A stretch of 64,000 nucleotides of DNA from Sulfitobacter marinus (GTDB lineage Bacteria; Pseudomonadota; Alphaproteobacteria; Rhodobacterales; Rhodobacteraceae), in NCBI RefSeq assembly GCF_900116285.1, contig NZ_FPAJ01000001.1, forward strand, positions 124,001 through 188,000. The letters run 5' to 3'. The stretch's first letter is position 1. Each line of letters begins with the position of its first letter. The notes under the pieces are model-generated. The model saw only the letters and a list, made by a program, of their open reading frames with translations. It had not been told where the DNA came from and did not search any database. Below are positions 1 to 64,000 of the stretch, one piece after another. A program made the position numbers and the translations under genes.

Positions 1-957
1 CAGGGACACACGTTGTTCATGGTGTCCTGGATCAACCCCGATAGCAGCTACCGCGATGTCGGCATGGGCGACTATATCGAGGATGGGTTCGTCGCGGCCA
101 TTGAAGAGGTCAAAAACATCACCGGTCAGGATCAGGTCAACGCTGTGGGCTATTGTATTGCGGGCACCACGCTGTCGCTGACACTGTCCTTACTAAAGCA
201 GCGCGGCGACCCATCGGTAAAATCGGCGACGTTCTTTACCGCGCTGACCGATTTTTCGGATCAGGGGGAATTCCAGCCCTTCCTGACCGATGATTTCATC
301 GACGGGATCGAAGCGGAGACCAAGGACAAAGGCATACTGCCATCGGTGATCATGGCGCGGACGTTTTCGTTCCTGCGCTCAAACGATCTGGTCTATGGCC
401 CTGCGATCAAAAGCTATATGTTGGGCGATACGCCGCCTGCGTTTGACTTGCTGTATTGGAACGGGGACGGGGCGAACTTGCCTGAACGTATGGCGATGGA
501 ATACCTGCGCGGGCTGTGCCAACAAAACAAACTGGCCGAGGGCGGGTTTGATCTGATGGGGCACCACCTTGAGTTGGGCGATATCGACGTGCCGCTGATC
601 GCCATCGGGTGCGAAACGGACCACATTGCACCGTGGAAAGACAGCTACCGCGGCGTCCAGCAGATGGGCAGTAAGGACAAAACATTCATCATGACCCAGT
701 CGGGCCATATCGCGGGCATCGTTAATCCGCCCAGCAAAGGCAAGTATGGCCATTATACGAACGCTGATATGTCGCTGGAATACCAAGACTGGCTGGACGG
801 TGCCAAGTTCCACAAAGGGTCATGGTGGCCCCGTTGGGGCAAGTGGCTTGAGAATCACTCTGGCGGGCTGATCGAGGCACGTGTGCCGGGCGCGGACGGT
901 CGTGAAATACTGGGTGATGCCCCCGGAACCTATGTCACACGCAAAGCAAGAGACTGA
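1..957 (+). CDS. phaC: Poly(3-hydroxyalkanoate) synthase, C-terminal part (5' end outside window)
   Basis: Polymerises (R)-3-hydroxyacyl-CoA into storage polyester at the granule surface. The reading frame is open from base 1, so about the last 318 residues are present and the N-terminus lies upstream. Visible family features are the lipase-like box GYCIAG with the catalytic Cys codon at 154-156, the catalytic Asp in ETDHIAP (about base 619) and the catalytic His in QSGHIAG (about base 707). The alpha/beta-hydrolase order Cys-Asp-His is intact. The phasin and PhaR repressor genes follow on the same strand, the usual Rhodobacterales order. The subunit class is not certain without the N-terminus; single-gene class I is most likely in this group. 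Confidence 0.95.
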   Translation, partial: QGHTLFMVSWINPDSSYRDVGMGDYIEDGFVAAIEEVKNITGQDQVNAVGYCIAGTTLSLTLSLLKQRGDPSVKSATFFTALTDFSDQGEFQPFLTDDFIDGIEAETKDKGILPSVIMARTFSFLRSNDLVYGPAIKSYMLGDTPPAFDLLYWNGDGANLPERMAMEYLRGLCQQNKLAEGGFDLMGHHLELGDIDVPLIAIGCETDHIAPWKDSYRGVQQMGSKDKTFIMTQSGHIAGIVNPPSKGKYGHYTNADMSLEYQDWLDGAKFHKGSWWPRWGKWLENHSGGLIEARVPGADGREILGDAPGTYVTRKARD

Positions 958-984
958 TCTGATTAATCTTTTCCCCTAGGTCAA

Positions 985-1013
985 CTTTCACATGCTGCAG
1001 TGCAGAATATACT
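985..1013 (+). promoter_or_regulatory. Probable phaP promoter
   Basis: A TATACT -10 box at 1008-1013 follows a weak -35 box (CTTTCA, 985-990) at 17-bp spacing. The PhaR operator at 995-1005 lies inside the spacer, a position where bound repressor would block RNA polymerase. The promoter is inferred from sequence only. Confidence 0.4.
995..1005. promoter_or_regulatory. PhaR operator upstream of phasin gene
   Basis: CTGCAGTGCAG fits the CTGC-N3-GCAG pattern described for PhaR/PhbR repressors of Rhodobacter and Paracoccus relatives. It lies about 95 bp upstream of the phaP start, so phasin should be derepressed when PhaR leaves DNA for PHB granules. Confidence 0.7.
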
Positions 1014-1098
1014 TGAAATGCCGCGCCGCAGCATGTAGGTGTCTCCTATACCAGAACGAGTAGGCTGTTGCCGCTCTCAACTGAAAGAGGAAGAGACT

Positions 1099-1542
1099 AT
1101 GACAAAGACACCTGATATCTCCGCCATGATGAAAGACGTTATGGGCGCATTCCCAGTTGATACAACTGCGCTGAACGATGCGTTCAAAACAACAGCAACA
1201 CTGAATGAAAAACTGTCCGGCGTTGCACTGACAGCTGCCGAGAAATCCGCCGAGATTTCCAACAAATGGCAAAAAGAAACACTCAACAAGCTGGCCGAAA
1301 TGTCCAAAGCCAAGTCCGAGCCTGCTGACTATGCAAAAGCGATGACAGATTTCACATCTGCCTCTGCCGAAGTTGCAGCCGAGCACATGGCCGCATTCGC
1401 TGAAATCGCAAAATCCGTTCAAATGGACACTGTTGAACTGATGATGGCTGCGGGCAAAGACATGTCCGAGGAAGCAACAGCTGCCGTGAAAAAAGCCACA
1501 GCTGAAGCCACAAAAGCCACGAAAAAAGCGACTGCAAAGTAA
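1099..1542 (+). CDS. phaP: Phasin (PHA granule-associated protein)
   Basis: A small amphipathic helical protein of 147 residues that coats PHB granules. The ATG at 1099 is chosen because GAAAGAGGAAGAG lies just upstream; an in-frame ATG at 1039 has no such site. The sequence is almost entirely helix-forming (Ala, Lys, Glu rich, no Cys or Trp-rich core) and ends in a repetitive Ala/Lys/Thr tail (KKATAEATKATKKATAK) like the tails of alphaproteobacterial phasins. A PhaR operator precedes it and a strong terminator follows at 1578-1608, so it is probably a monocistronic, highly expressed gene. Confidence 0.9.
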   Translation: MTKTPDISAMMKDVMGAFPVDTTALNDAFKTTATLNEKLSGVALTAAEKSAEISNKWQKETLNKLAEMSKAKSEPADYAKAMTDFTSASAEVAAEHMAAFAEIAKSVQMDTVELMMAAGKDMSEEATAAVKKATAEATKATKKATAK

Positions 1543-1577
1543 CGCGCCGCACGGCAAAACCACTTTCATGAGTGAGG

Positions 1578-1608
1578 GGGCAGGCTTGAGAAAGTCTGCC
1601 CTTTCTTT
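1578..1608 (+). terminator. Rho-independent terminator of phaP
   Basis: A 10-bp stem (1578-1587 with 1592-1601, one G-T pair), a GAGA tetraloop and a following T-rich tract. Confidence 0.85.
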
Positions 1609-1647
1609 GTTGCGAGGCCCTTTCTTTTTGAAACGTGCTACCCTAAG

Positions 1648-1658
1648 CTGCAATGCAG
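1648..1658. promoter_or_regulatory. PhaR operator upstream of phaR (autoregulation)
   Basis: CTGCAATGCAG is the second CTGC-N3-GCAG site, 25 bp upstream of the phaR start codon. Its position indicates that PhaR represses its own gene. It overlaps an in-frame ATG at 1653, one more reason to prefer the GTG start. Confidence 0.7.
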
Positions 1659-1682
1659 CACGCACTTTGGGAAGGATCCACC

Positions 1683-2261
1683 GTGGCCGACACAGACAAG
1701 CCTCTGCTTATCAAGCGCTACGCCAGCCGGCGGCTTTATAATACGGAAACAAGCGATTACGTGACGCTTGAGGATATCTCGGGGTTTATCCGGGATGGGC
1801 GCGAAGTCCAGATTCTGGATTTGAAATCCGGTGATGATCTGACCCGTCAGTATCTGCTGCAGATCATTGCAGATCACGAAAGCCGTGGTGAATCAGTTTT
1901 GCCCGTAGATGTGCTGAACGATCTGGTGCGCAGTTACATGTCGCCTGGCGCAAGCGTTGTGCCGCAGTTTTTGAAAGCGTCCTTTGACATGCTGCGCGAT
2001 GGCCAATCGCGGGTGCTGGAAAACATGAACACGATCAACCCGATGTCCAAAATGCCAGGGTTCGATGTGATGCAGGCCCAGCAAGAGGCATTCATGAAAG
2101 CCATGACGGGCAATATCCCCGCCGCATGGCCCGGCATGACCAAGCCCGAGGCCGAGACACCGCCGCAGCCGGAGAAGTCCGATAGTAAACAAGACGAGAG
2201 TCTGGACGCGATCAAGCAGCAATTGGCCGAATTGCAGGATAAGCTGTCAAAGTTGAAGTGA
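1683..2261 (+). CDS. phaR: PHA synthesis repressor PhaR
   Basis: Transcriptional repressor that senses PHB and controls phasin synthesis. The product has 192 residues. The GTG at 1683 is preferred over the ATG at 1653 because GGGAAGGA precedes it at good spacing and family members begin just before the conserved block LIKRYASRRLYNT. The N-terminal DNA/PHB-binding domain covers roughly residues 8-70, followed by a PHB accumulation domain with a Met-rich segment (about 90-135), and a C-terminal Lys/Glu/Gln coiled-coil tail probably used for oligomerisation. It is preceded by its own operator and followed by a strong terminator. Confidence 0.93.
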   Translation: MADTDKPLLIKRYASRRLYNTETSDYVTLEDISGFIRDGREVQILDLKSGDDLTRQYLLQIIADHESRGESVLPVDVLNDLVRSYMSPGASVVPQFLKASFDMLRDGQSRVLENMNTINPMSKMPGFDVMQAQQEAFMKAMTGNIPAAWPGMTKPEAETPPQPEKSDSKQDESLDAIKQQLAELQDKLSKLK

Positions 2262-2313
2262 TCCAGCGGCCGCACTGACGTGCGACTGTTTTATTTGATC
2301 CAGATCAGACCTG

Positions 2314-2343
2314 AGCCCACCCCGCTATTGGGTGGGCTTTTTC
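2314..2343 (+). terminator. Rho-independent terminator of phaR
   Basis: Perfect 9-bp stem AGCCCACCC/GGGTGGGCT (2314-2322 with 2330-2338), a 7-nt loop and TTTTT. Confidence 0.92.
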
Positions 2344-2356
2344 GCATGTGTTAGAT

Positions 2357-2391
2357 GCCTCCGGCGGGAGTTTACCTGGCAAAATGAAAAG
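2357..2391. repeat. Dispersed Rhodobacterales intergenic repeat, copy 1
   Basis: GCCTCCGGCGGGAG followed by TTTACCTGG and GAAAAG resembles the other copies at 4997-5029 and 16865-16961, whose shared core is GCCTTCGGCGAGGAT with an A/T stretch, then CCA and GAAG. It sits between the phaR terminator and the end of the convergent aminotransferase gene. Confidence 0.5.
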
Positions 2392-2396
2392 GCAGG

Positions 2397-3575
2397 TTAG
2401 GCGGCCTCGGAGCTTGCCGCATTTTGAACTGCGCCCAGCAGGACGTCGATGACGGCATCAAGGTCGCGGGGTGTGAGGTGAACGGGCAAGCGCACATCGC
2501 ATGCTGTCATTAGCATTTTGCGGGTTTGCGGCAGGTCCGGCAGGCTTTCGATAAATTGCCAGTTCCAGAAGGCGCGGGCATTGTCGGTGCTTTGGCCGAA
2601 GACCTGAACCTTGACCCCTGCGGCGGCACTGGCGTTTGCGAAAGCACGGACTGCATCATCGTCCAACCCGATCATGTTGAACTGTATTGAATCCGGGGCG
2701 CGGGTTTCCGGGGCCAATGGTGTGGGGACGTTGAGATAGGGGGACCGGTTCAGTTTGGCCGCGACATAGTCGTGGTTGCGACGCCCGTCCGCTACACGCC
2801 GGGGGAGTTCGGCCAGTTGCGGGCGCAGGATGGCTGCGGACAGGTTGCTGAGGCGTAGATTGTATAGAGGCAGTTTATTCTGCCAGCGGGCACAGGCGTC
2901 AGCGATGTGGGGATGTTTCTTCCAATTGTGTTCATAAGCGCCTGACATAATGATCGCGCGGGCGATCAGGTCGGCGTCATCGGTGATCATAATCCCGCCT
3001 TCGCCGGCGTTGATCATCTTATAGGATTGGAAAGAAAAGCATCCGATTTTGCCGATGGTGCCGATTTTCTGGTCGTGCCAGAGCGTGCCCAGTGAATGCG
3101 CCGCGTCTTCGATGACGCGGATGTTGGCCGCGTTGCACAGGGCCATAATGGCGTCCATGTCTGAGGTGTGCCCCCGCATATGGCTGATGATGACGGCATC
3201 GACTGTGGGCAGTTTGGCCTCGAAGTCACTGATATCGATGCGGTAGTTATCCCCGACCTCGCATAGCACCGGTTGGCAATTTGCATGGATCACAGAGGAG
3301 GGCACCGCGGCAAAGGTAAACCCCGGGATCAGCACGCGTGCGTCTTTTGGCAGGTCCAGCGCCATCAGCGACAGGAACAGCGCAGCCGAGCACGAAGATA
3401 CCGCGAGGGCGTAGCGGGACCCCATCATCTGGGCGAATTCGGTCTCGAGCAGGGAGACAGGCGCTTCGCTGGCGGCCGTATAGCGAAACAGATCGCCGGT
3501 TTGCAAAAGCCGCTCAATCTCGGCGCGGGCTGCTTCTGGGATCGGCTCTGCGTGATGCATATCGGGCAGGGGCAT
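2397..3575 (-). CDS. DegT/DnrJ/EryC1/StrS-family PLP aminotransferase
   Basis: Type I fold PLP enzyme of the sugar-aminotransferase family, 392 residues. The PLP lysine is Lys186 in SFQSYKMINAGEGG, and the cofactor-contacting Asp is Asp157 in EDAAHSLG; both are intact, so it should be active. The family usually converts a nucleotide-linked keto sugar to an amino sugar, but some members act on other ketones. No sugar-nucleotide genes lie beside it, so the substrate cannot be assigned. It ends 53 bp from the phaR terminator (convergent) and starts 95 bp from the end of the next gene, so it may be transcribed separately from the amine operon. Confidence 0.85.
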   Translation of the reverse strand: MPLPDMHHAEPIPEAARAEIERLLQTGDLFRYTAASEAPVSLLETEFAQMMGSRYALAVSSCSAALFLSLMALDLPKDARVLIPGFTFAAVPSSVIHANCQPVLCEVGDNYRIDISDFEAKLPTVDAVIISHMRGHTSDMDAIMALCNAANIRVIEDAAHSLGTLWHDQKIGTIGKIGCFSFQSYKMINAGEGGIMITDDADLIARAIIMSGAYEHNWKKHPHIADACARWQNKLPLYNLRLSNLSAAILRPQLAELPRRVADGRRNHDYVAAKLNRSPYLNVPTPLAPETRAPDSIQFNMIGLDDDAVRAFANASAAAGVKVQVFGQSTDNARAFWNWQFIESLPDLPQTRKMLMTACDVRLPVHLTPRDLDAVIDVLLGAVQNAASSEAA

Positions 3576-3670
3576 ATTTCAAAATCCTGAAGGTTTTCTT
3601 TCAGAATATTAAAACAGCGGCGGATTACGGCCAAGCGAATTCAGGTTTGAAAACTGTGAAATATTTGTGA

Positions 3671-4975
3671 CTACAGGCCGAGCTTGTCGCGTAGGCTGTA
3701 CCAGGTCATTGCAAGGGTCAGCAAAGGCGTGCGCATTGCCGCGCCGCCGGGAAAGGGATTGGTGGGGATGGCGGACATCACATCAAACCCGTCGCTGTCG
3801 CCCATAATGGCACGGGCCATGAGCTGCCCAGCATGGGTGGCTGTGCCGACACCGTGTCCCGAATACCCCGACGCGGACAGGATGTTGGGGGCGACGCGGG
3901 CAAGATAGGGCAGACGTTTCATAGTGATGGCAAGCGTGCCACCCCAAGCATAATCTATCGCCACGTCTTTGAGCTGGGGGAACACCACGGACATTGGGGC
4001 GCGTACCTTGGCGGCGATATCGCGTGGGAATTTGTAACCATAACTCTCCCCGCCACCAAACAGTAGCCGACCGTCATGGCTCAGCCGAAAATAGTTCACC
4101 ACGAACCGGCTATCGGCCACCGCCACATCGCGGGGCAATACATCGCGGATGCGATTGCCCAGCGGTTCGGTCGCTACGATAAAGTTGTTGATCGGCATGA
4201 CCCGCGCCGCAACCTTGCGGTTCAAACCGCCCATATAGCCGTTGCACGCCAGCACAGCGTGTCCCGCCGTGACGCGCCCGCCGTCGGTTTGAACCACCAC
4301 CTTCGCGCCCTCTTGGATATGGTTCACGGCAGAGCCTTCATAGATACGGACGCCTGCCTTTTGTGCCGCCCGTGCCAAACCGAGGGCGAGGTTAAGCGGA
4401 TGTAAATGCGCGGCACCCATATCCAGAATACCACCCTTGTAATCGGGCGAGGGGCAAACCGATTGCAAGGCGTCGTGGTCCAGCACTTCGATCTGGTCAT
4501 AGCCATAGCGGCTTTGCAGGTGTCCGGCATAGTCGTGTAGATGGTGCAGGTCGCTGGCTGTGGATGCTGTCCAAGCGACACCCGGCTTCAGATGGCAGTC
4601 AATATCGTGCTCAGCAATCAGGCCTTTGACCAAAGCCTTTGCGTCTTCGCCCAAATCCCACAATCTGCGCGCATGATCTACACCCAACGTCTTTTCCAGC
4701 GTGTCCTGTTCAATCCGCTGGCCGCCGCCTAATTGCCCGCCGTTTCGACCGGACGCCCCGAACCCGACGCGTTGCGCATCCAGCAAAACAACATCGCGAC
4801 CTGCCTGTGCCAGATGCAGGGCAGCGGACAGGCCGGTATAGCCGCCCCCGACCACGCAAACATCTGCTTTTATGGCACCTTTGAGGGGGGCAAACCGTTG
4901 CATCGGGGTCGCCGTCGCGGCATACCAGCTGTCAGGATAAGCGCCTTTTTCATCATTTGCATAAAGCAGGTTCAT
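3671..4975 (-). CDS. FAD-dependent oxidoreductase, PuuB-like (gamma-glutamyl-amine oxidase)
   Basis: DAO-fold flavoenzyme of 434 residues. The dinucleotide-binding motif VVGGGYTGLSAAL lies about 40 residues from the start and the flavin region RNGGQLGGGQ follows. The start MNLLYAND at 4975 is typical of PuuB-like proteins and is preceded by AGGAG. Close relatives oxidise gamma-glutamylputrescine, releasing an aldehyde, ammonia and peroxide. It is the last gene of the glutamine-synthetase-like operon, 74 bp after the upstream ligase; the gap holds a dispersed repeat. An actual substrate other than putrescine is possible because no aldehyde dehydrogenase is present in the operon. Confidence 0.8.
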   Translation of the reverse strand: MNLLYANDEKGAYPDSWYAATATPMQRFAPLKGAIKADVCVVGGGYTGLSAALHLAQAGRDVVLLDAQRVGFGASGRNGGQLGGGQRIEQDTLEKTLGVDHARRLWDLGEDAKALVKGLIAEHDIDCHLKPGVAWTASTASDLHHLHDYAGHLQSRYGYDQIEVLDHDALQSVCPSPDYKGGILDMGAAHLHPLNLALGLARAAQKAGVRIYEGSAVNHIQEGAKVVVQTDGGRVTAGHAVLACNGYMGGLNRKVAARVMPINNFIVATEPLGNRIRDVLPRDVAVADSRFVVNYFRLSHDGRLLFGGGESYGYKFPRDIAAKVRAPMSVVFPQLKDVAIDYAWGGTLAITMKRLPYLARVAPNILSASGYSGHGVGTATHAGQLMARAIMGDSDGFDVMSAIPTNPFPGGAAMRTPLLTLAMTWYSLRDKLGL

Positions 4976-4996
4976 CGCAAAGGGGCTCCTGTCCCC

Positions 4997-5029
4997 GCTT
5001 CCAAATGGTTTTAAATCCTCGCCGAAGGC
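4997..5029. repeat. Dispersed Rhodobacterales intergenic repeat, copy 2
   Basis: On the minus strand it reads GCCTTCGGCGAGGATTTAAA, then ACCATTTGGAAGC, matching the copies at 16865-16961 in its first 15 bases. It lies in the gap between the ligase and oxidoreductase genes. Confidence 0.5.
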
Positions 5030-5049
5030 ATCCGCCATCGGCGACGGGA

Positions 5050-6408
5050 TCAAACATTCATAAGTAGATGCTCGCGTTCCCAAGGCGAAATAACCTGCAG
5101 GAACTCGTCATATTCGGCACGTTTCACGATGGCGTAGACCCGGGCAAAATCGGGGCCTAATACTTCGTGCAGCCCGGTGGCCTCTTCGAACAAATCCAAG
5201 GCAGACCCCAGAACCTGCGGGATGTCCCCGTCGCCCTCATAGGCGTCGCCTTTGAATTCGGGTTTCGGGTGTTTCTTGTCCATCAGCCCCAGAAAACCGC
5301 ATGCAAGCGATGCCGCGATGCCCAGATAGGGATTGCAATCCATCCCGGCCAACCGGTTTTCTACACGGCGTGAGTTGGGTTTGGACAGCGGCACGCGAAT
5401 GCCCGTGGTACGGTTGTCGCGGCCCCATTCAAGGTTGATCGGTGCTGCGTGGTCTTTGACGTAACGGCGATAGCTGTTCACATAGGGGGCCAACACAGCC
5501 AGCGCATCGGGCATGTGGTTTTGCATGCCTGCGATAAAGTGGAAAAACGCATCGGTTTCGCCGCCCTTTGTGTCGGAAAAGATGTTCTTGCCGGTTTCAA
5601 TATCCAGCACCGAATGATGCATATGCATGGCGCTGCCGGGTTCGTCCTCGATCGGTTTGGCCATAAACGTGGCATAGCAATCGTGGCGCAGTGCGGCTTC
5701 GCGGATCAGACGTTTGAAATAGAACACTTCATCCGCCAACCGCACCGGATCGCCGTGGATCAGGTTGATCTCGAGCTGGCCCGCACCGCCTTCTTGGGTG
5801 ATGCCGTCGATCTCGAAACCTTGGGCCTCGGCAAAATCATAGATGTCGTCGATCACCGGGCCAAACTCATCCACGGCAGTCATGGAATAGGCCTGACGCG
5901 CGGCTGCGGGGCGGCCTGAGCGGCCCATCATCGGTTTGATCGCATGGGCAGGGTCCAGATTGCGTGCGACCAGAAAGAATTCCATTTCCGGGGCGACAAC
6001 AGGTTCCCAACCTTGCTGGCGATAGAGTTCGACCACGCGTTTCAAAACGTTGCGAGGCGAATATTGCACCGGTTCACCATCGCGGTCATAGGCGTCGTGG
6101 ATCACCTGAAGCGTCCAATCCGCAGTCCAGGGTGCGGCGGTCGCCGTCGACATATCGGGTCGCAGGATCATGTCTTTTTCGATGAACCCATCGGCACCCG
6201 CGGCTTCGCCCCACTCACCGGTGATGGTCTGATAGAAAATGCTGTCGGGCAGGTGAAAATATTCTTGACGCGAGAACTTCTTGGCGGGCACGGCTTTGCC
6301 GCGTGCGATGCCAGGCAAATCCGGGATGATGCATTCGACTTCATCCAGACGTCTCCCCTCCAGATAGTCGCGGGCAGGTTCGGGCAGGTCGTCAATCCAG
6401 TCGGACAT
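5050..6408 (-). CDS. Glutamine-synthetase-family ligase, PuuA-like (gamma-glutamyl-amine ligase)
   Basis: ATP-dependent ligase of 452 residues that in this subfamily joins glutamate to an amine (putrescine in the PuuA prototype) instead of ammonia. The GS catalytic core is recognisable: QEGGAGQLEINL for the metal-binding Glu cluster, HMHHSVLD for the nucleotide region, and the Arg-rich NRTTGIRVPLSK and SRRVENRLAGMDCNPYL. The ATG at 6408 overlaps the stop of the upstream amidotransferase (TGATG); a GTG one codon earlier is an alternative. It is the second GS-like gene of the operon, so the two may differ in substrate or form a mixed oligomer. Confidence 0.85.
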   Translation of the reverse strand: MSDWIDDLPEPARDYLEGRRLDEVECIIPDLPGIARGKAVPAKKFSRQEYFHLPDSIFYQTITGEWGEAAGADGFIEKDMILRPDMSTATAAPWTADWTLQVIHDAYDRDGEPVQYSPRNVLKRVVELYRQQGWEPVVAPEMEFFLVARNLDPAHAIKPMMGRSGRPAAARQAYSMTAVDEFGPVIDDIYDFAEAQGFEIDGITQEGGAGQLEINLIHGDPVRLADEVFYFKRLIREAALRHDCYATFMAKPIEDEPGSAMHMHHSVLDIETGKNIFSDTKGGETDAFFHFIAGMQNHMPDALAVLAPYVNSYRRYVKDHAAPINLEWGRDNRTTGIRVPLSKPNSRRVENRLAGMDCNPYLGIAASLACGFLGLMDKKHPKPEFKGDAYEGDGDIPQVLGSALDLFEEATGLHEVLGPDFARVYAIVKRAEYDEFLQVISPWEREHLLMNV

Positions 6409-7091
6409 CACGGTCTCTCTTTCTTGAGGAAATCGGCAATAAAATCTGCAATATCAGCGTTATTTGTGGGGGTATCCAGCCGCTTTGCAGCCGCTGCAAG
6501 CTGTTCATCAGGTACCACACCCTTGCCGCGGGTGCGTATCAGACCGTCGATGAAATCAGCGCTGAATTCCGGGTGAGGTTGGATCGTCCAGATTTGATCG
6601 TCATAGAGCAGCGCCGCATTGGCGCAAAAATCCGAGGACCCGACAACCTTGGCCCCTTTGGGAAGGGTCGTGACCTGATCCTGATGCCACGCGTTCAGCG
6701 CCATCGGCTGTCCGTTCACGATGTACTCCGTGGGGCCCACAGACCAGCCGCCGTCGAATTTTTCGACTTTACCGCCAAGTGCTTGGGCGATGATCTGGTG
6801 GCCAAAGCAAATACCAACTAAGGGACGGCCGGTTTCGCGAATGGCTAGGATCAGCTGTTCGAGCGGCGGAATCCAGTCGTGATCCTCATATGCGCCGAAT
6901 TTCGAGCCGGTGATCAGCCATGCGTCGGCATCCACGGCCGAGGCCGGAAAATCGCCATCCACAACCGACCAAATCTGAAAGTCGAAATCATGCCCGCCCA
7001 GCAGTTTGGTAAACATCTCGCCGTAGTCGCCCAACTGGTCTTTCATGTTGTCGGGCGAGTGGCCGGTTTGAAGGATGCCGATTTTCATCAC
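6408..7091 (-). CDS. Class I glutamine amidotransferase-like hydrolase
   Basis: Flavodoxin-like GATase1 domain of 227 residues. The nucleophile Cys lies in GICFGHQI (nucleophile elbow), and the His-Glu pair in QPHPEF, so the catalytic triad is complete. Placed between two gamma-glutamyl ligases, it most likely cleaves a gamma-glutamyl amide intermediate, a role filled by PuuD in the E. coli putrescine pathway; it is closer in appearance to GMP-synthase-type amidotransferases than to PuuD. Its stop overlaps the downstream ligase start and the upstream ligase ends 7 bp before it, so it is translated from the same message. Confidence 0.8.
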   Translation of the reverse strand: MMKIGILQTGHSPDNMKDQLGDYGEMFTKLLGGHDFDFQIWSVVDGDFPASAVDADAWLITGSKFGAYEDHDWIPPLEQLILAIRETGRPLVGICFGHQIIAQALGGKVEKFDGGWSVGPTEYIVNGQPMALNAWHQDQVTTLPKGAKVVGSSDFCANAALLYDDQIWTIQPHPEFSADFIDGLIRTRGKGVVPDEQLAAAAKRLDTPTNNADIADFIADFLKKERP

Positions 7092-7098
7092 GTTGCCT

Positions 7099-8433
7099 TT
7101 ATACGGTGTCGAGATAGATCTCGACCTGTTCTTGTGGGGTAAGCTCTTGCATGTAATGCAGCTCTTGGCGCTTTGTCAGGACAAAATTGCGGATCAGTTC
7201 GGGGGCGAAAATGCGCGCCACCTCGGGGGAGGTTTCAAAGAGATCAATCGCGGTTTTCCAGTCACCGGGGATTTGCGGCAGATCGGCGGCATAGGCGTTG
7301 CCGGTGATGGGGGCAGGTGGGTCAATCGCGTCTTCGATGCCGTTCATCGCTGCGCCCAAAACGGCCGCCAGCATCAGATAGGGGTTCACATCGCCCCCGG
7401 ACACACGGTGTTCAATCCGCCGTGCCTTATGGCTGCCCGACGGCACACGGATCGACGATGTGCGGTTTTCATAGGCCCAGGAAATACCGGTCGGCGCGTG
7501 GGAACCCGGCACCATCCGATCAAAGCTGTTGGCATGGGGCGCAAACACCAGCGCTGATCCGGCCATCGCGTTCATACAGCCCGCAATGGCGTGACGCATG
7601 ATCGCAGTCCCATCCGGGCCACCATCGTCAAAGATGTTGTTGCCATTCTTATCCAGCACCGAGAAATGTGTATGCAGACCCGAGCCGGGGTAATCCTCAT
7701 AGGGTTTCGCCATAAAGCTGGCGGCAAAGCCGTGACGACGGGCAAGGCCTTTGACCAGCATCTTGAAGAACCACGCATCGTCGGCGGCGCGCAAGGCGTC
7801 ATCGCAATGCATCAGGTTGATCTCGAACTGGCCCAGCCCGGCCTCTGAGATGGCGGTGTCTGCGGGAATGTCCATTTCCTCGCAGGCGTCATAGAGATCG
7901 GTAAAGAATTCATCGAACTGGTCCAACGCCCGGATCGACAGGGTCTCTGCCGCCTTGCGCCGTTTACCCGATCGTGGAGAGACAGGGACCTGCAGCTTGC
8001 GGCCAGAATCGTCGATCAGGAAAAACTCAAGCTCGACCGCGCAAACCGGCGTCAGGCCACGTTCCTTAAAGCGCTCCAAGACGGCGCGCAGTGCATGACG
8101 CGGGTCGCCGGGGTAGGGCGTGCCATCTTCGCGAAACATCCAGATGGGCAGTAAGGCCGAGGGAGAATCAAGCCATGGCATCGGCAGAAAGCCCCGTTCG
8201 GTGGGGAACAACACCCCATCGGCATCGCCGGATTCAAACACCAGCGGGCTGTCGTCGATGTCTTCGCCCCAGATATCCAGGTTCAGGACAGACACGGGAA
8301 AGCGCGTACCATCCTCGACGATTTTGTCAGCGAAACGCGTGGGGATGCGTTTGCCGCGAGCCTGACCGTTCAGGTCGGCGGCAGCCACACGGATCGTGCG
8401 AACCTGAGGATGTTTACGGAGCCAATTTTTCAT
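7099..8433 (-). CDS. Glutamine-synthetase-family ligase, second copy in operon
   Basis: GS-fold ligase of 444 residues, clearly a paralogue of the product at 5050-6408. It keeps SEAGLGQFEINLMH, HTHFSVLDKNG, NRTSSIRVPSGSHKARR and EHRVSGGDVNPYL, the metal, nucleotide and glutamate regions of the family. The ATG at 8433 has AAGGTG at correct spacing; an upstream extension to 8508 is unlikely. It follows the permease gene by about 98 bp and precedes the amidotransferase by 7 bp. It probably gamma-glutamylates the imported amine or a related molecule. A role in ammonia assimilation is unlikely from the context and the subfamily. Confidence 0.83.
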   Translation of the reverse strand: MKNWLRKHPQVRTIRVAAADLNGQARGKRIPTRFADKIVEDGTRFPVSVLNLDIWGEDIDDSPLVFESGDADGVLFPTERGFLPMPWLDSPSALLPIWMFREDGTPYPGDPRHALRAVLERFKERGLTPVCAVELEFFLIDDSGRKLQVPVSPRSGKRRKAAETLSIRALDQFDEFFTDLYDACEEMDIPADTAISEAGLGQFEINLMHCDDALRAADDAWFFKMLVKGLARRHGFAASFMAKPYEDYPGSGLHTHFSVLDKNGNNIFDDGGPDGTAIMRHAIAGCMNAMAGSALVFAPHANSFDRMVPGSHAPTGISWAYENRTSSIRVPSGSHKARRIEHRVSGGDVNPYLMLAAVLGAAMNGIEDAIDPPAPITGNAYAADLPQIPGDWKTAIDLFETSPEVARIFAPELIRNFVLTKRQELHYMQELTPQEQVEIYLDTV

Positions 8434-8531
8434 AACGCACCTTGTAAGCGGCGGGCATGAAACGGGGTTTTCAATAAGCGAAACCCGAGGTAGGCGCCCA
8501 CGCGCCAAATAATTTGATCAAAAGATGGATA

Positions 8532-9338
8532 CTACCGTATCAGATTAGGACGCAAGCGAATTTTCCGAATTTGCGTTTGCGGTAGGTGCTTGTTCAGGCG
8601 GCGATTTATCAGACCGAAGACGCCAATGATGACCAGCGTCAGCATGACGAAATACATCGCCAGTATCGGATAGGGGATAAAGGGGTTGAATGTTTTGTCC
8701 GCGAAATAGCTGGCATAATAGAGCGCATCGCCGCGTTGTTGCAGCGCGGGAAACCCGGTGAAGAACACCAAAGTTGTGGCGTGAAACAGGAAAATAGCCT
8801 CGTTTGTATAGGCGGGCCACGCCAGACGCAGCATGGTGGGCCAGATCACACGCTTGAACCGATGCCATCCAGACAGGCCGTAGGCGTCGGCCGCTTCGGT
8901 ATCTCCCTTAGGGATGGATTGCAGCGCACCATAGAAGATTTCGGCGGAATAGGCCGAGGTGTTAAAGAACAAAACCACCAGTGCACCCAGCCAAGCAGAG
9001 GTAAATGCATCAAAAAACGGATGCACAGATTTTAAGCTAAGGAACAAAAAATAGCCAAAGAAGAACTGGATAAACAGCGGCGAGCCGCGAAACAGGAAGA
9101 TGAACCATTCTGCCGGTTTGCGCAGCCACCGGTTCGGGCTGGCTTTGGCGACGGCAAGCGCAGTTGCCAATAGAAAGCCCGAGATCAATGCGAAAAATCC
9201 GAAATAGACGTTCCAGATCATGCCCGACCCGATCAGGGTGAATTGATCGCACAGGGTGAAATCACTGCGTGGCAACAGCCGCTCGCCAATCCCAAGCGAG
9301 CGTAGCCCATAGGCCTGAATTGTCTCCAAACAGGTCAT
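8532..9338 (-). CDS. Polar amino acid/amine ABC transporter permease (HisM-like)
   Basis: Inner-membrane permease of 268 residues with several hydrophobic segments and the EAA loop around EAADAYGLSGWHRFKRVIWP, the site contacted by the ATPase. It overlaps the preceding permease gene by 4 bp, as paired permeases of the His/Arg/opine class often do. With the neighbouring permease, binding protein and ATPase it completes an importer; the substrate is inferred from context to be the amine processed by the downstream ligases. Confidence 0.88.
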   Translation of the reverse strand: MTCLETIQAYGLRSLGIGERLLPRSDFTLCDQFTLIGSGMIWNVYFGFFALISGFLLATALAVAKASPNRWLRKPAEWFIFLFRGSPLFIQFFFGYFLFLSLKSVHPFFDAFTSAWLGALVVLFFNTSAYSAEIFYGALQSIPKGDTEAADAYGLSGWHRFKRVIWPTMLRLAWPAYTNEAIFLFHATTLVFFTGFPALQQRGDALYYASYFADKTFNPFIPYPILAMYFVMLTLVIIGVFGLINRRLNKHLPQTQIRKIRLRPNLIR

Positions 9339-10114
9339 GTCAGCGCCTTTCGCTGGGCTTCGCCGCCCGCTGTGGCCTGCCCGTGGGTTAGCCGCCGCAT
9401 GGTGCGGTCCAGCACAATTTCAGACAGGCGCGTAAAGCACAGGTAAAACACCAACAGGGCCAGGAAATACCACATCCGCCAATCGGGGTGGGGATAGTCG
9501 GTAAAGCGCGGCGTCTTGGCCCCGCCCAGATCACGCGCCCAATAGACGATGTCTTCGACGCCCAGCAGGAACAACAGCGGCGTGGCCTTGATCAGCACCA
9601 TCCACAGGTTGCCCAAACCGGGCAGGGCATAGACCCACATCTGCGGCACCAACACGCGCCAAAAGGTCTGGCGGGGCGACATGCCGTAGGCCTCGGCTGT
9701 TTCAAGCTGGGCACGAGGGACGGCGCGCATGGCACCGTAAAGAACGTTGGCCGCAAAGGCCCCGAAAACGATAGCAAAGGTCAGAACGGCCAGCGAAAAC
9801 CCATAGGCCTCATGAACCCATTGGGGCGAGTTGCCCAATGGCATTTTGGCCGCCTGACAGACGATAAAATCACTGCCCTGCCGGATCGGCTCGTTCCAAT
9901 CGGGGCATTTGATCTTGTGGCGCAGGTATTCGATGCCTTGATCCAGCGCGATCACAAAGAATAGGAAAAATGCAATATCGGGTACGCCACGCACGATGGC
10001 GATATAGCCACGGCCCAGCCACGACAGCGGCAAAACCCGCGACCGCGCGGCCATCGCCCCGCTAAAGCCAAAGATCATCGCCGCCGGTGCCGTTACGGCC
10101 AGCAACAACAGCAC
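9335..10114 (-). CDS. Polar amino acid/amine ABC transporter permease (HisQ-like), start uncertain
   Basis: Permease with the EAA loop TAEAYGMSPRQTFWRVLVPQ and hydrophobic segments throughout; 259 residues from the GTG at 10114. This start cuts into the first membrane helix. The frame stays open upstream to a stop at 10244-10246, and the extra residues (TDPETLSGLSWLTCYL, then TTGKHLAFYGAFGTV) look like a genuine permease N-terminus, yet that stretch has no ATG, GTG or TTG. An ATT at 10214-10216 preceded by GGGGAC is a possible non-canonical start, which would give 293 residues. It overlaps the next permease gene by 4 bp. Confidence 0.85.
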   Translation of the reverse strand: MLLLLAVTAPAAMIFGFSGAMAARSRVLPLSWLGRGYIAIVRGVPDIAFFLFFVIALDQGIEYLRHKIKCPDWNEPIRQGSDFIVCQAAKMPLGNSPQWVHEAYGFSLAVLTFAIVFGAFAANVLYGAMRAVPRAQLETAEAYGMSPRQTFWRVLVPQMWVYALPGLGNLWMVLIKATPLLFLLGVEDIVYWARDLGGAKTPRFTDYPHPDWRMWYFLALLVFYLCFTRLSEIVLDRTMRRLTHGQATAGGEAQRKALT

Positions 10115-10313
10115 GGTGCCAAAGGCCCCGTAGAACGCCAGATGCTTGCCCGTGGTCAGGTAGCACGTCAGCCAAGACAGGCCGGAAAGCGTTTCAGGAT
10201 CGGTACAGGCAAAAATAACGAGATGTCCCCGGTGGCAGCGCCCTTAATGGGCGTCTTGAACTATGGAAAAAGGGGCGGGTGTGACGCCGCCCCCTAAGAT
10301 CAGAAGTTCCCGA

Positions 10314-11048
10314 TCAGAAGGTATTCGCGCCTTCGCCGAACCATTTAACGATCAGCTTGTTCAGGCTGCCATCGTCCTTCATGGACTGGATCGCGGCGTT
10401 GAATTTCTCTTTCAGCTCGGTGTCGCTTTCGCGCAGGCCAAGGCCGATACCGCCGCCCAATGGCACGTCGTCACCAACAAACACCAGCTCGCCGCCGGAT
10501 TCTTCAACGGTTGGGGCCAGCGCATCCTTGTCTGCAAAAACAGCGTCGGCTTCGCCATTGTTCACGGCTGCGACGGTTTCGTCATAGGTCGCGAATTCCA
10601 GCAAAGTCGCACCGGATTCGGCAACGTGGCCTGCTTGGATCGTGCTGGTCTGTGCTGCAACAACACCGCCTGCGATGTCTGCACCTTCAGATTTCGCCAC
10701 ATAGGCCGAGGCCGCTGGCGGGAAGTAGTTTTGCGTGAAATCGATGACTTTTTCACGCTCGTCTGTGATGCTCATGCCGGCAATGATCGTGTCATAGTTG
10801 CCGGATGTCAGGTTCGGGATGATGCTGTCCCATTCATTCGTGACCCACTCACAGGTCAGTTCTGCGCGCGCGCACAGCTCGTCGCCGACTTCGCGCTCAA
10901 AACCATCAACTTCGCCAGCGTCATTCAGGAAGTTATAGGGAGGGTAGGCACCCTCGGTCCCCATGCGGATTGTTTTGCCATGGCCGTCTGCCAGTGCGAA
11001 ACCGGTGCTCAGCGCGATGGCGGCTGTCGCCAAAAGTAGTTTCTTCAT
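10314..11048 (-). CDS. Periplasmic substrate-binding protein of polar amino acid/amine ABC importer
   Basis: Solute-binding protein (SBP_bac_3 family) of 244 residues. The start MKKLLLATAAIALSTGFALA is a signal peptide with cleavage expected after ALA, so the mature protein is periplasmic. The family motifs GTEGAYPPYNF and EVDGFEREVGDELC and the hinge region follow. The ATG at 11048 is preceded by GGGAGA. It lies between the ATPase gene (30 bp upstream) and the HisQ-like permease. Substrates of this family are basic or polar amino acids, opines and related amines. Confidence 0.9.
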   Translation of the reverse strand: MKKLLLATAAIALSTGFALADGHGKTIRMGTEGAYPPYNFLNDAGEVDGFEREVGDELCARAELTCEWVTNEWDSIIPNLTSGNYDTIIAGMSITDEREKVIDFTQNYFPPAASAYVAKSEGADIAGGVVAAQTSTIQAGHVAESGATLLEFATYDETVAAVNNGEADAVFADKDALAPTVEESGGELVFVGDDVPLGGGIGLGLRESDTELKEKFNAAIQSMKDDGSLNKLIVKWFGEGANTF

Positions 11049-11078
11049 TTTGTAGTCTCCCAACGTTTTTTGTTGATA

Positions 11079-11855
11079 TTACGACACGTGGCCTGCTGAC
11101 AGGAATCCACGCAGACGTTCCGATTTGGGCGCACCGAACAGTTGGTCCGGTGCCCCTTGTTCTTCGATCAGCCCTTGGTGTAGGAACACGACATGGTCCG
11201 ACACATCCGCGGCCAGTTTCATGTCATGGGTCACGATCAGCATCGTGCGCCCCTCGGTTGCCAAATCTTTGATAACTTTGATAACTTCCTGTTCCAGCTC
11301 GGGGTCCAGCGCCGACGTGGGTTCGTCGAACAACAGGGCTTCGGGTTCCATGCACAGGGCGCGGGCGATGGCGGCGCGCTGTTGTTGGCCGCCAGACAGC
11401 TGGGCAGGATAGACATCGCATTTGTCGCCAATGCCGACCTTGTCCAGATAGGCGCGTGCGGATTTTTCCACCTCGGCACGATCGCGGCGCAACACGGTCA
11501 GCGGGGCCTCCATCACGTTTTGAAGGATCGTCATATGCGCCCAGAGATTGAACTGCTGAAACACCATCGACAGGTTGGTGCGAATGCGCAGCACCTGTTT
11601 GGGATCGGCAGGGCGGCGGTTATGATCGTCGCCTTTCCACGTCACCGGTTCCCCGTTGAAAATCAGGTCGCCTTGCTGGCTGTCCTCAAGCAGATTGCAG
11701 CAGCGCAGCAACGTCGATTTGCCCGACCCCGAGGACCCGATTAGCGAAATCACATGCCCCTTGGGTGCAACCATCGACACGCCTTTCAGCACCTCCAAAG
11801 CGCCATAGGCTTTGTGCAGGTTTCTGATCTCAATCACAGGGGGCTGTTGTGTCAC
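11079..11855 (-). CDS. Polar amino acid/amine ABC transporter ATP-binding protein (HisP-like)
   Basis: ABC ATPase of 258 residues. Walker A GSSGSGKST, Q-loop VFQQFNL, signature LSGGQQQR, Walker B ALLFDEPTSALDP and the switch His in VTHDMK are all intact. It is the first gene of the import and gamma-glutamylation operon that runs down to 3671. The 127-bp gap before the TerB-like gene should hold the operon promoter; no operator could be recognised there. Confidence 0.92.
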   Translation of the reverse strand: MTQQPPVIEIRNLHKAYGALEVLKGVSMVAPKGHVISLIGSSGSGKSTLLRCCNLLEDSQQGDLIFNGEPVTWKGDDHNRRPADPKQVLRIRTNLSMVFQQFNLWAHMTILQNVMEAPLTVLRRDRAEVEKSARAYLDKVGIGDKCDVYPAQLSGGQQQRAAIARALCMEPEALLFDEPTSALDPELEQEVIKVIKDLATEGRTMLIVTHDMKLAADVSDHVVFLHQGLIEEQGAPDQLFGAPKSERLRGFLSAGHVS

Positions 11856-11982
11856 GAGGCATCCTTGTTGCGCTGGCTCAAGCGATTAAAGGTTATTCTA
11901 AGGGGCGTTTGCAATCTAGAACTTGGTTTTTGCCTAAATAAACGGCATTGACCCGGCGTAATTGCAGCAGGCTGCGGTGAAA

Positions 11983-12432
11983 TTAGCCGCGCTCTTCGAT
12001 CCGCTGACGGGCCATGGCGCTGTCGGTATCGGTCACGCCCAACAGGTTGGTGACCAAGCGCAGCAGTGCGTTCTCTTCGTCAGAGCGCATGCCGTCGGCC
12101 AGCACGACTTCCCACAGCGCTTCAATCACCCCAAGGCGCGCGTCATAGGGGACGGCGTCTTTGATGGCGCGGGTGAAACGGACGGTATCTGGGGCTTCGG
12201 CTTCAAGCTGTTCTGCGTCGGCGCGCAGGGCCTTTACGCCACCAGAATCAAGGCCATAGCGTTTGGCGGTGATCTGGTCGATGCGGGATTTTTCAGCCGG
12301 GGCATATTCATTGTCCGACTTGGCGATGCGCACCAAAAGGGCGGTCAGCGCCAGACGTGCATCGGCATCGGGCATTTGGGCGGGTTCAGGCTGTGTCAGC
12401 CGCTTTAGAAAATCTGCAAACATGGGGGTCAT
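11983..12432 (-). CDS. TerB-like domain protein
   Basis: Helical cytoplasmic protein of 149 residues of the TerB tellurite-resistance superfamily. Its acidic helix pairs (LLVRIAKSDNEYAPAEKSRID and EVVLADGMRSDEE) are the two Asp/Glu metal-binding repeats of that fold. A paralogue with the same layout lies immediately upstream (28 bp). Single TerB-like genes are widespread and not proof of tellurite resistance; the function is unknown. Confidence 0.75.
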   Translation of the reverse strand: MTPMFADFLKRLTQPEPAQMPDADARLALTALLVRIAKSDNEYAPAEKSRIDQITAKRYGLDSGGVKALRADAEQLEAEAPDTVRFTRAIKDAVPYDARLGVIEALWEVVLADGMRSDEENALLRLVTNLLGVTDTDSAMARQRIEERG

Positions 12433-12460
12433 ATAGTCCCGCCATGCAGAAAGGCCAAGC

Positions 12461-12898
12461 TTACAATGCCTTGAGCGCGGTTTCGCGTGCCGCTGCCATG
12501 TCTTCGTCCGTCAGGCCAAGGGCGGTTTCAATGGCAAGCAGTTGAATTTCTTCGTTTTCATCCCTGCCGCCGTCTGCCAGCGCCACCGACCACATCGCAT
12601 CGCCAAGCGCCTTGCGGTCCGCATAGGGGATTTCTTCGCGCAAGATGCTGGCGAATTCCGGCGTGCCGGGGGCGTGGCGCTCCAACGCCTCGCAGGTGGC
12701 GCGCAGTTTTGCGGCCTCAAGCGGTTTAAGGTTGAACGTCCGCGCAAGGATCCGGTCGATCTGGCTTACCTCGGCAAGCTCATAGTTTTGGTCTGCAAAG
12801 GCCACTCGTACCAAAAGCGCCCCAAGTGCCAACTGCGGCGTCGGTTGGGGCAAGGGTTTGGGATCAGGTTTGCGACGTGGAAACAGGCGTTCGAACAT
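12461..12898 (-). CDS. TerB-like domain protein, tandem paralogue
   Basis: Paralogue of the preceding entry, 145 residues, with the same two acidic helices (LLVRVAFADQNYELAEVSQI and SVALADGGRDENEE). The N-terminus is a short basic/proline segment (RRKPDPKPLPQP). The ATG at 12898 is chosen over a GTG two codons earlier. The two genes look like a tandem duplication and are probably cotranscribed. Confidence 0.73.
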   Translation of the reverse strand: MFERLFPRRKPDPKPLPQPTPQLALGALLVRVAFADQNYELAEVSQIDRILARTFNLKPLEAAKLRATCEALERHAPGTPEFASILREEIPYADRKALGDAMWSVALADGGRDENEEIQLLAIETALGLTDEDMAAARETALKAL

Positions 12899-13003
12899 GG
12901 GCACTCACTAGATGGTTTCGCAGAGGTAATTTAACATTGTTTGCGGCGATCTGTTCCCACAGAAACAGCGATGACACATGACTGATGTATAAAGGACGCA
13001 GCC

Positions 13004-13297
13004 CTAACCGTCGTACCCTTCGATGATCACCAGCGTGCCATCTGACACGGCCGAACGAATGTCTTTGGCGGCTTGATAATCAGCGCTTTCATAGCAGGCG
13101 ACGGCATCGGCAAGGCTGGCAAATTCGATCACCACAATCCGGGGCCGCGAGGTGCCTTCGCGCACATCAGCAGGGGCACCACGCACCAGAAACTTGGCAC
13201 CGAAATCGGCGAAGGGTTTCGCATTGGCAGCGCGGTATTTTTCGTAAACGGCGGCGTCACGCACATCGACATTCGCGATCCAGTATCCTTTGGGCAT
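13004..13297 (-). CDS. DUF1330 family protein
   Basis: Ferredoxin-like alpha/beta-barrel monomer of 97 residues. The family signature is visible as GYWIANVDVRD near the start and SRPRIVVIEF followed by AVACYESADYQ in the second half. The biochemical function of DUF1330 is unknown. It starts 9 bp after the rRNA methyltransferase gene on the same strand, so the two are probably cotranscribed. Confidence 0.85.
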   Translation of the reverse strand: MPKGYWIANVDVRDAAVYEKYRAANAKPFADFGAKFLVRGAPADVREGTSRPRIVVIEFASLADAVACYESADYQAAKDIRSAVSDGTLVIIEGYDG

Positions 13298-13306
13298 CGT
13301 ATTTCC

Positions 13307-14089
13307 TTATCTTGGCAGCGTTTTGAATTTTCCGGTCAGCCTAGCGGCTTCTTCCTTTAGCCCATAGGGCGGATTGATCATGAACATGCCCGATCCGATC
13401 ATGCCATGCCCCGGACGGGCGGGGGCGAACCCGACCTCGTGACGCAGGGCATCGGGGTGCGCGCCCATCAGCGCGCTAAGCATGGGTTGGTGCAGCTTGG
13501 ATGTCAGGATCGGATACCAAAGGGCAATCACGCCGACGTTCCACGCCTTGGCCAGCTTGCCAATGTGGCGGGGGATATCCACGTAATCGGTCTTGATCTC
13601 GAAGCTGGGGTCAATCAGCATCAGCCCGCGCCGCGGGGTGGGCGGCGTCAAAGCAAAGGCCATGTCGAACCCGTCGCTATGATGGCATTTGACGTTATAG
13701 GGCGACATCGCCAGATCAAGCGCACTGAACTCACCGGGGTGCAGATCGGCCAGATGGATATTATCCGTCTCGCGCAGCAATTTGGCGGCGATGAGCGGCG
13801 AGCCGGGGTACGAATCGGGCCCGTGTTCCTGTGCGACGTCATTCAACAGGCGCGTATAAGGGTGATCCTTGCCAAACCAGCCGCGCGCGCGGCCAATACC
13901 CTGCACCGCCTCACCAGTCTTTAGCGCGGCAGTATCAGACAAATCATACAGCGCGCGACCGGCATGGGTTTCCATGTAGGTCAGCGGCTTTTCCTTGCGG
14001 GTCATATAGCCCAAGGTCCACGCCAGCAGACTGTGTTTGTGCACATCGGCCAGATTGCCCGCGTGGTAGATATGTTGATAGCTCAGCAT
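13307..14089 (-). CDS. rlmJ: 23S rRNA (adenine-N6)-methyltransferase RlmJ
   Basis: SAM-dependent methyltransferase of 260 residues for the A2030 base of 23S rRNA. The N-terminal MLSYQHIYHAGNLADVHKH is diagnostic of RlmJ. The catalytic motif reads DPSFE instead of the usual DPPYE, and a second motif NPPYGL is near the C-terminus. The aromatic residue that stacks on adenine is therefore Phe instead of Tyr, a conservative change that should keep activity. Confidence 0.9.
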   Translation of the reverse strand: MLSYQHIYHAGNLADVHKHSLLAWTLGYMTRKEKPLTYMETHAGRALYDLSDTAALKTGEAVQGIGRARGWFGKDHPYTRLLNDVAQEHGPDSYPGSPLIAAKLLRETDNIHLADLHPGEFSALDLAMSPYNVKCHHSDGFDMAFALTPPTPRRGLMLIDPSFEIKTDYVDIPRHIGKLAKAWNVGVIALWYPILTSKLHQPMLSALMGAHPDALRHEVGFAPARPGHGMIGSGMFMINPPYGLKEEAARLTGKFKTLPR

Positions 14090-14110
14090 GAGGGGCCGCC
14101 TTTTATAGGG

Positions 14111-15760
14111 TTAGACGAGCCGCGATATCTCTTTCGCTGCGCGGACGAAATCCTTGAACAGGGGGTGCGGGTCAAAGGGCTTGGACTTCAGCTCGGGGTG
14201 GAACTGCACGCCGATGAACCACGGGTGATCGGGCCATTCCACGATCTCGGGCAGCTTGCCATCCGGCGACATGCCCGAAAATACCAGACCGGCTTCTTCA
14301 AGCTTTTTGCGGTACGCGGTGTCGACCTCGTAGCGGTGGCGGTGGCGTTCATCAATCGATGTCTTGCCGTAAATCTCGGCCACATGTGACCCTTCTTTCA
14401 GCGTCGCGTCATAGGCGCCCAAACGCATGGTGCCGCCTTTGTCATCGCCGACTTTGCGTTCGACCTTGTGATTGCCCTGCACCCATTCCTTGAGATGGTA
14501 AACAACCGGTTCGAACCGCTTTTTGCCGGTGGATTCGTGATCAAATTCCTCTGAGCCCGCATTGGGCAGATCCGCAACATTCCGCGCAGCCTCGATCACT
14601 GCCATTTGCATGCCCAGACAGATGCCCAGATAGGGTACTTTGTGCTCTCGCGCATATTGCGCGGCTTTGATTTTGCCTTCGGTCCCGCGCTCGCCAAAAC
14701 CACCCGGCACAAGGATCGCGTGATACCCTTCGAGGTACGGCGCAACGTCATCCGCCTTGTCGAACACCTCGGCATCGACCCATTCGACCTTGACCTTGAC
14801 CCGGTTGGCCATGCCACCATGGGTCAACGCCTCGGCGATGGATTTATAGGCATCTTCAAGCTGAGTGTATTTGCCCACGATGGCCACGCTGACCTCGCCT
14901 TCGGGGTTGTGGACGCGGTCGGATACATCGCGCCAGACGGTCAAATCAGGCTTGGGCGCGGGTGAGATTTGAAACGCATCCAGCACGGCCTGATCCAACC
15001 CTTGGGCGTGATAGGCAAGCGGCGCGTCATAAATGGTTTTCAGGTCATAGGCTGCAACAACGGCCTCTTTGCGCACGTTACAGAACAGCGCGATCTTTTC
15101 GCGTTCTTTCTCGGGGATCGGATGCTCGGACCGGCATACCAAAATGTCCGGCGCGATCCCGATGCTTTGCAGCTCTTTGACCGAGTGTTGGGTAGGTTTG
15201 GTTTTCAACTCTCCGCTGGCGGCCAGATAGGGCAGCAGGGTGAGATGCATAAAAATACACTGGCCGCGCGGCTTGTCATGGCTGAACTGGCGGATCGCTT
15301 CAAAGAAGGGCAGACCTTCGATGTCACCCACGGTACCACCGATCTCGCAGAGCATGAAATCAACCTCGTCATCGCCGACATGCAAAAAATCTTTGATTTC
15401 GTTGGTGACGTGGGGAATGACTTGAATGGTTTTACCCAAGTAATCGCCACGACGTTCTTTTTCCAGAACGGTGGAATAGACGCGGCCTGAACTGATCGAA
15501 TCCGTCTTGCGCGCGGCAACACCGGTGAAGCGTTCGTAATGGCCCAGATCAAGGTCGGTTTCCGCGCCGTCATCGGTCACGAACACTTCGCCATGCTCAA
15601 ACGGTGACATCGTACCGGGATCAACGTTCAGGTATGGATCAAGCTTGCGCAGACGTACCGAAAAGCCGCGTGCTTGCAGCAAAGCGCCCAAGGCGGCCGA
15701 TGAAAGCCCTTTGCCAAGGCTGGAAACCACACCGCCCGTGATGAAAATATAGCGTGCCAT
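14111..15760 (-). CDS. pyrG: CTP synthase
   Basis: Converts UTP, ATP and glutamine to CTP. It has 549 residues, the standard length. The N-terminal synthetase domain starts [18 protein letters not shown] at 15760, which fixes the start; a further 14 upstream codons are open but not part of the family. The C-terminal GATase domain has the nucleophile Cys in GICLGMQ and the His/Glu pair in QFHPEL. Downstream of secG, as often in alphaproteobacteria. Confidence 0.97.
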
Positions 15761-15816
15761 GTGATCGAAGACCCCCGTGAAGTTCAAATTTGATGTGGCC
15801 AAAGCCAGCCAAATGA

Positions 15817-15834
15817 GCTGCGGAAATCCGCAGC
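15817..15834. other. Short hairpin between secG and pyrG
   Basis: A stem GCTGCGG/CCGCAGC (15817-15823 with 15828-15834) with a 4-nt loop. There is no T-tract on either strand, so it is not a typical terminator; it may be a processing or leader structure of the pyrG message. Confidence 0.3.
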
Positions 15835-15939
15835 ACCACGGGACTAAAGCCTAACAGAATTGTGGTGGATAAGGCAAGGCCAAGTCGCAACATCCTGTTG
15901 CTAAACTTGGCCTGACCTCAAGTTATTGTGGTGACTGGA

Positions 15940-16299
15940 TTAATCCGCTGTCGGAACTTGCGGCGTGTTGTCTGCCGGCGTTGGTGGCAGCAAGCTGTCG
16001 GTATCTGGCAGCACTGGTGCGTCATTCAGCGCGGGCGGTGTGGCCCCCAGACGGTCAATCACGGATGAACCTGCGGATTTTTCTGCCGCGATGATGGTGA
16101 GCGTGATTGAGGTGATGATGAACAATATGGCCAACACCCATGTGATCTTGCCCATAGCCGTTGCAGCGGATCTGCCGGATACGGCACCGCCGCCTCCGCC
16201 GCCCATACCAAGGCCGCCGCCTTCGGACCGTTGTAGCAAGACAACGGCAATCAGGCCGAGGGCCAGAATAAGATGGACGATCAGGACAACGTTTTCCAT
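15940..16299 (-). CDS. secG: Preprotein translocase subunit SecG
   Basis: Inner-membrane SecYEG subunit of 119 residues. Two hydrophobic helices (VVLIVHLILALGLIAVVLLQ and TWVLAILFIITSITLTII) flank a glycine-rich loop (SEGGGLGMGGGGGGAVSG), the family signature. The C-terminal tail is a low-complexity Pro/Ala/Asp extension common in this group. Confidence 0.93.
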   Translation of the reverse strand: MENVVLIVHLILALGLIAVVLLQRSEGGGLGMGGGGGGAVSGRSAATAMGKITWVLAILFIITSITLTIIAAEKSAGSSVIDRLGATPPALNDAPVLPDTDSLLPPTPADNTPQVPTAD

Positions 16300-16452
16300 G
16301 AGTACCTACGGGCTTTGGTTTTAACTTTGCAGGTATCTAGGCATGTTTGCCCATGGGGGCAAGTAAGGATTGGCCCGCGCGGCGCTGATCATCCGCTGGA
16401 TGGCCATGGCGCGCTTGGCCCGGCGGCCAAGACGCCCCGCCCGCCATGCCAT

Positions 16453-16848
16453 TTATTCTTCGACGTCATCCATATCCGCTTGACCTGATAAGGCACGGCG
16501 CACGATGCTCCAGCTGAGGCCGATGCCGAGCACAAAGCTGAGGGCAAGCAGGCCCAGCCAGACGTTGAGGCCCTTATTATCCAAGCTCAGTATGCCAAAA
16601 TCAAACAGGACCCAAAGACCTGCGCCGACAACAGCAAGAACCAGAAACATACCGAATCCGCCGATCGAGCGCAGCGTGGCACGCAGATAAATCACGTAGG
16701 CAATAAACAAGAGCAGCCCGAGCAGCACGGCGATGGACATGTTCATCTGTCCATACTCGCGCAGCCAAGTGATGTAATTATACTGTGTCGGGTTAAAGGT
16801 GACCGTGAGCAGGACCAAGGCACATAGCCATCTTATAATAAAACCCAT
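16453..16848 (-). CDS. DUF6524-like membrane protein
   Basis: Integral membrane protein of 131 residues with four hydrophobic segments and a short acidic C-terminus (ADMDDVEE). The sequence resembles a small family conserved in Rhodobacterales next to secG or purA; its function is unknown. It is divergent from purA across a 194-bp region that contains a long inverted repeat. Confidence 0.7.
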   Translation of the reverse strand: MGFIIRWLCALVLLTVTFNPTQYNYITWLREYGQMNMSIAVLLGLLLFIAYVIYLRATLRSIGGFGMFLVLAVVGAGLWVLFDFGILSLDNKGLNVWLGLLALSFVLGIGLSWSIVRRALSGQADMDDVEE

Positions 16849-16864
16849 TCAGTTCATTCCCCTA

Positions 16865-16961
16865 CTTCTCTGGTTTGTAAATATCCTCGCCGAAGGCATA
16901 AAAGTCTATGGTCAGTCCAAAAGATTTCGCCGTTGGCGAGGATATTTGTGAGCCAGAGAAG
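16865..16961. repeat. Long inverted repeat made of two facing copies of the dispersed repeat
   Basis: The arms 16865-16891 and 16935-16961 are each 27 nt and pair except for a 4-6 nt central patch. Each arm in the outward direction reads GCC(T/G)T(C/T)GGCGAGGATATTT and ends CCAGAGAAG. The structure lies between two divergent genes, so it is not a terminator for either. Confidence 0.75.
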
Positions 16962-17042
16962 CGAAGATGTCATTTTGCAGTTTCGGTTCGCTGCGCGCGC
17001 GGCTATACCGGCGCGGGTTTGCACCGTTAAAGGAATATCACC

Positions 17043-18335
17043 ATGGCCAATGTTGTTGTCGTAGGCGCCCAGTGGGGCGATGAGGGAAAAGGCAAAATTG
17101 TCGACTGGCTGAGCGAGCGCGCTGATGTAATCGCGCGGTTTCAGGGCGGGCATAATGCCGGGCACACGCTGGTTATTGACGGCAAGGTTTTCAAGCTGAG
17201 CCTGCTGCCATCGGGCATTGTGCGGGGCGGTAAGCTGTCTGTTATTGGCAATGGTGTTGTTTTGGACCCGTGGCATTTGGTCAAAGAGATTGCGATTCTG
17301 CGCGAGCAGGGCGTGGCCATCACCCCCGAGACGTTGATGATCGCCGAGAATACGCCGCTGATCCTGCCCATTCACGGGGAGCTGGACCGCGCGAGAGAAG
17401 ACCAGACCAGTGTTGCCAAGATCGGCACAACGGGTCGCGGTATCGGACCGGCATATGAGGATAAAGTTGGCCGCCGGTCGGTTAGGGTGGCTGATCTGGC
17501 CGATGATGCCACGCTGGAGCTGCGTGTAGACCGCGCATTGGTGCATCACGATGCGTTGCGCCGGGGCCTTGGGCTTGAGCCGATTGACCGTGATGCGCTG
17601 CTAGCTGCCTTGCGCGAGATTGCGCCAGCGGTATTGGAATATGCAGCACCGGTTTGGAAAGTGCTGAACGAGAAGCGCAAAGCCGGCAAACGGATTTTGT
17701 TTGAGGGTGCGCAAGGCGCGTTGCTGGACATTGATTTTGGCACCTATCCTTTTGTCACCTCTTCCAATGTGATTGCAGGTCAGGCGGCAACGGGCACCGG
17801 TATCGGGCCTGGGTCGATTGATTTCGTCTTGGGGATCGTCAAAGCCTACACCACCCGTGTTGGCGAAGGTCCGTTTCCGGCCGAGTTGAATGACGCGGAT
17901 GGCCAGCGTTTGGGCGAACGGGGTCACGAGTTTGGCACCGTCACCGGGCGCAAACGTCGCTGTGGCTGGTTTGATGCAGTTCTGGTGCGCCAGACATGTG
18001 CTACATCCGGGGTGAACGGCATCGCCTTTACCAAGCTGGACGTGCTGGATGGTTTTGAGACGCTCAAGATTTGTACGGGCTATGAACTGGACGGCGCGAT
18101 GCTTGAGTATTTGCCAACAGCGGCAGATCAGCAGGCGCGGTGCACACCGGTTTACGAGGAAATGCCCGGATGGTCCGAATCGACCGAAGGCGCGCGCAGC
18201 TGGGCGGAATTGCCTGCCAATGCGATCAAATACGTGCGCCGGGTTGAAGAGCTGATCGGGTGCCCAGTTGCATTGCTGTCCACGTCGCCCGAACGCGATG
18301 ACACTATTTTGGTCACGGACCCTTTCGCCGACTAA
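17043..18335 (+). CDS. purA: Adenylosuccinate synthetase
   Basis: First committed enzyme of AMP synthesis from IMP (GTP and aspartate dependent), 430 residues. The GTP-binding motif [18 protein letters not shown] is at the N-terminus with the catalytic Asp, and the His of QGGHNAGHT follows; [14 protein letters not shown] and [17 protein letters not shown] are further family blocks. AAAGGA precedes the ATG. It is followed by a small membrane protein gene and a shared terminator. Confidence 0.97.
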
Positions 18336-18386
18336 GGTGGGTTTTAGGGGCTGTGGCCTCTGTCGTTCGCGCAAAAGGAGATGGTA

Positions 18387-18611
18387 ATGGCACTAAGTTA
18401 CAAGGCACGGCGGCGCTGGTCGCTGGTGATCTTATTGGTTGGTTTGCCCGCCTATATCATCGCGGCGGTGGCGATCATCGGCCAGTTTGACCGGCCGCCA
18501 TTCTGGGTCGAGCTGGTGGTCTATGTCGTCCTTGGCATCATCTGGGCGATACCGTTCAAGTTCGTGTTCAAGGGGGTTGGCCAGGCCGATCCGGAACAAT
18601 CCGACAGTTAG
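18387..18611 (+). CDS. DUF2842 family small membrane protein
   Basis: Membrane protein of 74 residues with two hydrophobic helices and a basic N-terminus (SYKARRRWS). The ATG at 18387 is chosen because AAAGGAG lies 8-10 bases upstream; the ATG at 18381 abuts this site. The family is typical of alphaproteobacteria and of unknown function. It follows purA by 51 bp and is probably cotranscribed with it. Confidence 0.8.
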   Translation: MALSYKARRRWSLVILLVGLPAYIIAAVAIIGQFDRPPFWVELVVYVVLGIIWAIPFKFVFKGVGQADPEQSDS

Positions 18612-18620
18612 AAATGAAAA

Positions 18621-18646
18621 ACGGCCCCTGATGCGGGGCCGTTTTT
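18621..18646. terminator. Bidirectional rho-independent terminator
   Basis: Perfect 8-bp stem ACGGCCCC/GGGGCCGT (18621-18628 with 18635-18642), preceded by A4 and followed by T4. It can stop both the purA transcript and the converging transcript of the 18671-20407 gene. Confidence 0.9.
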
Positions 18647-18670
18647 GAATTTGGGTATCTACCGTGGCGG

Positions 18671-20407
18671 TTATCCAGCGGCACGTTCCTCGGGTTGATA
18701 TCCGATGTCATCCGACACTTTAAAACGGCCACCCTCCAGTTTGATCAATTTACCGGCGCGCAGCAGCTGACCAAAGGCGCGCAGGCCTTCTTCACGGCTG
18801 AAGTCATCGGTCCCGGCCAAGCGCACGGTTTGCATCACTTGCGGCCTTGAGAATTGACCGACCCCTTCGACAAACGACAGATAGGCAGCCGCTGCTTCCA
18901 AAAGCTCGGGCAATGTGGTGGCACCCATGTCAGAGGCAAATTCAACAAATCCGCCCTCGAGCGGCGCAGCGGTGGCTGGTGCCGGTGCCGGAGCTACGGC
19001 AGCCACGCGGCGGGGGCGTATGGGGGCTGTATCGGGTTTGACAAAGTTAACATCGATCCGCTGCTCTGCGACCAGCTTCAAGGGGGCCGGGCGCGGCCCT
19101 GTGGGCCGGTCTGTACGCTGTTCAGCAGCGGCGGGGCGGCGCGGTTTAACAACCTCGGCCAAATCGCTGCGGTATGCGGTCCCATCGTCGAGGGCGGCAT
19201 CGGCGCTTCCCATGGCCATGTCCGCTTTCTTGGCGGCAACGGCCGCACGCAGATGTGCGATGGCGTCGCGGCGCACAGTGCCTTCCGGATCGTCCATTTG
19301 ATTGTCGGTCTCGGCCAAAAGGCGGCTCATATCGGCACCTTGGGCGTCGTCCAGGGACGGCAGCTTGCGGCGCGGTTCGGCACTGGCCTGGGTTTGAGGC
19401 GCAATATCGTCTTCTGTCGTTTCTGCCGTTTCCGTTGCCACATCGTCTTGTGCGAAATCGGCTTCGACTTCGGCCAGTTCGCGCGCGAGCTCGGCCTCAT
19501 CTTCCGCAGACAAGGAAGACTGGACAGGGACATCAACTACGGTTTCAGGCGCAGGTTTCTGGATGTCGCTGGGTTGTGCAACTGGCGCACCATTGTCGTC
19601 ATCATATTCTTCAAGCGTGCCACGCGCGATGGCATTGGTCAGATCGGCGCGCTTTACCTTGACCACACGGCCACGCGGCGCAGTGGAAGCCTCCATAGAG
19701 GTGTCAGCAGTCTGCGATGCGTCATCGGCAGCAAGGGCGCTTTCGATGTCTTTGACTGCATCGGCAACAAATCCGTTGGTCTCTGCCATAGGGACCGGGT
19801 TTTCTTCGGCATGCTCGTCTTCGGTATAATCTGCGTCAGGGGCATCAACGTCTTGGCGCGATACGACTGACCGGATGCGCTGCAATTTGGCGGCGATGCT
19901 GCTGTTTTGCGCGGCATGTGATGGCGCGCTTGGGGGGCTATCCTCGGCTTCATCCGCTGTCTTGTCATCAAAGAATGCGTGAATATCTTCGTCGGGCTGG
20001 CCGGGAACGATATCGACCTCGGACAGGTCAACCTGAGGCGTTTCCGCAGCTTGTGTGGCCTTGTCGGTTTCGTCTACACGGGAAGACTCTGGCAGATTAG
20101 CCGCAGCGGGCTGCTGCGCCGGGGCGGTCTGTGCCTCGGGCGGCGTGCTATCTTCACGGGCGTTTAACACAATCTGGCCGTCTTGCTGATAGCCGACAAC
20201 TTTGCGCGAAATCTCTTTTTGCGCGATATGGGCCAACATCTCTGCATCAGGCTGTGGGGGCTCAGCACCAAAGTACCGATCTTCCGCCGCCAGATCGCGG
20301 AAATACTCCGCAATGACCTTCATGGTGCCGAATGAATCGTCAAAGCCCTCCAACGTACACGAGAACGTGCCGTATGAGACCGTCAGAATTTTGCTGTTAT
20401 TCATCAT
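18671..20407 (-). CDS. Conserved acidic protein of unknown function
   Basis: A 578-residue soluble protein with no recognised catalytic motif. The N-terminal block (about 1-75: SYGTFSCTLEGFDDSFGTMK, then a conserved EYFRDLAAEDRYFGAEPP) and the C-terminal block (about 490-575, a winged-helix-like stretch ending in KLEGGRFKVSDDIGYQ) look folded. About 400 residues between them are acidic, Ala/Glu/Asp/Pro rich and probably disordered. Such an arrangement suggests a scaffold or regulatory factor. It diverges from the thiamine pyrophosphokinase gene. I recall similar proteins only from Rhodobacterales, but cannot assign a role. Confidence 0.7.
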   Translation of the reverse strand: MMNNSKILTVSYGTFSCTLEGFDDSFGTMKVIAEYFRDLAAEDRYFGAEPPQPDAEMLAHIAQKEISRKVVGYQQDGQIVLNAREDSTPPEAQTAPAQQPAAANLPESSRVDETDKATQAAETPQVDLSEVDIVPGQPDEDIHAFFDDKTADEAEDSPPSAPSHAAQNSSIAAKLQRIRSVVSRQDVDAPDADYTEDEHAEENPVPMAETNGFVADAVKDIESALAADDASQTADTSMEASTAPRGRVVKVKRADLTNAIARGTLEEYDDDNGAPVAQPSDIQKPAPETVVDVPVQSSLSAEDEAELARELAEVEADFAQDDVATETAETTEDDIAPQTQASAEPRRKLPSLDDAQGADMSRLLAETDNQMDDPEGTVRRDAIAHLRAAVAAKKADMAMGSADAALDDGTAYRSDLAEVVKPRRPAAAEQRTDRPTGPRPAPLKLVAEQRIDVNFVKPDTAPIRPRRVAAVAPAPAPATAAPLEGGFVEFASDMGATTLPELLEAAAAYLSFVEGVGQFSRPQVMQTVRLAGTDDFSREEGLRAFGQLLRAGKLIKLEGGRFKVSDDIGYQPEERAAG

Positions 20408-20545
20408 CTGATGCTCGTCCTCTGCCGTTTTGCAGCTTACTGTTTACCATGACGTTCAAGACTAAAGCGGCCCGAATCTGTGCCGTGCGGGGTATCATTT
20501 GGTGTCATCATTGTGACGAGGTTTCCGAAAAGAGGTAAAAAGACA

Positions 20546-21235
20546 TTGAAACGCCATATTGTATCCAGTTCTGAGCCAGTCACCCTTGTGGGTGGTGGGG
20601 ATGCCAGCGTCATACAGCTTAAAGAGGCGCTTGGCCTTGCGCCGGTATGCGTCGCAGCCGACAGCGGAGCAGAGCTGGCCCGTCGTGCGGAAATACCGCT
20701 TAGGGCCGTGATCGGTGATATGGATTCCATTTCAGCAGATACTCTTTCGCAGATCCCCCAAGACCGGCAAATTATAATAAGTGAACAGGAAACCACTGAT
20801 TTTGACAAGGCCCTAAGGCATATCGACGCGCCGCTGGTGATTGGCATTGGCTTTCTGGGGGGGCGCATGGATCATCAAATGCATGCGCTGCACATTCTGG
20901 CGATGCATGCCCATCGGCCCTGCATTCTGATGGCACAGACTGAAATTGTGTTGATCGCGCCGCCGGTGATCCAGCTGCCAGCAGAGCCGGGCGATGTGGT
21001 GTCGATCTTTCCGCTTGGTCCCGTGACAGGGCGCAGTCAGGGGCTTGAGTGGCCGATCGAGGGGCTTGCGTTTGATACCTTGTCCAAAGTGGGCACATCG
21101 AACCGGGCAAAAGGGCAGTTCACGCTTGAGATGTCAGCACCCAATGCGGTGCTGGTGTTACCACGCAAACTTATTCAGCCGGTTGCCCAAGCGCTTGTGT
21201 CTGAAGCTGCCGCTGGATGGCCCCCTCGCGCATAA
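20546..21235 (+). CDS. thiN: Thiamine pyrophosphokinase
   Basis: Transfers pyrophosphate from ATP to thiamine; 229 residues from the TTG at 20546. The signature GDMDSIS and the downstream TTDFDKAL and GGRMDHQ motifs identify the family. The TTG start is preferred because AGAGG lies about 10 bases upstream and homologues begin shortly before SSEPVTLVGGG; an ATG at 20480 would add 22 unrelated residues. No TPP riboswitch was seen upstream. Its 3' end overlaps the end of the convergent transporter gene by 65 bp. Confidence 0.85.
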   Translation: MKRHIVSSSEPVTLVGGGDASVIQLKEALGLAPVCVAADSGAELARRAEIPLRAVIGDMDSISADTLSQIPQDRQIIISEQETTDFDKALRHIDAPLVIGIGFLGGRMDHQMHALHILAMHAHRPCILMAQTEIVLIAPPVIQLPAEPGDVVSIFPLGPVTGRSQGLEWPIEGLAFDTLSKVGTSNRAKGQFTLEMSAPNAVLVLPRKLIQPVAQALVSEAAAGWPPRA

Positions 21236-22100
21236 TAATATAAAGGCCAGCGGTCATGGTGATGACGATGCCCACGGTCGCAATCGGGTTGGGCAGGTCA
21301 TTAAAGATCACAAAGCCGATCAGTGTGGCAAAAGGTATTTCCAGATATTGCATTGGGGCCACCGTGGCCGAAGGCGCGTAGCGCAAGGACCACGTCATCA
21401 GCAGATGCGCCATGCTGCCCAGTATGCCAAGCGCCAGCAAAAGCGACCACTGGGCTACGTTGGGTGTGATCAGTGCAAGCGCATCTATATGCAGCTTTGG
21501 CCCAAGCCAGAGCAGCGGCAGCATCAAGATAACGGCCATGACACCGCTGACGGTTTGCAATCCAATCGGATCTGTTTGTTTCGCGATCTTGCGGGTGACC
21601 AACATAAACACGGAAAAATTGGCCGCCACAAAGACAGGCAACAAAGCGGGCCAGCCCACGTTGGCAAAGCTGGGCTGCACCACCAACAAGGTCCCAATGA
21701 ACCCCACAATGCACGCCATTAGCCGTCTGCTGCCAACTTCCTCTCCCAAGACATATTTTCCCAAGATCAGCATGAAAAAGGGCATCACGAACGCAATCGC
21801 GACAGCATCGGCCAGCGGCAGATAGATTAGCGCGGTGAACATGGCGGCGATCCCCAATATATGCAGCAAGGTGCGCAGGAACGTCAGCCAAAGCGTCATG
21901 CCCGACATGCGCCATTTCCGTTTGGTCAGATATACAATGGGCAAAAGCAGGATCACCTGAACGGCAAATCGCACGAATACGACCTGTGCAAGTGGCACAG
22001 AGGTCCCCAGCAGCTTTGCCACCGCATCGCCGATGGGCGCGACAATGCAAAAGCCCAGCATCAGCATGATTCCGATCAAAGGCTTGTCGCTATCGCTCAT
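21171..22100 (-). CDS. DMT/EamA-family transporter
   Basis: Inner-membrane drug/metabolite transporter of 309 residues, the standard ten-helix length with two EamA repeats. Hydrophobic helices alternate with short basic loops (TKRKWRMSG, TRKIAKQTD). The start MSDSDKPLIG at 22100 fits the family. The substrate cannot be inferred from the neighbours. The last 65 bp overlap thiN tail to tail, so both C-termini are encoded by opposite strands of one segment. Confidence 0.85.
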   Translation of the reverse strand: MSDSDKPLIGIMLMLGFCIVAPIGDAVAKLLGTSVPLAQVVFVRFAVQVILLLPIVYLTKRKWRMSGMTLWLTFLRTLLHILGIAAMFTALIYLPLADAVAIAFVMPFFMLILGKYVLGEEVGSRRLMACIVGFIGTLLVVQPSFANVGWPALLPVFVAANFSVFMLVTRKIAKQTDPIGLQTVSGVMAVILMLPLLWLGPKLHIDALALITPNVAQWSLLLALGILGSMAHLLMTWSLRYAPSATVAPMQYLEIPFATLIGFVIFNDLPNPIATVGIVITMTAGLYIIMREGAIQRQLQTQALGQPAE

Positions 22101-22210
22101 GGTGTTTTTCCGCAAAAATATCAACCTAAAAGTGTATACTCTCCACTTTTACGTGAAGTTCAAGGTATTAATTCACACAATGGTCGCGGGAGTGGTGATC
22201 CCAGTAAGAG

Positions 22211-23605
22211 TTACGCCGCAGGGCGACCTAACAACACGCGATTACGCCCTTTGTTCTTTGCGGCATAAAGCGCTTTATCCGCCCACTCAAGCGCAGACGA
22301 CGATATATCGAAATCTGCCAGGTCGGCGCGGGAGATCATGCACAAACCAATGCTGATTGTGACGGTAAAGGGGGCTGGGACACGCGGAATCACGAAGGGT
22401 GTATGCTCGAACGTCTGGCACAACCTCTTGGCAACAGCAGTGGCCGCGGCCTCCTGAGTGGCGGGCAACAGCAGCAAAAACTCTTCCCCGCCCATGCGCA
22501 CGACCATATCACGGGGCCGCAGGTGCTCTCGCAGGCGGCGCGCAGTTTCAACCAGCACGGCATCGCCGACGGCATGGCCATATCTATCGTTAACGCGTTT
22601 GAAATGGTCCATATCCGCCATCATCACGGCAAAGGGCAGATCGTCCGAATTTGCCTCGCTGGTTTGGCGGGTTATTTCGGCCAGACCATAGCGCCGGTTA
22701 TACAGGCCGGTCAGCGGGTCAAATATCGCCTCGCGCAGACCCAGATCAACGCTTTCACGAATGCGGTCGATCTGCGCCTTGCGTTCCAGCAACGCGGTCA
22801 GACGCAGGTGCAGCTCGTCCGTGTCAAAGCCTTGTGGCATCAGATCATCAGCACCCATATCCAGGGCGTTTGCCGCAACATCTGAATCCACCGTGGTTTG
22901 CACAACAATGATACCGCAGTGGCGCGTGCGTGCGTTGGACCGGATCGAAGAGATCAGGTGCATCAGGCCGGTGACCGCTGCAGGATCAGGTGTCAGCACA
23001 AGGACAAAGGCATCTGGTATCCCGTCGCCTGATAACCCGTTCATGGCGTCCTCTGGCGCTGCGACGGAAATTTTATGGGGTGTGTCGCGCCGCAGTTGGC
23101 CGGCCCAGATATGGTTTAACCCCTTATCCGATCCGACCAACTGAACATGCCCTGCCGTTTGGAACCGGGCAGGGGGATCGGCCAGACCGAAGACGCGGCT
23201 GGTTTCGGCGCGCACATGCCATTCCTCGCTCGAGTGATACAGACGGATCAGGCTTCTTACCCGGCTAAGCAGCAGGGAATCCGCAAGCGGTTTAACCAGC
23301 ACATCGCGTGCACCGCGCGACAGAAACAACTGGCGCAGGGCGGCGCTTTCATCCTCGCCGATGGCAAGCACGGGAATACGGCGACCGTTTTGGCCTTGGG
23401 CCAACCCATCCAGCATCGCCGTCGCATCAGCATCGCACAGTTGAAATGCCGTAATGACAAGGTCAGGCGGGTCTTGATTGGCCTGAACCAATGCGTCTGC
23501 AACAGTGGTTGCCTGTCGCACGTCATAAAACGCCGGCCCCAGCTTGGTTTTCAGCATAATTCTATTTGTGGCGATCGGATCAACGATGAGGATTTTGCCC
23601 CGCAT
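22211..23605 (-). CDS. PleD-like response regulator diguanylate cyclase with degenerate receivers
   Basis: Makes cyclic di-GMP; 464 residues arranged as receiver 1 (about 1-120), receiver-like domain 2 (about 150-270) and GGDEF domain (about 290-460). The active-site motif is MGGEEF and an inhibitory site RPRD sits five residues before it. Receiver 1 has Ala at residue 53, where the phosphorylated Asp of PleD lies, and the acidic pair is Asp-Pro instead of Asp-Asp; the second receiver also lacks a clear phosphoacceptor. Activity is therefore probably controlled by dimerisation or partner binding, not phosphorylation. The architecture itself is certain; the regulation is inferred. Confidence 0.88.
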   Translation of the reverse strand: MRGKILIVDPIATNRIMLKTKLGPAFYDVRQATTVADALVQANQDPPDLVITAFQLCDADATAMLDGLAQGQNGRRIPVLAIGEDESAALRQLFLSRGARDVLVKPLADSLLLSRVRSLIRLYHSSEEWHVRAETSRVFGLADPPARFQTAGHVQLVGSDKGLNHIWAGQLRRDTPHKISVAAPEDAMNGLSGDGIPDAFVLVLTPDPAAVTGLMHLISSIRSNARTRHCGIIVVQTTVDSDVAANALDMGADDLMPQGFDTDELHLRLTALLERKAQIDRIRESVDLGLREAIFDPLTGLYNRRYGLAEITRQTSEANSDDLPFAVMMADMDHFKRVNDRYGHAVGDAVLVETARRLREHLRPRDMVVRMGGEEFLLLLPATQEAAATAVAKRLCQTFEHTPFVIPRVPAPFTVTISIGLCMISRADLADFDISSSALEWADKALYAAKNKGRNRVLLGRPAA

Positions 23606-23718
23606 TTGCCTTCCTTTCCCACGAAAAATATACCAAAATCACAAGGATATAGCGTTCTTTGTTGCCCGAATTGGTTAAAAAAGAGTTGCCAGAAAAGTTA
23701 AACAATAAGGAAATACCC

Positions 23719-24000
23719 ATGGGTAAGCAGGAAGCCGCCGAAGCTTTGGGATTGCAGGCTTTGGCGTGGTTGGTGGCCAATGACGACCTTTTGCCTGTGT
23801 TCATGGATGCAAGTGGTGTCGGGGCGGATGACCTGCGTGCGCAGGCTTCCGATCCGGCGCTTTTAGGCGCTGTTCTGGATTTTCTGATGATGGATGATGC
23901 GTGGGTGATTGCGTTCTGTGACACCATAGGGGCACAGTATGAAACCCTTATGCAGTCGCGTCAGGCGTTGCCCGGTGGCGAACAGGTGAATTGGACATGA
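23719..24000 (+). CDS. DUF3572 family protein
   Basis: Small helical protein of 93 residues. Family blocks are ALGLQALAWLVAND near the N-terminus and VLDFLMMDDAWVIAFCD in the centre. The ATG at 23719 follows AAGGAAA. The stop overlaps the start of the phosphatase gene as ATGA, so the two are translationally coupled. Function is unknown. Confidence 0.8.
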   Translation: MGKQEAAEALGLQALAWLVANDDLLPVFMDASGVGADDLRAQASDPALLGAVLDFLMMDDAWVIAFCDTIGAQYETLMQSRQALPGGEQVNWT

Positions 24001-24707
24001 CAGTGATCAAAGGCATTCTTTTCGACAAGGACGGAACCCTGTTCGATTTCGCGACAACATGGGAGGCTTGGGCCCATGCGTTCCTGACCCGGTTGACCGC
24101 AGAAGATACCGCTCGGGCCAGCACCATCGGTGCCGCGATCGGGTTTGATTACAGTGCCAAGAGCTTTGCCGCCAACAGCGTCGTGATTGCGGGCACGCCC
24201 AAAGATGTCGTTTCCGTGCTCGAACAACACCTACCTGAGTATTCGCAGCAGGCATTGATTGATCTGATCAACGAAGAGGCCGGAAACGCCCCCCAGATCG
24301 AAGTAACCCCATTGGTGCCATTCCTGACCGGGCTTAAGGCGCAGGGGCTGCATCTGGGTGTGGCCACCAATGATGCTGAGGAACCGGCCTTGGCACATCT
24401 GGACAGTGCAGGTGCTACGCATCTTTTCGATTTTGTAGCCGGATTCGACAGTGGCTTTGGCGGTAAACCAGCGCCCGGGCAATTGCTTGGCTTTGCTAGA
24501 CATGTGGCGCTGGACCCTGCGGCGGTTGCCATGATCGGTGACAGCACCCATGATCTGTTGGCGGCCGAGGCTGCTGGTATGTTGCGTGTCGGTGTGCTGA
24601 CCGGGATGGCGTCGGCCGATGATTTGGCACCCTTTGCGGATGTCGTTTTGCCCAACATCAGCCATTTGCCAGACTGGATCAACAGCTGGAATTCGCAGCG
24701 CCGCTAG
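23997..24707 (+). CDS. HAD-superfamily phosphatase (phosphoglycolate-phosphatase-like)
   Basis: Cytoplasmic hydrolase of 236 residues. HAD motif I is FDKDGTLFD (nucleophile and acid/base Asp), motif II is GVATND, motif III Lys is in GGKPAPG, and motif IV is MIGDSTHDL, so the active site is complete. The cap domain is of the helical C1 type. The ATG at 23997 overlaps the DUF3572 stop; a TTG at 23991 is possible but less likely. The physiological substrate is not determined by the context. Confidence 0.88.
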   Translation: MTVIKGILFDKDGTLFDFATTWEAWAHAFLTRLTAEDTARASTIGAAIGFDYSAKSFAANSVVIAGTPKDVVSVLEQHLPEYSQQALIDLINEEAGNAPQIEVTPLVPFLTGLKAQGLHLGVATNDAEEPALAHLDSAGATHLFDFVAGFDSGFGGKPAPGQLLGFARHVALDPAAVAMIGDSTHDLLAAEAAGMLRVGVLTGMASADDLAPFADVVLPNISHLPDWINSWNSQRR

Positions 24708-24803
24708 GCGGTTCAGGCGCGAAAAGCGACATTTACCGTCGGTAATGGAAACGATCCCGTTGCGGGGATGATGCCTTCTGAGATCAGCTTTCAGGAGGTT
24801 GCC

Positions 24804-26366
24804 ATGGCCGAGACCGATCCAAAACGCAGAACACGTGGCGGCGGGCGTGCGGGTGCCAGGAACCGGCGCGGCACTGCTGTTATCGATCAGATGCCGTGGA
24901 ACCCGCCGATCAACATTGACCGGCCCACCGAACCGCTGACCCCCGAGGGGGTCGAGGCAATCCATGACGGTGCCATGCGTATTCTCGAAGAGATCGGGAT
25001 CGAATTCCTGAACCACGAGGCGCTTGCAATATTGCGCAAAGCGGGGTGCACGGTGAACGGTGAAAACGTCCGCATGGGGCGTGATTTCGTGATGGAGTGG
25101 ATCGGCAAAGCACCGTCGCAATTCACCCTCACGCCGCGCAACCCAGATCGCCAGATCACGATGGGCGGCAAGCATTTGCTGTTCGGCAATGTATCGTCGC
25201 CGCCAAACTACTGGGACATGTCGATTGGCACCAAGGTCCCCGGCACCCGCGCCATGTGTCAGGATTTGCTAAAGTTGACGCAGTATTTCAACTGTATCCA
25301 CTTTGCGGGCGGCTATCCTGTGGAACCGGTCGATATCCACGCGTCCGTTCGTCATCTGGATGTACTTTATGACAAGTTAACGCTGACCGACAAGGTTATG
25401 CATGCCTATAGTCTGGGCAAGGAACGCGTCGAAGACGTGATGGAGATGGTGCGCATTGCGGGCGGGTTGACCCATGATGAATTCAACGCCACCCCGCGCA
25501 TGTACACCAACATCAACTCGACCTCACCGCTGAAACACGATATTCCGATGCTGGACGGCTGGATGCGGCTGGCACGGCGCGGGCAGGGGCTGGTCGTGAC
25601 GCCCTTTACGCTGGCCGGGGCCATGGCCCCAGTCACAATGGCAGGTGCTGTGGCGCAATCACTGGCCGAGGCGCTCTGCGCCGTGGTTCTGGCGCAGATC
25701 ATCAACCCCGGCGCGCCATGTGCAATCGGCACGTTCACATCCAACGTCGATATGAAGACCGGCGCGCCCGCCTTTGGTACACCTGAATATATGCGCGCAA
25801 CTCAGATGACGGGGCAACTGTGCCGGTACTATAATCTGCCCATGCGGTCATCAGGGGTATGTGCGGCCAATGTGCCCGACGGGCAAGCGATGTGGGAAAC
25901 CTCCAACAGCCTGTGGGCCGCCGTGCAATCGGGCACTAATATGGTCTATCACGCCGCGGGTTGGCTTGAGGGCGGGCTGATCGCATCGCCCGAGAAGTTC
26001 ATCATGGATTGCGAGGTTCTTCAGCAAATACAGCGCTATATGGATTCGGTGATCTGTGCGACAGGCCCGGATGAGATCGCCTTGGACGCGATTAAATCTG
26101 TCGGCAATCAGGGCCATTTCTTTGGCATTCAACACACTCAGGATCGCTATACCGACGCGTTCTATCAACCGTTTCTAAGTGACTGGAAAAACTACGAAGG
26201 ATGGGAGGCCGCAGGCGCAATCTGGACGCCCGAGCGCGCGCATATGATGTTCAAAGAGATCGTCGGAAATTTCGAAGCGCCGCCCATGGACTCTGCCATT
26301 CGCGACGAACTGGCCGATTTTGTTGCGCGGCGCAAAACCGAAGGCGGAGCACCGACTGACTTTTAA
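24804..26366 (+). CDS. Trimethylamine methyltransferase (MttB/MtgB) family protein
   Basis: TIM-barrel corrinoid-protein methyltransferase family, 520 residues. The open frame has no internal amber codon, so it belongs to the pyrrolysine-free branch, whose characterised members act on glycine betaine or other quaternary amines. The N-terminus is basic and probably disordered (RRTRGGGRAGARNRRG). The ATG at 24804 follows AGGAGG. No corrinoid protein gene is adjacent, so a partner encoded elsewhere is needed; stand-alone copies are common in roseobacters. A 9-bp hairpin 52 bp downstream may end the transcript. Confidence 0.85.
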   Translation: MAETDPKRRTRGGGRAGARNRRGTAVIDQMPWNPPINIDRPTEPLTPEGVEAIHDGAMRILEEIGIEFLNHEALAILRKAGCTVNGENVRMGRDFVMEWIGKAPSQFTLTPRNPDRQITMGGKHLLFGNVSSPPNYWDMSIGTKVPGTRAMCQDLLKLTQYFNCIHFAGGYPVEPVDIHASVRHLDVLYDKLTLTDKVMHAYSLGKERVEDVMEMVRIAGGLTHDEFNATPRMYTNINSTSPLKHDIPMLDGWMRLARRGQGLVVTPFTLAGAMAPVTMAGAVAQSLAEALCAVVLAQIINPGAPCAIGTFTSNVDMKTGAPAFGTPEYMRATQMTGQLCRYYNLPMRSSGVCAANVPDGQAMWETSNSLWAAVQSGTNMVYHAAGWLEGGLIASPEKFIMDCEVLQQIQRYMDSVICATGPDEIALDAIKSVGNQGHFFGIQHTQDRYTDAFYQPFLSDWKNYEGWEAAGAIWTPERAHMMFKEIVGNFEAPPMDSAIRDELADFVARRKTEGGAPTDF

Positions 26367-26417
26367 GTGTCGGATGGTTAACCTCGCGAGGTTGAAAGCC
26401 CGCAACTAAGGTCGTTT

Positions 26418-26444
26418 CGTTGAAATTTATCGACAATTTCAACG
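26418..26444. terminator. Hairpin after the MttB-family gene
   Basis: Perfect 9-bp stem CGTTGAAAT/ATTTCAACG (26418-26426 with 26436-26444). Only a weak T tract follows, so it may be a terminator or an mRNA end stabiliser. Confidence 0.4.
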
Positions 26445-26540
26445 TATTTCCCGTGGCGGGTGCAGGGGCTGTTGGGGCTGTTTTTGCCAAATGTTAATTG
26501 TCTTTTCCGATGGTCCTTTTGGTCAATCGGAAGGGTTCAG

Positions 26541-27128
26541 ATGCACGGGCTTATTAATCGCAGTGTCCAAAATTATGTTACCGACACGTTTGGGCATGAT
26601 GTCTGGGGCCAGGTGACCGGCAGCGCGGATTTGGGGTTCACCGACTTCGAGGCGATGATGACCTACGAAGATGACGTGACGACACGCGTTATTGATGCGT
26701 TGTCGCTGGTTACGTCGCGGCCCAGGCATGACCTGTTGGAAGACATCGGCACCTACCTTGTGTCCACGCCCAAACTGGAAGGGGTGCGGCGCCTGTTGCG
26801 GTTTGGCGGCGTCACGTTCGAGGAATTCCTGCTGTCTTTGGACGATTTGCCAGACAGGGCGCGGCTCGCCGTCTCTGATCTGGATCTGCCGGAACTGGAA
26901 ATGGATGAACGCGCCAGCGGCTGTTTTGAACTGCTCTGCCGCAGCGCCGTGTCTGGTTTCGGATATGTCTTTGTTGGCATGCTGCGGGTGATTGCGGATG
27001 ATTATGGCGCATTGGTGCTGCTGGATCACGAGACAGGCAATGACGGCGTCGAAAAGGTGTTTATCACATTGGTAGACAAGGATTTTGCCCAAGGGCGGCA
27101 GTTTGACCTTGGGGCCCGCGTCGGATGA
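26541..27128 (+). CDS. H-NOX (HNOB) family protein lacking the heme ligand
   Basis: A 195-residue protein beginning MHGLINRSVQNYV like H-NOX gas sensors; the ATG at 26541 follows AAGGG. Aligned by eye with canonical H-NOX, the proximal heme His is Pro104 (SLDDLPDRA), and the YxSxR motif that holds the heme propionates is CRSAV (133-137), keeping only the Ser. Heme binding in the canonical way is therefore unlikely. The stop overlaps the start of a diguanylate cyclase (ATGA), so the protein most likely regulates that enzyme, as true H-NOX proteins do in other bacteria. What it senses, if anything, is unknown. Confidence 0.82.
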   Translation: MHGLINRSVQNYVTDTFGHDVWGQVTGSADLGFTDFEAMMTYEDDVTTRVIDALSLVTSRPRHDLLEDIGTYLVSTPKLEGVRRLLRFGGVTFEEFLLSLDDLPDRARLAVSDLDLPELEMDERASGCFELLCRSAVSGFGYVFVGMLRVIADDYGALVLLDHETGNDGVEKVFITLVDKDFAQGRQFDLGARVG

Positions 27129-28132
27129 ATAATGTACAATTGAATGCGATGATGGACGTGCTGTGCCCAATGCATGTACTGCTTGAAAAGGATGGCACGA
27201 TTAGCCACGCGGGGCCGACAGTGCAAAAAATTTGCCCACCGGACAGATTGGTCGGGTCCAGCTTTTTCGACCTTTTCGCGGTGAAACGACCCAAAGGCAT
27301 CCGCAACATCGAGGCGCTGAGACGCAGAGCGGGCAGCAAGCTGCATATCTCACTGCGCGATGATCCAGACAGCGATCTGAAGGCGGTGCTGGTGCCGTAT
27401 GACATCGATAACGGCAAGGTGGTGATCAACCTGTCCTTTGGAATCTCGATCCTTGATGGTGTGCGGACCTATGCGCTAAGCAATGCAGATTTTGCCGCAA
27501 CTGACCTTGCCATTGAAATGCTCTATCTGATCGAGGCGAAATCGGCGGCGATGGATGCGTCGCGCCAATTGAACCTGCGCCTGCAGGGGGCGAAAATCGC
27601 GGCAGAAGAACAAGCATTCACAGACACATTGACTGGCCTGAAAAACCGGCGCGCCTTGGATCACGTGTTGACGCGCCTTGTCAGCACACAGGCAAGTTTT
27701 GCTGTGATGCAAATCGATCTGGATTTCTTTAAGGCCGTCAATGACACCTTTGGTCATGCGGCGGGGGATCATGTGTTGCAGGCTGTCGCACAAATCATGG
27801 TCGAAGAAACGCGCAACGCAGACACCGTCGCAAGGGTGGGCGGTGATGAATTCACGCTCATTTTGCCCAATGTCGGGTCAGAGCAGATGCTACTGTCCAT
27901 CGGCGACCGACTGATTGAGCGGCTTGAAAATCCGATAAAATTTCAGGGCAACCCATGCAATATTTCCGCAAGCATCGGTACCGTCTGGATACAAGAAGGT
28001 CACATGCTGGACGCCAAAGATATCTTGGCTGACGCTGACATGGCGCTGTACCAATCCAAAAATGCCGGCCGTTCCCGCCAGACATTGTTCCAAAAAACCG
28101 ATATAGTCGCCCCCTCTATCTGGGCAGATTAA
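27125..28132 (+). CDS. Diguanylate cyclase with HNOBA-like N-terminal domain
   Basis: Cyclic di-GMP synthase of 335 residues. The N-terminal part (about 1-115) resembles the HNOB-associated PAS-like domain (MHVLLEKDGTISHAGPTVQK). A coiled-coil linker (about 130-162) leads to the GGDEF domain, with the active motif GGDEF at 239-243 and the inhibitory site RNAD at 230-233 in the correct spacing. It is translationally coupled to the H-NOX-like gene, which is the probable regulator. No EAL domain is present, so it should only synthesise the messenger. Confidence 0.9.
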   Translation: MNNVQLNAMMDVLCPMHVLLEKDGTISHAGPTVQKICPPDRLVGSSFFDLFAVKRPKGIRNIEALRRRAGSKLHISLRDDPDSDLKAVLVPYDIDNGKVVINLSFGISILDGVRTYALSNADFAATDLAIEMLYLIEAKSAAMDASRQLNLRLQGAKIAAEEQAFTDTLTGLKNRRALDHVLTRLVSTQASFAVMQIDLDFFKAVNDTFGHAAGDHVLQAVAQIMVEETRNADTVARVGGDEFTLILPNVGSEQMLLSIGDRLIERLENPIKFQGNPCNISASIGTVWIQEGHMLDAKDILADADMALYQSKNAGRSRQTLFQKTDIVAPSIWAD

Positions 28133-28179
28133 GATCGCCTTTCGGCCAAAACATGACCGCGATCGGGAAATACATGTGT

Positions 28180-29760
28180 CTAAATGCTGCGTAGAATATC
28201 TTTTGATACGTCGCGGCCAAGCGCGTCACAATTGGGCAAACCTTGCGAGAACGGATGCCGCTGCAAAATCTGCGGCATCGACAGGCAGTAAACGGCCCCT
28301 TTGGTTGGAGTTGAAAGATCAAGCTTGAACGGCGCGCGCAGATCGCCTTTAGGTGCGGACAATTTACTGACCAAGCTCGGAAATGGCAAATCAGAGAGTG
28401 CTGCCGCCGCTTGTCCACGGGCATCTATCAATGCGTCGAACGTGATATCACCATCGACTGTTTTGACTGTCACCCCGCCAGAATGGCTATTGCTGAACGA
28501 CGATTCCGGGCCTGTGGGAATAATTTGCAAAACGCCGGCATCATATAACGCCAGCACCCGCCGGACCGAGATATGAGGGATCGCGGCATAGCAGTCGCCG
28601 AAAACCGGCATGAGCTTTTCGCTAAAAATCTGCCAATCCTCATCGTTTAGATGTTCAAGGATCATCTCAAAGTTCTCATGCCCACGCAAAAGCGCATAAC
28701 GGTGATGTTGTGTCTCTTTATTCTCTTTCGATTTGACGGCGGCGGTCAGGGTCTCGCGCAGGGCGCGCAGGCCGCCGACGGTTTCGCGGTGGTTAAAGTA
28801 AGCTTCTGAAAACCCGTCTATGGATTGCGCCTTCGGCCCTAATGCCTCCATGTAGTCAGGCGCGGCGTCGTTCAGCTCGGCCAGTAGCAAGGCAAAGACC
28901 CTCTCAAGCAGGGCACCAGTGCCGCTTTCCAGCTCCGCTGAAACGGCCTCGGGGTGCACGTGTTGCAATGTTTCGTAAGGGTAGGGATAGTAAAAATCCG
29001 GCTCCGGCATGATGCCCTTGTGCGATACCATCGTGACGGACATCGCTTCGCTGTCGGGGTTGCTGAACCAACTGACCTTGTCGCCTTCTTCTATAAACGT
29101 GCCGTGCTGTTTACCCAAGGCGACAATCACATCAATCGCCGACAGGGATGACCCCAGCACACCAACCCGCCCGGCGGGCAGGTCCGTGATATTCGTATAG
29201 GGCCATGGCGACACCAGATCGGCACCCCCAATTTTAGGGGCAGTGGGCCAGTCGTGCCCTGTGGCCAACACCACCTTATCGAAGGCAAAAGACGATTGGC
29301 CGTCAGGTGTCATAGCCTCTAACTTGATAGTACTTTCGGTCGGGACAACATCGACGACTTTGTGATTTGGCAAAACACGCACCGTATGGCCTGCGTTTCG
29401 ACCTGCCTCGCACAGCTGATCAAACTCGGACTTCATATAGTGGCCAAGCAAGACGCGCGGGTAAAAATCGCGCGCGTCGATGTCGTCGCGCGCCAGGTCC
29501 CAAGCGTTCAGGAATGCGTCGTCTTGATCATGCAGCCAAGACACAAGCGGCTGCGTAATTGACGGAATCTCGCGGCTGAAGGCGTTACAATACATGTAAT
29601 CGGCATTCATGCCCGCGCGATAGGGCATGCCACATCCGACCTGATCGGTTGCGTCAAAGATGGTTAATTCAAGTGGGGCATCCCCGTGTAGCAGCCCTTT
29701 GGCAGTGTAGATGGCCATCGGACCCGCGCCAATAATTACGATCTTTGGCGTGTGGGTCAT
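28180..29760 (-). CDS. FAD/NAD(P)-binding protein (FAD-NAD(P)-binding, Pfam13454-like)
   Basis: A 526-residue flavoprotein of unknown reaction. The Rossmann motif VIIGAGPMAIYTAKGLL is at the N-terminus, CGMPYRAGMNADYMYCNAF follows, and a second nucleotide-binding segment (VGVLGSSLSAIDVIVALG) is near residue 210. The C-terminal DALIDARGQAAAALSDL completes the fold. Relatives are annotated as hydroxyacylglutathione-hydrolase-like or ornithine-oxygenase-like, but no characterised function fits clearly. The ATG at 29760 was preferred over a GTG at 29775. It is the last host gene before the island and faces away from it. Confidence 0.78.
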   Translation of the reverse strand: MTHTPKIVIIGAGPMAIYTAKGLLHGDAPLELTIFDATDQVGCGMPYRAGMNADYMYCNAFSREIPSITQPLVSWLHDQDDAFLNAWDLARDDIDARDFYPRVLLGHYMKSEFDQLCEAGRNAGHTVRVLPNHKVVDVVPTESTIKLEAMTPDGQSSFAFDKVVLATGHDWPTAPKIGGADLVSPWPYTNITDLPAGRVGVLGSSLSAIDVIVALGKQHGTFIEEGDKVSWFSNPDSEAMSVTMVSHKGIMPEPDFYYPYPYETLQHVHPEAVSAELESGTGALLERVFALLLAELNDAAPDYMEALGPKAQSIDGFSEAYFNHRETVGGLRALRETLTAAVKSKENKETQHHRYALLRGHENFEMILEHLNDEDWQIFSEKLMPVFGDCYAAIPHISVRRVLALYDAGVLQIIPTGPESSFSNSHSGGVTVKTVDGDITFDALIDARGQAAAALSDLPFPSLVSKLSAPKGDLRAPFKLDLSTPTKGAVYCLSMPQILQRHPFSQGLPNCDALGRDVSKDILRSI

Positions 29761-29775
29761 CTTTGAATTGTTCAC

Positions 29776-30134
29776 ATTTTGCGCTTTCGGTTGATGAGGT
29801 GCATATGTACCAGCCCCGATTTTGCCATTACCTGCACAGTTTTAGATCGTGCACAGCGGTCAGGTCCGCGTGCGAATGCAAGCATGTCGCTACCAGTTGT
29901 CAGTCAACACGCTGCCATCCGAAAAGTTCCGTGTACCCATGGGAAGATTGTCCAGTACCTTTGGGAAAATCTAAGGGTCGCAGACGCTTGGCGGCAGATA
30001 GGCATGTGGTGAACTGCTTGCCTGCGGCGGCGGGGGGCTTGGTGACGGGGATGGCGCACGATAAGAAGACCCGCAATGATATTAGGGGCATTCAGCGGCG
30101 ATATATGGCAACTATATCAGAATGTAAGCGGTAC
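29776..30134. other. Intergenic region between host gene and island end
   Basis: About 360 bp with no convincing coding region, RNA gene or repeat. Open frames here lack ribosome binding sites and family features. It should hold the promoter of the FAD protein gene and the ancestral flank of the insertion. Confidence 0.4.
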
Positions 30135-30153
30135 AAGTGGCAGCCCGTAGGGG
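30135..30153. repeat. attL: 19-bp copy of the tRNA-Glu 3' end
   Basis: AAGTGGCAGCCCGTAGGGG is identical to 45343-45361. This copy is a remnant without the rest of the tRNA and marks the left junction. Confidence 0.9.
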
Positions 30154-30195
30154 CCTCCCAAAAGTGCCCAAAGTTCCAATGAAATATAGGCGTAG

Positions 30196-30205
30196 GTGTC
30201 CCACG
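30196..30205 (+). repeat. GTGTCCCACG end motif, left copy 1
   Basis: A 10-bp motif 43 bp inside attL, identical to copies at 30251, 45272 and 45292. It may be an arm-type site for the integrase or its excisionase. Confidence 0.6.
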
Positions 30206-30250
30206 ATCTGGCCGACTGGGCGGAATGGAAATCAATGGTTTATCAGGTGG

Positions 30251-30260
30251 GTGTCCCACG
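30251..30260 (+). repeat. GTGTCCCACG end motif, left copy 2
   Basis: Second left copy in direct orientation, 55 bp from the first, which is about five helical turns. Confidence 0.6.
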
Positions 30261-30399
30261 CTGTTCCAAGGGAAAAACCACAAACTCCGCAAGGCTCTCT
30301 TGCGTTTGGCAGAATATTTTTATTGCTGAAGTTGGAGTTTCTTTTGAGATTATCCCGGATATTTGGTTTCAGTCTCACCTTTGACCGGCAGTGCGCGAG

Positions 30400-33300
30400 C
30401 TATTCTGGTTTCTCTTTTGCTTTTCTAAAAGTATGAATTTGGATGTCTTTCTCCGAGAATGTGGGCTTCCAAGATGAGATGATTTGACGTTTTTCCAGCC
30501 ACTCTGCCAGAGATCGGTGGTCTGCCGTGTTTTCGATCTTTGGTGACTTTCCAAAATTAGCAATTTCAGAGTATGGTTCAGGCAATCCCTCAAGAATACT
30601 TCGAACTTGCTCGACGTTCAGCGCTTCTTGGCTTTTGTTCAGCAGAGATACCTGAACCGACGCAGGGCTGGAGTTGACAATTACTGACCGAAGGAAGTCA
30701 AATCCGAACCCATCTGTCTCGAAGCTTGTTCGATCCAAAATGGGGCCAACAACTGATGCTCGAGTGCCATCCGCGGTGATTGACACGGGGTCCATATCTT
30801 TAACGATAGTTCTCTTTTGGTCGTCAGAAATCTCTGAACTCAGAAGTCCTGCTCTGAAGTTATCGTCGATTTCGAAGTCACTTGACGCGCTCAGGAATAC
30901 ATCGATATTTTGCGCAACAAATTGTAATTTGAGATCAAGTTGGTCCCCCAGAAAAATAAAGTTCTGAACGGAGAACAAGATTTTTTTCTCTTCGATCAAG
31001 ATCTTCAACTTATCATGACTCAAGTCGGTCGGGAAATTTTTGAATTGCTTGGAAAGTTTTGAGATATAGGACCTATAGGTATCATCGTCAAAATTCCCAT
31101 TGTTTAGCAAAAACTCGCGAATTTGGAGTGCTTCTTTGCTATCTGGGATGTCTATGGCAAGAAGCAATTTTCTGATGTCATCGTCCTGCAAGTAATTGGT
31201 CAAATGTTCAGAACTAAAGCTTTCGCTGTTTAAGAACCTAAGGCAATTATCCCATGAGGGATCTATACGTTTTTTCTCAAAAGCATACGGGTGAAAATAG
31301 TGGGGAATCTCTGCAAGTGAGGACAGAATTGCCGTTTGTCTCTCCCAGTATTCTTCCAAGTATTCGGTTGCGACCTCATCGTGCTGCAGGGCGGCCAATA
31401 TCGCAGACTCGTCTTCGCTTGTGTTGCTTTCAAGCTTGAGAAGCACACGCCGGACATACCGAATGAAATCTGCCTCAACGCGGGTTTTCAGAGTTGTGTT
31501 ATTGGACGCCAGAATTGTGGTGTAGTGGCTCTTCTCCAGCAAGCTGATCTCGATAGTGCTATGCATGCTCTCGAATATGAACTGAATGTTCGGAATGTTG
31601 ACCTGATACAGACCACCATCCATTATAAACTCAATTTCCTTTGGAAAATCGGCAAGGCTTGGTAGATTAAATACTTCTATGTTCAATTGACTTAGTCTCG
31701 ACAGCTCAATTTCAACGCCTTCGCTGAGCACTTCTCGGGTGCTCGTGGAGAAAACCGCAGATACAGGCCCTTCCGCGTATGGTGCCTCTGTCAGCATCTG
31801 TTCGGGAGCGTAGGCAACCAATCTGGAAATATGCGAAACGTTCTGTTCGCTTTCGGCAGCGATGGCTGGAAACTCGGACCATTGGGAGGCAAGGGACGCA
31901 ACAAAAGCCTGAACATTTCGCCCCCTTTCATAATAGCTATTGAAGAACTGACGGCAGTCATCAAAATTTGTAGAAATGTAAGCCAGTGTAGAAGATATCT
32001 GCTCAGCATACTTCGCTTGATTATCAAAGAGGCAATCAACGATATGGCAATTCAAGACATAGCTTTGCCTAAAGTCGGCCTCCCGCATCGCGACAATCAC
32101 TTCGGCTGGGTTGTCAATCTGGACGTCAGGATCGGGCGTGTTGAAGCTTCGAATTTGGATTAGGAATTTGTTGTCATAAGGAGACAAACGGCCTTTGTGA
32201 AACAATGAAGTGTATTGGTAGTAGGTATCGTCGAGATGTCCCTCAAACACCAAAAATTTCATCAGTTCCTTGTTGTCTCCCAGATCCTTGAAGCAGGCTT
32301 CGGCTAAGGTGGAGTTTGCACGGATAACCTCGGCAAACTTCCGAATACGCAAAACTGAGATGTCCGACTTCAAATCTCGAACTGTCTGCCCAGATTTTGC
32401 TACGTACTTAGCCGATTTTTTCTCAATTTCCGCCTTCCGTTCAACGAAAGTTTTACTCTCATCAACCTCCTTTTCAATGTCTGGAAGACGGCTCTGTTGC
32501 CAACCGCCATTTGGATTCTGCGAAGTTACGATTTTGTCTGATGCCATTATCTGTTCGAGGTCCTCGCGGCTGGCGAGCTGACCAACGACAAATTCATTAT
32601 TGCTAACGCGTATGTGACCGTGGCCAGGTGGCAATTTTTCAATCACGGCCATCGCATATATCTTTTGCAATTCTCCTAAATCCTTAGGTAACTGCTTGTT
32701 TGCTTCACCGATCTCGGCCTCTATTTCGGATATTTGACCCTTGATGTCAGTTTCAGTGATTTCAATGAATTCCTCATATCGTTGAAGTAACGAAGCGAGA
32801 GCACCTTTTTGTTGATGAAGAGCTTCGAAGTCGCTTGGCAACACGTTCTTGTAGATTAACAAAGCCAAAAGTTTATTTGCGTTGAGAACGCCCTCATCGT
32901 CGCGCTCTAAATTATCAACATAGATGGCATATTCGTTGAAAATATTGTGAATTAGCCTTAGGTCGTTCAGATAGCGCGACACTTCCCTCAAAAACTGCGG
33001 GTCGAGACGTTCCACGAGCGACAGTCGTTTCCCTTGCTCCAAAATCTTATCAATCGAGTTCGAGTGATTGATGATTGGAACGATTGGAACAATGAATTCA
33101 AAGAATTTAGTTCGGTCCGTATTGTCAAACATGTCGTCTCGAAGAGCATACAAGAACCGAACATGGCGTTTCACACCCTTGTTTGAATTTATCAAGCCAT
33201 TGATTTCGCGGAGAGTTACAAAGATTTCTGGATTGTCGAAGCGATCCAAGTCTTCAATAATAACCAGATCGTAGGAAGTTGACTGGAAAAAGTAAATGAT

Positions 33301-34029
33301 TTCATCGAGGTGGCGACTGAGGATTGATTCTTCACCAGCGTTTTCTGGAGCGATTTCAATATCTTTCAGAGAGATGCCCTTCAGAGATAATCCGAAGCTC
33401 TGGAGATAAATTCGATGCAATATCAGCCAAAGAAACAAGAAGCCAAAAGCGAAGACGTTGAGATTAACCCAATTCGACCAGTCAAGTGGTTGAAAGAATT
33501 CGCCAGATGCGATCTCGGTTTTGTGTTGCAGTAGATACCATACGGACATGCAGCCGAATATGATCAATAGCGAAACAGCTGATGCCCACCACTTTGGTGA
33601 TTGAATGCGTTTGAAGCGTGAAAGAGGCAAACTGTTGGCGTCAGCACCGTACAGCATTTGCTGAAGAATGCTTATTTCAATTTCTTGATTATTGACGTTG
33701 GATGTTCGGTCATCGGACAATGTAGAAAAGTTACTGCTGTCCGAATCTGAAACAAAAGATGCCAGCGATATCTGCAGATAAGGTCGGCTGTATCTCCTGA
33801 GAAACGATTTGATCACACTACTTTTTCCCGAGCCGTACGGGCCGGTTAGCGCAATGTTGAATACGGCGGCATTGTTGGTCGCGAAATTGAGTGCCTCGAA
33901 GTAGGCTCCTTTTTCGTCGGCCTGGCTTGTAGGGGCAAGATCAACGAACTTACCACTCTGCGCGTTTACTTCTGTTGTTATAGAAAAAAAGGGCAACAAG
34001 GCCCGTTGAAGCTTTTGAATAATTTTCAC
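30400..34029 (-). CDS. KAP/YobI-like membrane-anchored P-loop NTPase (candidate defence protein)
   Basis: A 1209-residue protein. Walker A is GPYGSGKS at 63-70 and Walker B is LVIIEDLDRF at 255-264. Between them sit two hydrophobic segments (about 148-167 and 190-209), the hallmark of KAP-type NTPases, in which the ATPase head is tethered to the inner membrane. The remaining 900 residues are mainly helical with a coiled-coil stretch near 440-460 and no recognised enzyme domain. KAP and YobI-like NTPases occur in phage-exclusion and conflict loci, so a defence role is plausible but not shown. The start is a GTG at 34029. The coding sequence is AT-rich compared with the host, in keeping with recent acquisition. 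No partner gene adjoins it. Confidence 0.85.
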   Translation of the reverse strand: MKIIQKLQRALLPFFSITTEVNAQSGKFVDLAPTSQADEKGAYFEALNFATNNAAVFNIALTGPYGSGKSSVIKSFLRRYSRPYLQISLASFVSDSDSSNFSTLSDDRTSNVNNQEIEISILQQMLYGADANSLPLSRFKRIQSPKWWASAVSLLIIFGCMSVWYLLQHKTEIASGEFFQPLDWSNWVNLNVFAFGFLFLWLILHRIYLQSFGLSLKGISLKDIEIAPENAGEESILSRHLDEIIYFFQSTSYDLVIIEDLDRFDNPEIFVTLREINGLINSNKGVKRHVRFLYALRDDMFDNTDRTKFFEFIVPIVPIINHSNSIDKILEQGKRLSLVERLDPQFLREVSRYLNDLRLIHNIFNEYAIYVDNLERDDEGVLNANKLLALLIYKNVLPSDFEALHQQKGALASLLQRYEEFIEITETDIKGQISEIEAEIGEANKQLPKDLGELQKIYAMAVIEKLPPGHGHIRVSNNEFVVGQLASREDLEQIMASDKIVTSQNPNGGWQQSRLPDIEKEVDESKTFVERKAEIEKKSAKYVAKSGQTVRDLKSDISVLRIRKFAEVIRANSTLAEACFKDLGDNKELMKFLVFEGHLDDTYYQYTSLFHKGRLSPYDNKFLIQIRSFNTPDPDVQIDNPAEVIVAMREADFRQSYVLNCHIVDCLFDNQAKYAEQISSTLAYISTNFDDCRQFFNSYYERGRNVQAFVASLASQWSEFPAIAAESEQNVSHISRLVAYAPEQMLTEAPYAEGPVSAVFSTSTREVLSEGVEIELSRLSQLNIEVFNLPSLADFPKEIEFIMDGGLYQVNIPNIQFIFESMHSTIEISLLEKSHYTTILASNNTTLKTRVEADFIRYVRRVLLKLESNTSEDESAILAALQHDEVATEYLEEYWERQTAILSSLAEIPHYFHPYAFEKKRIDPSWDNCLRFLNSESFSSEHLTNYLQDDDIRKLLLAIDIPDSKEALQIREFLLNNGNFDDDTYRSYISKLSKQFKNFPTDLSHDKLKILIEEKKILFSVQNFIFLGDQLDLKLQFVAQNIDVFLSASSDFEIDDNFRAGLLSSEISDDQKRTIVKDMDPVSITADGTRASVVGPILDRTSFETDGFGFDFLRSVIVNSSPASVQVSLLNKSQEALNVEQVRSILEGLPEPYSEIANFGKSPKIENTADHRSLAEWLEKRQIISSWKPTFSEKDIQIHTFRKAKEKPE

Positions 34030-34402
34030 TTTATCTACGTCCGGGTTCGGGTGTGGTTGCGATGTTTCTATCAGCTTTAGCGGGTGCGCAAAGACCCATT
34101 ACTAATAATTAGAACTCAACTGAGCTCCAACAGCTCTCTGCAGCACAATAAAATGCAGTTTATACGAATTTGGATCTCTACTTCCGTAAAGGTTCAAGTA
34201 TCTGTTTGTCGCTTGTCCAAGGACGGTGGATTGAACGTTGCGAACTCTCGCTTGCGGCCCAATATATCGGTGACATTGCCAGCGTAAACATGATGGCCAT
34301 AATATTCGAGGGTTGGCCCTTAATCAGCGCTGCGTTTGAAGATAGCTTCAGCAGTGTCCAGTGATCGAAATTTGCATAGTTGCCGCGACAGCTGGCGACC
34401 GA
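34030..34402. other. Gene-free stretch upstream of the KAP NTPase gene
   Basis: About 370 bp without a supported gene, probably the promoter region of the NTPase. No strong hairpin or repeat was seen. Confidence 0.35.
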
Positions 34403-34603
34403 TTAGGAAGGTAGCCCATAAGTTCCGCCTTCCCGCACGCTGAGGTTGATGCTTGCCTCAAGCACTGTGCCCTTTGGCGATTGATCGGCAGCAGTGCGGG
34501 CTAATTGGTCGCGTTCTAAAATTTTTCCTGCTTCAGCGTCTTCTTTGGTACCAAGGCTTATAATCTTGCTGCTAAATTCGCACAAATATCCATAGAGACT
34601 CAA
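34403..34603 (-). other. In-frame open extension after the TGA of the helical unknown gene
   Basis: Directly after the TGA at 34604-34606 the same frame continues for 66 codons to 34403, beginning with TTG. There is no ribosome binding site for separate translation. It may be a readthrough extension, the remnant of a longer protein cut by a nonsense mutation, or chance. Confidence 0.3.
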
Positions 34604-35575
34604 TCATGTCCAGATGTTGCTGGCGCTCGTTGTGAAGGCCTTCTTTGCATCGACGTCTGCGACGAATTCCAACCACAAGTTCTTGCCCAGCTTCCGACTT
34701 GCAAATGCACCGGCCATTACGAGAAACGCCTTTAGGACTGCATGCATGTCATCGATGTATCCAGAAAGAAGGGTCTCGGTACCAGGTCCGTATGCGAGAA
34801 ACAGCGCTTCCCTATAGTTCGCTTTGCCACGGTAACGGGCTGCCTGGTGAACAAAGCCTACAGGTTTCCGATCGAGCCACTGATCACGCAATGCTCGCGC
34901 TGGCTTTGATCGAAAGTTGTCTACTCCCAAATCCCTGAACGCACGGTTGCGCCTTAGATCCTCCTCCGTTTTCCATGCATACCATTTCGCCGACCCTGAT
35001 AGGTAACCGGCTGCTGCGCCTTGCGCGTCGTCTTTGGTGATTGGTTGCGTCTGGAGCTTTCCGCTGCTGGCGTTCCGTAGTGCGTCGATCTCTGTCTTGT
35101 AGGTCTTCCCCACGAGGCTACTAACCCTCCAACTAAATGGTGCCATGGCCAGACTTCGGCTTGCGATCTGTTCGTCCCACAGACGAGCCGTCCCCGCATG
35201 GTCCTCTTGAAACGACCCGGATTGAGCGGCTGTCATCGCGCTCGCTGCATTGGCGATGCCATAATACCAGGCCAGAACCCCGACCCGGGCATAGTCCGCG
35301 GCTGTCGTTCCGCCGCGAAACTGATCAAGCGCGGAAAGATGATGGAGTCCGAGGAAGAGCTGCTCGAGAACGGTGTTCTCCACCCGGGCATCCATGTTCC
35401 GCTTGCCTTCCTGCCTGTAATAGGAAATCGCCGCCGTGAAATCGATGCCCTCGTCCTCGGCTAATATTCGCAGCGCACGCATCCAGTTAACAGTCGCGGG
35501 TAGCGCGAATTGCGGGTCCGGTTTACCCTCTGGCTCGTTAATGGTTCCCTGCTTGATAATGCGGTTGTAAAGCAT
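34604..35575 (-). CDS. Unknown helical protein, HEPN-like in appearance
   Basis: A 323-residue protein that I do not recognise. The ATG at 35575 is used; a TTG at 35626 would add 17 residues. Most of the sequence is predicted helical by composition. The segment ARVGVLAWYYGIANAASAMT followed by a conserved-looking His (QEDHAG) resembles helical HEPN-like domains, but no catalytic RxxxxH is seen, so this is a weak guess. It diverges from the reverse transcriptase gene across a 700-bp region with a noncoding leader. It could be a partner of that gene or an independent cargo gene. Confidence 0.6.
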   Translation of the reverse strand: MLYNRIIKQGTINEPEGKPDPQFALPATVNWMRALRILAEDEGIDFTAAISYYRQEGKRNMDARVENTVLEQLFLGLHHLSALDQFRGGTTAADYARVGVLAWYYGIANAASAMTAAQSGSFQEDHAGTARLWDEQIASRSLAMAPFSWRVSSLVGKTYKTEIDALRNASSGKLQTQPITKDDAQGAAAGYLSGSAKWYAWKTEEDLRRNRAFRDLGVDNFRSKPARALRDQWLDRKPVGFVHQAARYRGKANYREALFLAYGPGTETLLSGYIDDMHAVLKAFLVMAGAFASRKLGKNLWLEFVADVDAKKAFTTSASNIWT

Positions 35576-36119
35576 GATGTCACACCAATAATTTAGATAA
35601 TGCAAAAAGTGATTACGAAAAGGCAAGCCGTATTTCTCTCATGTTGACCTTGGTTTACTGCGCTGCATCCGTCAACCAGAGCTCGAAGTAGTTTTGAGGC
35701 GGTGCAGCTTGATGACCTACATACAGGACGGATGTGATGGATTAGGCAAGTGACCGCCGGCAATCAAAATCGAAAGTTTCTCTCCAGCCAAGAATAAGGG
35801 TTCGATCATGCAGGTTGGTGTCGAAGCTGAACTTCGGTGAAGTTCTGATTGGATCAACACGAAGGGTGGGGGCATCAACTCCGAACGCAGTTGCAGGGAA
35901 GTGTCGCAGTACGGAATAGCGAATTTCCGCTTAGATAGCTTCAATTATTGCGGTCATGTAAGACTAAGGCTCTATTTCTGGAGGGACACATGAATTCATC
36001 CCCAATGTGAAATTGTTCTTTATAAGTCCAGCCCATTTACCTGAATATAATGGAAAACGGTTCAACATCTATTGAAGCGCAGTTCTGGGAGCACTATATT
36101 GTGATCGTCCATTGTTGCG
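35576..36119. other. Long noncoding region between divergent unknown gene and reverse transcriptase
   Basis: About 545 bp with no supported gene. It contains a 7-bp hairpin (35829-35835 with 35839-35845), a strong ribosome binding site in front of a six-codon ORF (GGAGGGACAC then ATG at 35990), and a TATAAT box at 36046-36051. Defence-associated reverse transcriptases and retrons often have a template RNA in this position, so a noncoding RNA is possible; no retron msr/msd structure could be recognised. Confidence 0.4.
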
Positions 36120-36299
36120 ATGGCGTCCGACGTGAAGCTGGCACTGTCCATGCGGATCGCGCGTCATGGTGGCAATACCGAGGTGGCCTTGGCTGCCAAC
36201 GTGTCTCTTGTCTGGGAATATTCAGGCGAGATGGATGAAGTACCCGTCAACGGTCGGAGATGCATGCACGGGGGTCCGAACCGGAGAACTTATGGGTGA
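36120..36299 (+). CDS. Possible small ORF overlapping the reverse transcriptase start
   Basis: A 59-codon frame from ATG 36120 to TGA 36297-36299, overlapping the reverse transcriptase ATG by 8 bp. The predicted peptide begins MASDVKLALSMRIARHGGNT and has ordinary protein composition. Coupling to the downstream gene would be possible. There is no clear ribosome binding site, so the call is tentative; the stretch may instead be part of an untranslated leader RNA. Confidence 0.3.
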   Translation: MASDVKLALSMRIARHGGNTEVALAANVSLVWEYSGEMDEVPVNGRRCMHGGPNRRTYG

Positions 36300-37629
36300 T
36301 CTTTTCAAGGCAGTTCGAGCTGAAAGCAATATGTTCGCCGCATGGCGTCATGTTAAAAGAAGTGCGCTGAGTTCCGCTAACATGGAGATCAAAGGCGCGG
36401 CGTCAGTTTTTGAGCACCAGCATCAGCGCTACATCAAGCGTTTCATTCGCCAGTTGCAGCAGGGGACGTTTGAATTCGATGCGGTACAAGGTGTGCTCGC
36501 CGATAAAAAAGAGCGTGAGAGAGCAAATAAGGATCCAAGGCCGATAGCAATCGCCACCCTTAAAAACCGTGTTGTACAGCGTGCTATCTTACAAATTTTA
36601 CAACCACGCAAACCCCGGGATGTCAAAGAGGTCGATGGTCGTTTCGAAACTACCGTGAATCCGGCTTTGGGTAAGATTAATGACGTAAACTCATCCGCTT
36701 ATGGCGTTGGGGGGCTGATCAAACCCTATGGAGGTGTTGGGCGTGGTATCGATGCAATCATGTCAGCCATGAATCACGGAGCGACGCTTTTTTACCGCTC
36801 TGACATCAAGGCGTTCTTCACTGACATTCCGGTGGCCCCGGTTATCGAGTTCGTCAGGAAAGAAACAGGCGATGACAAACTGGCAGACCTGTTTGCACTT
36901 GGCCTTGAAGTACACCTTGGCAACGAGGATGAGCTTCGTGGGTATGCGCACCTATTTCCTTCTAATGGGCACGGAGTAGCTCAAGGCTCCTCCCTGTCAG
37001 CTTTTGCTGGCAACGTGCTTCTTTATGATATGGATCATGAAATTAACGCGTTGGGCGTCACCGGAATTCGCTATATTGACGATATAATGATCGTTGCAGA
37101 TACTCAGGGGAAACTGGATGCGGCAGTCGCCTTAGCGCAGTTAAAGCTGAAAAACCTTGGTTTTACCCTCTATGAACCTATTAACGGGAGCGATAAGGCC
37201 GAGACTGGAAGGTGTTCAGACAGTTTCGGGTTCTTGGGATGCACTCTACATCCGAAAAAGTGTGTGCCGAGCGCCGCATCTGTGAAACGTATTTTAGCCG
37301 ACGCAGAGGACACGTTTTCTAAATCTCAAAACACCATCAAGCGCTTCAAGGAAAAGGGCGGTTCCTTTCATTCGCAGCAATCTCCAAGCTCTGTCCTACA
37401 CACACTCGGAAAAAAGCTATATGGTTGGCAAAAGTCTTTTGCGTTCTGTGACGACGTAACCATCTTCGAGCACGTTGACGAACGGATTGCGAAGCGCGTC
37501 GAAAAATACAATCAGATTGTGGCCCGCCATACGCGTGGGTTAAGCCTATCTCAAAAGGCGACGGTCTACGGCCTTCCATCTACAGTTGAAATGTTTTTCG
37601 CGTCCCGTCGGTATGATCCCAATTCTTGA
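36292..37629 (+). CDS. Reverse transcriptase, probably of a defence-associated (DRT/UG-type) group
   Basis: RNA-directed DNA polymerase of 445 residues. Visible motifs are RPIAIATLKNRVVQRAI (83-99), motif A with the catalytic Asp in FYRSDIKAFFTDIP (Asp171), motif B VAQGSSLSAF (229-238), motif C YIDD (261-264) and FGFLGCTLHPKK (312-323). No group II intron maturase or endonuclease domain follows, and the usual retron motif between RT2 and RT3 is not seen, so it most resembles the unknown/DRT lineages. The ATG at 36292 has GGAG 7 bases upstream. The active site is complete. Whether it needs the upstream noncoding region as template is unknown. Confidence 0.85.
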   Translation: MGDLFKAVRAESNMFAAWRHVKRSALSSANMEIKGAASVFEHQHQRYIKRFIRQLQQGTFEFDAVQGVLADKKERERANKDPRPIAIATLKNRVVQRAILQILQPRKPRDVKEVDGRFETTVNPALGKINDVNSSAYGVGGLIKPYGGVGRGIDAIMSAMNHGATLFYRSDIKAFFTDIPVAPVIEFVRKETGDDKLADLFALGLEVHLGNEDELRGYAHLFPSNGHGVAQGSSLSAFAGNVLLYDMDHEINALGVTGIRYIDDIMIVADTQGKLDAAVALAQLKLKNLGFTLYEPINGSDKAETGRCSDSFGFLGCTLHPKKCVPSAASVKRILADAEDTFSKSQNTIKRFKEKGGSFHSQQSPSSVLHTLGKKLYGWQKSFAFCDDVTIFEHVDERIAKRVEKYNQIVARHTRGLSLSQKATVYGLPSTVEMFFASRRYDPNS

Positions 37630-37911
37630 TTGCAGGCTATGGTACTGAGGCCGCGCTGTCCGACGGAGGCCAGACCTTCCGCCCGCACGTTGGGATCACT
37701 AAGCAGGGAGCGTTTGCCAATCGAATCCGTGGTCGTTCTGGTAAGCCCATCCGCTTGCGTGAATGGTCTGTCGTGCCGACGGACATGATCCATGATGTCG
37801 TTGTGAAGATCCAGGTTGGAGCGTGCATCTATTCGGATGCCAGCCTGATGAGGTGACACTCATCAGAAAGTGAAAGGCACGCGTCGATCGAAGCAAATCT
37901 GGAGGTCGTGG
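37630..37911. other. Gap after the reverse transcriptase
   Basis: About 280 bp. Overlapping short frames exist on both strands, none with a ribosome binding site or known similarity. It may be a 3' RNA region or a decayed gene. Confidence 0.35.
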
Positions 37912-38265
37912 TCAGCTCTTGGGAGCGTCTGAAGGTATGAACGGCAGGCTTTGTGTCTTTACCCCATCAAGCTTTTTCGATTTCTCCGTTCCGGCGAAGC
38001 ATTCATAATCGAGCACAGAAAGCCCCAAGAAATCTCGATCTCTTTGTGATCGAATCAGAGCGTGAATGCGCTCCAGACTCTGTTCTTGCTGCCGCTCGGA
38101 CAAGGTGTTTAGGCCAGCAAGGTATGCTGCGCCGTAAAGGATTTTTCGGCGGGTATCATCTCTACGTTCCTGCTTACTGGATTGTGCTTTTAGATCGCGC
38201 AGCTTTTGCCGTTCTCTGTCAATCTTCTTCTCGGCGGCTGCGATTTTTTGGTCGATGTTTACCAT
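37912..38265 (-). CDS. TraD/MobC-like mobilization accessory protein
   Basis: A basic helical protein of 117 residues. The start MVNIDQKIAAAEKKIDRERQ and the following KLRDLKAQSSKQERRDDTRR give a charged coiled coil, and KILYGAAYL after it matches the small TraD-type proteins found beside MOBQ relaxases. The ATG at 38265 follows GGAGAA. It diverges from the relaxase gene, with the origin of transfer between them. It probably helps relaxosome assembly at oriT. Confidence 0.7.
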   Translation of the reverse strand: MVNIDQKIAAAEKKIDRERQKLRDLKAQSSKQERRDDTRRKILYGAAYLAGLNTLSERQQEQSLERIHALIRSQRDRDFLGLSVLDYECFAGTEKSKKLDGVKTQSLPFIPSDAPKS

Positions 38266-38390
38266 TACGATTTCTCCGATTTTGGCATTGTTGAATTGGA
38301 CATAGGTCTTTGCCAGGAATTTCGCGCGGGAATTACAATTTTTGACGGCAGATGAGGTGGGTGCCGATAAACCCGAAGCCAAAAAAGGCG

Positions 38391-38423
38391 AAGGGCGCGG
38401 TTACGCAACTCCGGTGGAGTTGC
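38391..38423 (-). other. Origin of transfer (oriT) of RSF1010/R1162 type
   Basis: On the minus strand an inverted repeat GCAACTCC-ACC-GGAGTTGC (38423-38405) is followed by the core GTAACCGCGCCCTT (38404-38391). R1162/RSF1010-type oriT has the same arrangement, with a core of the form TAA-N2-GCGCCCT, and nicks within GCG/CCC. The predicted nick here is on the minus strand between 38396 and 38395. A G+C stem followed by seven T residues (38423-38447) lies beside it. The relaxase gene starts 64 bp away. Confidence 0.72.
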
Positions 38424-38486
38424 CGCGCGCCTGCCGCGGGCTTTTTTTCGGGAGCGGACTTCGGCTGCGGGCACCAAGTCCTCTTT

Positions 38487-39716
38487 ATGATACACAAAGC
38501 ATCACGTCTCGAGATTAAGATCCGCAACCGCAGCAACTGTACTTCGATTGTTGCTGCTGCCGCCTATTGTGCTGGCGAGCGCTACCGCTGCGACCGCACT
38601 GGGCGATTAAAGAACTATCAGTGCCGCCGCGATGTCGTCTCGGTCGAGTCTATCAAAATGCCGCATGATCCAGAGCGGATCTGGAATGCGGCAGATGCCG
38701 TTGAAAAACACCCGGGAGCACGGCTGGCACGGGAATTTGTGATATCGCTGCCCGTCGATCTACCGCTCGATGTTCAGCGGAAATTGGTCCGCGGATATTG
38801 CCTCTGGATGCATGAGACCCATGGTGTTTCCTCATTTGCGTCAATCCATCATCCGCTGTCGGACGGGGCGGACAAAGAGATATTATCTGATCTTAGGCCA
38901 CAGACCGAGGGAAGGAAGAAGCCAATCAAGGTGCGAAAAGACGAACGAGGGAACCCTCTGAACCAGCATGTTCATATTCTCTGCCCAACACGGCACTGGT
39001 GCGACGAAACAGGACAGTTCACAAAAAAACTGCGTGATCTCGATCATATCGTGAAGGGACCGAAGTTTGTCCAGTCTGTTCGAGATGAGTGGGAGCGCCG
39101 CGTCAATCGCTTGCTTATTAAACATGGCATCAATGAGAAAGTAGATTTGCGCAGTTACAAGAAAATGGCGGCGGCTGGCGATGCGCCTGAAGGTCTGATG
39201 GCGCAAAAGAAGATGGGACCTAAAAATGCCGCGCGTGGACGTCAGCGAGAGTTAGAGGTCGGTGAAGATAGTACTTACCTTGGAGTCGATCGAGCAGAAA
39301 CCCAAAAACATAATGCAAATTGCTGGGATAGCTGGTTGACGCTTCGGGCGCTTGAACGCGAAAAAGGCAGGTTGGAGAGAGCGAGAGAACACGCTAACCA
39401 GACGGAGGCCGCAAGGCGCATGGAGGCGTCAGAAGCGGAAGCAAAGATCGCGGCTACGAAAACCGAGACGGCGCGTGTCGCAGCGATTGAAGCAGCACCA
39501 CACCTTGACGCGCTCGATCCTTATGCAGCGGCAATGGCTTGGGCAAAAGGCGGTAGGGATGAAACGATTGATCCGGCTTCAGACCGGCGTATGAATCCGG
39601 AGACGGAAACAGCGGCTACTTCAGGGTCGGGGATTCCGCCGAACGTAGAAATCAACAAAAATGCTGCGAGTAGGTTTGCTCGTCAACGGCAGCGCCAGAG
39701 AACACGCGGCGCTTAG
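38487..39716 (+). CDS. MobA/MobL-family (MOBQ) relaxase
   Basis: Nicks oriT and stays bound to the 5' end during mobilization; 409 residues. The catalytic Tyr is Tyr27 in AAAAYCAGERY, matching the position of Tyr25 in RSF1010 MobA. The metal-binding His residues are His121 in SIHHP and His161/His163 in NQHVHILCPTR. The segment between these His clusters is longer than in RSF1010 MobA. The C-terminal half is Ala/Glu/Arg rich and helical, without a primase domain; the element's primase-like protein is encoded separately. The ATG at 38487 was chosen from the motif distance, as the ribosome binding site is weak. Confidence 0.88.
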   Translation: MIHKASRLEIKIRNRSNCTSIVAAAAYCAGERYRCDRTGRLKNYQCRRDVVSVESIKMPHDPERIWNAADAVEKHPGARLAREFVISLPVDLPLDVQRKLVRGYCLWMHETHGVSSFASIHHPLSDGADKEILSDLRPQTEGRKKPIKVRKDERGNPLNQHVHILCPTRHWCDETGQFTKKLRDLDHIVKGPKFVQSVRDEWERRVNRLLIKHGINEKVDLRSYKKMAAAGDAPEGLMAQKKMGPKNAARGRQRELEVGEDSTYLGVDRAETQKHNANCWDSWLTLRALEREKGRLERAREHANQTEAARRMEASEAEAKIAATKTETARVAAIEAAPHLDALDPYAAAMAWAKGGRDETIDPASDRRMNPETETAATSGSGIPPNVEINKNAASRFARQRQRQRTRGA

Positions 39717-39788
39717 GAGTAAAGCTTAAAACCGAGCGGTGTCGACCGGCGTTCAGACCCGAAGAGTTGCGGTCGCCCGCCGAGACGA

Positions 39789-40244
39789 TCATGCTGCTGC
39801 GGATACAGTCTTGGAAGCGCAGTTCACTTTACTCGCTTTGCCCCATGGCTCACCCCATTGATTGAAAAGTGGGAAATTCTCTCGTCTATTCATGTGGTAG
39901 CGGCGGTAAGCATAAATTAGGTGAATTTCCTTCGGGATTGTTTCTTCGCCGTAATGGACCAGTTTGAGTTCGCGCTCACTGGCCGCAACTGCCCAATCCT
40001 TCGCCCTCAACCTTTCATCGTCCAGAAGCTGGAGAAGAGGTTGAGCTTTTGAGATGGCTTCAAGTGTTGAATGATTTGACTTTGCGGTCTTGCGTATTTC
40101 GCGTTCCGCCTGACACAGACGGAAAAGAAAAAGTTCTTGTAGCGCGACGTGCTCTTGAGCGCTTGTGTGGTTTCCGACTAATCTGACCAATCCGCCAAAT
40201 GCGCGGTTGTCGAGATCATCGTCGGAAATATTGGGCGAGTTCAC
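39789..40244 (-). CDS. Unknown protein, second gene of a two-gene unit
   Basis: A 151-residue soluble protein not recognised. It contains a helical stretch rich in Leu and Glu (ALQELFLFRLCQAEREIRKT) and a Tyr/Arg-rich segment (LIYAYRRYHMNRRENFP). It overlaps the upstream gene by 29 bp, so the two are probably cotranslated. Function unknown. Confidence 0.5.
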   Translation of the reverse strand: MNSPNISDDDLDNRAFGGLVRLVGNHTSAQEHVALQELFLFRLCQAEREIRKTAKSNHSTLEAISKAQPLLQLLDDERLRAKDWAVAASERELKLVHYGEETIPKEIHLIYAYRRYHMNRRENFPLFNQWGEPWGKASKVNCASKTVSAAA

Positions 40245-40572
40245 GTCCCCAGCTTATGCGCCGCTTAATCGCCATGTCTAACCAAGCGGAAACCACCTGA
40301 TGTTCCACAGTATATTTCGCGTGCGAGAAAGTCTCATTGTCGAAAGTCACCTGAAAAGAAGCTTTTGAAATGCGTTCAGTTGAGAGCGAAAACTTAATAA
40401 ATCGATTGGTTTTATCGAATTGAAACGTACCCCAGACGTCAAGCGTTAGCTCCTTCAACGAAGATCGAAATTTTACTGGAAGCGCATTGTCGATTTCACA
40501 CTTTATCTTCACAGTCTCGATGTCAATTTGTCCAGCAAGAATAGCAGGTAGGGCGATAGGGAGGGCGAGCAT
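40216..40572 (-). CDS. Unknown protein, first gene of a two-gene unit
   Basis: A 118-residue protein with a hydrophobic N-terminus (MLALPIALPAILAGQ) that could be a signal or anchor, followed by a beta-rich middle (LKELTLDVWGTFQFDKTNRF). Not recognised. It diverges from the replication gene, so the 156-bp gap holds two promoters. Confidence 0.5.
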   Translation of the reverse strand: MLALPIALPAILAGQIDIETVKIKCEIDNALPVKFRSSLKELTLDVWGTFQFDKTNRFIKFSLSTERISKASFQVTFDNETFSHAKYTVEHQVVSAWLDMAIKRRISWGRELAQYFRR

Positions 40573-40691
40573 TCGATTATCCTTTGTCTAAATACGGGCG
40601 AGTTATTCTGCCTGTGGTTAGGAAGTGGAGCTACCTCGGGTGATACGGAAACGGTCGAGTGCATTTGACCTCTAAAGAATTACGTCGCGAA

Positions 40692-40739
40692 ATTTTGAGA
40701 GGGTTCATTTCGGACGTAAGTCCTCAAAATGGAACCCTC
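40692..40739 (+). promoter_or_regulatory. Overlapping inverted repeats (possible pseudoknot) over the replication gene start
   Basis: Two 8-bp perfect stems interlock: 40692-40699 with 40723-40730, and 40699-40706 with 40732-40739. The first encloses a GGAC/GTCC hairpin and buries the ATG at 40729-40731. The stems cross, as in an H-type pseudoknot, or exclude each other. Both hide the start codon region, suggesting control of translation. Confidence 0.45.
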
Positions 40740-42378
40740 GCAACAACTTCATTTCTCCGATCATCCCCTACCGGCCCTCACCAAGATGCGGGCCGAGGAT
40801 TATCTACGGCTGCTTCACCCAGAAGGTGCGCACGGCCAAGTAACGTTGATGCGGCTGGACGACGATGTGAAATGCGCCCGCACATATGATTGTGCATCTC
40901 TGCCTTTTACAGCCTCTGTTTGGCTCGACGTCTCGGCCTATGTCACGCTGCACCGGTTTCATGGCCCTCGCAGCTACGGCCGTCTGGCGGCACTCAATGT
41001 ACTGGCCTTGGACCTTGATTATAGAACCATGCCTTGCTGGCGAGATGCCGCGCTCAGCAAAGTCGTCGAGGCATTCTCGGCTGTCGTACAATCCTTGGGG
41101 CTGCCGATGCCGTCAACGCTGACGGATACCGGGCGCGGTTTCGCGGCTCTGTGGTTTATTGACGAGCTGCATCCGGCAGCCTTGGAAAGATGGCAGGCGG
41201 CACAGGCCTGTCTTATAGATTTGTTCCAGAAGTTTGGAGCGGATCGCGCCTGTTGCGACCCTGCGAGAGTTTTTCGCATACCTGAAACTATCAATAATAA
41301 GAATGGTCGCGAGGTCGCCGTGCTTGGAGGCACGCTGCGGCGCTACGGTTTTGATGCGCTCGCTGATCGAATTTATATTGCGGCGGGTCGGCCAACGCGG
41401 GCTGCACTTGCTGACATGACCTCCGTACAGAAAGCGAACAAGCAGAAGGGTTCTACGGGACCGCGTGGTCTCGCCCCAGCTACACGCTTCCGTCATGTGC
41501 GCGGCGATTTATTGACGCTCGTGCACTACTGGAAAGATCAGGTACCCGAGGGTCTCCGCAACGTGTGGCTACATGTCTATGCTACGTGCCTCACGCATGA
41601 ACACGATGTGAAAGACCTTGAGTCTGAAGTGGAGCGGGTCGCAGCCCAGTATTGCATCGGGCTGTCGCGGACGGAGGTGGCGTCTGTGATCCGAGCCGCC
41701 ATTCGGCGCCTCAAGCGCGACCAGCAAAAGTATAACTATTCTGGTGCGCGAATTGCGGAGATGCTCGGAGTCTCCGACTGCCTCGCGAAGAAGCTCGATT
41801 TGCGGCAAGTATTTTCCTCCGTGGAAAGAAGTAAACGGCGGGTTGAGAGCGAAGCCGCCCGTCGCCGTGCTAAGGGCATGAAGATGCGCAAGGACTACCT
41901 GGCGGCAAACAACATCTCGACCGAAAAGCCATGGCTGGTACACGGTTATTCTCGGTCGACATGGTATCGAAAGGGATGCCCACCCGCGTCGGTGACAGAA
42001 AGAAAAACCGCTGAAATTAAAGACGTGGAACCCTGCAGAAAAAGTGAGACAAGTCTACTACTACGACAGGGGGGCTTGCCACGCGGAACGCCATTGCTAA
42101 AGGCTGCAGTGGGGCACCAGCCGCTCAAACACCCCCCCGACAGCAACCCGAAACACTCCATGGAGCATATACCTTCGATCAGGCAGCGCGCCGACAGCGC
42201 CCGCTTACGCCCTAATCTCCTGCCAATCTCGATGTTGTCTGCCAAGGTCATGGCTACATCGCCACCAGAGCGTAGTCCTGCTGGAAGCTGCACGAGATAT
42301 GTATCGGAATTGCGCGCTGAGACTGAGGATCCGACGATTGGCAGACCTTTTGCGAAGTTGCATCCAGCAAGACAGTGA
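40729..42378 (+). CDS. RepB-primase-like replication protein
   Basis: A 549-residue protein with an N-terminal archaeo-eukaryotic primase-like domain. Supporting blocks are LNVLALDLDYR (metal-binding acidic pair), LTDTGRGFAALWFIDE and DPARVFRIPETINNKNG, the arrangement of the RepB_primase family found in plasmid and ICE replication proteins. A helical middle (about 240-360) and a basic, probably disordered tail follow. Its job is most likely priming of the transferred or excised strand. No separate helicase gene is visible. The start codon lies within interlocking inverted repeats; an ATG at 40786 is an alternative. Confidence 0.65.
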   Translation: MEPSQQLHFSDHPLPALTKMRAEDYLRLLHPEGAHGQVTLMRLDDDVKCARTYDCASLPFTASVWLDVSAYVTLHRFHGPRSYGRLAALNVLALDLDYRTMPCWRDAALSKVVEAFSAVVQSLGLPMPSTLTDTGRGFAALWFIDELHPAALERWQAAQACLIDLFQKFGADRACCDPARVFRIPETINNKNGREVAVLGGTLRRYGFDALADRIYIAAGRPTRAALADMTSVQKANKQKGSTGPRGLAPATRFRHVRGDLLTLVHYWKDQVPEGLRNVWLHVYATCLTHEHDVKDLESEVERVAAQYCIGLSRTEVASVIRAAIRRLKRDQQKYNYSGARIAEMLGVSDCLAKKLDLRQVFSSVERSKRRVESEAARRRAKGMKMRKDYLAANNISTEKPWLVHGYSRSTWYRKGCPPASVTERKTAEIKDVEPCRKSETSLLLRQGGLPRGTPLLKAAVGHQPLKHPPDSNPKHSMEHIPSIRQRADSARLRPNLLPISMLSAKVMATSPPERSPAGSCTRYVSELRAETEDPTIGRPFAKLHPARQ

Positions 42379-42629
42379 GATTTATCAGATGGCCTGACGC
42401 TACTCCCGAAGGTTCACTGCATCGACGTCACCAAAGTTCGGCAATATTTACTCCGAAGCGACGAAGTGCCCAGATTTTATCAGTAATTAGAACACTGGAG
42501 TAAAGAGGCTGCGGTTCATTTTGTCCGCGCTCTTCTGTGAGAGACCGCGGACAGAATGAACCCGCCACCAGCAGCGAATAGATGCTTGAAGCAAGGAGTT
42601 CCTCTTTGCACTGTTGGAGTACGACTAAT

Positions 42630-43088
42630 ATGAATATTGTCACCCCTTGGGCTCTCAAGCCGACAACGCCACATCAACACTCAAATTTTCCCATTCATGG
42701 GTTTGTTGAGAAATATCACAATGGACTTCACCATGCGGCATACTTGCTGGCCGGTGGCGAAGGAGCAAACCTCGTCGAAAATATTTCCGATGCTCTGGGC
42801 CGAGAAATGATGCCGTCCCGACGGACAATGGGCCTGCTCAGCAAGTTAAAGGACATCTTATTCCTGAAGCACGTTGATGAGCCATACCAACCGGAATCTG
42901 GCTATTTCGCGGCCATCGACCCCGCGGACCCAATGGTCGAGGAGATCTGCCTGCTCGCTGACGGCTTTGCCGAGGCATTGCGCATCTGTTCCGAGGCTTC
43001 CCCGCTGGGTAACTGTGCAAACAACGTCAACGGCGTTCATGGTTCCCATCATCACGCCGTTGCTCAAGAAATGGGAGATCTGCAATGA
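42630..43088 (+). CDS. Unknown protein, coupled to the next gene
   Basis: A 152-residue soluble protein not recognised, His-rich near the C-terminus (GVHGSHHHAVAQEMG). The ATG at 42630 follows GGAG at 10 bases. Its stop overlaps the start of the next gene as ATGA. Paired small genes in such elements may be toxin-antitoxin or regulatory units, but no motif supports a choice. Confidence 0.5.
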   Translation: MNIVTPWALKPTTPHQHSNFPIHGFVEKYHNGLHHAAYLLAGGEGANLVENISDALGREMMPSRRTMGLLSKLKDILFLKHVDEPYQPESGYFAAIDPADPMVEEICLLADGFAEALRICSEASPLGNCANNVNGVHGSHHHAVAQEMGDLQ

Positions 43089-43510
43089 GTGTAGAACTTT
43101 CCCACCGAGAATTTTTGTTGGCGTTGACTGCAGACGCGGTGATGCAAGCTCGCATTGCCCGCGACCAACTTTATGATGTTATCATTCCGTCGCTTCCTCC
43201 TCTGCGCCGAGCAATCGCTGAGGCAGTAAAGCGTCACCTCAACGCAGATGCTTTGCTCACGGAGCCATTCCTCCATGATCTGGAGATACTCATTGATTTC
43301 ATGAGAGTTGAAATCGAAAAAGATGTTCAGACGACGTGGATCGCGGATGAACACAACGTGCATGGTGGGCATCACCAGCGTCATTTCGATACGCGCACAC
43401 ATTCTCTGGCGGTCGCTGTCGGACATCTTATTGGGCTCTACGAGGCGGTCACCGAAGTAATCGATACGGTCCAGGCCGAGCGGTTGATGGACGACCTTCT
43501 TCAGGGATGA
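43085..43510 (+). CDS. Unknown protein, coupled to the previous gene
   Basis: A 141-residue helical protein not recognised. It starts at the ATGA overlap with the upstream gene and ends just before a perfect 11-bp terminator stem, so the two genes form one transcription unit. A His-rich patch (EHNVHGGHHQRHFDTRTH) is near the centre, similar in flavour to the His cluster of its partner; metal binding is possible. Confidence 0.5.
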   Translation: MSVELSHREFLLALTADAVMQARIARDQLYDVIIPSLPPLRRAIAEAVKRHLNADALLTEPFLHDLEILIDFMRVEIEKDVQTTWIADEHNVHGGHHQRHFDTRTHSLAVAVGHLIGLYEAVTEVIDTVQAERLMDDLLQG

Positions 43511-43516
43511 CGCAGG

Positions 43517-43545
43517 ACGGCGCTGAGCTTCAGCGCCGTCATCTT
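43517..43545 (+). terminator. Terminator of the coupled small gene pair
   Basis: Perfect 11-bp stem GACGGCGCTGA/TCAGCGCCGTC (43517-43527 with 43531-43541), a 3-nt loop and a weak T tract. Confidence 0.75.
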
Positions 43546-43930
43546 GAGGGCTGAGATGCCCAGAGGTTGCCTTGGCCAGCCACCAGCCAGCGCGTGCCGG
43601 CCTTTCACCCCAACTGCTGCTCACGGCCTGCACGCGTTTGATATGCAATCTGTCTCGACGAAGGCTTTTGTCGATGTTGATTACGCCGCGATAGGCCGAT
43701 CTCCAAAGGAACGCTCAAGATAATTCGCAAAAAGGGTGCAGAGGAAATCGTAGTTGATCAGCTGCGCTCTCAGTTTTGAGTTTTTGTCCATACAGTGACT
43801 CGATTCAAGTAACTGATTTATAATGATTAATTTGAAATATCTACCGGAATTCGAGAGATATCGAACCATAAACACAGATGTCCCCGAAATGCGAAAATCC
43901 GACGCACATCCTCGAAAATGAGGAAACACA
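43546..43930. other. Gene-free stretch before the integrase operon
   Basis: About 385 bp. An 82-codon frame on the minus strand (43681-43929) has no ribosome binding site or recognisable similarity and is not called. The region should hold the integrase promoter. Confidence 0.35.
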
Positions 43931-44134
43931 ATGCCAGCCGCACGCCCATCTCAAGCTTCTCTCTCAAATGCCATCAGTGCCGTGATTACCGCAGGGCTCA
44001 TACCCGGTGCTCTTCATGTTCACGGAGACGGTTCTTTCCGGATCGAAATATCTGTCTCAGATGCAATCGATACGAAAATTCGAAGTGAAGAGGCGTTTTC
44101 GGACGAGCCAGAAAGATTTGAGGACCTACGATGA
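43931..44134 (+). CDS. Small protein coupled to the integrase
   Basis: A 67-residue protein whose stop overlaps the integrase start (ATGA). The core SNAISAVITAGLIPGALHVH, followed by GDGSFRIEI, matches a type of small ORF I recall upstream of tyrosine integrases in alphaproteobacterial islands (AGL...DG...I pattern). It may regulate or assist the integrase, possibly as a directionality factor, but this is inferred from position only. Confidence 0.6.
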   Translation: MPAARPSQASLSNAISAVITAGLIPGALHVHGDGSFRIEISVSDAIDTKIRSEEAFSDEPERFEDLR

Positions 44135-45327
44135 GAGTTTGGACAGAATACCCGGGTCTTCTGGAGGAATTTACACCTGCGGGAAATCCCCGTTGGCGAG
44201 TTCGTGTAGAAGGCGATAAATCTCGGCGTATCACAATACCCGTGGGCCCGAGTAATCCAGCTTTTAAGGATCACTACGAGGCTGCGCGACTTGGAATTAA
44301 GCTGGAGGCTCAGATTCCCGCTAAGGTCGCACGTGGCACCTTTGATGAACTGTGTGAGCGTTTCAATGCAGCGATGGTAGACATGGTAATGGCTGGGGTT
44401 CTGAATGAAGACACAAGGACCGGTCGGCAGCGTGGACTTCGACAGGCAGCCGATGTGAAAATGCGCGGACGGCGCATGGGGGAGCTCAACGCGGACTTCC
44501 CCAAAAAAGCATTCGTTCACATCCTCGATTCTTTTGGTTCGCACACAGGTGCTGCGGAAACGTGTCTTAAAGCCATGAAGGCCGCTTACCGCTGGGGTGA
44601 ATCTCGTGGGTTTCCAGAGAAGTCGGAAGTTTTCGTAGTTTCAAGCCCACATAAGGGGCGTGGTGGCGCAATAGCGTGGACAGAAGAAGAAGAGAAAAAA
44701 TTCTTGGAAACACATGGAAGTGGCACCATGGCGCGGCGCTGGTTTTATTTGACCAAGAATATGGCAGGCCGCATCGGAGACACTTTCGATATTGGACCGG
44801 AGAGCATCAAGCTCAAGCAAGGACGTGCCTTTTTGGGTTGGCAGCCCAAAAAGAACGGCTCTAAGTATGTGGAGGTGCCTCTAATGAAAGAGCTTGCTGA
44901 GGAACTGGAACTCGGTGTGCATGAGGACGCTTTTTTGCTCACCGAATTCGGTCGTCCGTTCGCTTCGAAAAATTCATTGGGAAACAAGATTTCAAAGTGG
45001 GTTGTGCAAGCAGGATTCTACAAAAGTATTGAAGTGGTAGATAACAAGACAGGTAAAAAAAGGACTGAAAAGAGGGCCACGCGCTCTCAACACGGGGTTC
45101 GAAAAGCTACTGGACACGAGATGGCCCTATCGGGTGCGAATGTCTATGAGATTGCCGCTCGCCTGTCTCACTCGGACTTCAAATCGTCGGCACCCTATGT
45201 CCAGGGAGTTGATCGCGCCCGATTGGTCGAGTCTGGTTTCGACAGGGTTGAGAGAGCTCGCCAAGAGCGAAGTGTCCCACGCCACGAAAACCGTGGGACA
45301 CCTGAAGTATCAGATGCCAATGAATAA
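44131..45327 (+). CDS. Tyrosine site-specific integrase of the island
   Basis: Recombinase of 398 residues that inserts the element into tRNA-Glu. The catalytic residues are Arg214 in AGRIGD, His321 and Arg324 in QHGVRKATG, His347 in LSHSDF and the nucleophile Tyr356 in APYVQ. The N-terminal part carries the core-binding and probable arm-binding domains. Its stop is 15 bp from the right att repeat, and the last codons contain an inverted pair of the end motif. Complete, so excision should be possible. Confidence 0.93.
   Translation: MRVWTEYPGLLEEFTPAGNPRWRVRVEGDKSRRITIPVGPSNPAFKDHYEAARLGIKLEAQIPAKVARGTFDELCERFNAAMVDMVMAGVLNEDTRTGRQRGLRQAADVKMRGRRMGELNADFPKKAFVHILDSFGSHTGAAETCLKAMKAAYRWGESRGFPEKSEVFVVSSPHKGRGGAIAWTEEEEKKFLETHGSGTMARRWFYLTKNMAGRIGDTFDIGPESIKLKQGRAFLGWQPKKNGSKYVEVPLMKELAEELELGVHEDAFLLTEFGRPFASKNSLGNKISKWVVQAGFYKSIEVVDNKTGKKRTEKRATRSQHGVRKATGHEMALSGANVYEIAARLSHSDFKSSAPYVQGVDRARLVESGFDRVERARQERSVPRHENRGTPEVSDANE
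45272..45281 (+). repeat. GTGTCCCACG end motif, right copy 1
   Basis: Inside the 3' end of the integrase gene, 61 bp from the right att repeat. Confidence 0.6.
45292..45301 (-). repeat. GTGTCCCACG end motif, right copy 2 (inverted)
   Basis: Inverted relative to 45272-45281 with a 10-bp spacer, giving a palindromic site 41 bp from the right att repeat. Confidence 0.6.
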
Positions 45328-45342
45328 AGGCTTTTAGGAGGG

Positions 45343-45361
45343 AAGTGGCAGCCCGTAGGGG
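45343..45361. repeat. attR: 19-bp repeat in the tRNA-Glu 3' end
   Basis: Same sequence as 30135-30153. It overlaps the CCA end, acceptor stem and part of the T arm of the tRNA gene, the standard target of tRNA-specific integrases. Confidence 0.9.
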
Positions 45362-45420
45362 AGTCGAACCCCTCTTTTCAGGTTGAAAACCTGACGTCCT
45401 AACCGATAGACGAACGGGCC
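45346..45420 (-). tRNA. tRNA-Glu (anticodon UUC)
   Basis: On the minus strand it begins GGCCCGTTCGTC and ends with an encoded CCA (45346-45348). The D arm (GGTTAGGAC), the anticodon loop TTTTCAA with anticodon TTC (45385-45387) and the T loop GTTCGACTC are all present. The acceptor stem pairs with one G-U at position 1. The gene is intact despite the insertion, because the element brings its own 3' end. Confidence 0.97.
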
Positions 45421-45496
45421 ACTTAGCTTGTGAGCGGTTCATTAGGCAATCACGCGAAAGGGCGCAAGTAGAAATTACCCCTAATGTGAAAAAGTT

Positions 45497-47242
45497 TTAT
45501 GCGGGTGCTACATCTTCCAGTCGAAGTTGCACGGTTTGCCGCCCGCGCCAGCTATTGATGTCGAGCCGACCCGCCAAGTGAAACCGCGCACCGCCGTGGT
45601 TTTCAAGGGCTGGGCCAAGCGGGCCGTCGAATGCACCAAAGGCGATGGCATCCAGTTTGGTACCGGCACCTCCGCCATCCCCGAAACTGATTTTCAGATG
45701 GCTTTCACCGACGCGCTTGGCGAACCGAATCTGCATATCCGCAAAAACGTAACGCGGGGCAGGGGCACCGGCACCGAACGGGCCCGCTTGTTCGATTTGC
45801 TCGGCCAGTTCAACGGTGGCCGCGGTGGGCATCAGCATACCGTCCAGCCGCAGATCTGCGGCACCAGCCAGATGGGCCCCCTGTTTTTCCAGCAACTCGG
45901 CCAGCCGTGCCATTGCGGCGTCCAGCTTGTCTTCGGCGACGGTCAGACCAGCGGCCAACTTGTGGCCACCGCCCTTGATTAACAACCCTTCGGCGGCCAG
46001 CCGTTGGATCGGCGCGCCCAAATCAATGCCGGACACGGATCGGCCCGATCCTTTGCCAATGCCGTCTTCGAACCCGATCACGATGGACGGGCGGTTCGAT
46101 GCTTCCTTAAGGCGCGAGGCGACGATGCCCACGACGCCGGGATGCCAGCCCGCGCCAGAGGCCCAGACCAGCGGCGCGTCAAAGCCACGCGCCTCGGCTT
46201 GATCCAATGCCACCGCGCGCACTGCGTTCTCGACATCGCGGCGTTCGGTATTCAGGGTATCCAGCCGCTCGGCCAAGGCCGCAGCCTCGTGCGGGTCATT
46301 GGTGGACAGCAGGCGCGCGCCCAGATCGGCCTGCCCGATGCGCCCGCCCGCATTGATGCGCGGACCCAGCAGAAACCCCAGATGATAGGCTGCAGGGGCC
46401 GTGTCCATCCGTGCGATATCAGAAAGCGCGGCCAGCCCAACGCGATCTCGTCGTGCCATCACGCGCAACCCTTGGCGTACAAAAGCGCGGTTCACGCCAA
46501 TCAGCGGGGCCACGTCGGCTACGGTGGCAAGGGCGACCAGATCAAGCATGGACATCAGATCGGGGCCTTTGGTGCCCGCCTCGCGCAGTTGGCGGCCCGC
46601 CTCGACCAGCATCAAGAATACGACGGCAGCGGCGCACAGATGGGCCAGCGCGCCGTCTTCGTCCTGCCGGTTCGGGTTCACGACCGCGACAGCATCCGGC
46701 AGGTTTTCGCCACCAAGGTGGTGATCCAGCACAATCACATCCGCGCCCACCGCCGCAGCAATTGGCCCATGTGACAGCGTCCCGCAATCGACACAGATGA
46801 TCAGGTCGTGCTTGGCGGCCAAGGCGGCCATGGCCTCTTCGTTGGGGCCGTAGCCTTCGTCTATGCGGTCAGGCACATATAGCGTCGCCTGGCAGCCCAT
46901 GTCGCGCAGCCACACCAGCAGCAGCGCGGCGGAACTGCCACCATCGACATCGTAATCGGCAAACACGGCAATGCGTTGACGGGATTTAACGGCTGCCAGA
47001 AACCGTGTTGCGGCCTTTTCCATATCCCGCAGGCTGCGTGGATCGGGCAGCAACTCGCGCAAAGATGGGGACAAAAACTGCTTGGCCACGGCGGCACCTA
47101 CGCCACGGCGGGCCAGCACCTGACATAACGCCTGCGGCAGCTCGGTCTGTTGCAACAGCACCTGTGTGGCGCGTTCGGACTCGACGCTGGGTCCGACCCA
47201 TTTGCGCCCGGTCAGGGATGCATCAACACCTAAAAAGCTCAT
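45497..47242 (-). CDS. recJ: Single-stranded-DNA-specific exonuclease RecJ
   Basis: 5'-3' exonuclease of recombination and repair, 581 residues, the normal length. DHH motifs are intact: FADYDVDGGSSA, VDCGTLSHGP, VLDHHLGG and VNPNRQDE. The DHHA1 domain follows with GWHPGVVGIVASRL and GGGHKLAAGLT. It is separated from the next gene by about 60 bp on the same strand. Confidence 0.96.
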   Translation of the reverse strand: MSFLGVDASLTGRKWVGPSVESERATQVLLQQTELPQALCQVLARRGVGAAVAKQFLSPSLRELLPDPRSLRDMEKAATRFLAAVKSRQRIAVFADYDVDGGSSAALLLVWLRDMGCQATLYVPDRIDEGYGPNEEAMAALAAKHDLIICVDCGTLSHGPIAAAVGADVIVLDHHLGGENLPDAVAVVNPNRQDEDGALAHLCAAAVVFLMLVEAGRQLREAGTKGPDLMSMLDLVALATVADVAPLIGVNRAFVRQGLRVMARRDRVGLAALSDIARMDTAPAAYHLGFLLGPRINAGGRIGQADLGARLLSTNDPHEAAALAERLDTLNTERRDVENAVRAVALDQAEARGFDAPLVWASGAGWHPGVVGIVASRLKEASNRPSIVIGFEDGIGKGSGRSVSGIDLGAPIQRLAAEGLLIKGGGHKLAAGLTVAEDKLDAAMARLAELLEKQGAHLAGAADLRLDGMLMPTAATVELAEQIEQAGPFGAGAPAPRYVFADMQIRFAKRVGESHLKISFGDGGGAGTKLDAIAFGAFDGPLGPALENHGGARFHLAGRLDINSWRGRQTVQLRLEDVAPA

Positions 47243-47301
47243 GCGTCCCTCACTCCGTTCATGTTCAGTAACTTATCCAGTAGTCTGCGTGCCCAACGTG
47301 C

Positions 47302-48267
47302 TTAGCTATCGGTCGGCGTGCGATAATTGATCCGCCGCACTGACCCGGATTTGGACCGCATGATCAGTGTTTCGGTTGTCAGCCAGCCCGGTTCGCGCTG
47401 CACGCCGGGCAAGAGTGTACCGCCCGTCACACCCGTCGCGGCAAAGATCACGTCTTGGGTGACCATTTCGTCGCGCCCGTAAATACGGTCAAGATCGGTA
47501 ATCCCGGCCTTGGCGGCGCGGCCCCGTTCATCGTCGTTGCGGAACAGCAAGCGGCCATACATTTGCCCGCCCATACATTTCAAAGCGGCGGCGGCTAGTA
47601 CGCCTTCAGGCGCGCCGCCAGATCCCATATACATGTCGATGCCCGTGCCGGGTTCTGCGCAATGCATGACGCCGGCCACGTCGCCATCGGTGATCAGCCG
47701 GATCGCCGCGCCGGTTTCGCGGACCTGGGCGATCATTTCGTCGTGGCGGGGGCGTTCCAGAATACATACGGTGATGTCCTGCGTGCTGCAGCCTTTGGCG
47801 GCGGCAAGGGCCTGCACGCGTTGCGCCGGTGTCATATCAAGCGTCACAACATCCTTGGCAAAGCCCGGCCCGATGGCCAGCTTGTCCATGTACACGTCAG
47901 GCGCATGCAACATTGACCCGCGCGGGCCCATGGCAATTACGGTCAGCGCGTTTGGCATGTCCTTGGCCGTCAATGTGGTCCCTTCGAGCGGGTCCAGCGC
48001 GATGTCTACACCGGGGCCATTGCCGGTGCCGACTTCCTCGCCGATATACAGCATCGGGGCCTCGTCACGTTCGCCTTCGCCAATCACCACGACGCCTGCG
48101 ATATCCAGCATGTTCAACTGTTTGCGCATGGCGTTTACAGCCGCTTGATCTGCCGCTTTTTCGTCGCCGCGACCGATCAGTTTGGCCGACGCCAACGCTG
48201 CGGCCTCGGATACGCGCGCAAGGCCAAGGGACAACATGCGGTCTTTGAAATCAGCAGGAGAGGTCAT
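47302..48267 (-). CDS. glpX: Fructose-1,6-bisphosphatase class II (GlpX)
   Basis: Gluconeogenic phosphatase of 321 residues. The metal-binding motif GEGERDEAPMLYIGE and DIALDPLEGTTLTAKDMPNA identify the class II fold, and the active-site YMGSGGAPEGVLAAAALKCMG follows. It lies between hom and recJ, the usual order in Rhodobacterales. Confidence 0.95.
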   Translation of the reverse strand: MTSPADFKDRMLSLGLARVSEAAALASAKLIGRGDEKAADQAAVNAMRKQLNMLDIAGVVVIGEGERDEAPMLYIGEEVGTGNGPGVDIALDPLEGTTLTAKDMPNALTVIAMGPRGSMLHAPDVYMDKLAIGPGFAKDVVTLDMTPAQRVQALAAAKGCSTQDITVCILERPRHDEMIAQVRETGAAIRLITDGDVAGVMHCAEPGTGIDMYMGSGGAPEGVLAAAALKCMGGQMYGRLLFRNDDERGRAAKAGITDLDRIYGRDEMVTQDVIFAATGVTGGTLLPGVQREPGWLTTETLIMRSKSGSVRRINYRTPTDS

Positions 48268-48306
48268 GAGGGTCGGTTCCTTTTACATCAATCTTTTAAG
48301 GGCGGC

Positions 48307-49608
48307 TCAAAGGTCTTCGATCCGCAGGGCAACGGGATCACTGGCCAGAACTCCGGTTTTCGCCATTGCGGCCAAAGCATCATCTAACGCGCTGCGAGTG
48401 GTTTTATGGGTGACGATCAAAACCGGCGCGTGATCGTTATGGTGGGCGGTCTGACGCATTCGGTCAATGCTGATGCCTGCTTCGCCCAGCACCGTTGCTA
48501 CTTTGGCCAATGCGCCGGGTTTGTCCAGCAGGCCCATGCGCAGATAGAATGCCGCCGGGGCCTGTGACATGGCCGACGCGGTGTTGGTCAGGGTGCTGGC
48601 TTTTTGGCCGAACACCGGCCCTTGCCAACCACGGGCAAGATCGCAGATGTCGGACAGAACGGCGCTGGCAGTAGGACCTTCGCCCGCGCCGGGGCCGCGC
48701 AGCACGATTTGGCCAACGGCGTCGCCCTCAAGCACGATCATATTGGTGCCGCCGGACAATTGCCCCAAAGGCGATGTATCAGGCACAAGACAGGGCTGCA
48801 TGCGCTGCTCAAGCCCGCGTCCGGTCATCTGGGCGACACCCAACAGTTTGATCTTGTACCCCATGCCAGCGGCTGCACGGATGTCTTCGATGCTGACCCG
48901 TTCAATGCCTTCAAGGTCGATCCCGTCGAAATCAACGCGCGAGCCAAAGGCAATGGATGACAGGATCGCCAGTTTATGCGCAGCATCAATGCCGCCCACA
49001 TCCAGCGCCGGATCAGCCTCAAGATAGCCAAGGCCGTCAGCCTCGGCGAAAACGTCCTCATAGGGCAGGCCAGCGTCCTCCATCCGGGTCAGGATATAGT
49101 TGCAAGACCCGTTCATCACGCCCATCACGCGGGTAATCTCGTTTCCGGCCAAGGCCTCGTTCAGGACCTTGATCACGGGGATACCGCCTGCCACCGCCGC
49201 TTCGTACCGGATGTGGCGGCCAGCTGCCTCGGCCTGTTCGGCAAGCGATTGACCATGGATGGCCAGCATCGCCTTGTTTGCGGTTACAACGTCTTTACCA
49301 GCGCCCAATGCGGCCTCGGTCGCGTCTTTAGCCGGACCTTCGTCGCCACCGATCAATTCAACGAACACATCGACATCATCGCGCTTGGCCAGGGCGACGG
49401 GGTCGTCCTCCCAAGCATAGCCCGACAGGTTGACGCCGCGGTCTTTGTCTTTGCTGCGGGCGGACACGGCCGAAATGGTGATCTTGCGGCCTGTGCGGGC
49501 CTCAAGCAGATCGGCCTGTTTGCGCAAAATACGCACAACGCCAACGCCCACCGTACCCAATCCCGCAATCCCAAGACGAAGTGGCCCAGACTGAAGCGGA
49601 TGTGACAT
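48307..49608 (-). CDS. hom: Homoserine dehydrogenase
   Basis: NAD(P)H-dependent reduction of aspartate semialdehyde for Thr and Met synthesis; 433 residues. The Rossmann motif GIAGLGTVGVGVVR is near the N-terminus, the catalytic domain contains GVMNGSCNYILTRM, and a C-terminal ACT domain (MGLLDKPGALAKVATVLGEA) suggests threonine feedback. The ATG at 49608 follows AAGGAAC; an open upstream extension of 77 codons is not part of the protein. It precedes glpX by 39 bp. Confidence 0.95.
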   Translation of the reverse strand: MSHPLQSGPLRLGIAGLGTVGVGVVRILRKQADLLEARTGRKITISAVSARSKDKDRGVNLSGYAWEDDPVALAKRDDVDVFVELIGGDEGPAKDATEAALGAGKDVVTANKAMLAIHGQSLAEQAEAAGRHIRYEAAVAGGIPVIKVLNEALAGNEITRVMGVMNGSCNYILTRMEDAGLPYEDVFAEADGLGYLEADPALDVGGIDAAHKLAILSSIAFGSRVDFDGIDLEGIERVSIEDIRAAAGMGYKIKLLGVAQMTGRGLEQRMQPCLVPDTSPLGQLSGGTNMIVLEGDAVGQIVLRGPGAGEGPTASAVLSDICDLARGWQGPVFGQKASTLTNTASAMSQAPAAFYLRMGLLDKPGALAKVATVLGEAGISIDRMRQTAHHNDHAPVLIVTHKTTRSALDDALAAMAKTGVLASDPVALRIEDL

Positions 49609-49711
49609 GTGCGGTTCCTTTAAAACGGTGCGCAGGGGCGACGAAATTACTCTATGGCGGCGATGTAACGGGTTCAAACCCCACGTGCAACGCAGCCCGT
49701 CGGAAAATCGT

Positions 49712-50008
49712 CTATTGCAGGCCTTCGCTGAGCCGTTGTTTCTCGGCATCTGTGAGAACTGATCCGCGCAGCTGTGCTGCCCGGGCCTGCAAACCCGCGA
49801 CGCGGGCGTCCATCGTGCTTTCAATCTGCTCAGCGTCACTCTGCCCGGTCGTCAGCTGCGCCGACAGCGGATCCACGGGAACAAGGGCAGGGTACTGCGC
49901 GGCCAGCATTTCAGGCGTGGCACGGCTGTCGAGCGCTGGAAACTGAGTACAGGCGGCTGGCAACAGCAGGGCAAGGGCGCAAAGGCGGCGAAGGATGTGA
50001 TGTGTCAT
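49712..50008 (-). CDS. Small lipoprotein of unknown function
   Basis: A 98-residue protein. The signal sequence ends in the lipobox LPAAC (about residues 16-20), so it should be lipidated and anchored to a membrane. The rest is helical with a short coiled coil (ESTMDARVAGLQARAAQL). It lies about 100 bp upstream of hom on the same strand. Function unknown. Confidence 0.72.
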   Translation of the reverse strand: MTHHILRRLCALALLLPAACTQFPALDSRATPEMLAAQYPALVPVDPLSAQLTTGQSDAEQIESTMDARVAGLQARAAQLRGSVLTDAEKQRLSEGLQ

Positions 50009-50058
50009 GGCGGCAATTCATGCACCAGCCATAGTTATCGTGCAAGCGGGGTTTGCCT

Positions 50059-50074
50059 TTGAACGACTGTTCAA
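50059..50074. promoter_or_regulatory. Probable TetR operator
   Basis: TTGAACGACTGTTCAA is a palindrome with 6-bp arms and a 4-bp centre, 13 bp upstream of the TetR-family start codon. The position indicates autorepression, and possibly control of the divergent lipoprotein gene. Confidence 0.6.
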
Positions 50075-50087
50075 TTAGCGTTTGAGT

Positions 50088-50675
50088 ATGGCACGTACCA
50101 CTGGTTCACATTCTGATATCACCGGCCCCAAGGTCCGCGAGGCTGCATTGCGCCTGTTTGCGCAAAACGGGTTTGCCGCCGTGTCCATGCGTGCCATCGC
50201 CAGCGAGGTCGGCGTGCAGGCGGGGGCGCTTTATAACTATACGCCAGACAAGCAAACGCTGCTGTTTAATCTGCTTTGCACCCATATGGAGCAGCTTTTG
50301 GCGGCGTTTACCGACGACACGAGCCTCGCGCCGGTGGACAGGCTGCGCCGCTTCGTGGATTTCCACATTCGGTTCCACGCCGACCGCCCCGACGAGGTTT
50401 TCATCTCTTATATGGAGCTTCGCAATCTGTCGCCCGAGAATTTTAGCGCTGTCGAAGCGCTGCGCCGCCAGTACGAAGATCGCCTACAGGCCATTTTGCA
50501 AAGCGGTGCTGATGCGGGTGAGTTTGACATTGCTGACACCAAAATCGCGACGCTGGCTGTTATCGCGATGCTCACGGGCGTGAATACGTGGTTTCGGGTC
50601 GGTGGCCGGCTTTCGCTGGATCAGGTCATTGCGCAATATTGGGATATGGTGCGTAAGTCAGTGATGTCGGGGTAG
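50088..50675 (+). CDS. TetR-family transcriptional regulator
   Basis: A 195-residue repressor. The N-terminal helix-turn-helix (about 20-65) contains LFAQNGFAAVSMRAIASEVG and the family YNYTPDKQTLLFNL. The C-terminal ligand domain is helical. The ATG at 50088 was chosen over a TTG two codons earlier. The palindrome at 50059-50074 is the likely operator. The ligand is unknown. A strong terminator overlaps its stop codon. Confidence 0.87.
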   Translation: MARTTGSHSDITGPKVREAALRLFAQNGFAAVSMRAIASEVGVQAGALYNYTPDKQTLLFNLLCTHMEQLLAAFTDDTSLAPVDRLRRFVDFHIRFHADRPDEVFISYMELRNLSPENFSAVEALRRQYEDRLQAILQSGADAGEFDIADTKIATLAVIAMLTGVNTWFRVGGRLSLDQVIAQYWDMVRKSVMSG

Positions 50676-50702
50676 GCCGCAGTCGGCCATACCCCCGTTT
50701 TT
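50669..50702 (+). terminator. Rho-independent terminator of the TetR gene
   Basis: The stem GGGGTAGGCCG with CGGCCATACCCC (one bulged base), loop CAGT, followed by CGTTTTT. It begins within the last codons of the gene. Confidence 0.85.
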
Positions 50703-50717
50703 CAATGCGCGTCTCAT

Positions 50718-51629
50718 TCAATGCGCAGGTTTTATGAATGTCCCGTTGTTCAGGTCTCGCATTGCTTGGCGCAATTCGTCCTGCGTGTTCATCACGATCG
50801 GGCCATGCCAGGCCACAGGCTCGTCTATCGGGGCACCCGAAATAAGCAGGAAACGCACCCCCTCAGGCCCGGCTTGCAATGTCACCTCGTCGCCCGTACC
50901 GAAACGGATCAGCGTCCGGTCCCCGCTGAGATCGCGAATGTTGACCTCTTCGCCGCCGACCTCTTTTTCAAGCAGCACGCCCGATGGCTTTGAAGCATCT
51001 GCAAACGCCGCAGCCCCTTCGAATACATAAGCAAAAGCACGGCGGTAAGTGTCGATCTTGAACGTCTTTTTGACGCCCGCGGGTACGGAAATGTCCAGAT
51101 ACTGCGGATCGGCAGCGATGCCATCTACCGGACCGGTCTTGCCCCAGAATTCGCCGGTGATGACTTTGACCACGCTGCCATCATCATCGGTGATCACCGG
51201 AATATCCTTGGCCGTGACATCCTGATAGCGCGGCGCGGTCATCTTTTGCGCGGATGGCAGATTTCCCCACAGCTGAAAGCCGTGCATCTGGCCCTGCGCA
51301 TTTCCGTGCGGCATTTCCTGATGCAAAATCCCCGATCCGGCAGTCATCCACTGCACATCGCCCGCCCCTAGGGTGCCAACATTGCCAAGGGAATCGCCAT
51401 GCTCCACCGTGCCTGACAGAACATAGGTAATGGTTTCGATCCCCCGATGGGGATGCCACGGAAAGCCGCGTTCGAAATCTTGGGGGCGCTCATTCCGAAA
51501 ATCATCAAACAGCAAAAACGGGTCCAGCTCGCTGGGATCCTGAAACCCGAAGGCGCGGTGCAATTTGACGCCTGCGCCTTCCAAAGTTGGGACAGCTGCG
51601 CGGGTCTCAAGTGTGGGTCTGAGGGACAT
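50718..51629 (-). CDS. Pirin family protein
   Basis: Bicupin protein of 303 residues. The metal ligands are in FPWHPHRGIETITYVLSG and TAGSGILHQEMP (His-X-His, His, Glu), the pirin/YhhW pattern. Some bacterial pirins have quercetinase activity or interact with metabolic enzymes; the role here is open. The ATG at 51629 follows AAGGAGAG. Divergent from the dehydrogenase gene. Confidence 0.9.
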   Translation of the reverse strand: MSLRPTLETRAAVPTLEGAGVKLHRAFGFQDPSELDPFLLFDDFRNERPQDFERGFPWHPHRGIETITYVLSGTVEHGDSLGNVGTLGAGDVQWMTAGSGILHQEMPHGNAQGQMHGFQLWGNLPSAQKMTAPRYQDVTAKDIPVITDDDGSVVKVITGEFWGKTGPVDGIAADPQYLDISVPAGVKKTFKIDTYRRAFAYVFEGAAAFADASKPSGVLLEKEVGGEEVNIRDLSGDRTLIRFGTGDEVTLQAGPEGVRFLLISGAPIDEPVAWHGPIVMNTQDELRQAMRDLNNGTFIKPAH

Positions 51630-51817
51630 TGTCGCTCTCCTTTCGTGAGTTGACCCATAGGTAGGTCGATACTGACCGCGCTGCAATATCGCAGCGGCGA
51701 ACCAAGCTTGTGCAAATTTGAACTGTTGCGCTGACAGGGCTGCAGGGGTCGCAAACAGGCGCGACCGGGCTGGCCTGGCGCGGTTCACCTATCGTTAACT
51801 TAAAGGGGAGCGCAGGC

Positions 51818-52759
51818 ATGAAGGTCGGATTTATTGGTTTGGGTAACGTGGGCGGCAAGCTGTCAGGCAGCTTGCTTCGGAATGGCGTCGATCTCTATGT
51901 GCATGATTTGAATGCTGACTTCGTAGCCGCCAAAGTAGCAGCGGGGGCCAAGGACGGCGCATCACCTGCGGATCTGATGCAGACCTGCGATGTGGTCATC
52001 ACCTGCCTGCCCAGTCCGGCGGCATCGGCGGCAGTGATGGCCGAGATGCTGCCTCATGTCGGCCCCGGAAAGATCTGGATGGAGATGTCGACAACGGACG
52101 AGGCCGAGATCAAACGCCTCGGCGCGGCTGTGATTAATGCAGGGGGCACCGCCGTTGATTGCCCCGTTTCGGGCGGATGCCACCGCGCCGACACTGGCAA
52201 TATCAGCATTTTTGCGGGCTGCGATCGGCCCGGTTTTGATCGCGTCTTGCCGCTGCTGACGCTGATGGGACGGCGCGTGCTGCATACAGGCGATCTGGGC
52301 ACGGCGTCCGTGCTAAAGGTGATGACAAATTACCTTGCCACTGTGAACCTGGTTTCCGTCTGCGAAGCGATGACCGTGATGAAGGGGGCAGGAATGGATA
52401 TGGCGACGACGTATCAGGCGATTGCCATGTCATCGGGAACGTCTTTTGTCCATGAAACAGAAAGCCAGCTGATCCTGTCGGGGTCGCGGGATGTGAACTT
52501 TACCATGGACCTTATCCAGAAAGATATCGGGCTATTTCAAAAGCTTGCTGACCAACGTTCGATCCCGCTTGAACTGTCCCCGCTGATCATTGAGATCATG
52601 AAAGACGGGCAACAACGCTATGGTGAACGGGCGCAATCGGACCGTATTATCGAACGGTTAGAGGACGCAACCGGCCTGAAAATACTGGCAGATGGGTTTC
52701 CTCAAGAATTGATAGACGATGAGCCTGAAGAACGCGGCTATGAGGTCGCTGCGCGTTAA
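51818..52759 (+). CDS. 3-hydroxyisobutyrate-dehydrogenase-family oxidoreductase
   Basis: NAD(P)-dependent beta-hydroxyacid dehydrogenase of 313 residues. The Rossmann motif is GFIGLGNVGGKLS, the substrate-binding block is DCPVSGGCHRADTGNISIFAGG-like (VSGGCHRADTGNISIFAG), and the catalytic Lys is in LKVMTNYL, all characteristic. The block that usually reads SGG-x2-A-x3-G has Cys-His after the glycines. The ATG follows AAGGGGAG. The specific hydroxyacid cannot be told from the neighbours. Confidence 0.88.
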   Translation: MKVGFIGLGNVGGKLSGSLLRNGVDLYVHDLNADFVAAKVAAGAKDGASPADLMQTCDVVITCLPSPAASAAVMAEMLPHVGPGKIWMEMSTTDEAEIKRLGAAVINAGGTAVDCPVSGGCHRADTGNISIFAGCDRPGFDRVLPLLTLMGRRVLHTGDLGTASVLKVMTNYLATVNLVSVCEAMTVMKGAGMDMATTYQAIAMSSGTSFVHETESQLILSGSRDVNFTMDLIQKDIGLFQKLADQRSIPLELSPLIIEIMKDGQQRYGERAQSDRIIERLEDATGLKILADGFPQELIDDEPEERGYEVAAR

Positions 52760-53057
52760 CCATGGTAAATTCTAAGGTCATAGGAGAGGTGCGCGCGGCA
52801 AACTATTGGCATCATTTGGTGTTTAGTTTTTACCGCGACGCTTTTGCAAAGGCAAAGCTGCGAAAGTGTTAATAAACACGTTTGGCCGCATCGCATCGTT
52901 TACAGATTTTTAAGAAAATATTAACCCTAATTACTGTTAAGACGCGATGGGAGGGTTGCCTGTTATACCCCTGAAAATACGATGTTTTCAGGTTTTCCAA
53001 CCCGGTGAAAATACCCGAAAACAACCATAATATGGTTAATCGCGCTGAGCTGCGGTC
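52760..53057. other. Intergenic region with nested hairpin
   Basis: About 300 bp between two convergent genes. The stem CCTGAAAA/TTTTCAGG (52970-52977 with 52985-52992) is enclosed by GGGTTG/CAACCC (52953-52958 with 52998-53003). It could terminate either neighbour, but no T tract is strong. Nothing else was seen. Confidence 0.4.
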
Positions 53058-53738
53058 TTAGCCGTCAAAGCCCACGAACCGCGCCACAGCGTCCACCGGG
53101 CGGCGCACCGATTTAACGTCATTTGCAGAAAAACTTTCGTCAGGCCAGCCAAGGGCCACGCAGGTCATGATCACTTGGTCGTCGGGGATTTGGGCATGCT
53201 CGCGCACGACGGGCGATTGCATGATCCCCTGGCCGTTGATGACAGACCCTAACCCTTTGCTCCACGCGGCAAGGACCAAGCCATAGGTCACAGCGCCCAG
53301 ATCGAAATGCGCGATGGTGCCATTGTCATCCAGCGATTTGTCAAAACAAACGACGATTGACACGGGCGCATCAAACTGACGGAAACCGCGCATCACCCAA
53401 TCCTGACGGCGTTCTTTGTCTTCGCGCGCGATCCCCATGGCGGCGAACAGTTGCTTGGCGATATCAACCTGCCGTTCGCGGTGCACGCCCGCATAGGCCC
53501 CGTGATCGCTGATCTCGCGCACCGGCGGGACGCCTTGCAACATGCGGGTGGAATTCCCCTCGCGGACTTTCTCAAGCGGGTCACCTGTCAGGACGTGGAA
53601 ATGCCAAGGCTGGGTGTTCATCGATGATGGCGCGCGGTTGGCCAGCTCAATGATCTCTTCCAGCAGCGCGCGCGATACCGGGTCTTTGGTAAAGCCCCTG
53701 ATGCTGCGGCGCCCCAACATTGCCTGTTCCAGTTCCAT
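53058..53738 (-). CDS. Nitroreductase family protein
   Basis: FMN-dependent NAD(P)H oxidoreductase of 226 residues. The FMN-binding N-terminus LGRRSIRGFTKDPVSRALLE and RAPSSMNTQPWHFHVL are diagnostic, and the C-terminal block GLGSVINGQG with CVALGWPDE completes the family. The physiological acceptor is unknown. Confidence 0.88.
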   Translation of the reverse strand: MELEQAMLGRRSIRGFTKDPVSRALLEEIIELANRAPSSMNTQPWHFHVLTGDPLEKVREGNSTRMLQGVPPVREISDHGAYAGVHRERQVDIAKQLFAAMGIAREDKERRQDWVMRGFRQFDAPVSIVVCFDKSLDDNGTIAHFDLGAVTYGLVLAAWSKGLGSVINGQGIMQSPVVREHAQIPDDQVIMTCVALGWPDESFSANDVKSVRRPVDAVARFVGFDG

Positions 53739-53830
53739 GATGTCCCTCCCGACGTTTCCTGACAGATGTCAGCGTCTTGCAAAGGGCTGGCAGGGTCAAG
53801 CGTCGGTTGGCCGGGTGCCGCTGCGTCAGA

Positions 53831-55204
53831 TCAGCAGTTTGGTATATTCACGGCGAGACCGCCCAGCGAGGTTTCCTTGTATTTCTCGGACATGTCCGCG
53901 CCGGTCTGGCGCATGGTCTCTATACATGCATCCAGTGGAACCAGATGCGTGCCATCACCGCGCAGGGCGAGGGATGCGGCGGAAACCGCCTTGATCGCGC
54001 CAAGACCATTGCGTTCGATGCACGGCACCTGCACCAAGCCGCGCACCGGATCGCATGTCATGCCAAGGTGGTGCTCCAGCGCGATTTCGGCGGCGTTTTC
54101 GATCTGTTCAGGCGTCCCGCCCATAACGGCGCATAATCCGGCCGCAGACATCGCCGCGGCCGATCCAACCTCGGCCTGACAGCCTGCTTCGGCACCCGAG
54201 ATTGAGGCGTTGAATTTCACCAACCCGCCGATGGCGGCAGCGGTCAAAAGAAAGTCTTCGATATGGGCCTCGGACGCGCCGGGCACGTGATCCAGATAAT
54301 AGCGCAGGGTCGCGGGCATCACTCCCGCTGCGCCATTGGTGGGCGCGGTGACGACCTGACCGCCAGCGGCGTTTTCCTCGTTCACAGCCATGGCGTAGAC
54401 GCTCATCCAGTCGTTGATTGTGTGGGGCGCTTGCTGGTTCAGGCCACGTTCGGCGATTAGCGCATCATAAATGCCCTTGGCGCGGCGTTTGACGTTTAAT
54501 CCGCCGGGCAGGATGCCATCGGTTTCAAGCCCGCGCGTTATACAATCGTTCATCACCTGCCACAGTCGCTTGGTCCCGTCGCGCAGATGGGCCGCCCCGC
54601 CGCGCGATTCCTCGTTGGCGCGTTTCATCTGGGCGATGCTTTTGCCGGACGCTTGTGACATCTCAAGCATCTCGCTGGCTGATTTGAACGGAAACGGCAC
54701 GGGCGCGCCTTCGTCGGTGTCTTTGCCAGCGTTTAGTTCGGCCTCGGTCATCACAAAACCGCCGCCTATGGAATAGTAGGTTTCGCGCAGGGTGACGTCG
54801 CCTTGGGCGTCGGTTGCCATCAGCATCATGCCATTGGCGTGGCCGTCCAGCTTTACATCATAGTCAAAGATCATATCCGTCTTGGGATTGAATTTGAGCG
54901 TTCCAAAATCAGGGAGCGTGATCAGATTGCTGGCGCGTATCTCGGTCAGTACATTTTCTGCCTTGTCGTGATCGTAGTCCTGGGGGGTAAAGCCCGCGAG
55001 CCCCAGGATCGTCGCGCGGTCGGTGGCGTGGCCCACACCGGTAAAGGCGAGGCTGCCATGAAGCGACGCTCGCAAGCCCGCAAATTTGAACGGCGATGCG
55101 CGCATCAGGTCCAAAAACCGTGCCGCAGCCACCATCGGCCCCATGGTGTGGGAGGACGAAGGGCCGATGCCGACCTTGAACATATCGAAGACAGAGAGAA
55201 ACAT
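53831..55204 (-). CDS. sdaA: L-serine dehydratase (iron-sulfur, single-chain)
   Basis: Converts L-serine to pyruvate and ammonia; 457 residues. The N-terminal domain has SVFDMFKVGIGPSSSHTMGP; the C-terminal catalytic domain has the cluster-binding Cys in SGAEAGCQAEVG, TCDPVRGLVQVPC and the intervening SAAGLCAVMGG. The ATG at 55204 overlaps the stop of the GST gene. It belongs to the [4Fe-4S] class, not the PLP class. Confidence 0.93.
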   Translation of the reverse strand: MFLSVFDMFKVGIGPSSSHTMGPMVAAARFLDLMRASPFKFAGLRASLHGSLAFTGVGHATDRATILGLAGFTPQDYDHDKAENVLTEIRASNLITLPDFGTLKFNPKTDMIFDYDVKLDGHANGMMLMATDAQGDVTLRETYYSIGGGFVMTEAELNAGKDTDEGAPVPFPFKSASEMLEMSQASGKSIAQMKRANEESRGGAAHLRDGTKRLWQVMNDCITRGLETDGILPGGLNVKRRAKGIYDALIAERGLNQQAPHTINDWMSVYAMAVNEENAAGGQVVTAPTNGAAGVMPATLRYYLDHVPGASEAHIEDFLLTAAAIGGLVKFNASISGAEAGCQAEVGSAAAMSAAGLCAVMGGTPEQIENAAEIALEHHLGMTCDPVRGLVQVPCIERNGLGAIKAVSAASLALRGDGTHLVPLDACIETMRQTGADMSEKYKETSLGGLAVNIPNC

Positions 55205-55890
55205 CAGGTGGCACTTCCTTGGGGAGGGGTGGCATAGCGTGGGGCCGAAAAGGGCGTGGGGCCCAGCCCTTCGGCGGTTTGTGCCGCGGCGGTGCAAGGC
55301 AGACTGTCGAGCGTCAGGCACATCTGTTTGAGATTGGGGTAAGCATCAAGGCTAAACCAGTCTTGGTCTTTTTGCACAGGATACAGCACAGACCAACGCA
55401 GCAAGGGGCCAAGATACAGCTGGATGGCCAGCGCAAATGGCCCCTTGGCGGCCCGCACATCCAGCTCTGCCAGATGGCGTTTCAGCGCGTCCTGCATGGT
55501 TAGACGCAATGCCGTCTGATGGGCGGGGTCGGGGCCTGCGTATTTTTCGGGGTAGAATGTCATACGCAGCGCAGAATGAACCGTGTTCGAGATGAAAAAC
55601 AACCATTTAAGGAAATCGGCGCGCTGCGGGCTGTCAGCTTGCGGCCCAAGCTCTCCGTGCTGATCCGTGAGCCATAGCAGAATTGCACCTGTTTCAAAGA
55701 TCGGGCCATCAGCGCATTCGAGCACGGGAATAAGCCCATGGGGATTAAGCTTTAGGTAGGGCGGCGTTTTGTGCGCTGCCAGCTTCCGGTCGACCAATAC
55801 CGTGCGATAGGGTTGGCCCAACGCCTCAAGCGCCAGGCGGATGACAAGCGACGCGTTATCGGGGGCATAGTGAAGTGTATAGGTGCTCAT
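55204..55890 (-). CDS. Glutathione S-transferase family protein
   Basis: A 228-residue protein with an N-terminal thioredoxin-like domain (YTLHYAPDNASLVIRLALEA, then the cis-Pro in GLIPVLE and the glutathione-binding FETGAILLWL). The C-terminal helical domain follows. The Ser at the active-site position (DNAS) suggests a Ser-type rather than Tyr-type GST. The stop overlaps the serine dehydratase start, so the two are coupled. The substrate is unknown. Confidence 0.87.
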   Translation of the reverse strand: MSTYTLHYAPDNASLVIRLALEALGQPYRTVLVDRKLAAHKTPPYLKLNPHGLIPVLECADGPIFETGAILLWLTDQHGELGPQADSPQRADFLKWLFFISNTVHSALRMTFYPEKYAGPDPAHQTALRLTMQDALKRHLAELDVRAAKGPFALAIQLYLGPLLRWSVLYPVQKDQDWFSLDAYPNLKQMCLTLDSLPCTAAAQTAEGLGPTPFSAPRYATPPQGSAT

Positions 55891-56139
55891 ACCGCTGTGT
55901 TAGCCGATTGCGGTGGGTCTGAGCGATTGAAAACGACATGTTCGCGTGCATTGTGGAACGGCGGGCGCAAAAAGCAGACGGTTTGCACAAAATGATGCGT
56001 TCCGATTGTTGTCTACTCAGGCGTCCCAAAACATGATTCACCGCGCCGCGCAAACCAGCTGTGCAGTGGGTGGTTTTGAGGGGTCGCACCCACCGCTCTC
56101 AGCGTCTATAAGGGCAGCGATAAATCAGGAGTCGCTATT

Positions 56140-56928
56140 ATGGCCGGAGAACTGTCACCCATTGACAAGGCGAAATTTGTTGCCGCGAAACGTGCCGCGC
56201 AGTTTGTCGAAGACGGCATGCGTGTTGGGCTGGGTACCGGATCAACCGCTGCGTGGTTGGTGCGTTGTTTGGGTGAAATGGTACGCGACGAAGGGTTGCG
56301 CATCAAAGGGGTGCCGACATCGACGCGCACTGCGCAACTGGCCCGCGAGGTCGGTATCGAAGTGATCAGCCTGGACGAGGCTAAATGGCTGGACCTGACC
56401 ATTGATGGTGCCGACGAATTTGATGGCGAGCTGAACCTGATCAAAGGCGGCGGCGGTGCGCTGCTGCAAGAAAAGATCGTGGCTACCGCGTCTGACCAGA
56501 TGGTTGTGATCGCCGACATCGGTAAAGAGGTCGAAACGCTGGGCGCGTTCCCCTTGCCGATCGAAGTGATCCCCTTTGGCTGGCAAACCACCCAAGCGCT
56601 GGTCGAGGAAACGCTGATCTCGATGGATGTGCTGGGGCGGACGTCTACGTTGCGGATGAATGGTGAAGTGCCGTTCATCACGGACGAGGGCAATTATATC
56701 ATGGATTTGCACCTGAACCGGATCGGAAACCCGCGCCAATTGTCGCTGGTGATCAATCAGATGCCCGGTGTTGTTGAAAACGGATTGTTTATTGATATCT
56801 GTGACGCAGTGATCATCGGCTTTGGGGATGGGCGTTTCGAAGTACGCGACATCAACGAGGGTACGGTTGACCGTGATCGCGTTGATTTTGTCGAGTCGGA
56901 TAATGTGTTTTCTGACCTGACTGACTGA
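56140..56928 (+). CDS. rpiA: Ribose-5-phosphate isomerase A
   Basis: Interconverts ribose-5- and ribulose-5-phosphate; 262 residues. Motifs are GLGTGSTAAWLVR (phosphate binding), TIDGADEFDGELNLIKGGGG (catalytic Asp) and LLQEKIVA. AGGAG precedes the ATG. It lies 21 bp upstream of gor and both are on one transcript. Its product feeds the pentose phosphate pathway, which supplies NADPH to glutathione reductase. Confidence 0.96.
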   Translation: MAGELSPIDKAKFVAAKRAAQFVEDGMRVGLGTGSTAAWLVRCLGEMVRDEGLRIKGVPTSTRTAQLAREVGIEVISLDEAKWLDLTIDGADEFDGELNLIKGGGGALLQEKIVATASDQMVVIADIGKEVETLGAFPLPIEVIPFGWQTTQALVEETLISMDVLGRTSTLRMNGEVPFITDEGNYIMDLHLNRIGNPRQLSLVINQMPGVVENGLFIDICDAVIIGFGDGRFEVRDINEGTVDRDRVDFVESDNVFSDLTD

Positions 56929-56949
56929 CCATAGAAAGGCCCGGGCCCA

Positions 56950-58422
56950 ATGAGTGATTTTGATTTTGATCTGTTTGTAATCGGCGGCGGTTCAGGCGGG
57001 GTGCGTGCCGCACGGGTGGCGGCCAGCGAACATGGGGTCAAAGTCGGGTTGGCTGAAGAGGACCGCTATGGCGGGACCTGCGTAATCCGGGGCTGTGTGC
57101 CGAAAAAGCTTATGGTATTTGCGTCGGGCTATTCCGGCATGGCGGACGAGGCGCAAGCTTACGGTTGGGATATCAAGCCGGGCACATTTGATTGGCATTC
57201 CTTCCGCAAGCGCCTGCACGGCGAATTGGACCGTCTTGAGGCCGTGTACCGTAAATTGTTGTCAGGGTCCGGGGTCGAGACGTTTGATGCGCGGGCCAAG
57301 ATCAAAGACGCGCATACGGTAGAGCTGTCCAACGGCGAGGTGAAAACCGCCAAGCATATTTTGGTTGCTACCGGCGGACGCCCGGTGCGCCCTGATCTGC
57401 CAAATGCTGATCTAGGAATTGTATCCGATGATATTTTCCACCTTGAAAAGCTGCCTAAATCTATTCTGATCATTGGTGGCGGTTATATCGCCTGTGAATT
57501 CGCCTGCATCTTGCAGGGGCTTGGCGTTGAGGTGACACAATATTATCGCGGCGCACAAATCCTGCGCGGCTTTGACGATGAAGCCCGCGGGCTGGTCGCT
57601 GAATCGATGCGCGAAAGCGGGATCGACATTCACTGTGGCACGAACATTGTTGAAATGGCGCTTGAGGTTGACCGTGGCAACGCCGACGCGCTCAGCAATT
57701 CTGACGCCGCGATGGGGGCTACGGTTAACCAAGCAGGTGAACTGAACCGCCACAACGCCGCTGCGCGTGAGGGTTCACAAGGGCCGATCTGGGTTAAATC
57801 CACTAATGGCAATGAAAAAGTCTTTGATACCGTGCTGTTCGCCACAGGGCGCACACCGATGACCGACGATATGGGCCTCGAAGATGTCGGCGTTAGCTTG
57901 GGCCGCGGTAACGAAATCGAAGTGAATGAGTATAGCCAGACCGGCGTGCCGTCGATCTATGCGATTGGCGATGTGACCAACCGCGTCAACCTGACGCCTG
58001 TCGCGATCCGTGAAGGCATGGCGTTCGTCGAGACGGTCTTTGCCGGCAACCCAACAGCGGTGGATCACGATCTGATCCCGTCGGCGGTCTTTACCCAACC
58101 TGAAATGGGTACCGTCGGGCTGACCGAAGAGCAGGCGCGTGACGCGGGCCCGGTTGAAATCTATGCAACTTCGTTCCGGCCCATGCAAACGGCCTTTGCC
58201 GAACAGAACCAACGTGTGATGATGAAACTGATCGTGTGTGAGGACACTCGCGTTGTGTTAGGGTGCCATATCGTTGCACCCAATGCTGGCGAGCTGATCC
58301 AGATGGTGGGCATTGCCGTCAAGGCGCGGCTGACAAAAGAACAGTTTGATGTGACTTGTGCGGTGCATCCGACCATGTCGGAAGAACTGGTCACGATGCG
58401 CACACCGACACGCACAGCTTGA
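56950..58422 (+). CDS. gor: Glutathione reductase
   Basis: FAD enzyme that regenerates reduced glutathione with NADPH; 490 residues, longer than the usual 450. The FAD motif FVIGGGSGGVRAARVA, the redox disulfide GGTCVIRGCVPKK (Cys44 and Cys49), the NADPH Rossmann stretch IIGGGYIACEFA and the C-terminal catalytic CAVHPTMSEE are intact. An extra, polar segment at residues 241-277 (bases 57670-57780) lies just after the NADPH domain core. It may be a surface insertion; no frame shift is present. Confidence 0.9.
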   Translation: MSDFDFDLFVIGGGSGGVRAARVAASEHGVKVGLAEEDRYGGTCVIRGCVPKKLMVFASGYSGMADEAQAYGWDIKPGTFDWHSFRKRLHGELDRLEAVYRKLLSGSGVETFDARAKIKDAHTVELSNGEVKTAKHILVATGGRPVRPDLPNADLGIVSDDIFHLEKLPKSILIIGGGYIACEFACILQGLGVEVTQYYRGAQILRGFDDEARGLVAESMRESGIDIHCGTNIVEMALEVDRGNADALSNSDAAMGATVNQAGELNRHNAAAREGSQGPIWVKSTNGNEKVFDTVLFATGRTPMTDDMGLEDVGVSLGRGNEIEVNEYSQTGVPSIYAIGDVTNRVNLTPVAIREGMAFVETVFAGNPTAVDHDLIPSAVFTQPEMGTVGLTEEQARDAGPVEIYATSFRPMQTAFAEQNQRVMMKLIVCEDTRVVLGCHIVAPNAGELIQMVGIAVKARLTKEQFDVTCAVHPTMSEELVTMRTPTRTA

Positions 58423-58491
58423 AATCCGGGCATTTATGCCCAAGTTTGAACGAGACGAGACCGCAAAGGCGGTCGTAATAGGGAAGAGTTA

Positions 58492-59706
58492 ATGGCTGGA
58501 AATACAGGCGGCCCTTGGGGCGGCGGAGGAAACACAGGCGGCAATTCTGGTGGTGACCAGAATAAGCCAAATGGCAACCGACCAAGTGGTGGGGGCCGTG
58601 GCCCCGGTGGTGACAAACCACAAATCCCCGAAATTGATGATCTGGTGAAAAAAGGTCAGGAACAGCTGCGCGTTTTGATGGGCGGCAAAAGCGGCGGCCG
58701 TGGTAACGGTACTGGCGGCGGGGGCAGCGACAGCAATAGCCCGCGTTTCACCCGTGGCACAATCGGACTGGGCGCATTGGCAGCCGTGGTTCTTTGGGGC
58801 ATGGCCAGCTTTTACACTGTACGCCCTGAACAGCAGTCGATTGAACTATTTCTTGGTGAATTCTCTGGCATTGGCACCGAAGGTCTGAACTTTGCGCCGT
58901 GGCCCTTTGTCACCGCCGAAGTGTTCGACGTGACAACCAACCGTGCCGAAACAATTGGCGCTGGCCGCTCTGGCGGCGACAACGAAGGCTTGATGCTGAC
59001 AACAGATGAAAACATCGTCGACATCGACTTTCAGGTCGTCTGGAATGTGAAAAACGCCCAAGATTTCCGGTTCTCGCTGCGGGACCCGACGGCATCCGTG
59101 CGGGCGATCTCTGAATCGGCGATGCGTGAAATCATCGCGCAATCCGAACTGGCCCCGATCCTGAACCGTGACCGTGCGGCAATCGAGGCAAATGCCCGCG
59201 AGTTGATCCAGACCACTTTGGACAACCGTCAGACAGGTATCAACATTATCCGCGTCAACTTTAACAAAGTGGACCCGCCAAGCCAGACCGTGACTGTGAC
59301 AGACGCAGATGGTCGGGTGACGCAGGAATCCGTCATCGACGCCTTCCGTGACGTTCAGGCCGCCGAGCAAGAACGCGACCGGGTGGAACGTCAGGCGGAC
59401 GCCTATGCCAACCAGCGCACCGCCGAAGCACGCGGACAATCGGCGCAACTGCTTGAAGCAGCCGAAGGGTACCGCGCGCGGGTTGTGAACGATGCCGTGG
59501 GTGAGGCAAGCCGGTTCGAGGCCGTTTTGACCGAATACCGCGCCGCACCCGAGGTGACGCGCAAGCGTCTGTACCTCGAAACCATGGAAAAGGTTCTGGG
59601 TGACGTGGACAAGATTATTCTTGAAAACAACCAAGACGGAAGCGGGCAGGGGGTCGTCCCCTATCTGCCGCTTAATGAACTGCGTTCGAAACAGGGGTCA
59701 AACTGA
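58492..59706 (+). CDS. hflK: FtsH protease modulator HflK
   Basis: SPFH-domain membrane protein of 404 residues that with HflC forms a cage around FtsH. The N-terminal cytoplasmic part is Gly/Asn rich (GGGGNTGGNSGGDQ), followed by one membrane helix (about 88-108) and the band-7 domain (about 110-310) on the periplasmic side. GGGAAGAG precedes the ATG. The stop overlaps the hflC start (TGATG). Confidence 0.93.
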   Translation: MAGNTGGPWGGGGNTGGNSGGDQNKPNGNRPSGGGRGPGGDKPQIPEIDDLVKKGQEQLRVLMGGKSGGRGNGTGGGGSDSNSPRFTRGTIGLGALAAVVLWGMASFYTVRPEQQSIELFLGEFSGIGTEGLNFAPWPFVTAEVFDVTTNRAETIGAGRSGGDNEGLMLTTDENIVDIDFQVVWNVKNAQDFRFSLRDPTASVRAISESAMREIIAQSELAPILNRDRAAIEANARELIQTTLDNRQTGINIIRVNFNKVDPPSQTVTVTDADGRVTQESVIDAFRDVQAAEQERDRVERQADAYANQRTAEARGQSAQLLEAAEGYRARVVNDAVGEASRFEAVLTEYRAAPEVTRKRLYLETMEKVLGDVDKIILENNQDGSGQGVVPYLPLNELRSKQGSN

Positions 59707-60605
59707 TGCGTAAGCTAAACCTTCTTATCCCCGTTATCGTGATTGCGGCAATTGTTGCGCTGTCGTCGATCTTTATTGTTGATGAACGTGAAAAGGCGCT
59801 GGTTCTGCGCTTTGGTCAGATCAAACAGGTGCGTGAAGACGCAGGCATCGGGTTCAAAATCCCGCTGCTGGACGAAGTCGTGCGCTATGACGACCGGATC
59901 CTGTCGCTTGAGACGCCTATGATCGAAGTCACCCCAGCCGATGATCGTCGCTTGGAAGTCGACGCCTTTGTTCTGTACCGCATCGCCGATGTGCGTCAGT
60001 TCCGTCAGGCTTTGGGCACCGATGGGGCCCGTCAGGCTGAAATCCAGCTGAACGGTATCCTTGATGGTCAGATCCGTGCGGTTCTGGGTTCGCAAGGTGT
60101 GACATCGAACACCATTCTGTCGCCTGAACGCTCGGCTTTGATGGATCAGATCCGCGAACGGTCCGATGCGCGTGCGCAGGCCTTGGGTCTGGATGTGGTT
60201 GACGTGCGCCTGCGCCAGACCAATCTGCCCGAGCAGAACTTTGATGCGACATTGCAGCGGATGATTGCGGAACGTGCCCGCGAAGCGACCGATGAACGTG
60301 CCCGTGGCCGCGAAGCCGCGCAACGTGTCACGGCCCTTGCGGATCGTACGTATGAGGAAATTTTGTCAGAAGCTCGCCGTGATGCCCGCATAACCGAAGG
60401 TGAGGCAGACGCCGCACGCAACAAAATCTTTGCCGAAGCCTATTCCAAGGACGCGGAATTCTTTGAATTCTACCGCTCGCTCAGCGCCTATGAACAAGCG
60501 TTGAAGGGAGAGAACTCGACCATGGTGATGTCCCCGGACAGCGAATTCTTTAACTATCTGGGATCGGATCAAGGCAGCCGCGCCTCCGAGGGGGCAGGAA
60601 ACTAA
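59706..60605 (+). CDS. hflC: FtsH protease modulator HflC
   Basis: Partner of HflK, 299 residues. The N-terminal signal-anchor (LLIPVIVIAAIVALSSIFIV) is followed by the SPFH domain (DEREKALVLRFGQIKQV) and an Ala/Arg/Glu-rich coiled coil. Coupled translation with hflK ensures equal amounts. A strong terminator follows at 60630. Confidence 0.95.
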   Translation: MRKLNLLIPVIVIAAIVALSSIFIVDEREKALVLRFGQIKQVREDAGIGFKIPLLDEVVRYDDRILSLETPMIEVTPADDRRLEVDAFVLYRIADVRQFRQALGTDGARQAEIQLNGILDGQIRAVLGSQGVTSNTILSPERSALMDQIRERSDARAQALGLDVVDVRLRQTNLPEQNFDATLQRMIAERAREATDERARGREAAQRVTALADRTYEEILSEARRDARITEGEADAARNKIFAEAYSKDAEFFEFYRSLSAYEQALKGENSTMVMSPDSEFFNYLGSDQGSRASEGAGN

Positions 60606-60629
60606 AACCCACTGACAATGTGTGATTAC

Positions 60630-60660
60630 AAAGGGCCGGCCACTGCGCTGGCCCTTTTTT
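60630..60660 (+). terminator. Rho-independent terminator of hflKC
   Basis: Stem AAAGGGCC/GGCCCTTT (60630-60637 with 60650-60657), extended inside by GC pairs, then TTT. Confidence 0.88.
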
Positions 60661-60772
60661 CGTCGCTTCCATGAACTTAAGGGCGTCCGCATTTCGCCTC
60701 TCGTTTGGGCAATCACATATCGTGGCATGCCCATGCGCCAGTAGACCGCCGCAATAGGTCACTCAGGGACCC

Positions 60773-62050
60773 TTAGACAGCCTGGGGCCGCAGCCGCAAA
60801 TCGGCGGCGCGGGCATGCCCTTCCATCCCCTCGACCCGGCTGATCCGCGCGGTTCGCAGGGCCAACTCGTGCGAGGCGGCGGCATTGCAGCGCTGCCATG
60901 TCACTGTCTTGGTGAATTTATGGACCGACAGCCCGCCAGTATATCGTGCGGCACCGCTGGTCGGCAGCACATGATTGGGGCCTGAGGTTTTATCCCCAAA
61001 CGCGACGGTGGTTTCTTTGCCCAGAAAGAGCGAGCCATATACTGACAGCCGGTCCAGCCACCAGTCCAGATCATCGGCTTGGACCTGCAGATGTTCAGGT
61101 GCGTAGCGGTCAGCCACCTCTGCGGCCTCTTCGCGGGTGTCACACAAGATGACTTCGGCGCGTTCATTCCACGCAGTACGGGCCGCTGTGGCGTTCGGTT
61201 CGGGCAGGCTGTCGATCACCGAAGGGGCACGGGCAAGCACATCCATCGCCAGCATCCTGTCTGTGGTGACCAGCCAAACGGGGCTGTCCATGCCGTGCTC
61301 GGCCTGGCTGATCAGGTCCCAAACGACAGTTTCGGCAGAGGCCGTGTGATCGGCGATAACCAGCGAATCCGTGGGCCCCGCGAACATGTCTATGCCGACT
61401 TCACCGAACAACATCCGCTTGGCTTCGGCAACATAGCTATTGCCGGGCCCGACAAGAATATCAGTGGGTTTGCCGCCGAAAAACCCCTTGGCCATAGCGG
61501 CGATCCCCTGCACGCCGCCAAGGTTCAGGATCAGGTCCGCACCGCATAAATCCATCGCAAAAACGATGGCATCGGGAATGCCGATGCCGGGCCGCGTGGG
61601 GGATACGGCGGTAATATGCGGTACGCCAGCAACCTTGGCGGTCGTGATCGTCATCAGCGCACTGGCGACATGGCTATAGCGGCCACCGGGCACATAGCAG
61701 CCCGCACTTGAGACCGGGATTTGCTTTTGGCCAGCGATCAGGCCGGGTATCACCTCGATTTCGCATTCACCCATCGTGGCCTTTTGCGCCTCGGCAAAGC
61801 GTTGGATATTGCCATGCGCAAAGCGGATGTCGTTCTTGAGGTCTTCGGGAACGCGGGCGCAAGCCGCGCGGCGGGCCGCGTCCGAGAGCACGATATCACC
61901 GGTCCACCTGTCCAACTTTTTTGCGTAGTCGCGCACGGCTGTCTCGCCTTCACGGTCGATATTGGCAAGCATGATGTGCACGATATCGCGAATGTCCTTG
62001 TTCTCGACCAAAGGGCGGGGATCGGCGGTTTTGAGATAGGTAATAGCCAT
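60773..62050 (-). CDS. HisD-family dehydrogenase, HpsN-like (sulfopropanediol 3-dehydrogenase)
   Basis: Zn-dependent NAD enzyme of 425 residues in the histidinol dehydrogenase superfamily. Blocks are SAGCYVPGGRYSHVASALMT, the ALSP-like TAVSPTRPGIG, LVGPGNSYVAEAKRMLFG and QAEHGMDSPVWLVT, with the C-terminal EGMEGHARAADLRL. The GGRYSH in place of the HisD GGxAxYPS block, and similarity that I recall to Ruegeria HpsN, point to oxidation of 2,3-dihydroxypropane-1-sulfonate to sulfolactate, not histidine synthesis. It lies 8 bp after the racemase gene in the cuyA operon, consistent with C3-sulfonate catabolism. An authentic HisD is not excluded by sequence alone. Confidence 0.75.
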   Translation of the reverse strand: MAITYLKTADPRPLVENKDIRDIVHIMLANIDREGETAVRDYAKKLDRWTGDIVLSDAARRAACARVPEDLKNDIRFAHGNIQRFAEAQKATMGECEIEVIPGLIAGQKQIPVSSAGCYVPGGRYSHVASALMTITTAKVAGVPHITAVSPTRPGIGIPDAIVFAMDLCGADLILNLGGVQGIAAMAKGFFGGKPTDILVGPGNSYVAEAKRMLFGEVGIDMFAGPTDSLVIADHTASAETVVWDLISQAEHGMDSPVWLVTTDRMLAMDVLARAPSVIDSLPEPNATAARTAWNERAEVILCDTREEAAEVADRYAPEHLQVQADDLDWWLDRLSVYGSLFLGKETTVAFGDKTSGPNHVLPTSGAARYTGGLSVHKFTKTVTWQRCNAAASHELALRTARISRVEGMEGHARAADLRLRPQAV

Positions 62051-62058
62051 GGTTAATT

Positions 62059-62754
62059 CTATTCCATCAGGGTGTGGTCACGTATCGCGCGTGCCAGCAC
62101 GTCTACAGTATCGATGGCGGGAACCGCCGCGTGCAAATCCGGGGTAAGCAGCGAAAATTCAGAGCAGGCAATAAAGAGAATATCGGCACCCTTGCCGACC
62201 AGTTCGTCTGCGGCATATTGGAGCGTTTGATGGGCCTCGGAGGTGGCACCGTGGGCCTTGATGTTGCGGATTTCCCGCAGCATGCGGTCGGTATCCTCGG
62301 GCCAAAGGGCTGATAGGTTTGCCCCGCGAAAGGCCGTATCGAATACCCCGGCCCGCTGCACAGCAGGAGACGCGAGCATGCCGATATTGGCTGCTTCGGG
62401 GGCGCAGCGCACGGCATGGGCGACGGACAGATCAACCATATTAAGCAGCGGCACAGATACGGCCGCTGCAATCTCGGGCGCATAGTGATGGGCCGTATTG
62501 CAGGGCATGGCCAGCGCCGTCGCGCCTGCGGCTTCAAGCCGTTGCGCCATCGCGGTGAGGGTCGGGCCGGGGTCGATACCTGTACCTTCGATCAGATGGG
62601 CAATGCGCGAGGGCACCTGCGGGTTCATGTCGATCAGCAGTGGGATATGATCAGCATCATCATAGGCCACGACGGTAGCCAGTAGGCGCTCTTGCAAAAG
62701 GATGGTCGCCTCGGGCCCCATGCCACCCAATACGCCAACAAGATTGCGCATCAT
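62059..62754 (-). CDS. Aspartate/glutamate-type racemase (possible cysteate racemase)
   Basis: PLP-independent racemase of 231 residues. The N-terminal GVLGGMGPEATILLQERL and the two catalytic Cys in AMPCNTAHHYAPE and FIACSEFSLL are complete, so two-base racemisation is expected. The ATG overlaps the stop of the small ORF upstream (ATGA). Between a cysteate lyase and an HpsN-like dehydrogenase, it might interconvert D- and L-cysteate; aspartate racemase is the alternative. The substrate is inferred only from context. Confidence 0.8.
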   Translation of the reverse strand: MMRNLVGVLGGMGPEATILLQERLLATVVAYDDADHIPLLIDMNPQVPSRIAHLIEGTGIDPGPTLTAMAQRLEAAGATALAMPCNTAHHYAPEIAAAVSVPLLNMVDLSVAHAVRCAPEAANIGMLASPAVQRAGVFDTAFRGANLSALWPEDTDRMLREIRNIKAHGATSEAHQTLQYAADELVGKGADILFIACSEFSLLTPDLHAAVPAIDTVDVLARAIRDHTLME

Positions 62755-62906
62755 GGTGCCACCTCGGTTGCAGCGGCGCTGATGGCACCGGGGACGGGGG
62801 CAAGAGTAATCCCATCGGGCAGCACAACAGCGTCAATGGCTACCGCGGGGATCGGCTCTTGCCGGGTGAAATACCTTGTAAATCTGCGTCCCACGACGGT
62901 GCCCAT
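62751..62906 (-). CDS. Possible 51-residue small protein between cuyA and the racemase gene
   Basis: A short frame that exactly fills the gap: its ATG (62904-62906) lies 2 bp after the cuyA stop and its stop overlaps the racemase start as ATGA. The peptide begins MGTVVGRRFTRYFTRQEPIP and has a hydrophobic second half (AVAIDAVVLPDGITLAPVPG). The fit on both sides suggests a real gene or a translation relay. Not recognised; no strong ribosome binding site. Confidence 0.4.
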   Translation of the reverse strand: MGTVVGRRFTRYFTRQEPIPAVAIDAVVLPDGITLAPVPGAISAAATEVAP

Positions 62907-62908
62907 CG

Positions 62909-63922
62909 CTAGAGCGTGACCCAGCGGTCGCTGCTGTCAAAGGCGAAATCATAACCGCCAAGAGCGGCAGCACCGCCAGTGTGCAGGAACACAATCCGTT
63001 CGTCTTTGAATGCGCCCTTGCGTGCCAGATCAATCAGGCCAGCGGCTCCCTTGGCGGAATAGCAAGGGTCCAAAAGGATACCTTCAAGCTCGGCGAACAT
63101 CCGGATCGCTTCGATGCCGCTTTCGGTTGGCAGGCCGTAGCCTTCACCGACGTAATCGGTGTTAGCCATCACATCCTCGCGCTTGACCACGCCGGGGCAG
63201 CCGAGTTTCTCGGCGGTTTTACAGGCCAGATCATAGACCATCTGTTCCTGCTTGGGCTGCGGCGCACGGGTGCCGATGCCCAATACAGGGATCTGCGCGT
63301 TCATTGCGCACATGCCAGTGACCAGACCCGCCTGCGTGCCCGACGATCCGGTCGCATGGACGACGCGGTCAACCTTGAGGCCGGTATCGGTGAATTGAGT
63401 CAGCAGTTCAAAAGCGCAGTTCACGTAGCCAAGCGCCCCAGTCGGGTTGGACCCGCCGCCGGGGATCACATAAACCTTGTGCCCTTTGGCCCGCATTTTT
63501 TCTGCTGCACGTTCCATCTCGGCGGGCATGTCATGGCCACCGGGAAATTTCTGCGTTGTCGCGCCGTGCAGGTGGTCCAGCAGGACGTTGCCATTGGTGT
63601 TATAGTTGGCATCGTCATAACCTGTGCGATCCTCAAGAAGGATATGGCAGGCAAGCCCAAGCTTTGCAGCCGCTGCGGCGGTTTGACGTCCGTGGTTGGT
63701 CTGGGTGGCCCCTTGGGTCATTACCATGTCGGCCCCTTGTTCCAGCGCCTCGGCCATCAGGAATTCCAGCTTGCGGGTCTTGTTGCCGCCTGTCGACAAT
63801 CCGGTGCAGTCGTCGCGCTTGATCCAAAGGTCGACGCCCAGTTCCTTGGAGAGGTGTTTCATCGGTTCCAGTGGTGTGGACAGATGGGCGAGGCGAACGC
63901 GGGGAAAGCGTGACAGATGCAT
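62909..63922 (-). CDS. cuyA: L-cysteate sulfo-lyase CuyA / D-cysteine desulfhydrase family
   Basis: PLP enzyme of 337 residues in the ACC deaminase/D-cysteine desulfhydrase family. The N-terminus [20 protein letters not shown] and the PLP Lys block [14 protein letters not shown] match CuyA from roseobacters, as I recall it. [48 protein letters not shown] and FLHTGG complete the fold. CuyA releases sulfite from L-cysteate, giving pyruvate and ammonia. The ATG at 63922 follows AAGGAT. First gene of the operon; the alternative is D-cysteine desulfhydrase. Confidence 0.82.
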
Positions 63923-64000
63923 TTTGTTATCCTTGTAACTACGAGATGGAGCCGCGCGGGGCAGCCTTGCCCGACAGATGTGCACGGCGTTGTGACGGAG

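What the first reader, a model, noticed from the sequence alone, without database searches (positions are those of the whole stretch)
30135..45361. 15-kb mobilizable defence-type island in tRNA-Glu
Exact 19-bp repeats mark both ends, the integrase is intact and the right copy lies in a complete tRNA-Glu. The cargo combines a membrane-bound KAP/YobI-like NTPase, a reverse transcriptase and several unknown proteins, with MOBQ mobilization functions and no conjugation apparatus. This composition is that of a mobilizable element carrying anti-phage genes.
Basis: partly seen in the sequence, partly recalled or inferred. Interest (0 to 1): 0.8.

Follow-up and report, generated by a model that had tools for sequence, protein, structure and literature searches.

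The report
Mobilizable tRNA-Glu island with repair-type RT
A 15-kb piece of DNA that can probably move between marine bacteria with outside help sits in a tRNA gene and carries one likely anti-phage gene; its reverse transcriptase looks like a DNA-repair type rather than a known defence type, and relatives of that enzyme are preceded by a structured leader with two near-identical repeats.

Summary
The island is real. Its 19-bp repeats occur only at 30135 and 45343, the right one in the 3' end of tRNA-Glu beside an integrase gene. Relatives show empty, remnant and differently filled sites, so it is an integrative mobilizable element (MobA/MobL relaxase, conserved oriT-like region, no transfer apparatus found). 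Defence cargo is partly supported: the large NTPase matches Tmn, orf2 is a rare gene seen beside type III methylases elsewhere, and sibling islands hold type III restriction, an RT-Toprim gene and a TIR gene. The reverse transcriptase is not a recognised defence RT: sequence, YIDD motif and predicted fold put it with G2L4 RTs, reported to repair double-strand breaks. Following it outward gave the surprise: 19 of 25 scorable G2L4-type loci, one with an RT 87% identical to the solved enzyme, carry a structured, apparently non-coding leader with two 116-141-nt direct repeats, 95-100% identical within a locus. The window's assembly shows one repeat only. In Rhizobium, leader fragments are scattered; three end within one nucleotide of the same point, as if copied by the RT. 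I found no description of this leader in limited searches. All biochemistry is untested.

The parts
30135..30153 (.). left 19-bp direct repeat (attL)
   Evidence: exact copy of 45343-45361, no other copy in the window
30400..34029 (-). Tmn-like / YobI-type P-loop NTPase, 1209 aa
   Evidence: PF20693 414 bits (cut-off 27); PADLOC Tmn E 2.4e-79 over residues 24-645; alphaproteobacterial plasmid relatives 45-50% over 96-99%
34604..35572 (-). orf2, 322 aa, unknown; beside type III methylase genes in G158, L203 and L206
   Evidence: no Pfam, NCBIfam or PADLOC match
36072..36100 (+). promoter-like P1, TTGAAG-17-TATATT
   Evidence: score matched or exceeded by about 1 in 300 background windows
36107..36238 (+). 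single copy of leader repeat R
   Evidence: match to R of L128-type leaders
36248..36257 (+). X' arm (CAACGGTCGG)
36292..37629 (+). G2L4-type reverse transcriptase, 445 aa (ORF open from 36166)
   Evidence: phmmer to 9d5x E 2.7e-45; YIDD; fold match Z 38
37912..38265 (-). mobC-like small protein (position and conservation only)
   Evidence: 37-47% identical proteins divergent to MobA in G037 and G079; no Pfam family at cut-off
38385..38441 (.). candidate oriT
   Evidence: conserved between mobC and mobA in G037 and G079, inverted repeat keeps pairing
38487..39716 (+). MobA/MobL relaxase, MOBQ-type
   Evidence: PF03389 93.9 bits (cut-off 26.7); NCBIfam MobQ 118.7 bits (cut-off 200, not reached)
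39789..40572 (-). orf7/orf6, one gene split by a frameshift
   Evidence: both halves match one 270-aa ORF in G079
40729..42378 (+). rep-like protein, 549 aa
   Evidence: weak RepB_primase match, 17.3 bits, below the cut-off of 24.3; relatives in the same genus
42582..43510 (+). orf9 and orf10, small unknown proteins
   Evidence: distant relatives in G017 and G079
43931..44134 (+). orf11, 67 aa, just before the integrase
   Evidence: conserved in G003, G021 and G081
44131..45327 (+). tyrosine-recombinase integrase, 398 aa
   Evidence: PF00589 E 0.00067, below the cut-off; relatives beside tRNA-Glu
45343..45361 (.). right 19-bp direct repeat (attR)
45346..45420 (-). tRNA-Glu (ttc), target gene

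Best explanation
An integrative mobilizable element. Its tyrosine recombinase inserts a circular form at the 3' end of tRNA-Glu, restoring the tRNA and leaving 19-bp direct repeats (inferred from anatomy and comparative sites). A MOBQ-type relaxase would nick the oriT-like region between mobC and mobA, and a co-resident conjugative element would supply the channel (inferred; no transfer genes found). The cargo is a Tmn-like NTPase (likely anti-phage or anti-plasmid, by homology), a rare gene seen in other defence contexts, and a G2L4-type reverse transcriptase. The RT most likely acts on DNA ends by strand annealing and microhomology-mediated repair, as reported for G2L4. In its relatives it is preceded by a structured RNA leader with two near-identical repeats, which I propose it copies, starting next to the X/X' stem; in the window's assembly the leader is P1-R-X' only.
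For: Exact 19-bp repeats and tRNA-Glu; empty site G020, remnant G045; integrase relatives at tRNA-Glu with other content; relaxase and conserved oriT-like region; Tmn match; defence genes in sibling islands; RT identity; leader repeats, structure and scattered copies.
Against: orf7/orf6 is frameshifted and excision was not observed. Integrase and rep HMM scores are below curated cut-offs. RT identity to the solved G2L4 is only 32%, and its plug insertion is two residues shorter, lacking the residue aligned to R191. PADLOC's best RT model is UG17. The window has one repeat, not two.
Confidence: 0.8

Rival explanations
1. The RT is an anti-phage DRT-type enzyme (UG17/DRT10-like) and the island is a multi-system defence island.
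For: PADLOC RT_UG17 is the best PADLOC model, 114 bits. Defence genes occupy sibling islands. Like DRT10, relatives have a structured RNA upstream with repeated segments.
Against: Full-length match and best fold are G2L4, Z 38 and 34; DRT9 chains reach 20.4 and DRT2 18.1. YIDD is the stated hallmark of G2L4 (PMC4244168, passages). No SLATT family among the proteins scanned, while DRT10 needs one (PMC12632851, parts read).
Confidence: 0.12
2. The leader repeats have nothing to do with reverse transcription: they are a recombination switch or cis-regulator of the RT gene, and the scattered Rhizobium fragments are chance DNA captures.
For: Six of 25 loci lack a second repeat, as recombination between repeats would leave them. 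Two scattered copies end elsewhere. Only Rhizobium genomes and plasmids showed scattered copies.
Against: Conserved RNA structure and X/X' pairing that changes between clades while staying paired. Three fragments in two species end at or within one nucleotide of the start of X'.
Confidence: 0.5
3. The island is a decayed remnant, no longer able to move.
For: orf7/orf6 is frameshifted.
Against: Integrase, relaxase, rep, RT and NTPase ORFs are open and both repeats are perfect.
Confidence: 0.2

Closest known systems
Integrative mobilizable elements with a tRNA target and MOBQ-type relaxase
   Same: integrase at a tRNA 3' end, direct repeats, relaxase and oriT-like region, no transfer apparatus found, variable cargo
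   Different: nothing basic; transfer and excision not shown
Tmn (transmembrane NTPase) defence protein
   Same: PADLOC Tmn and YobI-type NTPase over the N-terminal half
   Different: the C-terminal half is not covered by the PADLOC match; no activity known for this protein
G2L4 reverse transcriptase (solved as 9d5x and 9d4s)
   Same: YIDD, full-length match, best fold match, most of the RT3a insertion
   Different: 32% identity; insertion two residues shorter; relatives, including one 87% identical to the solved enzyme, carry a repeat leader that I did not find described
DRT10 / UG17 with its A-B-A' ncRNA
   Same: a structured RNA encoded upstream in which a repeated segment brackets a spacer
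   Different: repeats of 116-141 nt instead of 4 nt, a G2L4-type RT, no SLATT protein, copying not shown

Membership tests
Integrative mobilizable element | integrase and direct repeats at a tRNA, with empty sites in relatives | tested here: met
Integrative mobilizable element | relaxase and oriT | tested here: met
   relaxase by HMM; oriT is a conserved candidate only
Integrative mobilizable element | no own transfer apparatus | tested here: met
   no conjugation family in the Pfam and NCBIfam scans of the island's main proteins
Integrative mobilizable element | excision and helper-dependent transfer | not testable with these tools
   needs PCR and mating
Tmn defence | match to the Tmn model | tested here: met
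   E 2.4e-79, residues 24-645 of 1209
Tmn defence | protection against phage or plasmid | not testable with these tools
   needs an assay
G2L4 RT | YIDD in RT5 | tested here: met
   hallmark per PMC4244168 passages
G2L4 RT | RT3a plug with the 9-residue insertion | tested here: inconclusive
   insertion present but two residues shorter
G2L4 RT | closest fold among solved RTs | tested here: met
   Z 38.0 and 34.0, next family 27.4
G2L4 RT | end-joining repair activity | not testable with these tools
   needs biochemistry
DRT10 / UG17 | adjacent SLATT protein | tested here: not met
   no SLATT family in the Pfam scan of ten island proteins, the RT's neighbours included
DRT10 / UG17 | fold closest to DRT enzymes | tested here: inconclusive
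   no DRT10 chain appears in the list; DRT9 and DRT2 chains rank below G2L4, DGR and group II RTs
Group II intron | curated cut-off of the intron RT model and an intron RNA | tested here: not met
   107.9 bits against 300; no Rfam group II intron at gathering threshold in the window

The most novel reading that the evidence does not exclude
G2L4-type reverse transcriptases are not stand-alone enzymes: they come with their own structured template RNA, in which two near-identical 116-141-nt direct repeats bracket a spacer, so that the RT, starting beside the X/X' stem, can jump from one repeat to the other and make tandem cDNA. Its cDNA is sometimes pasted into chromosomal breaks, leaving truncated retroposon-like copies in Rhizobium. 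Mobile elements such as this island carry the unit, here in single-repeat form.
Probability: 0.35. Interest if true: 0.88.

Novelty: new variant of a known kind. Interest (0 to 1): 0.6.

Why it matters
The island itself is an ordinary kind of mobilizable, defence-type element, useful as another case of a tRNA-Glu hotspot with exchanged defence cargo. The RT matters more. G2L4 RTs are described as domesticated enzymes made as free-standing proteins (PMC12337344, passages). A conserved, repeat-bracketed RNA leader in front of them, including beside a gene 87% identical to the solved enzyme, would give them a native template and turn the question of what G2L4 copies in the cell into a direct experiment.

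Tried and rejected
DRT10/UG17 identity of the RT: PADLOC's top model, set aside as above. A conserved protein partner of the RT: 22 loci compared; apart from the RT no neighbour family is shared by more than 4 loci, and the two shared by 4 are ORFs lying in the leader. That the leader repeat encodes a peptide: one frame is open through much of the repeat in many loci, but codon positions vary almost equally (0.25/0.23/0.30 in R1, 0.28/0.27/0.33 in the ORF's continuation, against 0.38/0.27/0.67 in the RT), so coding was judged unlikely. Promoter P1 before R1 scored well (background p 0.03 or less) in 8 of 15 two-repeat loci and not in the other 7; among single-repeat loci it scored well in the window and L129, not in C5, L142, L145 and L152. 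A promoter-like motif inside the spacer was seen by eye and is not claimed. RNAalifold's pairing of R1 with R2 is not trusted. X/X' complementarity failed in 2 of 16 loci, L132 and L138, and was not tested in L133, L154 and L155. Scattered leader copies: of 11 alphaproteobacterial RT genomes searched only G740 had them, the extra G741 hit being at a contig end; in 10 gamma/beta and other RT genomes or records searched with one Pseudomonas leader the rows fall at single places taken to be the RT loci; 4 of 148 Rhizobium genomes had any match, two of these being RT genomes; 2 of 72,556 plasmids. The short G857 hit could not be re-aligned. No clear target-site duplication. The orf2 structure model failed (pLDDT 39). 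The first genome-contig scan, with the RT alone, found nothing. The Sinorhizobium kinase/PP2C/VWA genes next to an orf2 relative did not match a PADLOC kinase system as a set. Sibling-island ORFs also include a metal-ATPase-like, an RTX-like and an oxidoreductase-like protein, so not all cargo there is defence; 7 of 10 proteins and 8 of 10 had no or only a marginal PADLOC match. G229's split RT and distant hits L156-L159 were not scored for leaders.

Full report
Observation. The window lies at C1:124001-188000 of an unnamed 3.57-Mb genome; the island matches nowhere else in it except over 69 bp on C5. The 19-bp repeat is exact and occurs only at 30135 and 45343 in the window. The right copy covers the last 16 bases of tRNA-Glu plus 3 flanking bases. 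The island is poorer in G+C than its surroundings.

Comparative sites. Of 45 further same-genus genomes searched with the joined flanks, 44 match the tRNA-Glu/recJ half. In G020 recJ, tRNA-Glu and the left-flank FAD gene lie together with no insert: an empty site. In G045 about 1.5 kb with an integrase remnant and one 342-aa ORF lies there. Integrase relatives occur in 33 of 145 genomes searched (E 0.001 or less, own included). Those of G037, G036, G003, G021, G081 and G111 sit right beside tRNA-Glu; that of G100 lies 2.7 kb away and that of G079 beside tRNA-Met. The 19-mer, or its last 16 bases in G081 and G111, is present at tRNA-Glu in those six; G111 has a second 16-mer 11.3 kb away. In G081 the DNA is 97% identical over window 43474-45340 and then unrelated, and its integrase frame is interrupted. 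So the site is a hotspot whose content changes.

Mobilization. A MobA/MobL relaxase stands divergent to a small protein. The DNA between them holds GGGCGCGGTTACGC followed by an inverted repeat; G037 keeps it almost unchanged, and G079 has different but still paired arms (by eye). The resemblance to MOBQ oriT nick regions is from memory. A core of mobC, mobA, the orf7/6 gene, rep and a small ORF recurs in G079, with no tRNA in the 12 kb fetched there. No conjugation family was found among the proteins scanned.

Cargo. The 1209-aa NTPase matches PF20693 (414 bits) and PADLOC Tmn (E 2.4e-79, N-terminal half). orf2 has no family. It was found in 3 of 295 family genomes and on 35 of 72,556 plasmids. 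In G158, L203 and L206 it lies beside a type III methylase gene (methylases confirmed), and in G158 beside a serine recombinase too; L204 looks alike by eye; the L206 copy is frame-broken. In a Sinorhizobium plasmid it lies near genes annotated VWA, PP2C and protein kinase, and in Sulfitobacter beside a Fic-annotated gene. Sibling islands carry a type III restriction pair between the two 16-mers (G111), an RT-Toprim gene 3.3 kb from tRNA-Glu (G003) and a TIR-effector match near the integrase (G036).

The reverse transcriptase. PADLOC ranks RT_UG17 first (114 bits), but phmmer against solved structures gives G2L4 RT at E 2.7e-45 over residues 2-403, the next molecule at 3e-6. The AlphaFold model (21-row alignment, pLDDT 90.8) matches G2L4 at Z 38.0 and 34.0, then DGR RT at 27.4 and group II RT at 25.1. 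The motif is YIDD, and the RT3a insertion is present but two residues shorter. G2L4 RTs are reported to repair double-strand breaks by microhomology (PMC12337344, passages read). A second copy (46-47% identical) stands on C5 of the same genome, about 10 kb from an integrase gene beside tRNA-Phe and next to a pentapeptide/ion-channel gene. The RT is rare: of 295 family genomes, 11 had a match at E 0.001 or less, but only the own genome and G229 were below 1e-10.

The leader. Compared were 19 loci from genome contigs, the plasmid-collection locus L127, the two own copies, two viral contigs and L152, L154 and L155. L134 and L140 had too little upstream DNA to score. Of the other 25, 19 have two direct repeats of 116-141 bp, 95-100% identical, starting 334-485 bp apart and ending 48-78 bp before the matched RT start (in L133 after joining two contig ends). 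The six without are the window, C5, L129, L142, L145 and L152. Six of 182 control windows had any direct repeat of 70 bp or more. The repeats differ between genomes while agreeing within one. Among nine alphaproteobacterial loci the spacer averages 77% pairwise identity (28 pairs) and R2 80%, the RT genes 71% (36 pairs each). L139, with perfect 141-bp repeats, has an RT 87% identical to the solved G2L4; L140-L143 and L145 are 58-60%. L127, with perfect 132-bp repeats, is from a record described as complete. L148 has a phage-integrase gene and L149 a Zot gene nearby.

Leader as RNA. Codon positions vary nearly evenly in the repeat and spacer, unlike in the RT. Two hairpins just before R2, tested together with X/X', give 10 pairs with changes on both sides, all in the hairpins; all five measures exceed all 500 shuffles and all slid controls. 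The hairpins were taken from the fold of the same alignment, which favours them. The bases after R1 (X) and after R2 (X') are complementary over 11-16 positions in 14 of 16 loci (shuffle p 0.012 or less), and the pairing sequence changes between alpha, beta and gamma clades while staying paired. Rfam has no match to the leader in five sources.

Scattered copies. In Rhizobium sp. 2MFCol3.1 three fragments about 99% identical to its own leader lie at unrelated loci, plus an older one at 88%. Two end at template positions 3114 and 3113, and a fragment on a Rhizobium johnstonii plasmid ends at 3114, where X' begins; their left ends differ. The third recent fragment shares its left end with the first, within a base, but ends about 20 nt earlier; a R. 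ruizarguesonis plasmid fragment is cut at both ends. I read this as cDNA started beside the X/X' stem and captured at breaks; DNA capture without an RT is not excluded.

The window's own leader is P1 (36072-36100), one repeat (36107-36238) and X'. No spacer or second copy was found in the assembly. This may be a true loss by recombination or a collapsed assembly.

Literature. Eight library papers hold G2L4 and 'reverse transcriptase'; three also hold 'noncoding RNA'. I read passages of PMC12337344 and PMC4244168 and searched PMC13015716 for ncRNA, noncoding and upstream, which do not occur in it; the other five I saw only as listings. No such leader is mentioned in what I saw. Of PMC12632851 I read parts 1-2 and two sections. 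The original G2L4 repair paper did not appear in these searches and was not read, so absence from print is not established.

Noticed in passing
own genome C5:391340-404958 (L085, L086): A second G2L4-type RT on C5, beside a pentapeptide/ion-channel gene and about 10 kb from an integrase gene at tRNA-Phe: two copies of a rare RT in one genome, both near a tRNA and an integrase.
   Followed up: partly
39789-40572: orf7 and orf6 correspond to one 270-aa ORF in G079 and to one ORF at a contig end in G037; frameshifted here, function unknown.
   Followed up: partly
L118, L203, L206 (orf2 relatives): orf2 stands divergent to a type III methylase gene in three loci (L204 looks alike by eye), as if part of or attached to that system.
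   Followed up: partly
L097 (G003), L100 (G111), L092 (G036): The tRNA-Glu site of relatives holds RT-Toprim, type III restriction and TIR genes beside relatives of this integrase.
   Followed up: partly
L088 (G081:C32) 1541-1946: A second tRNA-Glu of G081 has the 19-mer twice (in the tRNA and 280 bp away) next to DNA like the island's left end; unexplained.
   Followed up: no
L141 and L143, about -455 to -243 from the RT start: The Pseudomonas leaders hold a second, 103-bp-spaced tandem repeat inside the spacer.
   Followed up: no
L149 (viral contig): A G2L4-type RT with its two-repeat leader lies about 3 kb from a Zot gene, as in a filamentous prophage.
   Followed up: partly
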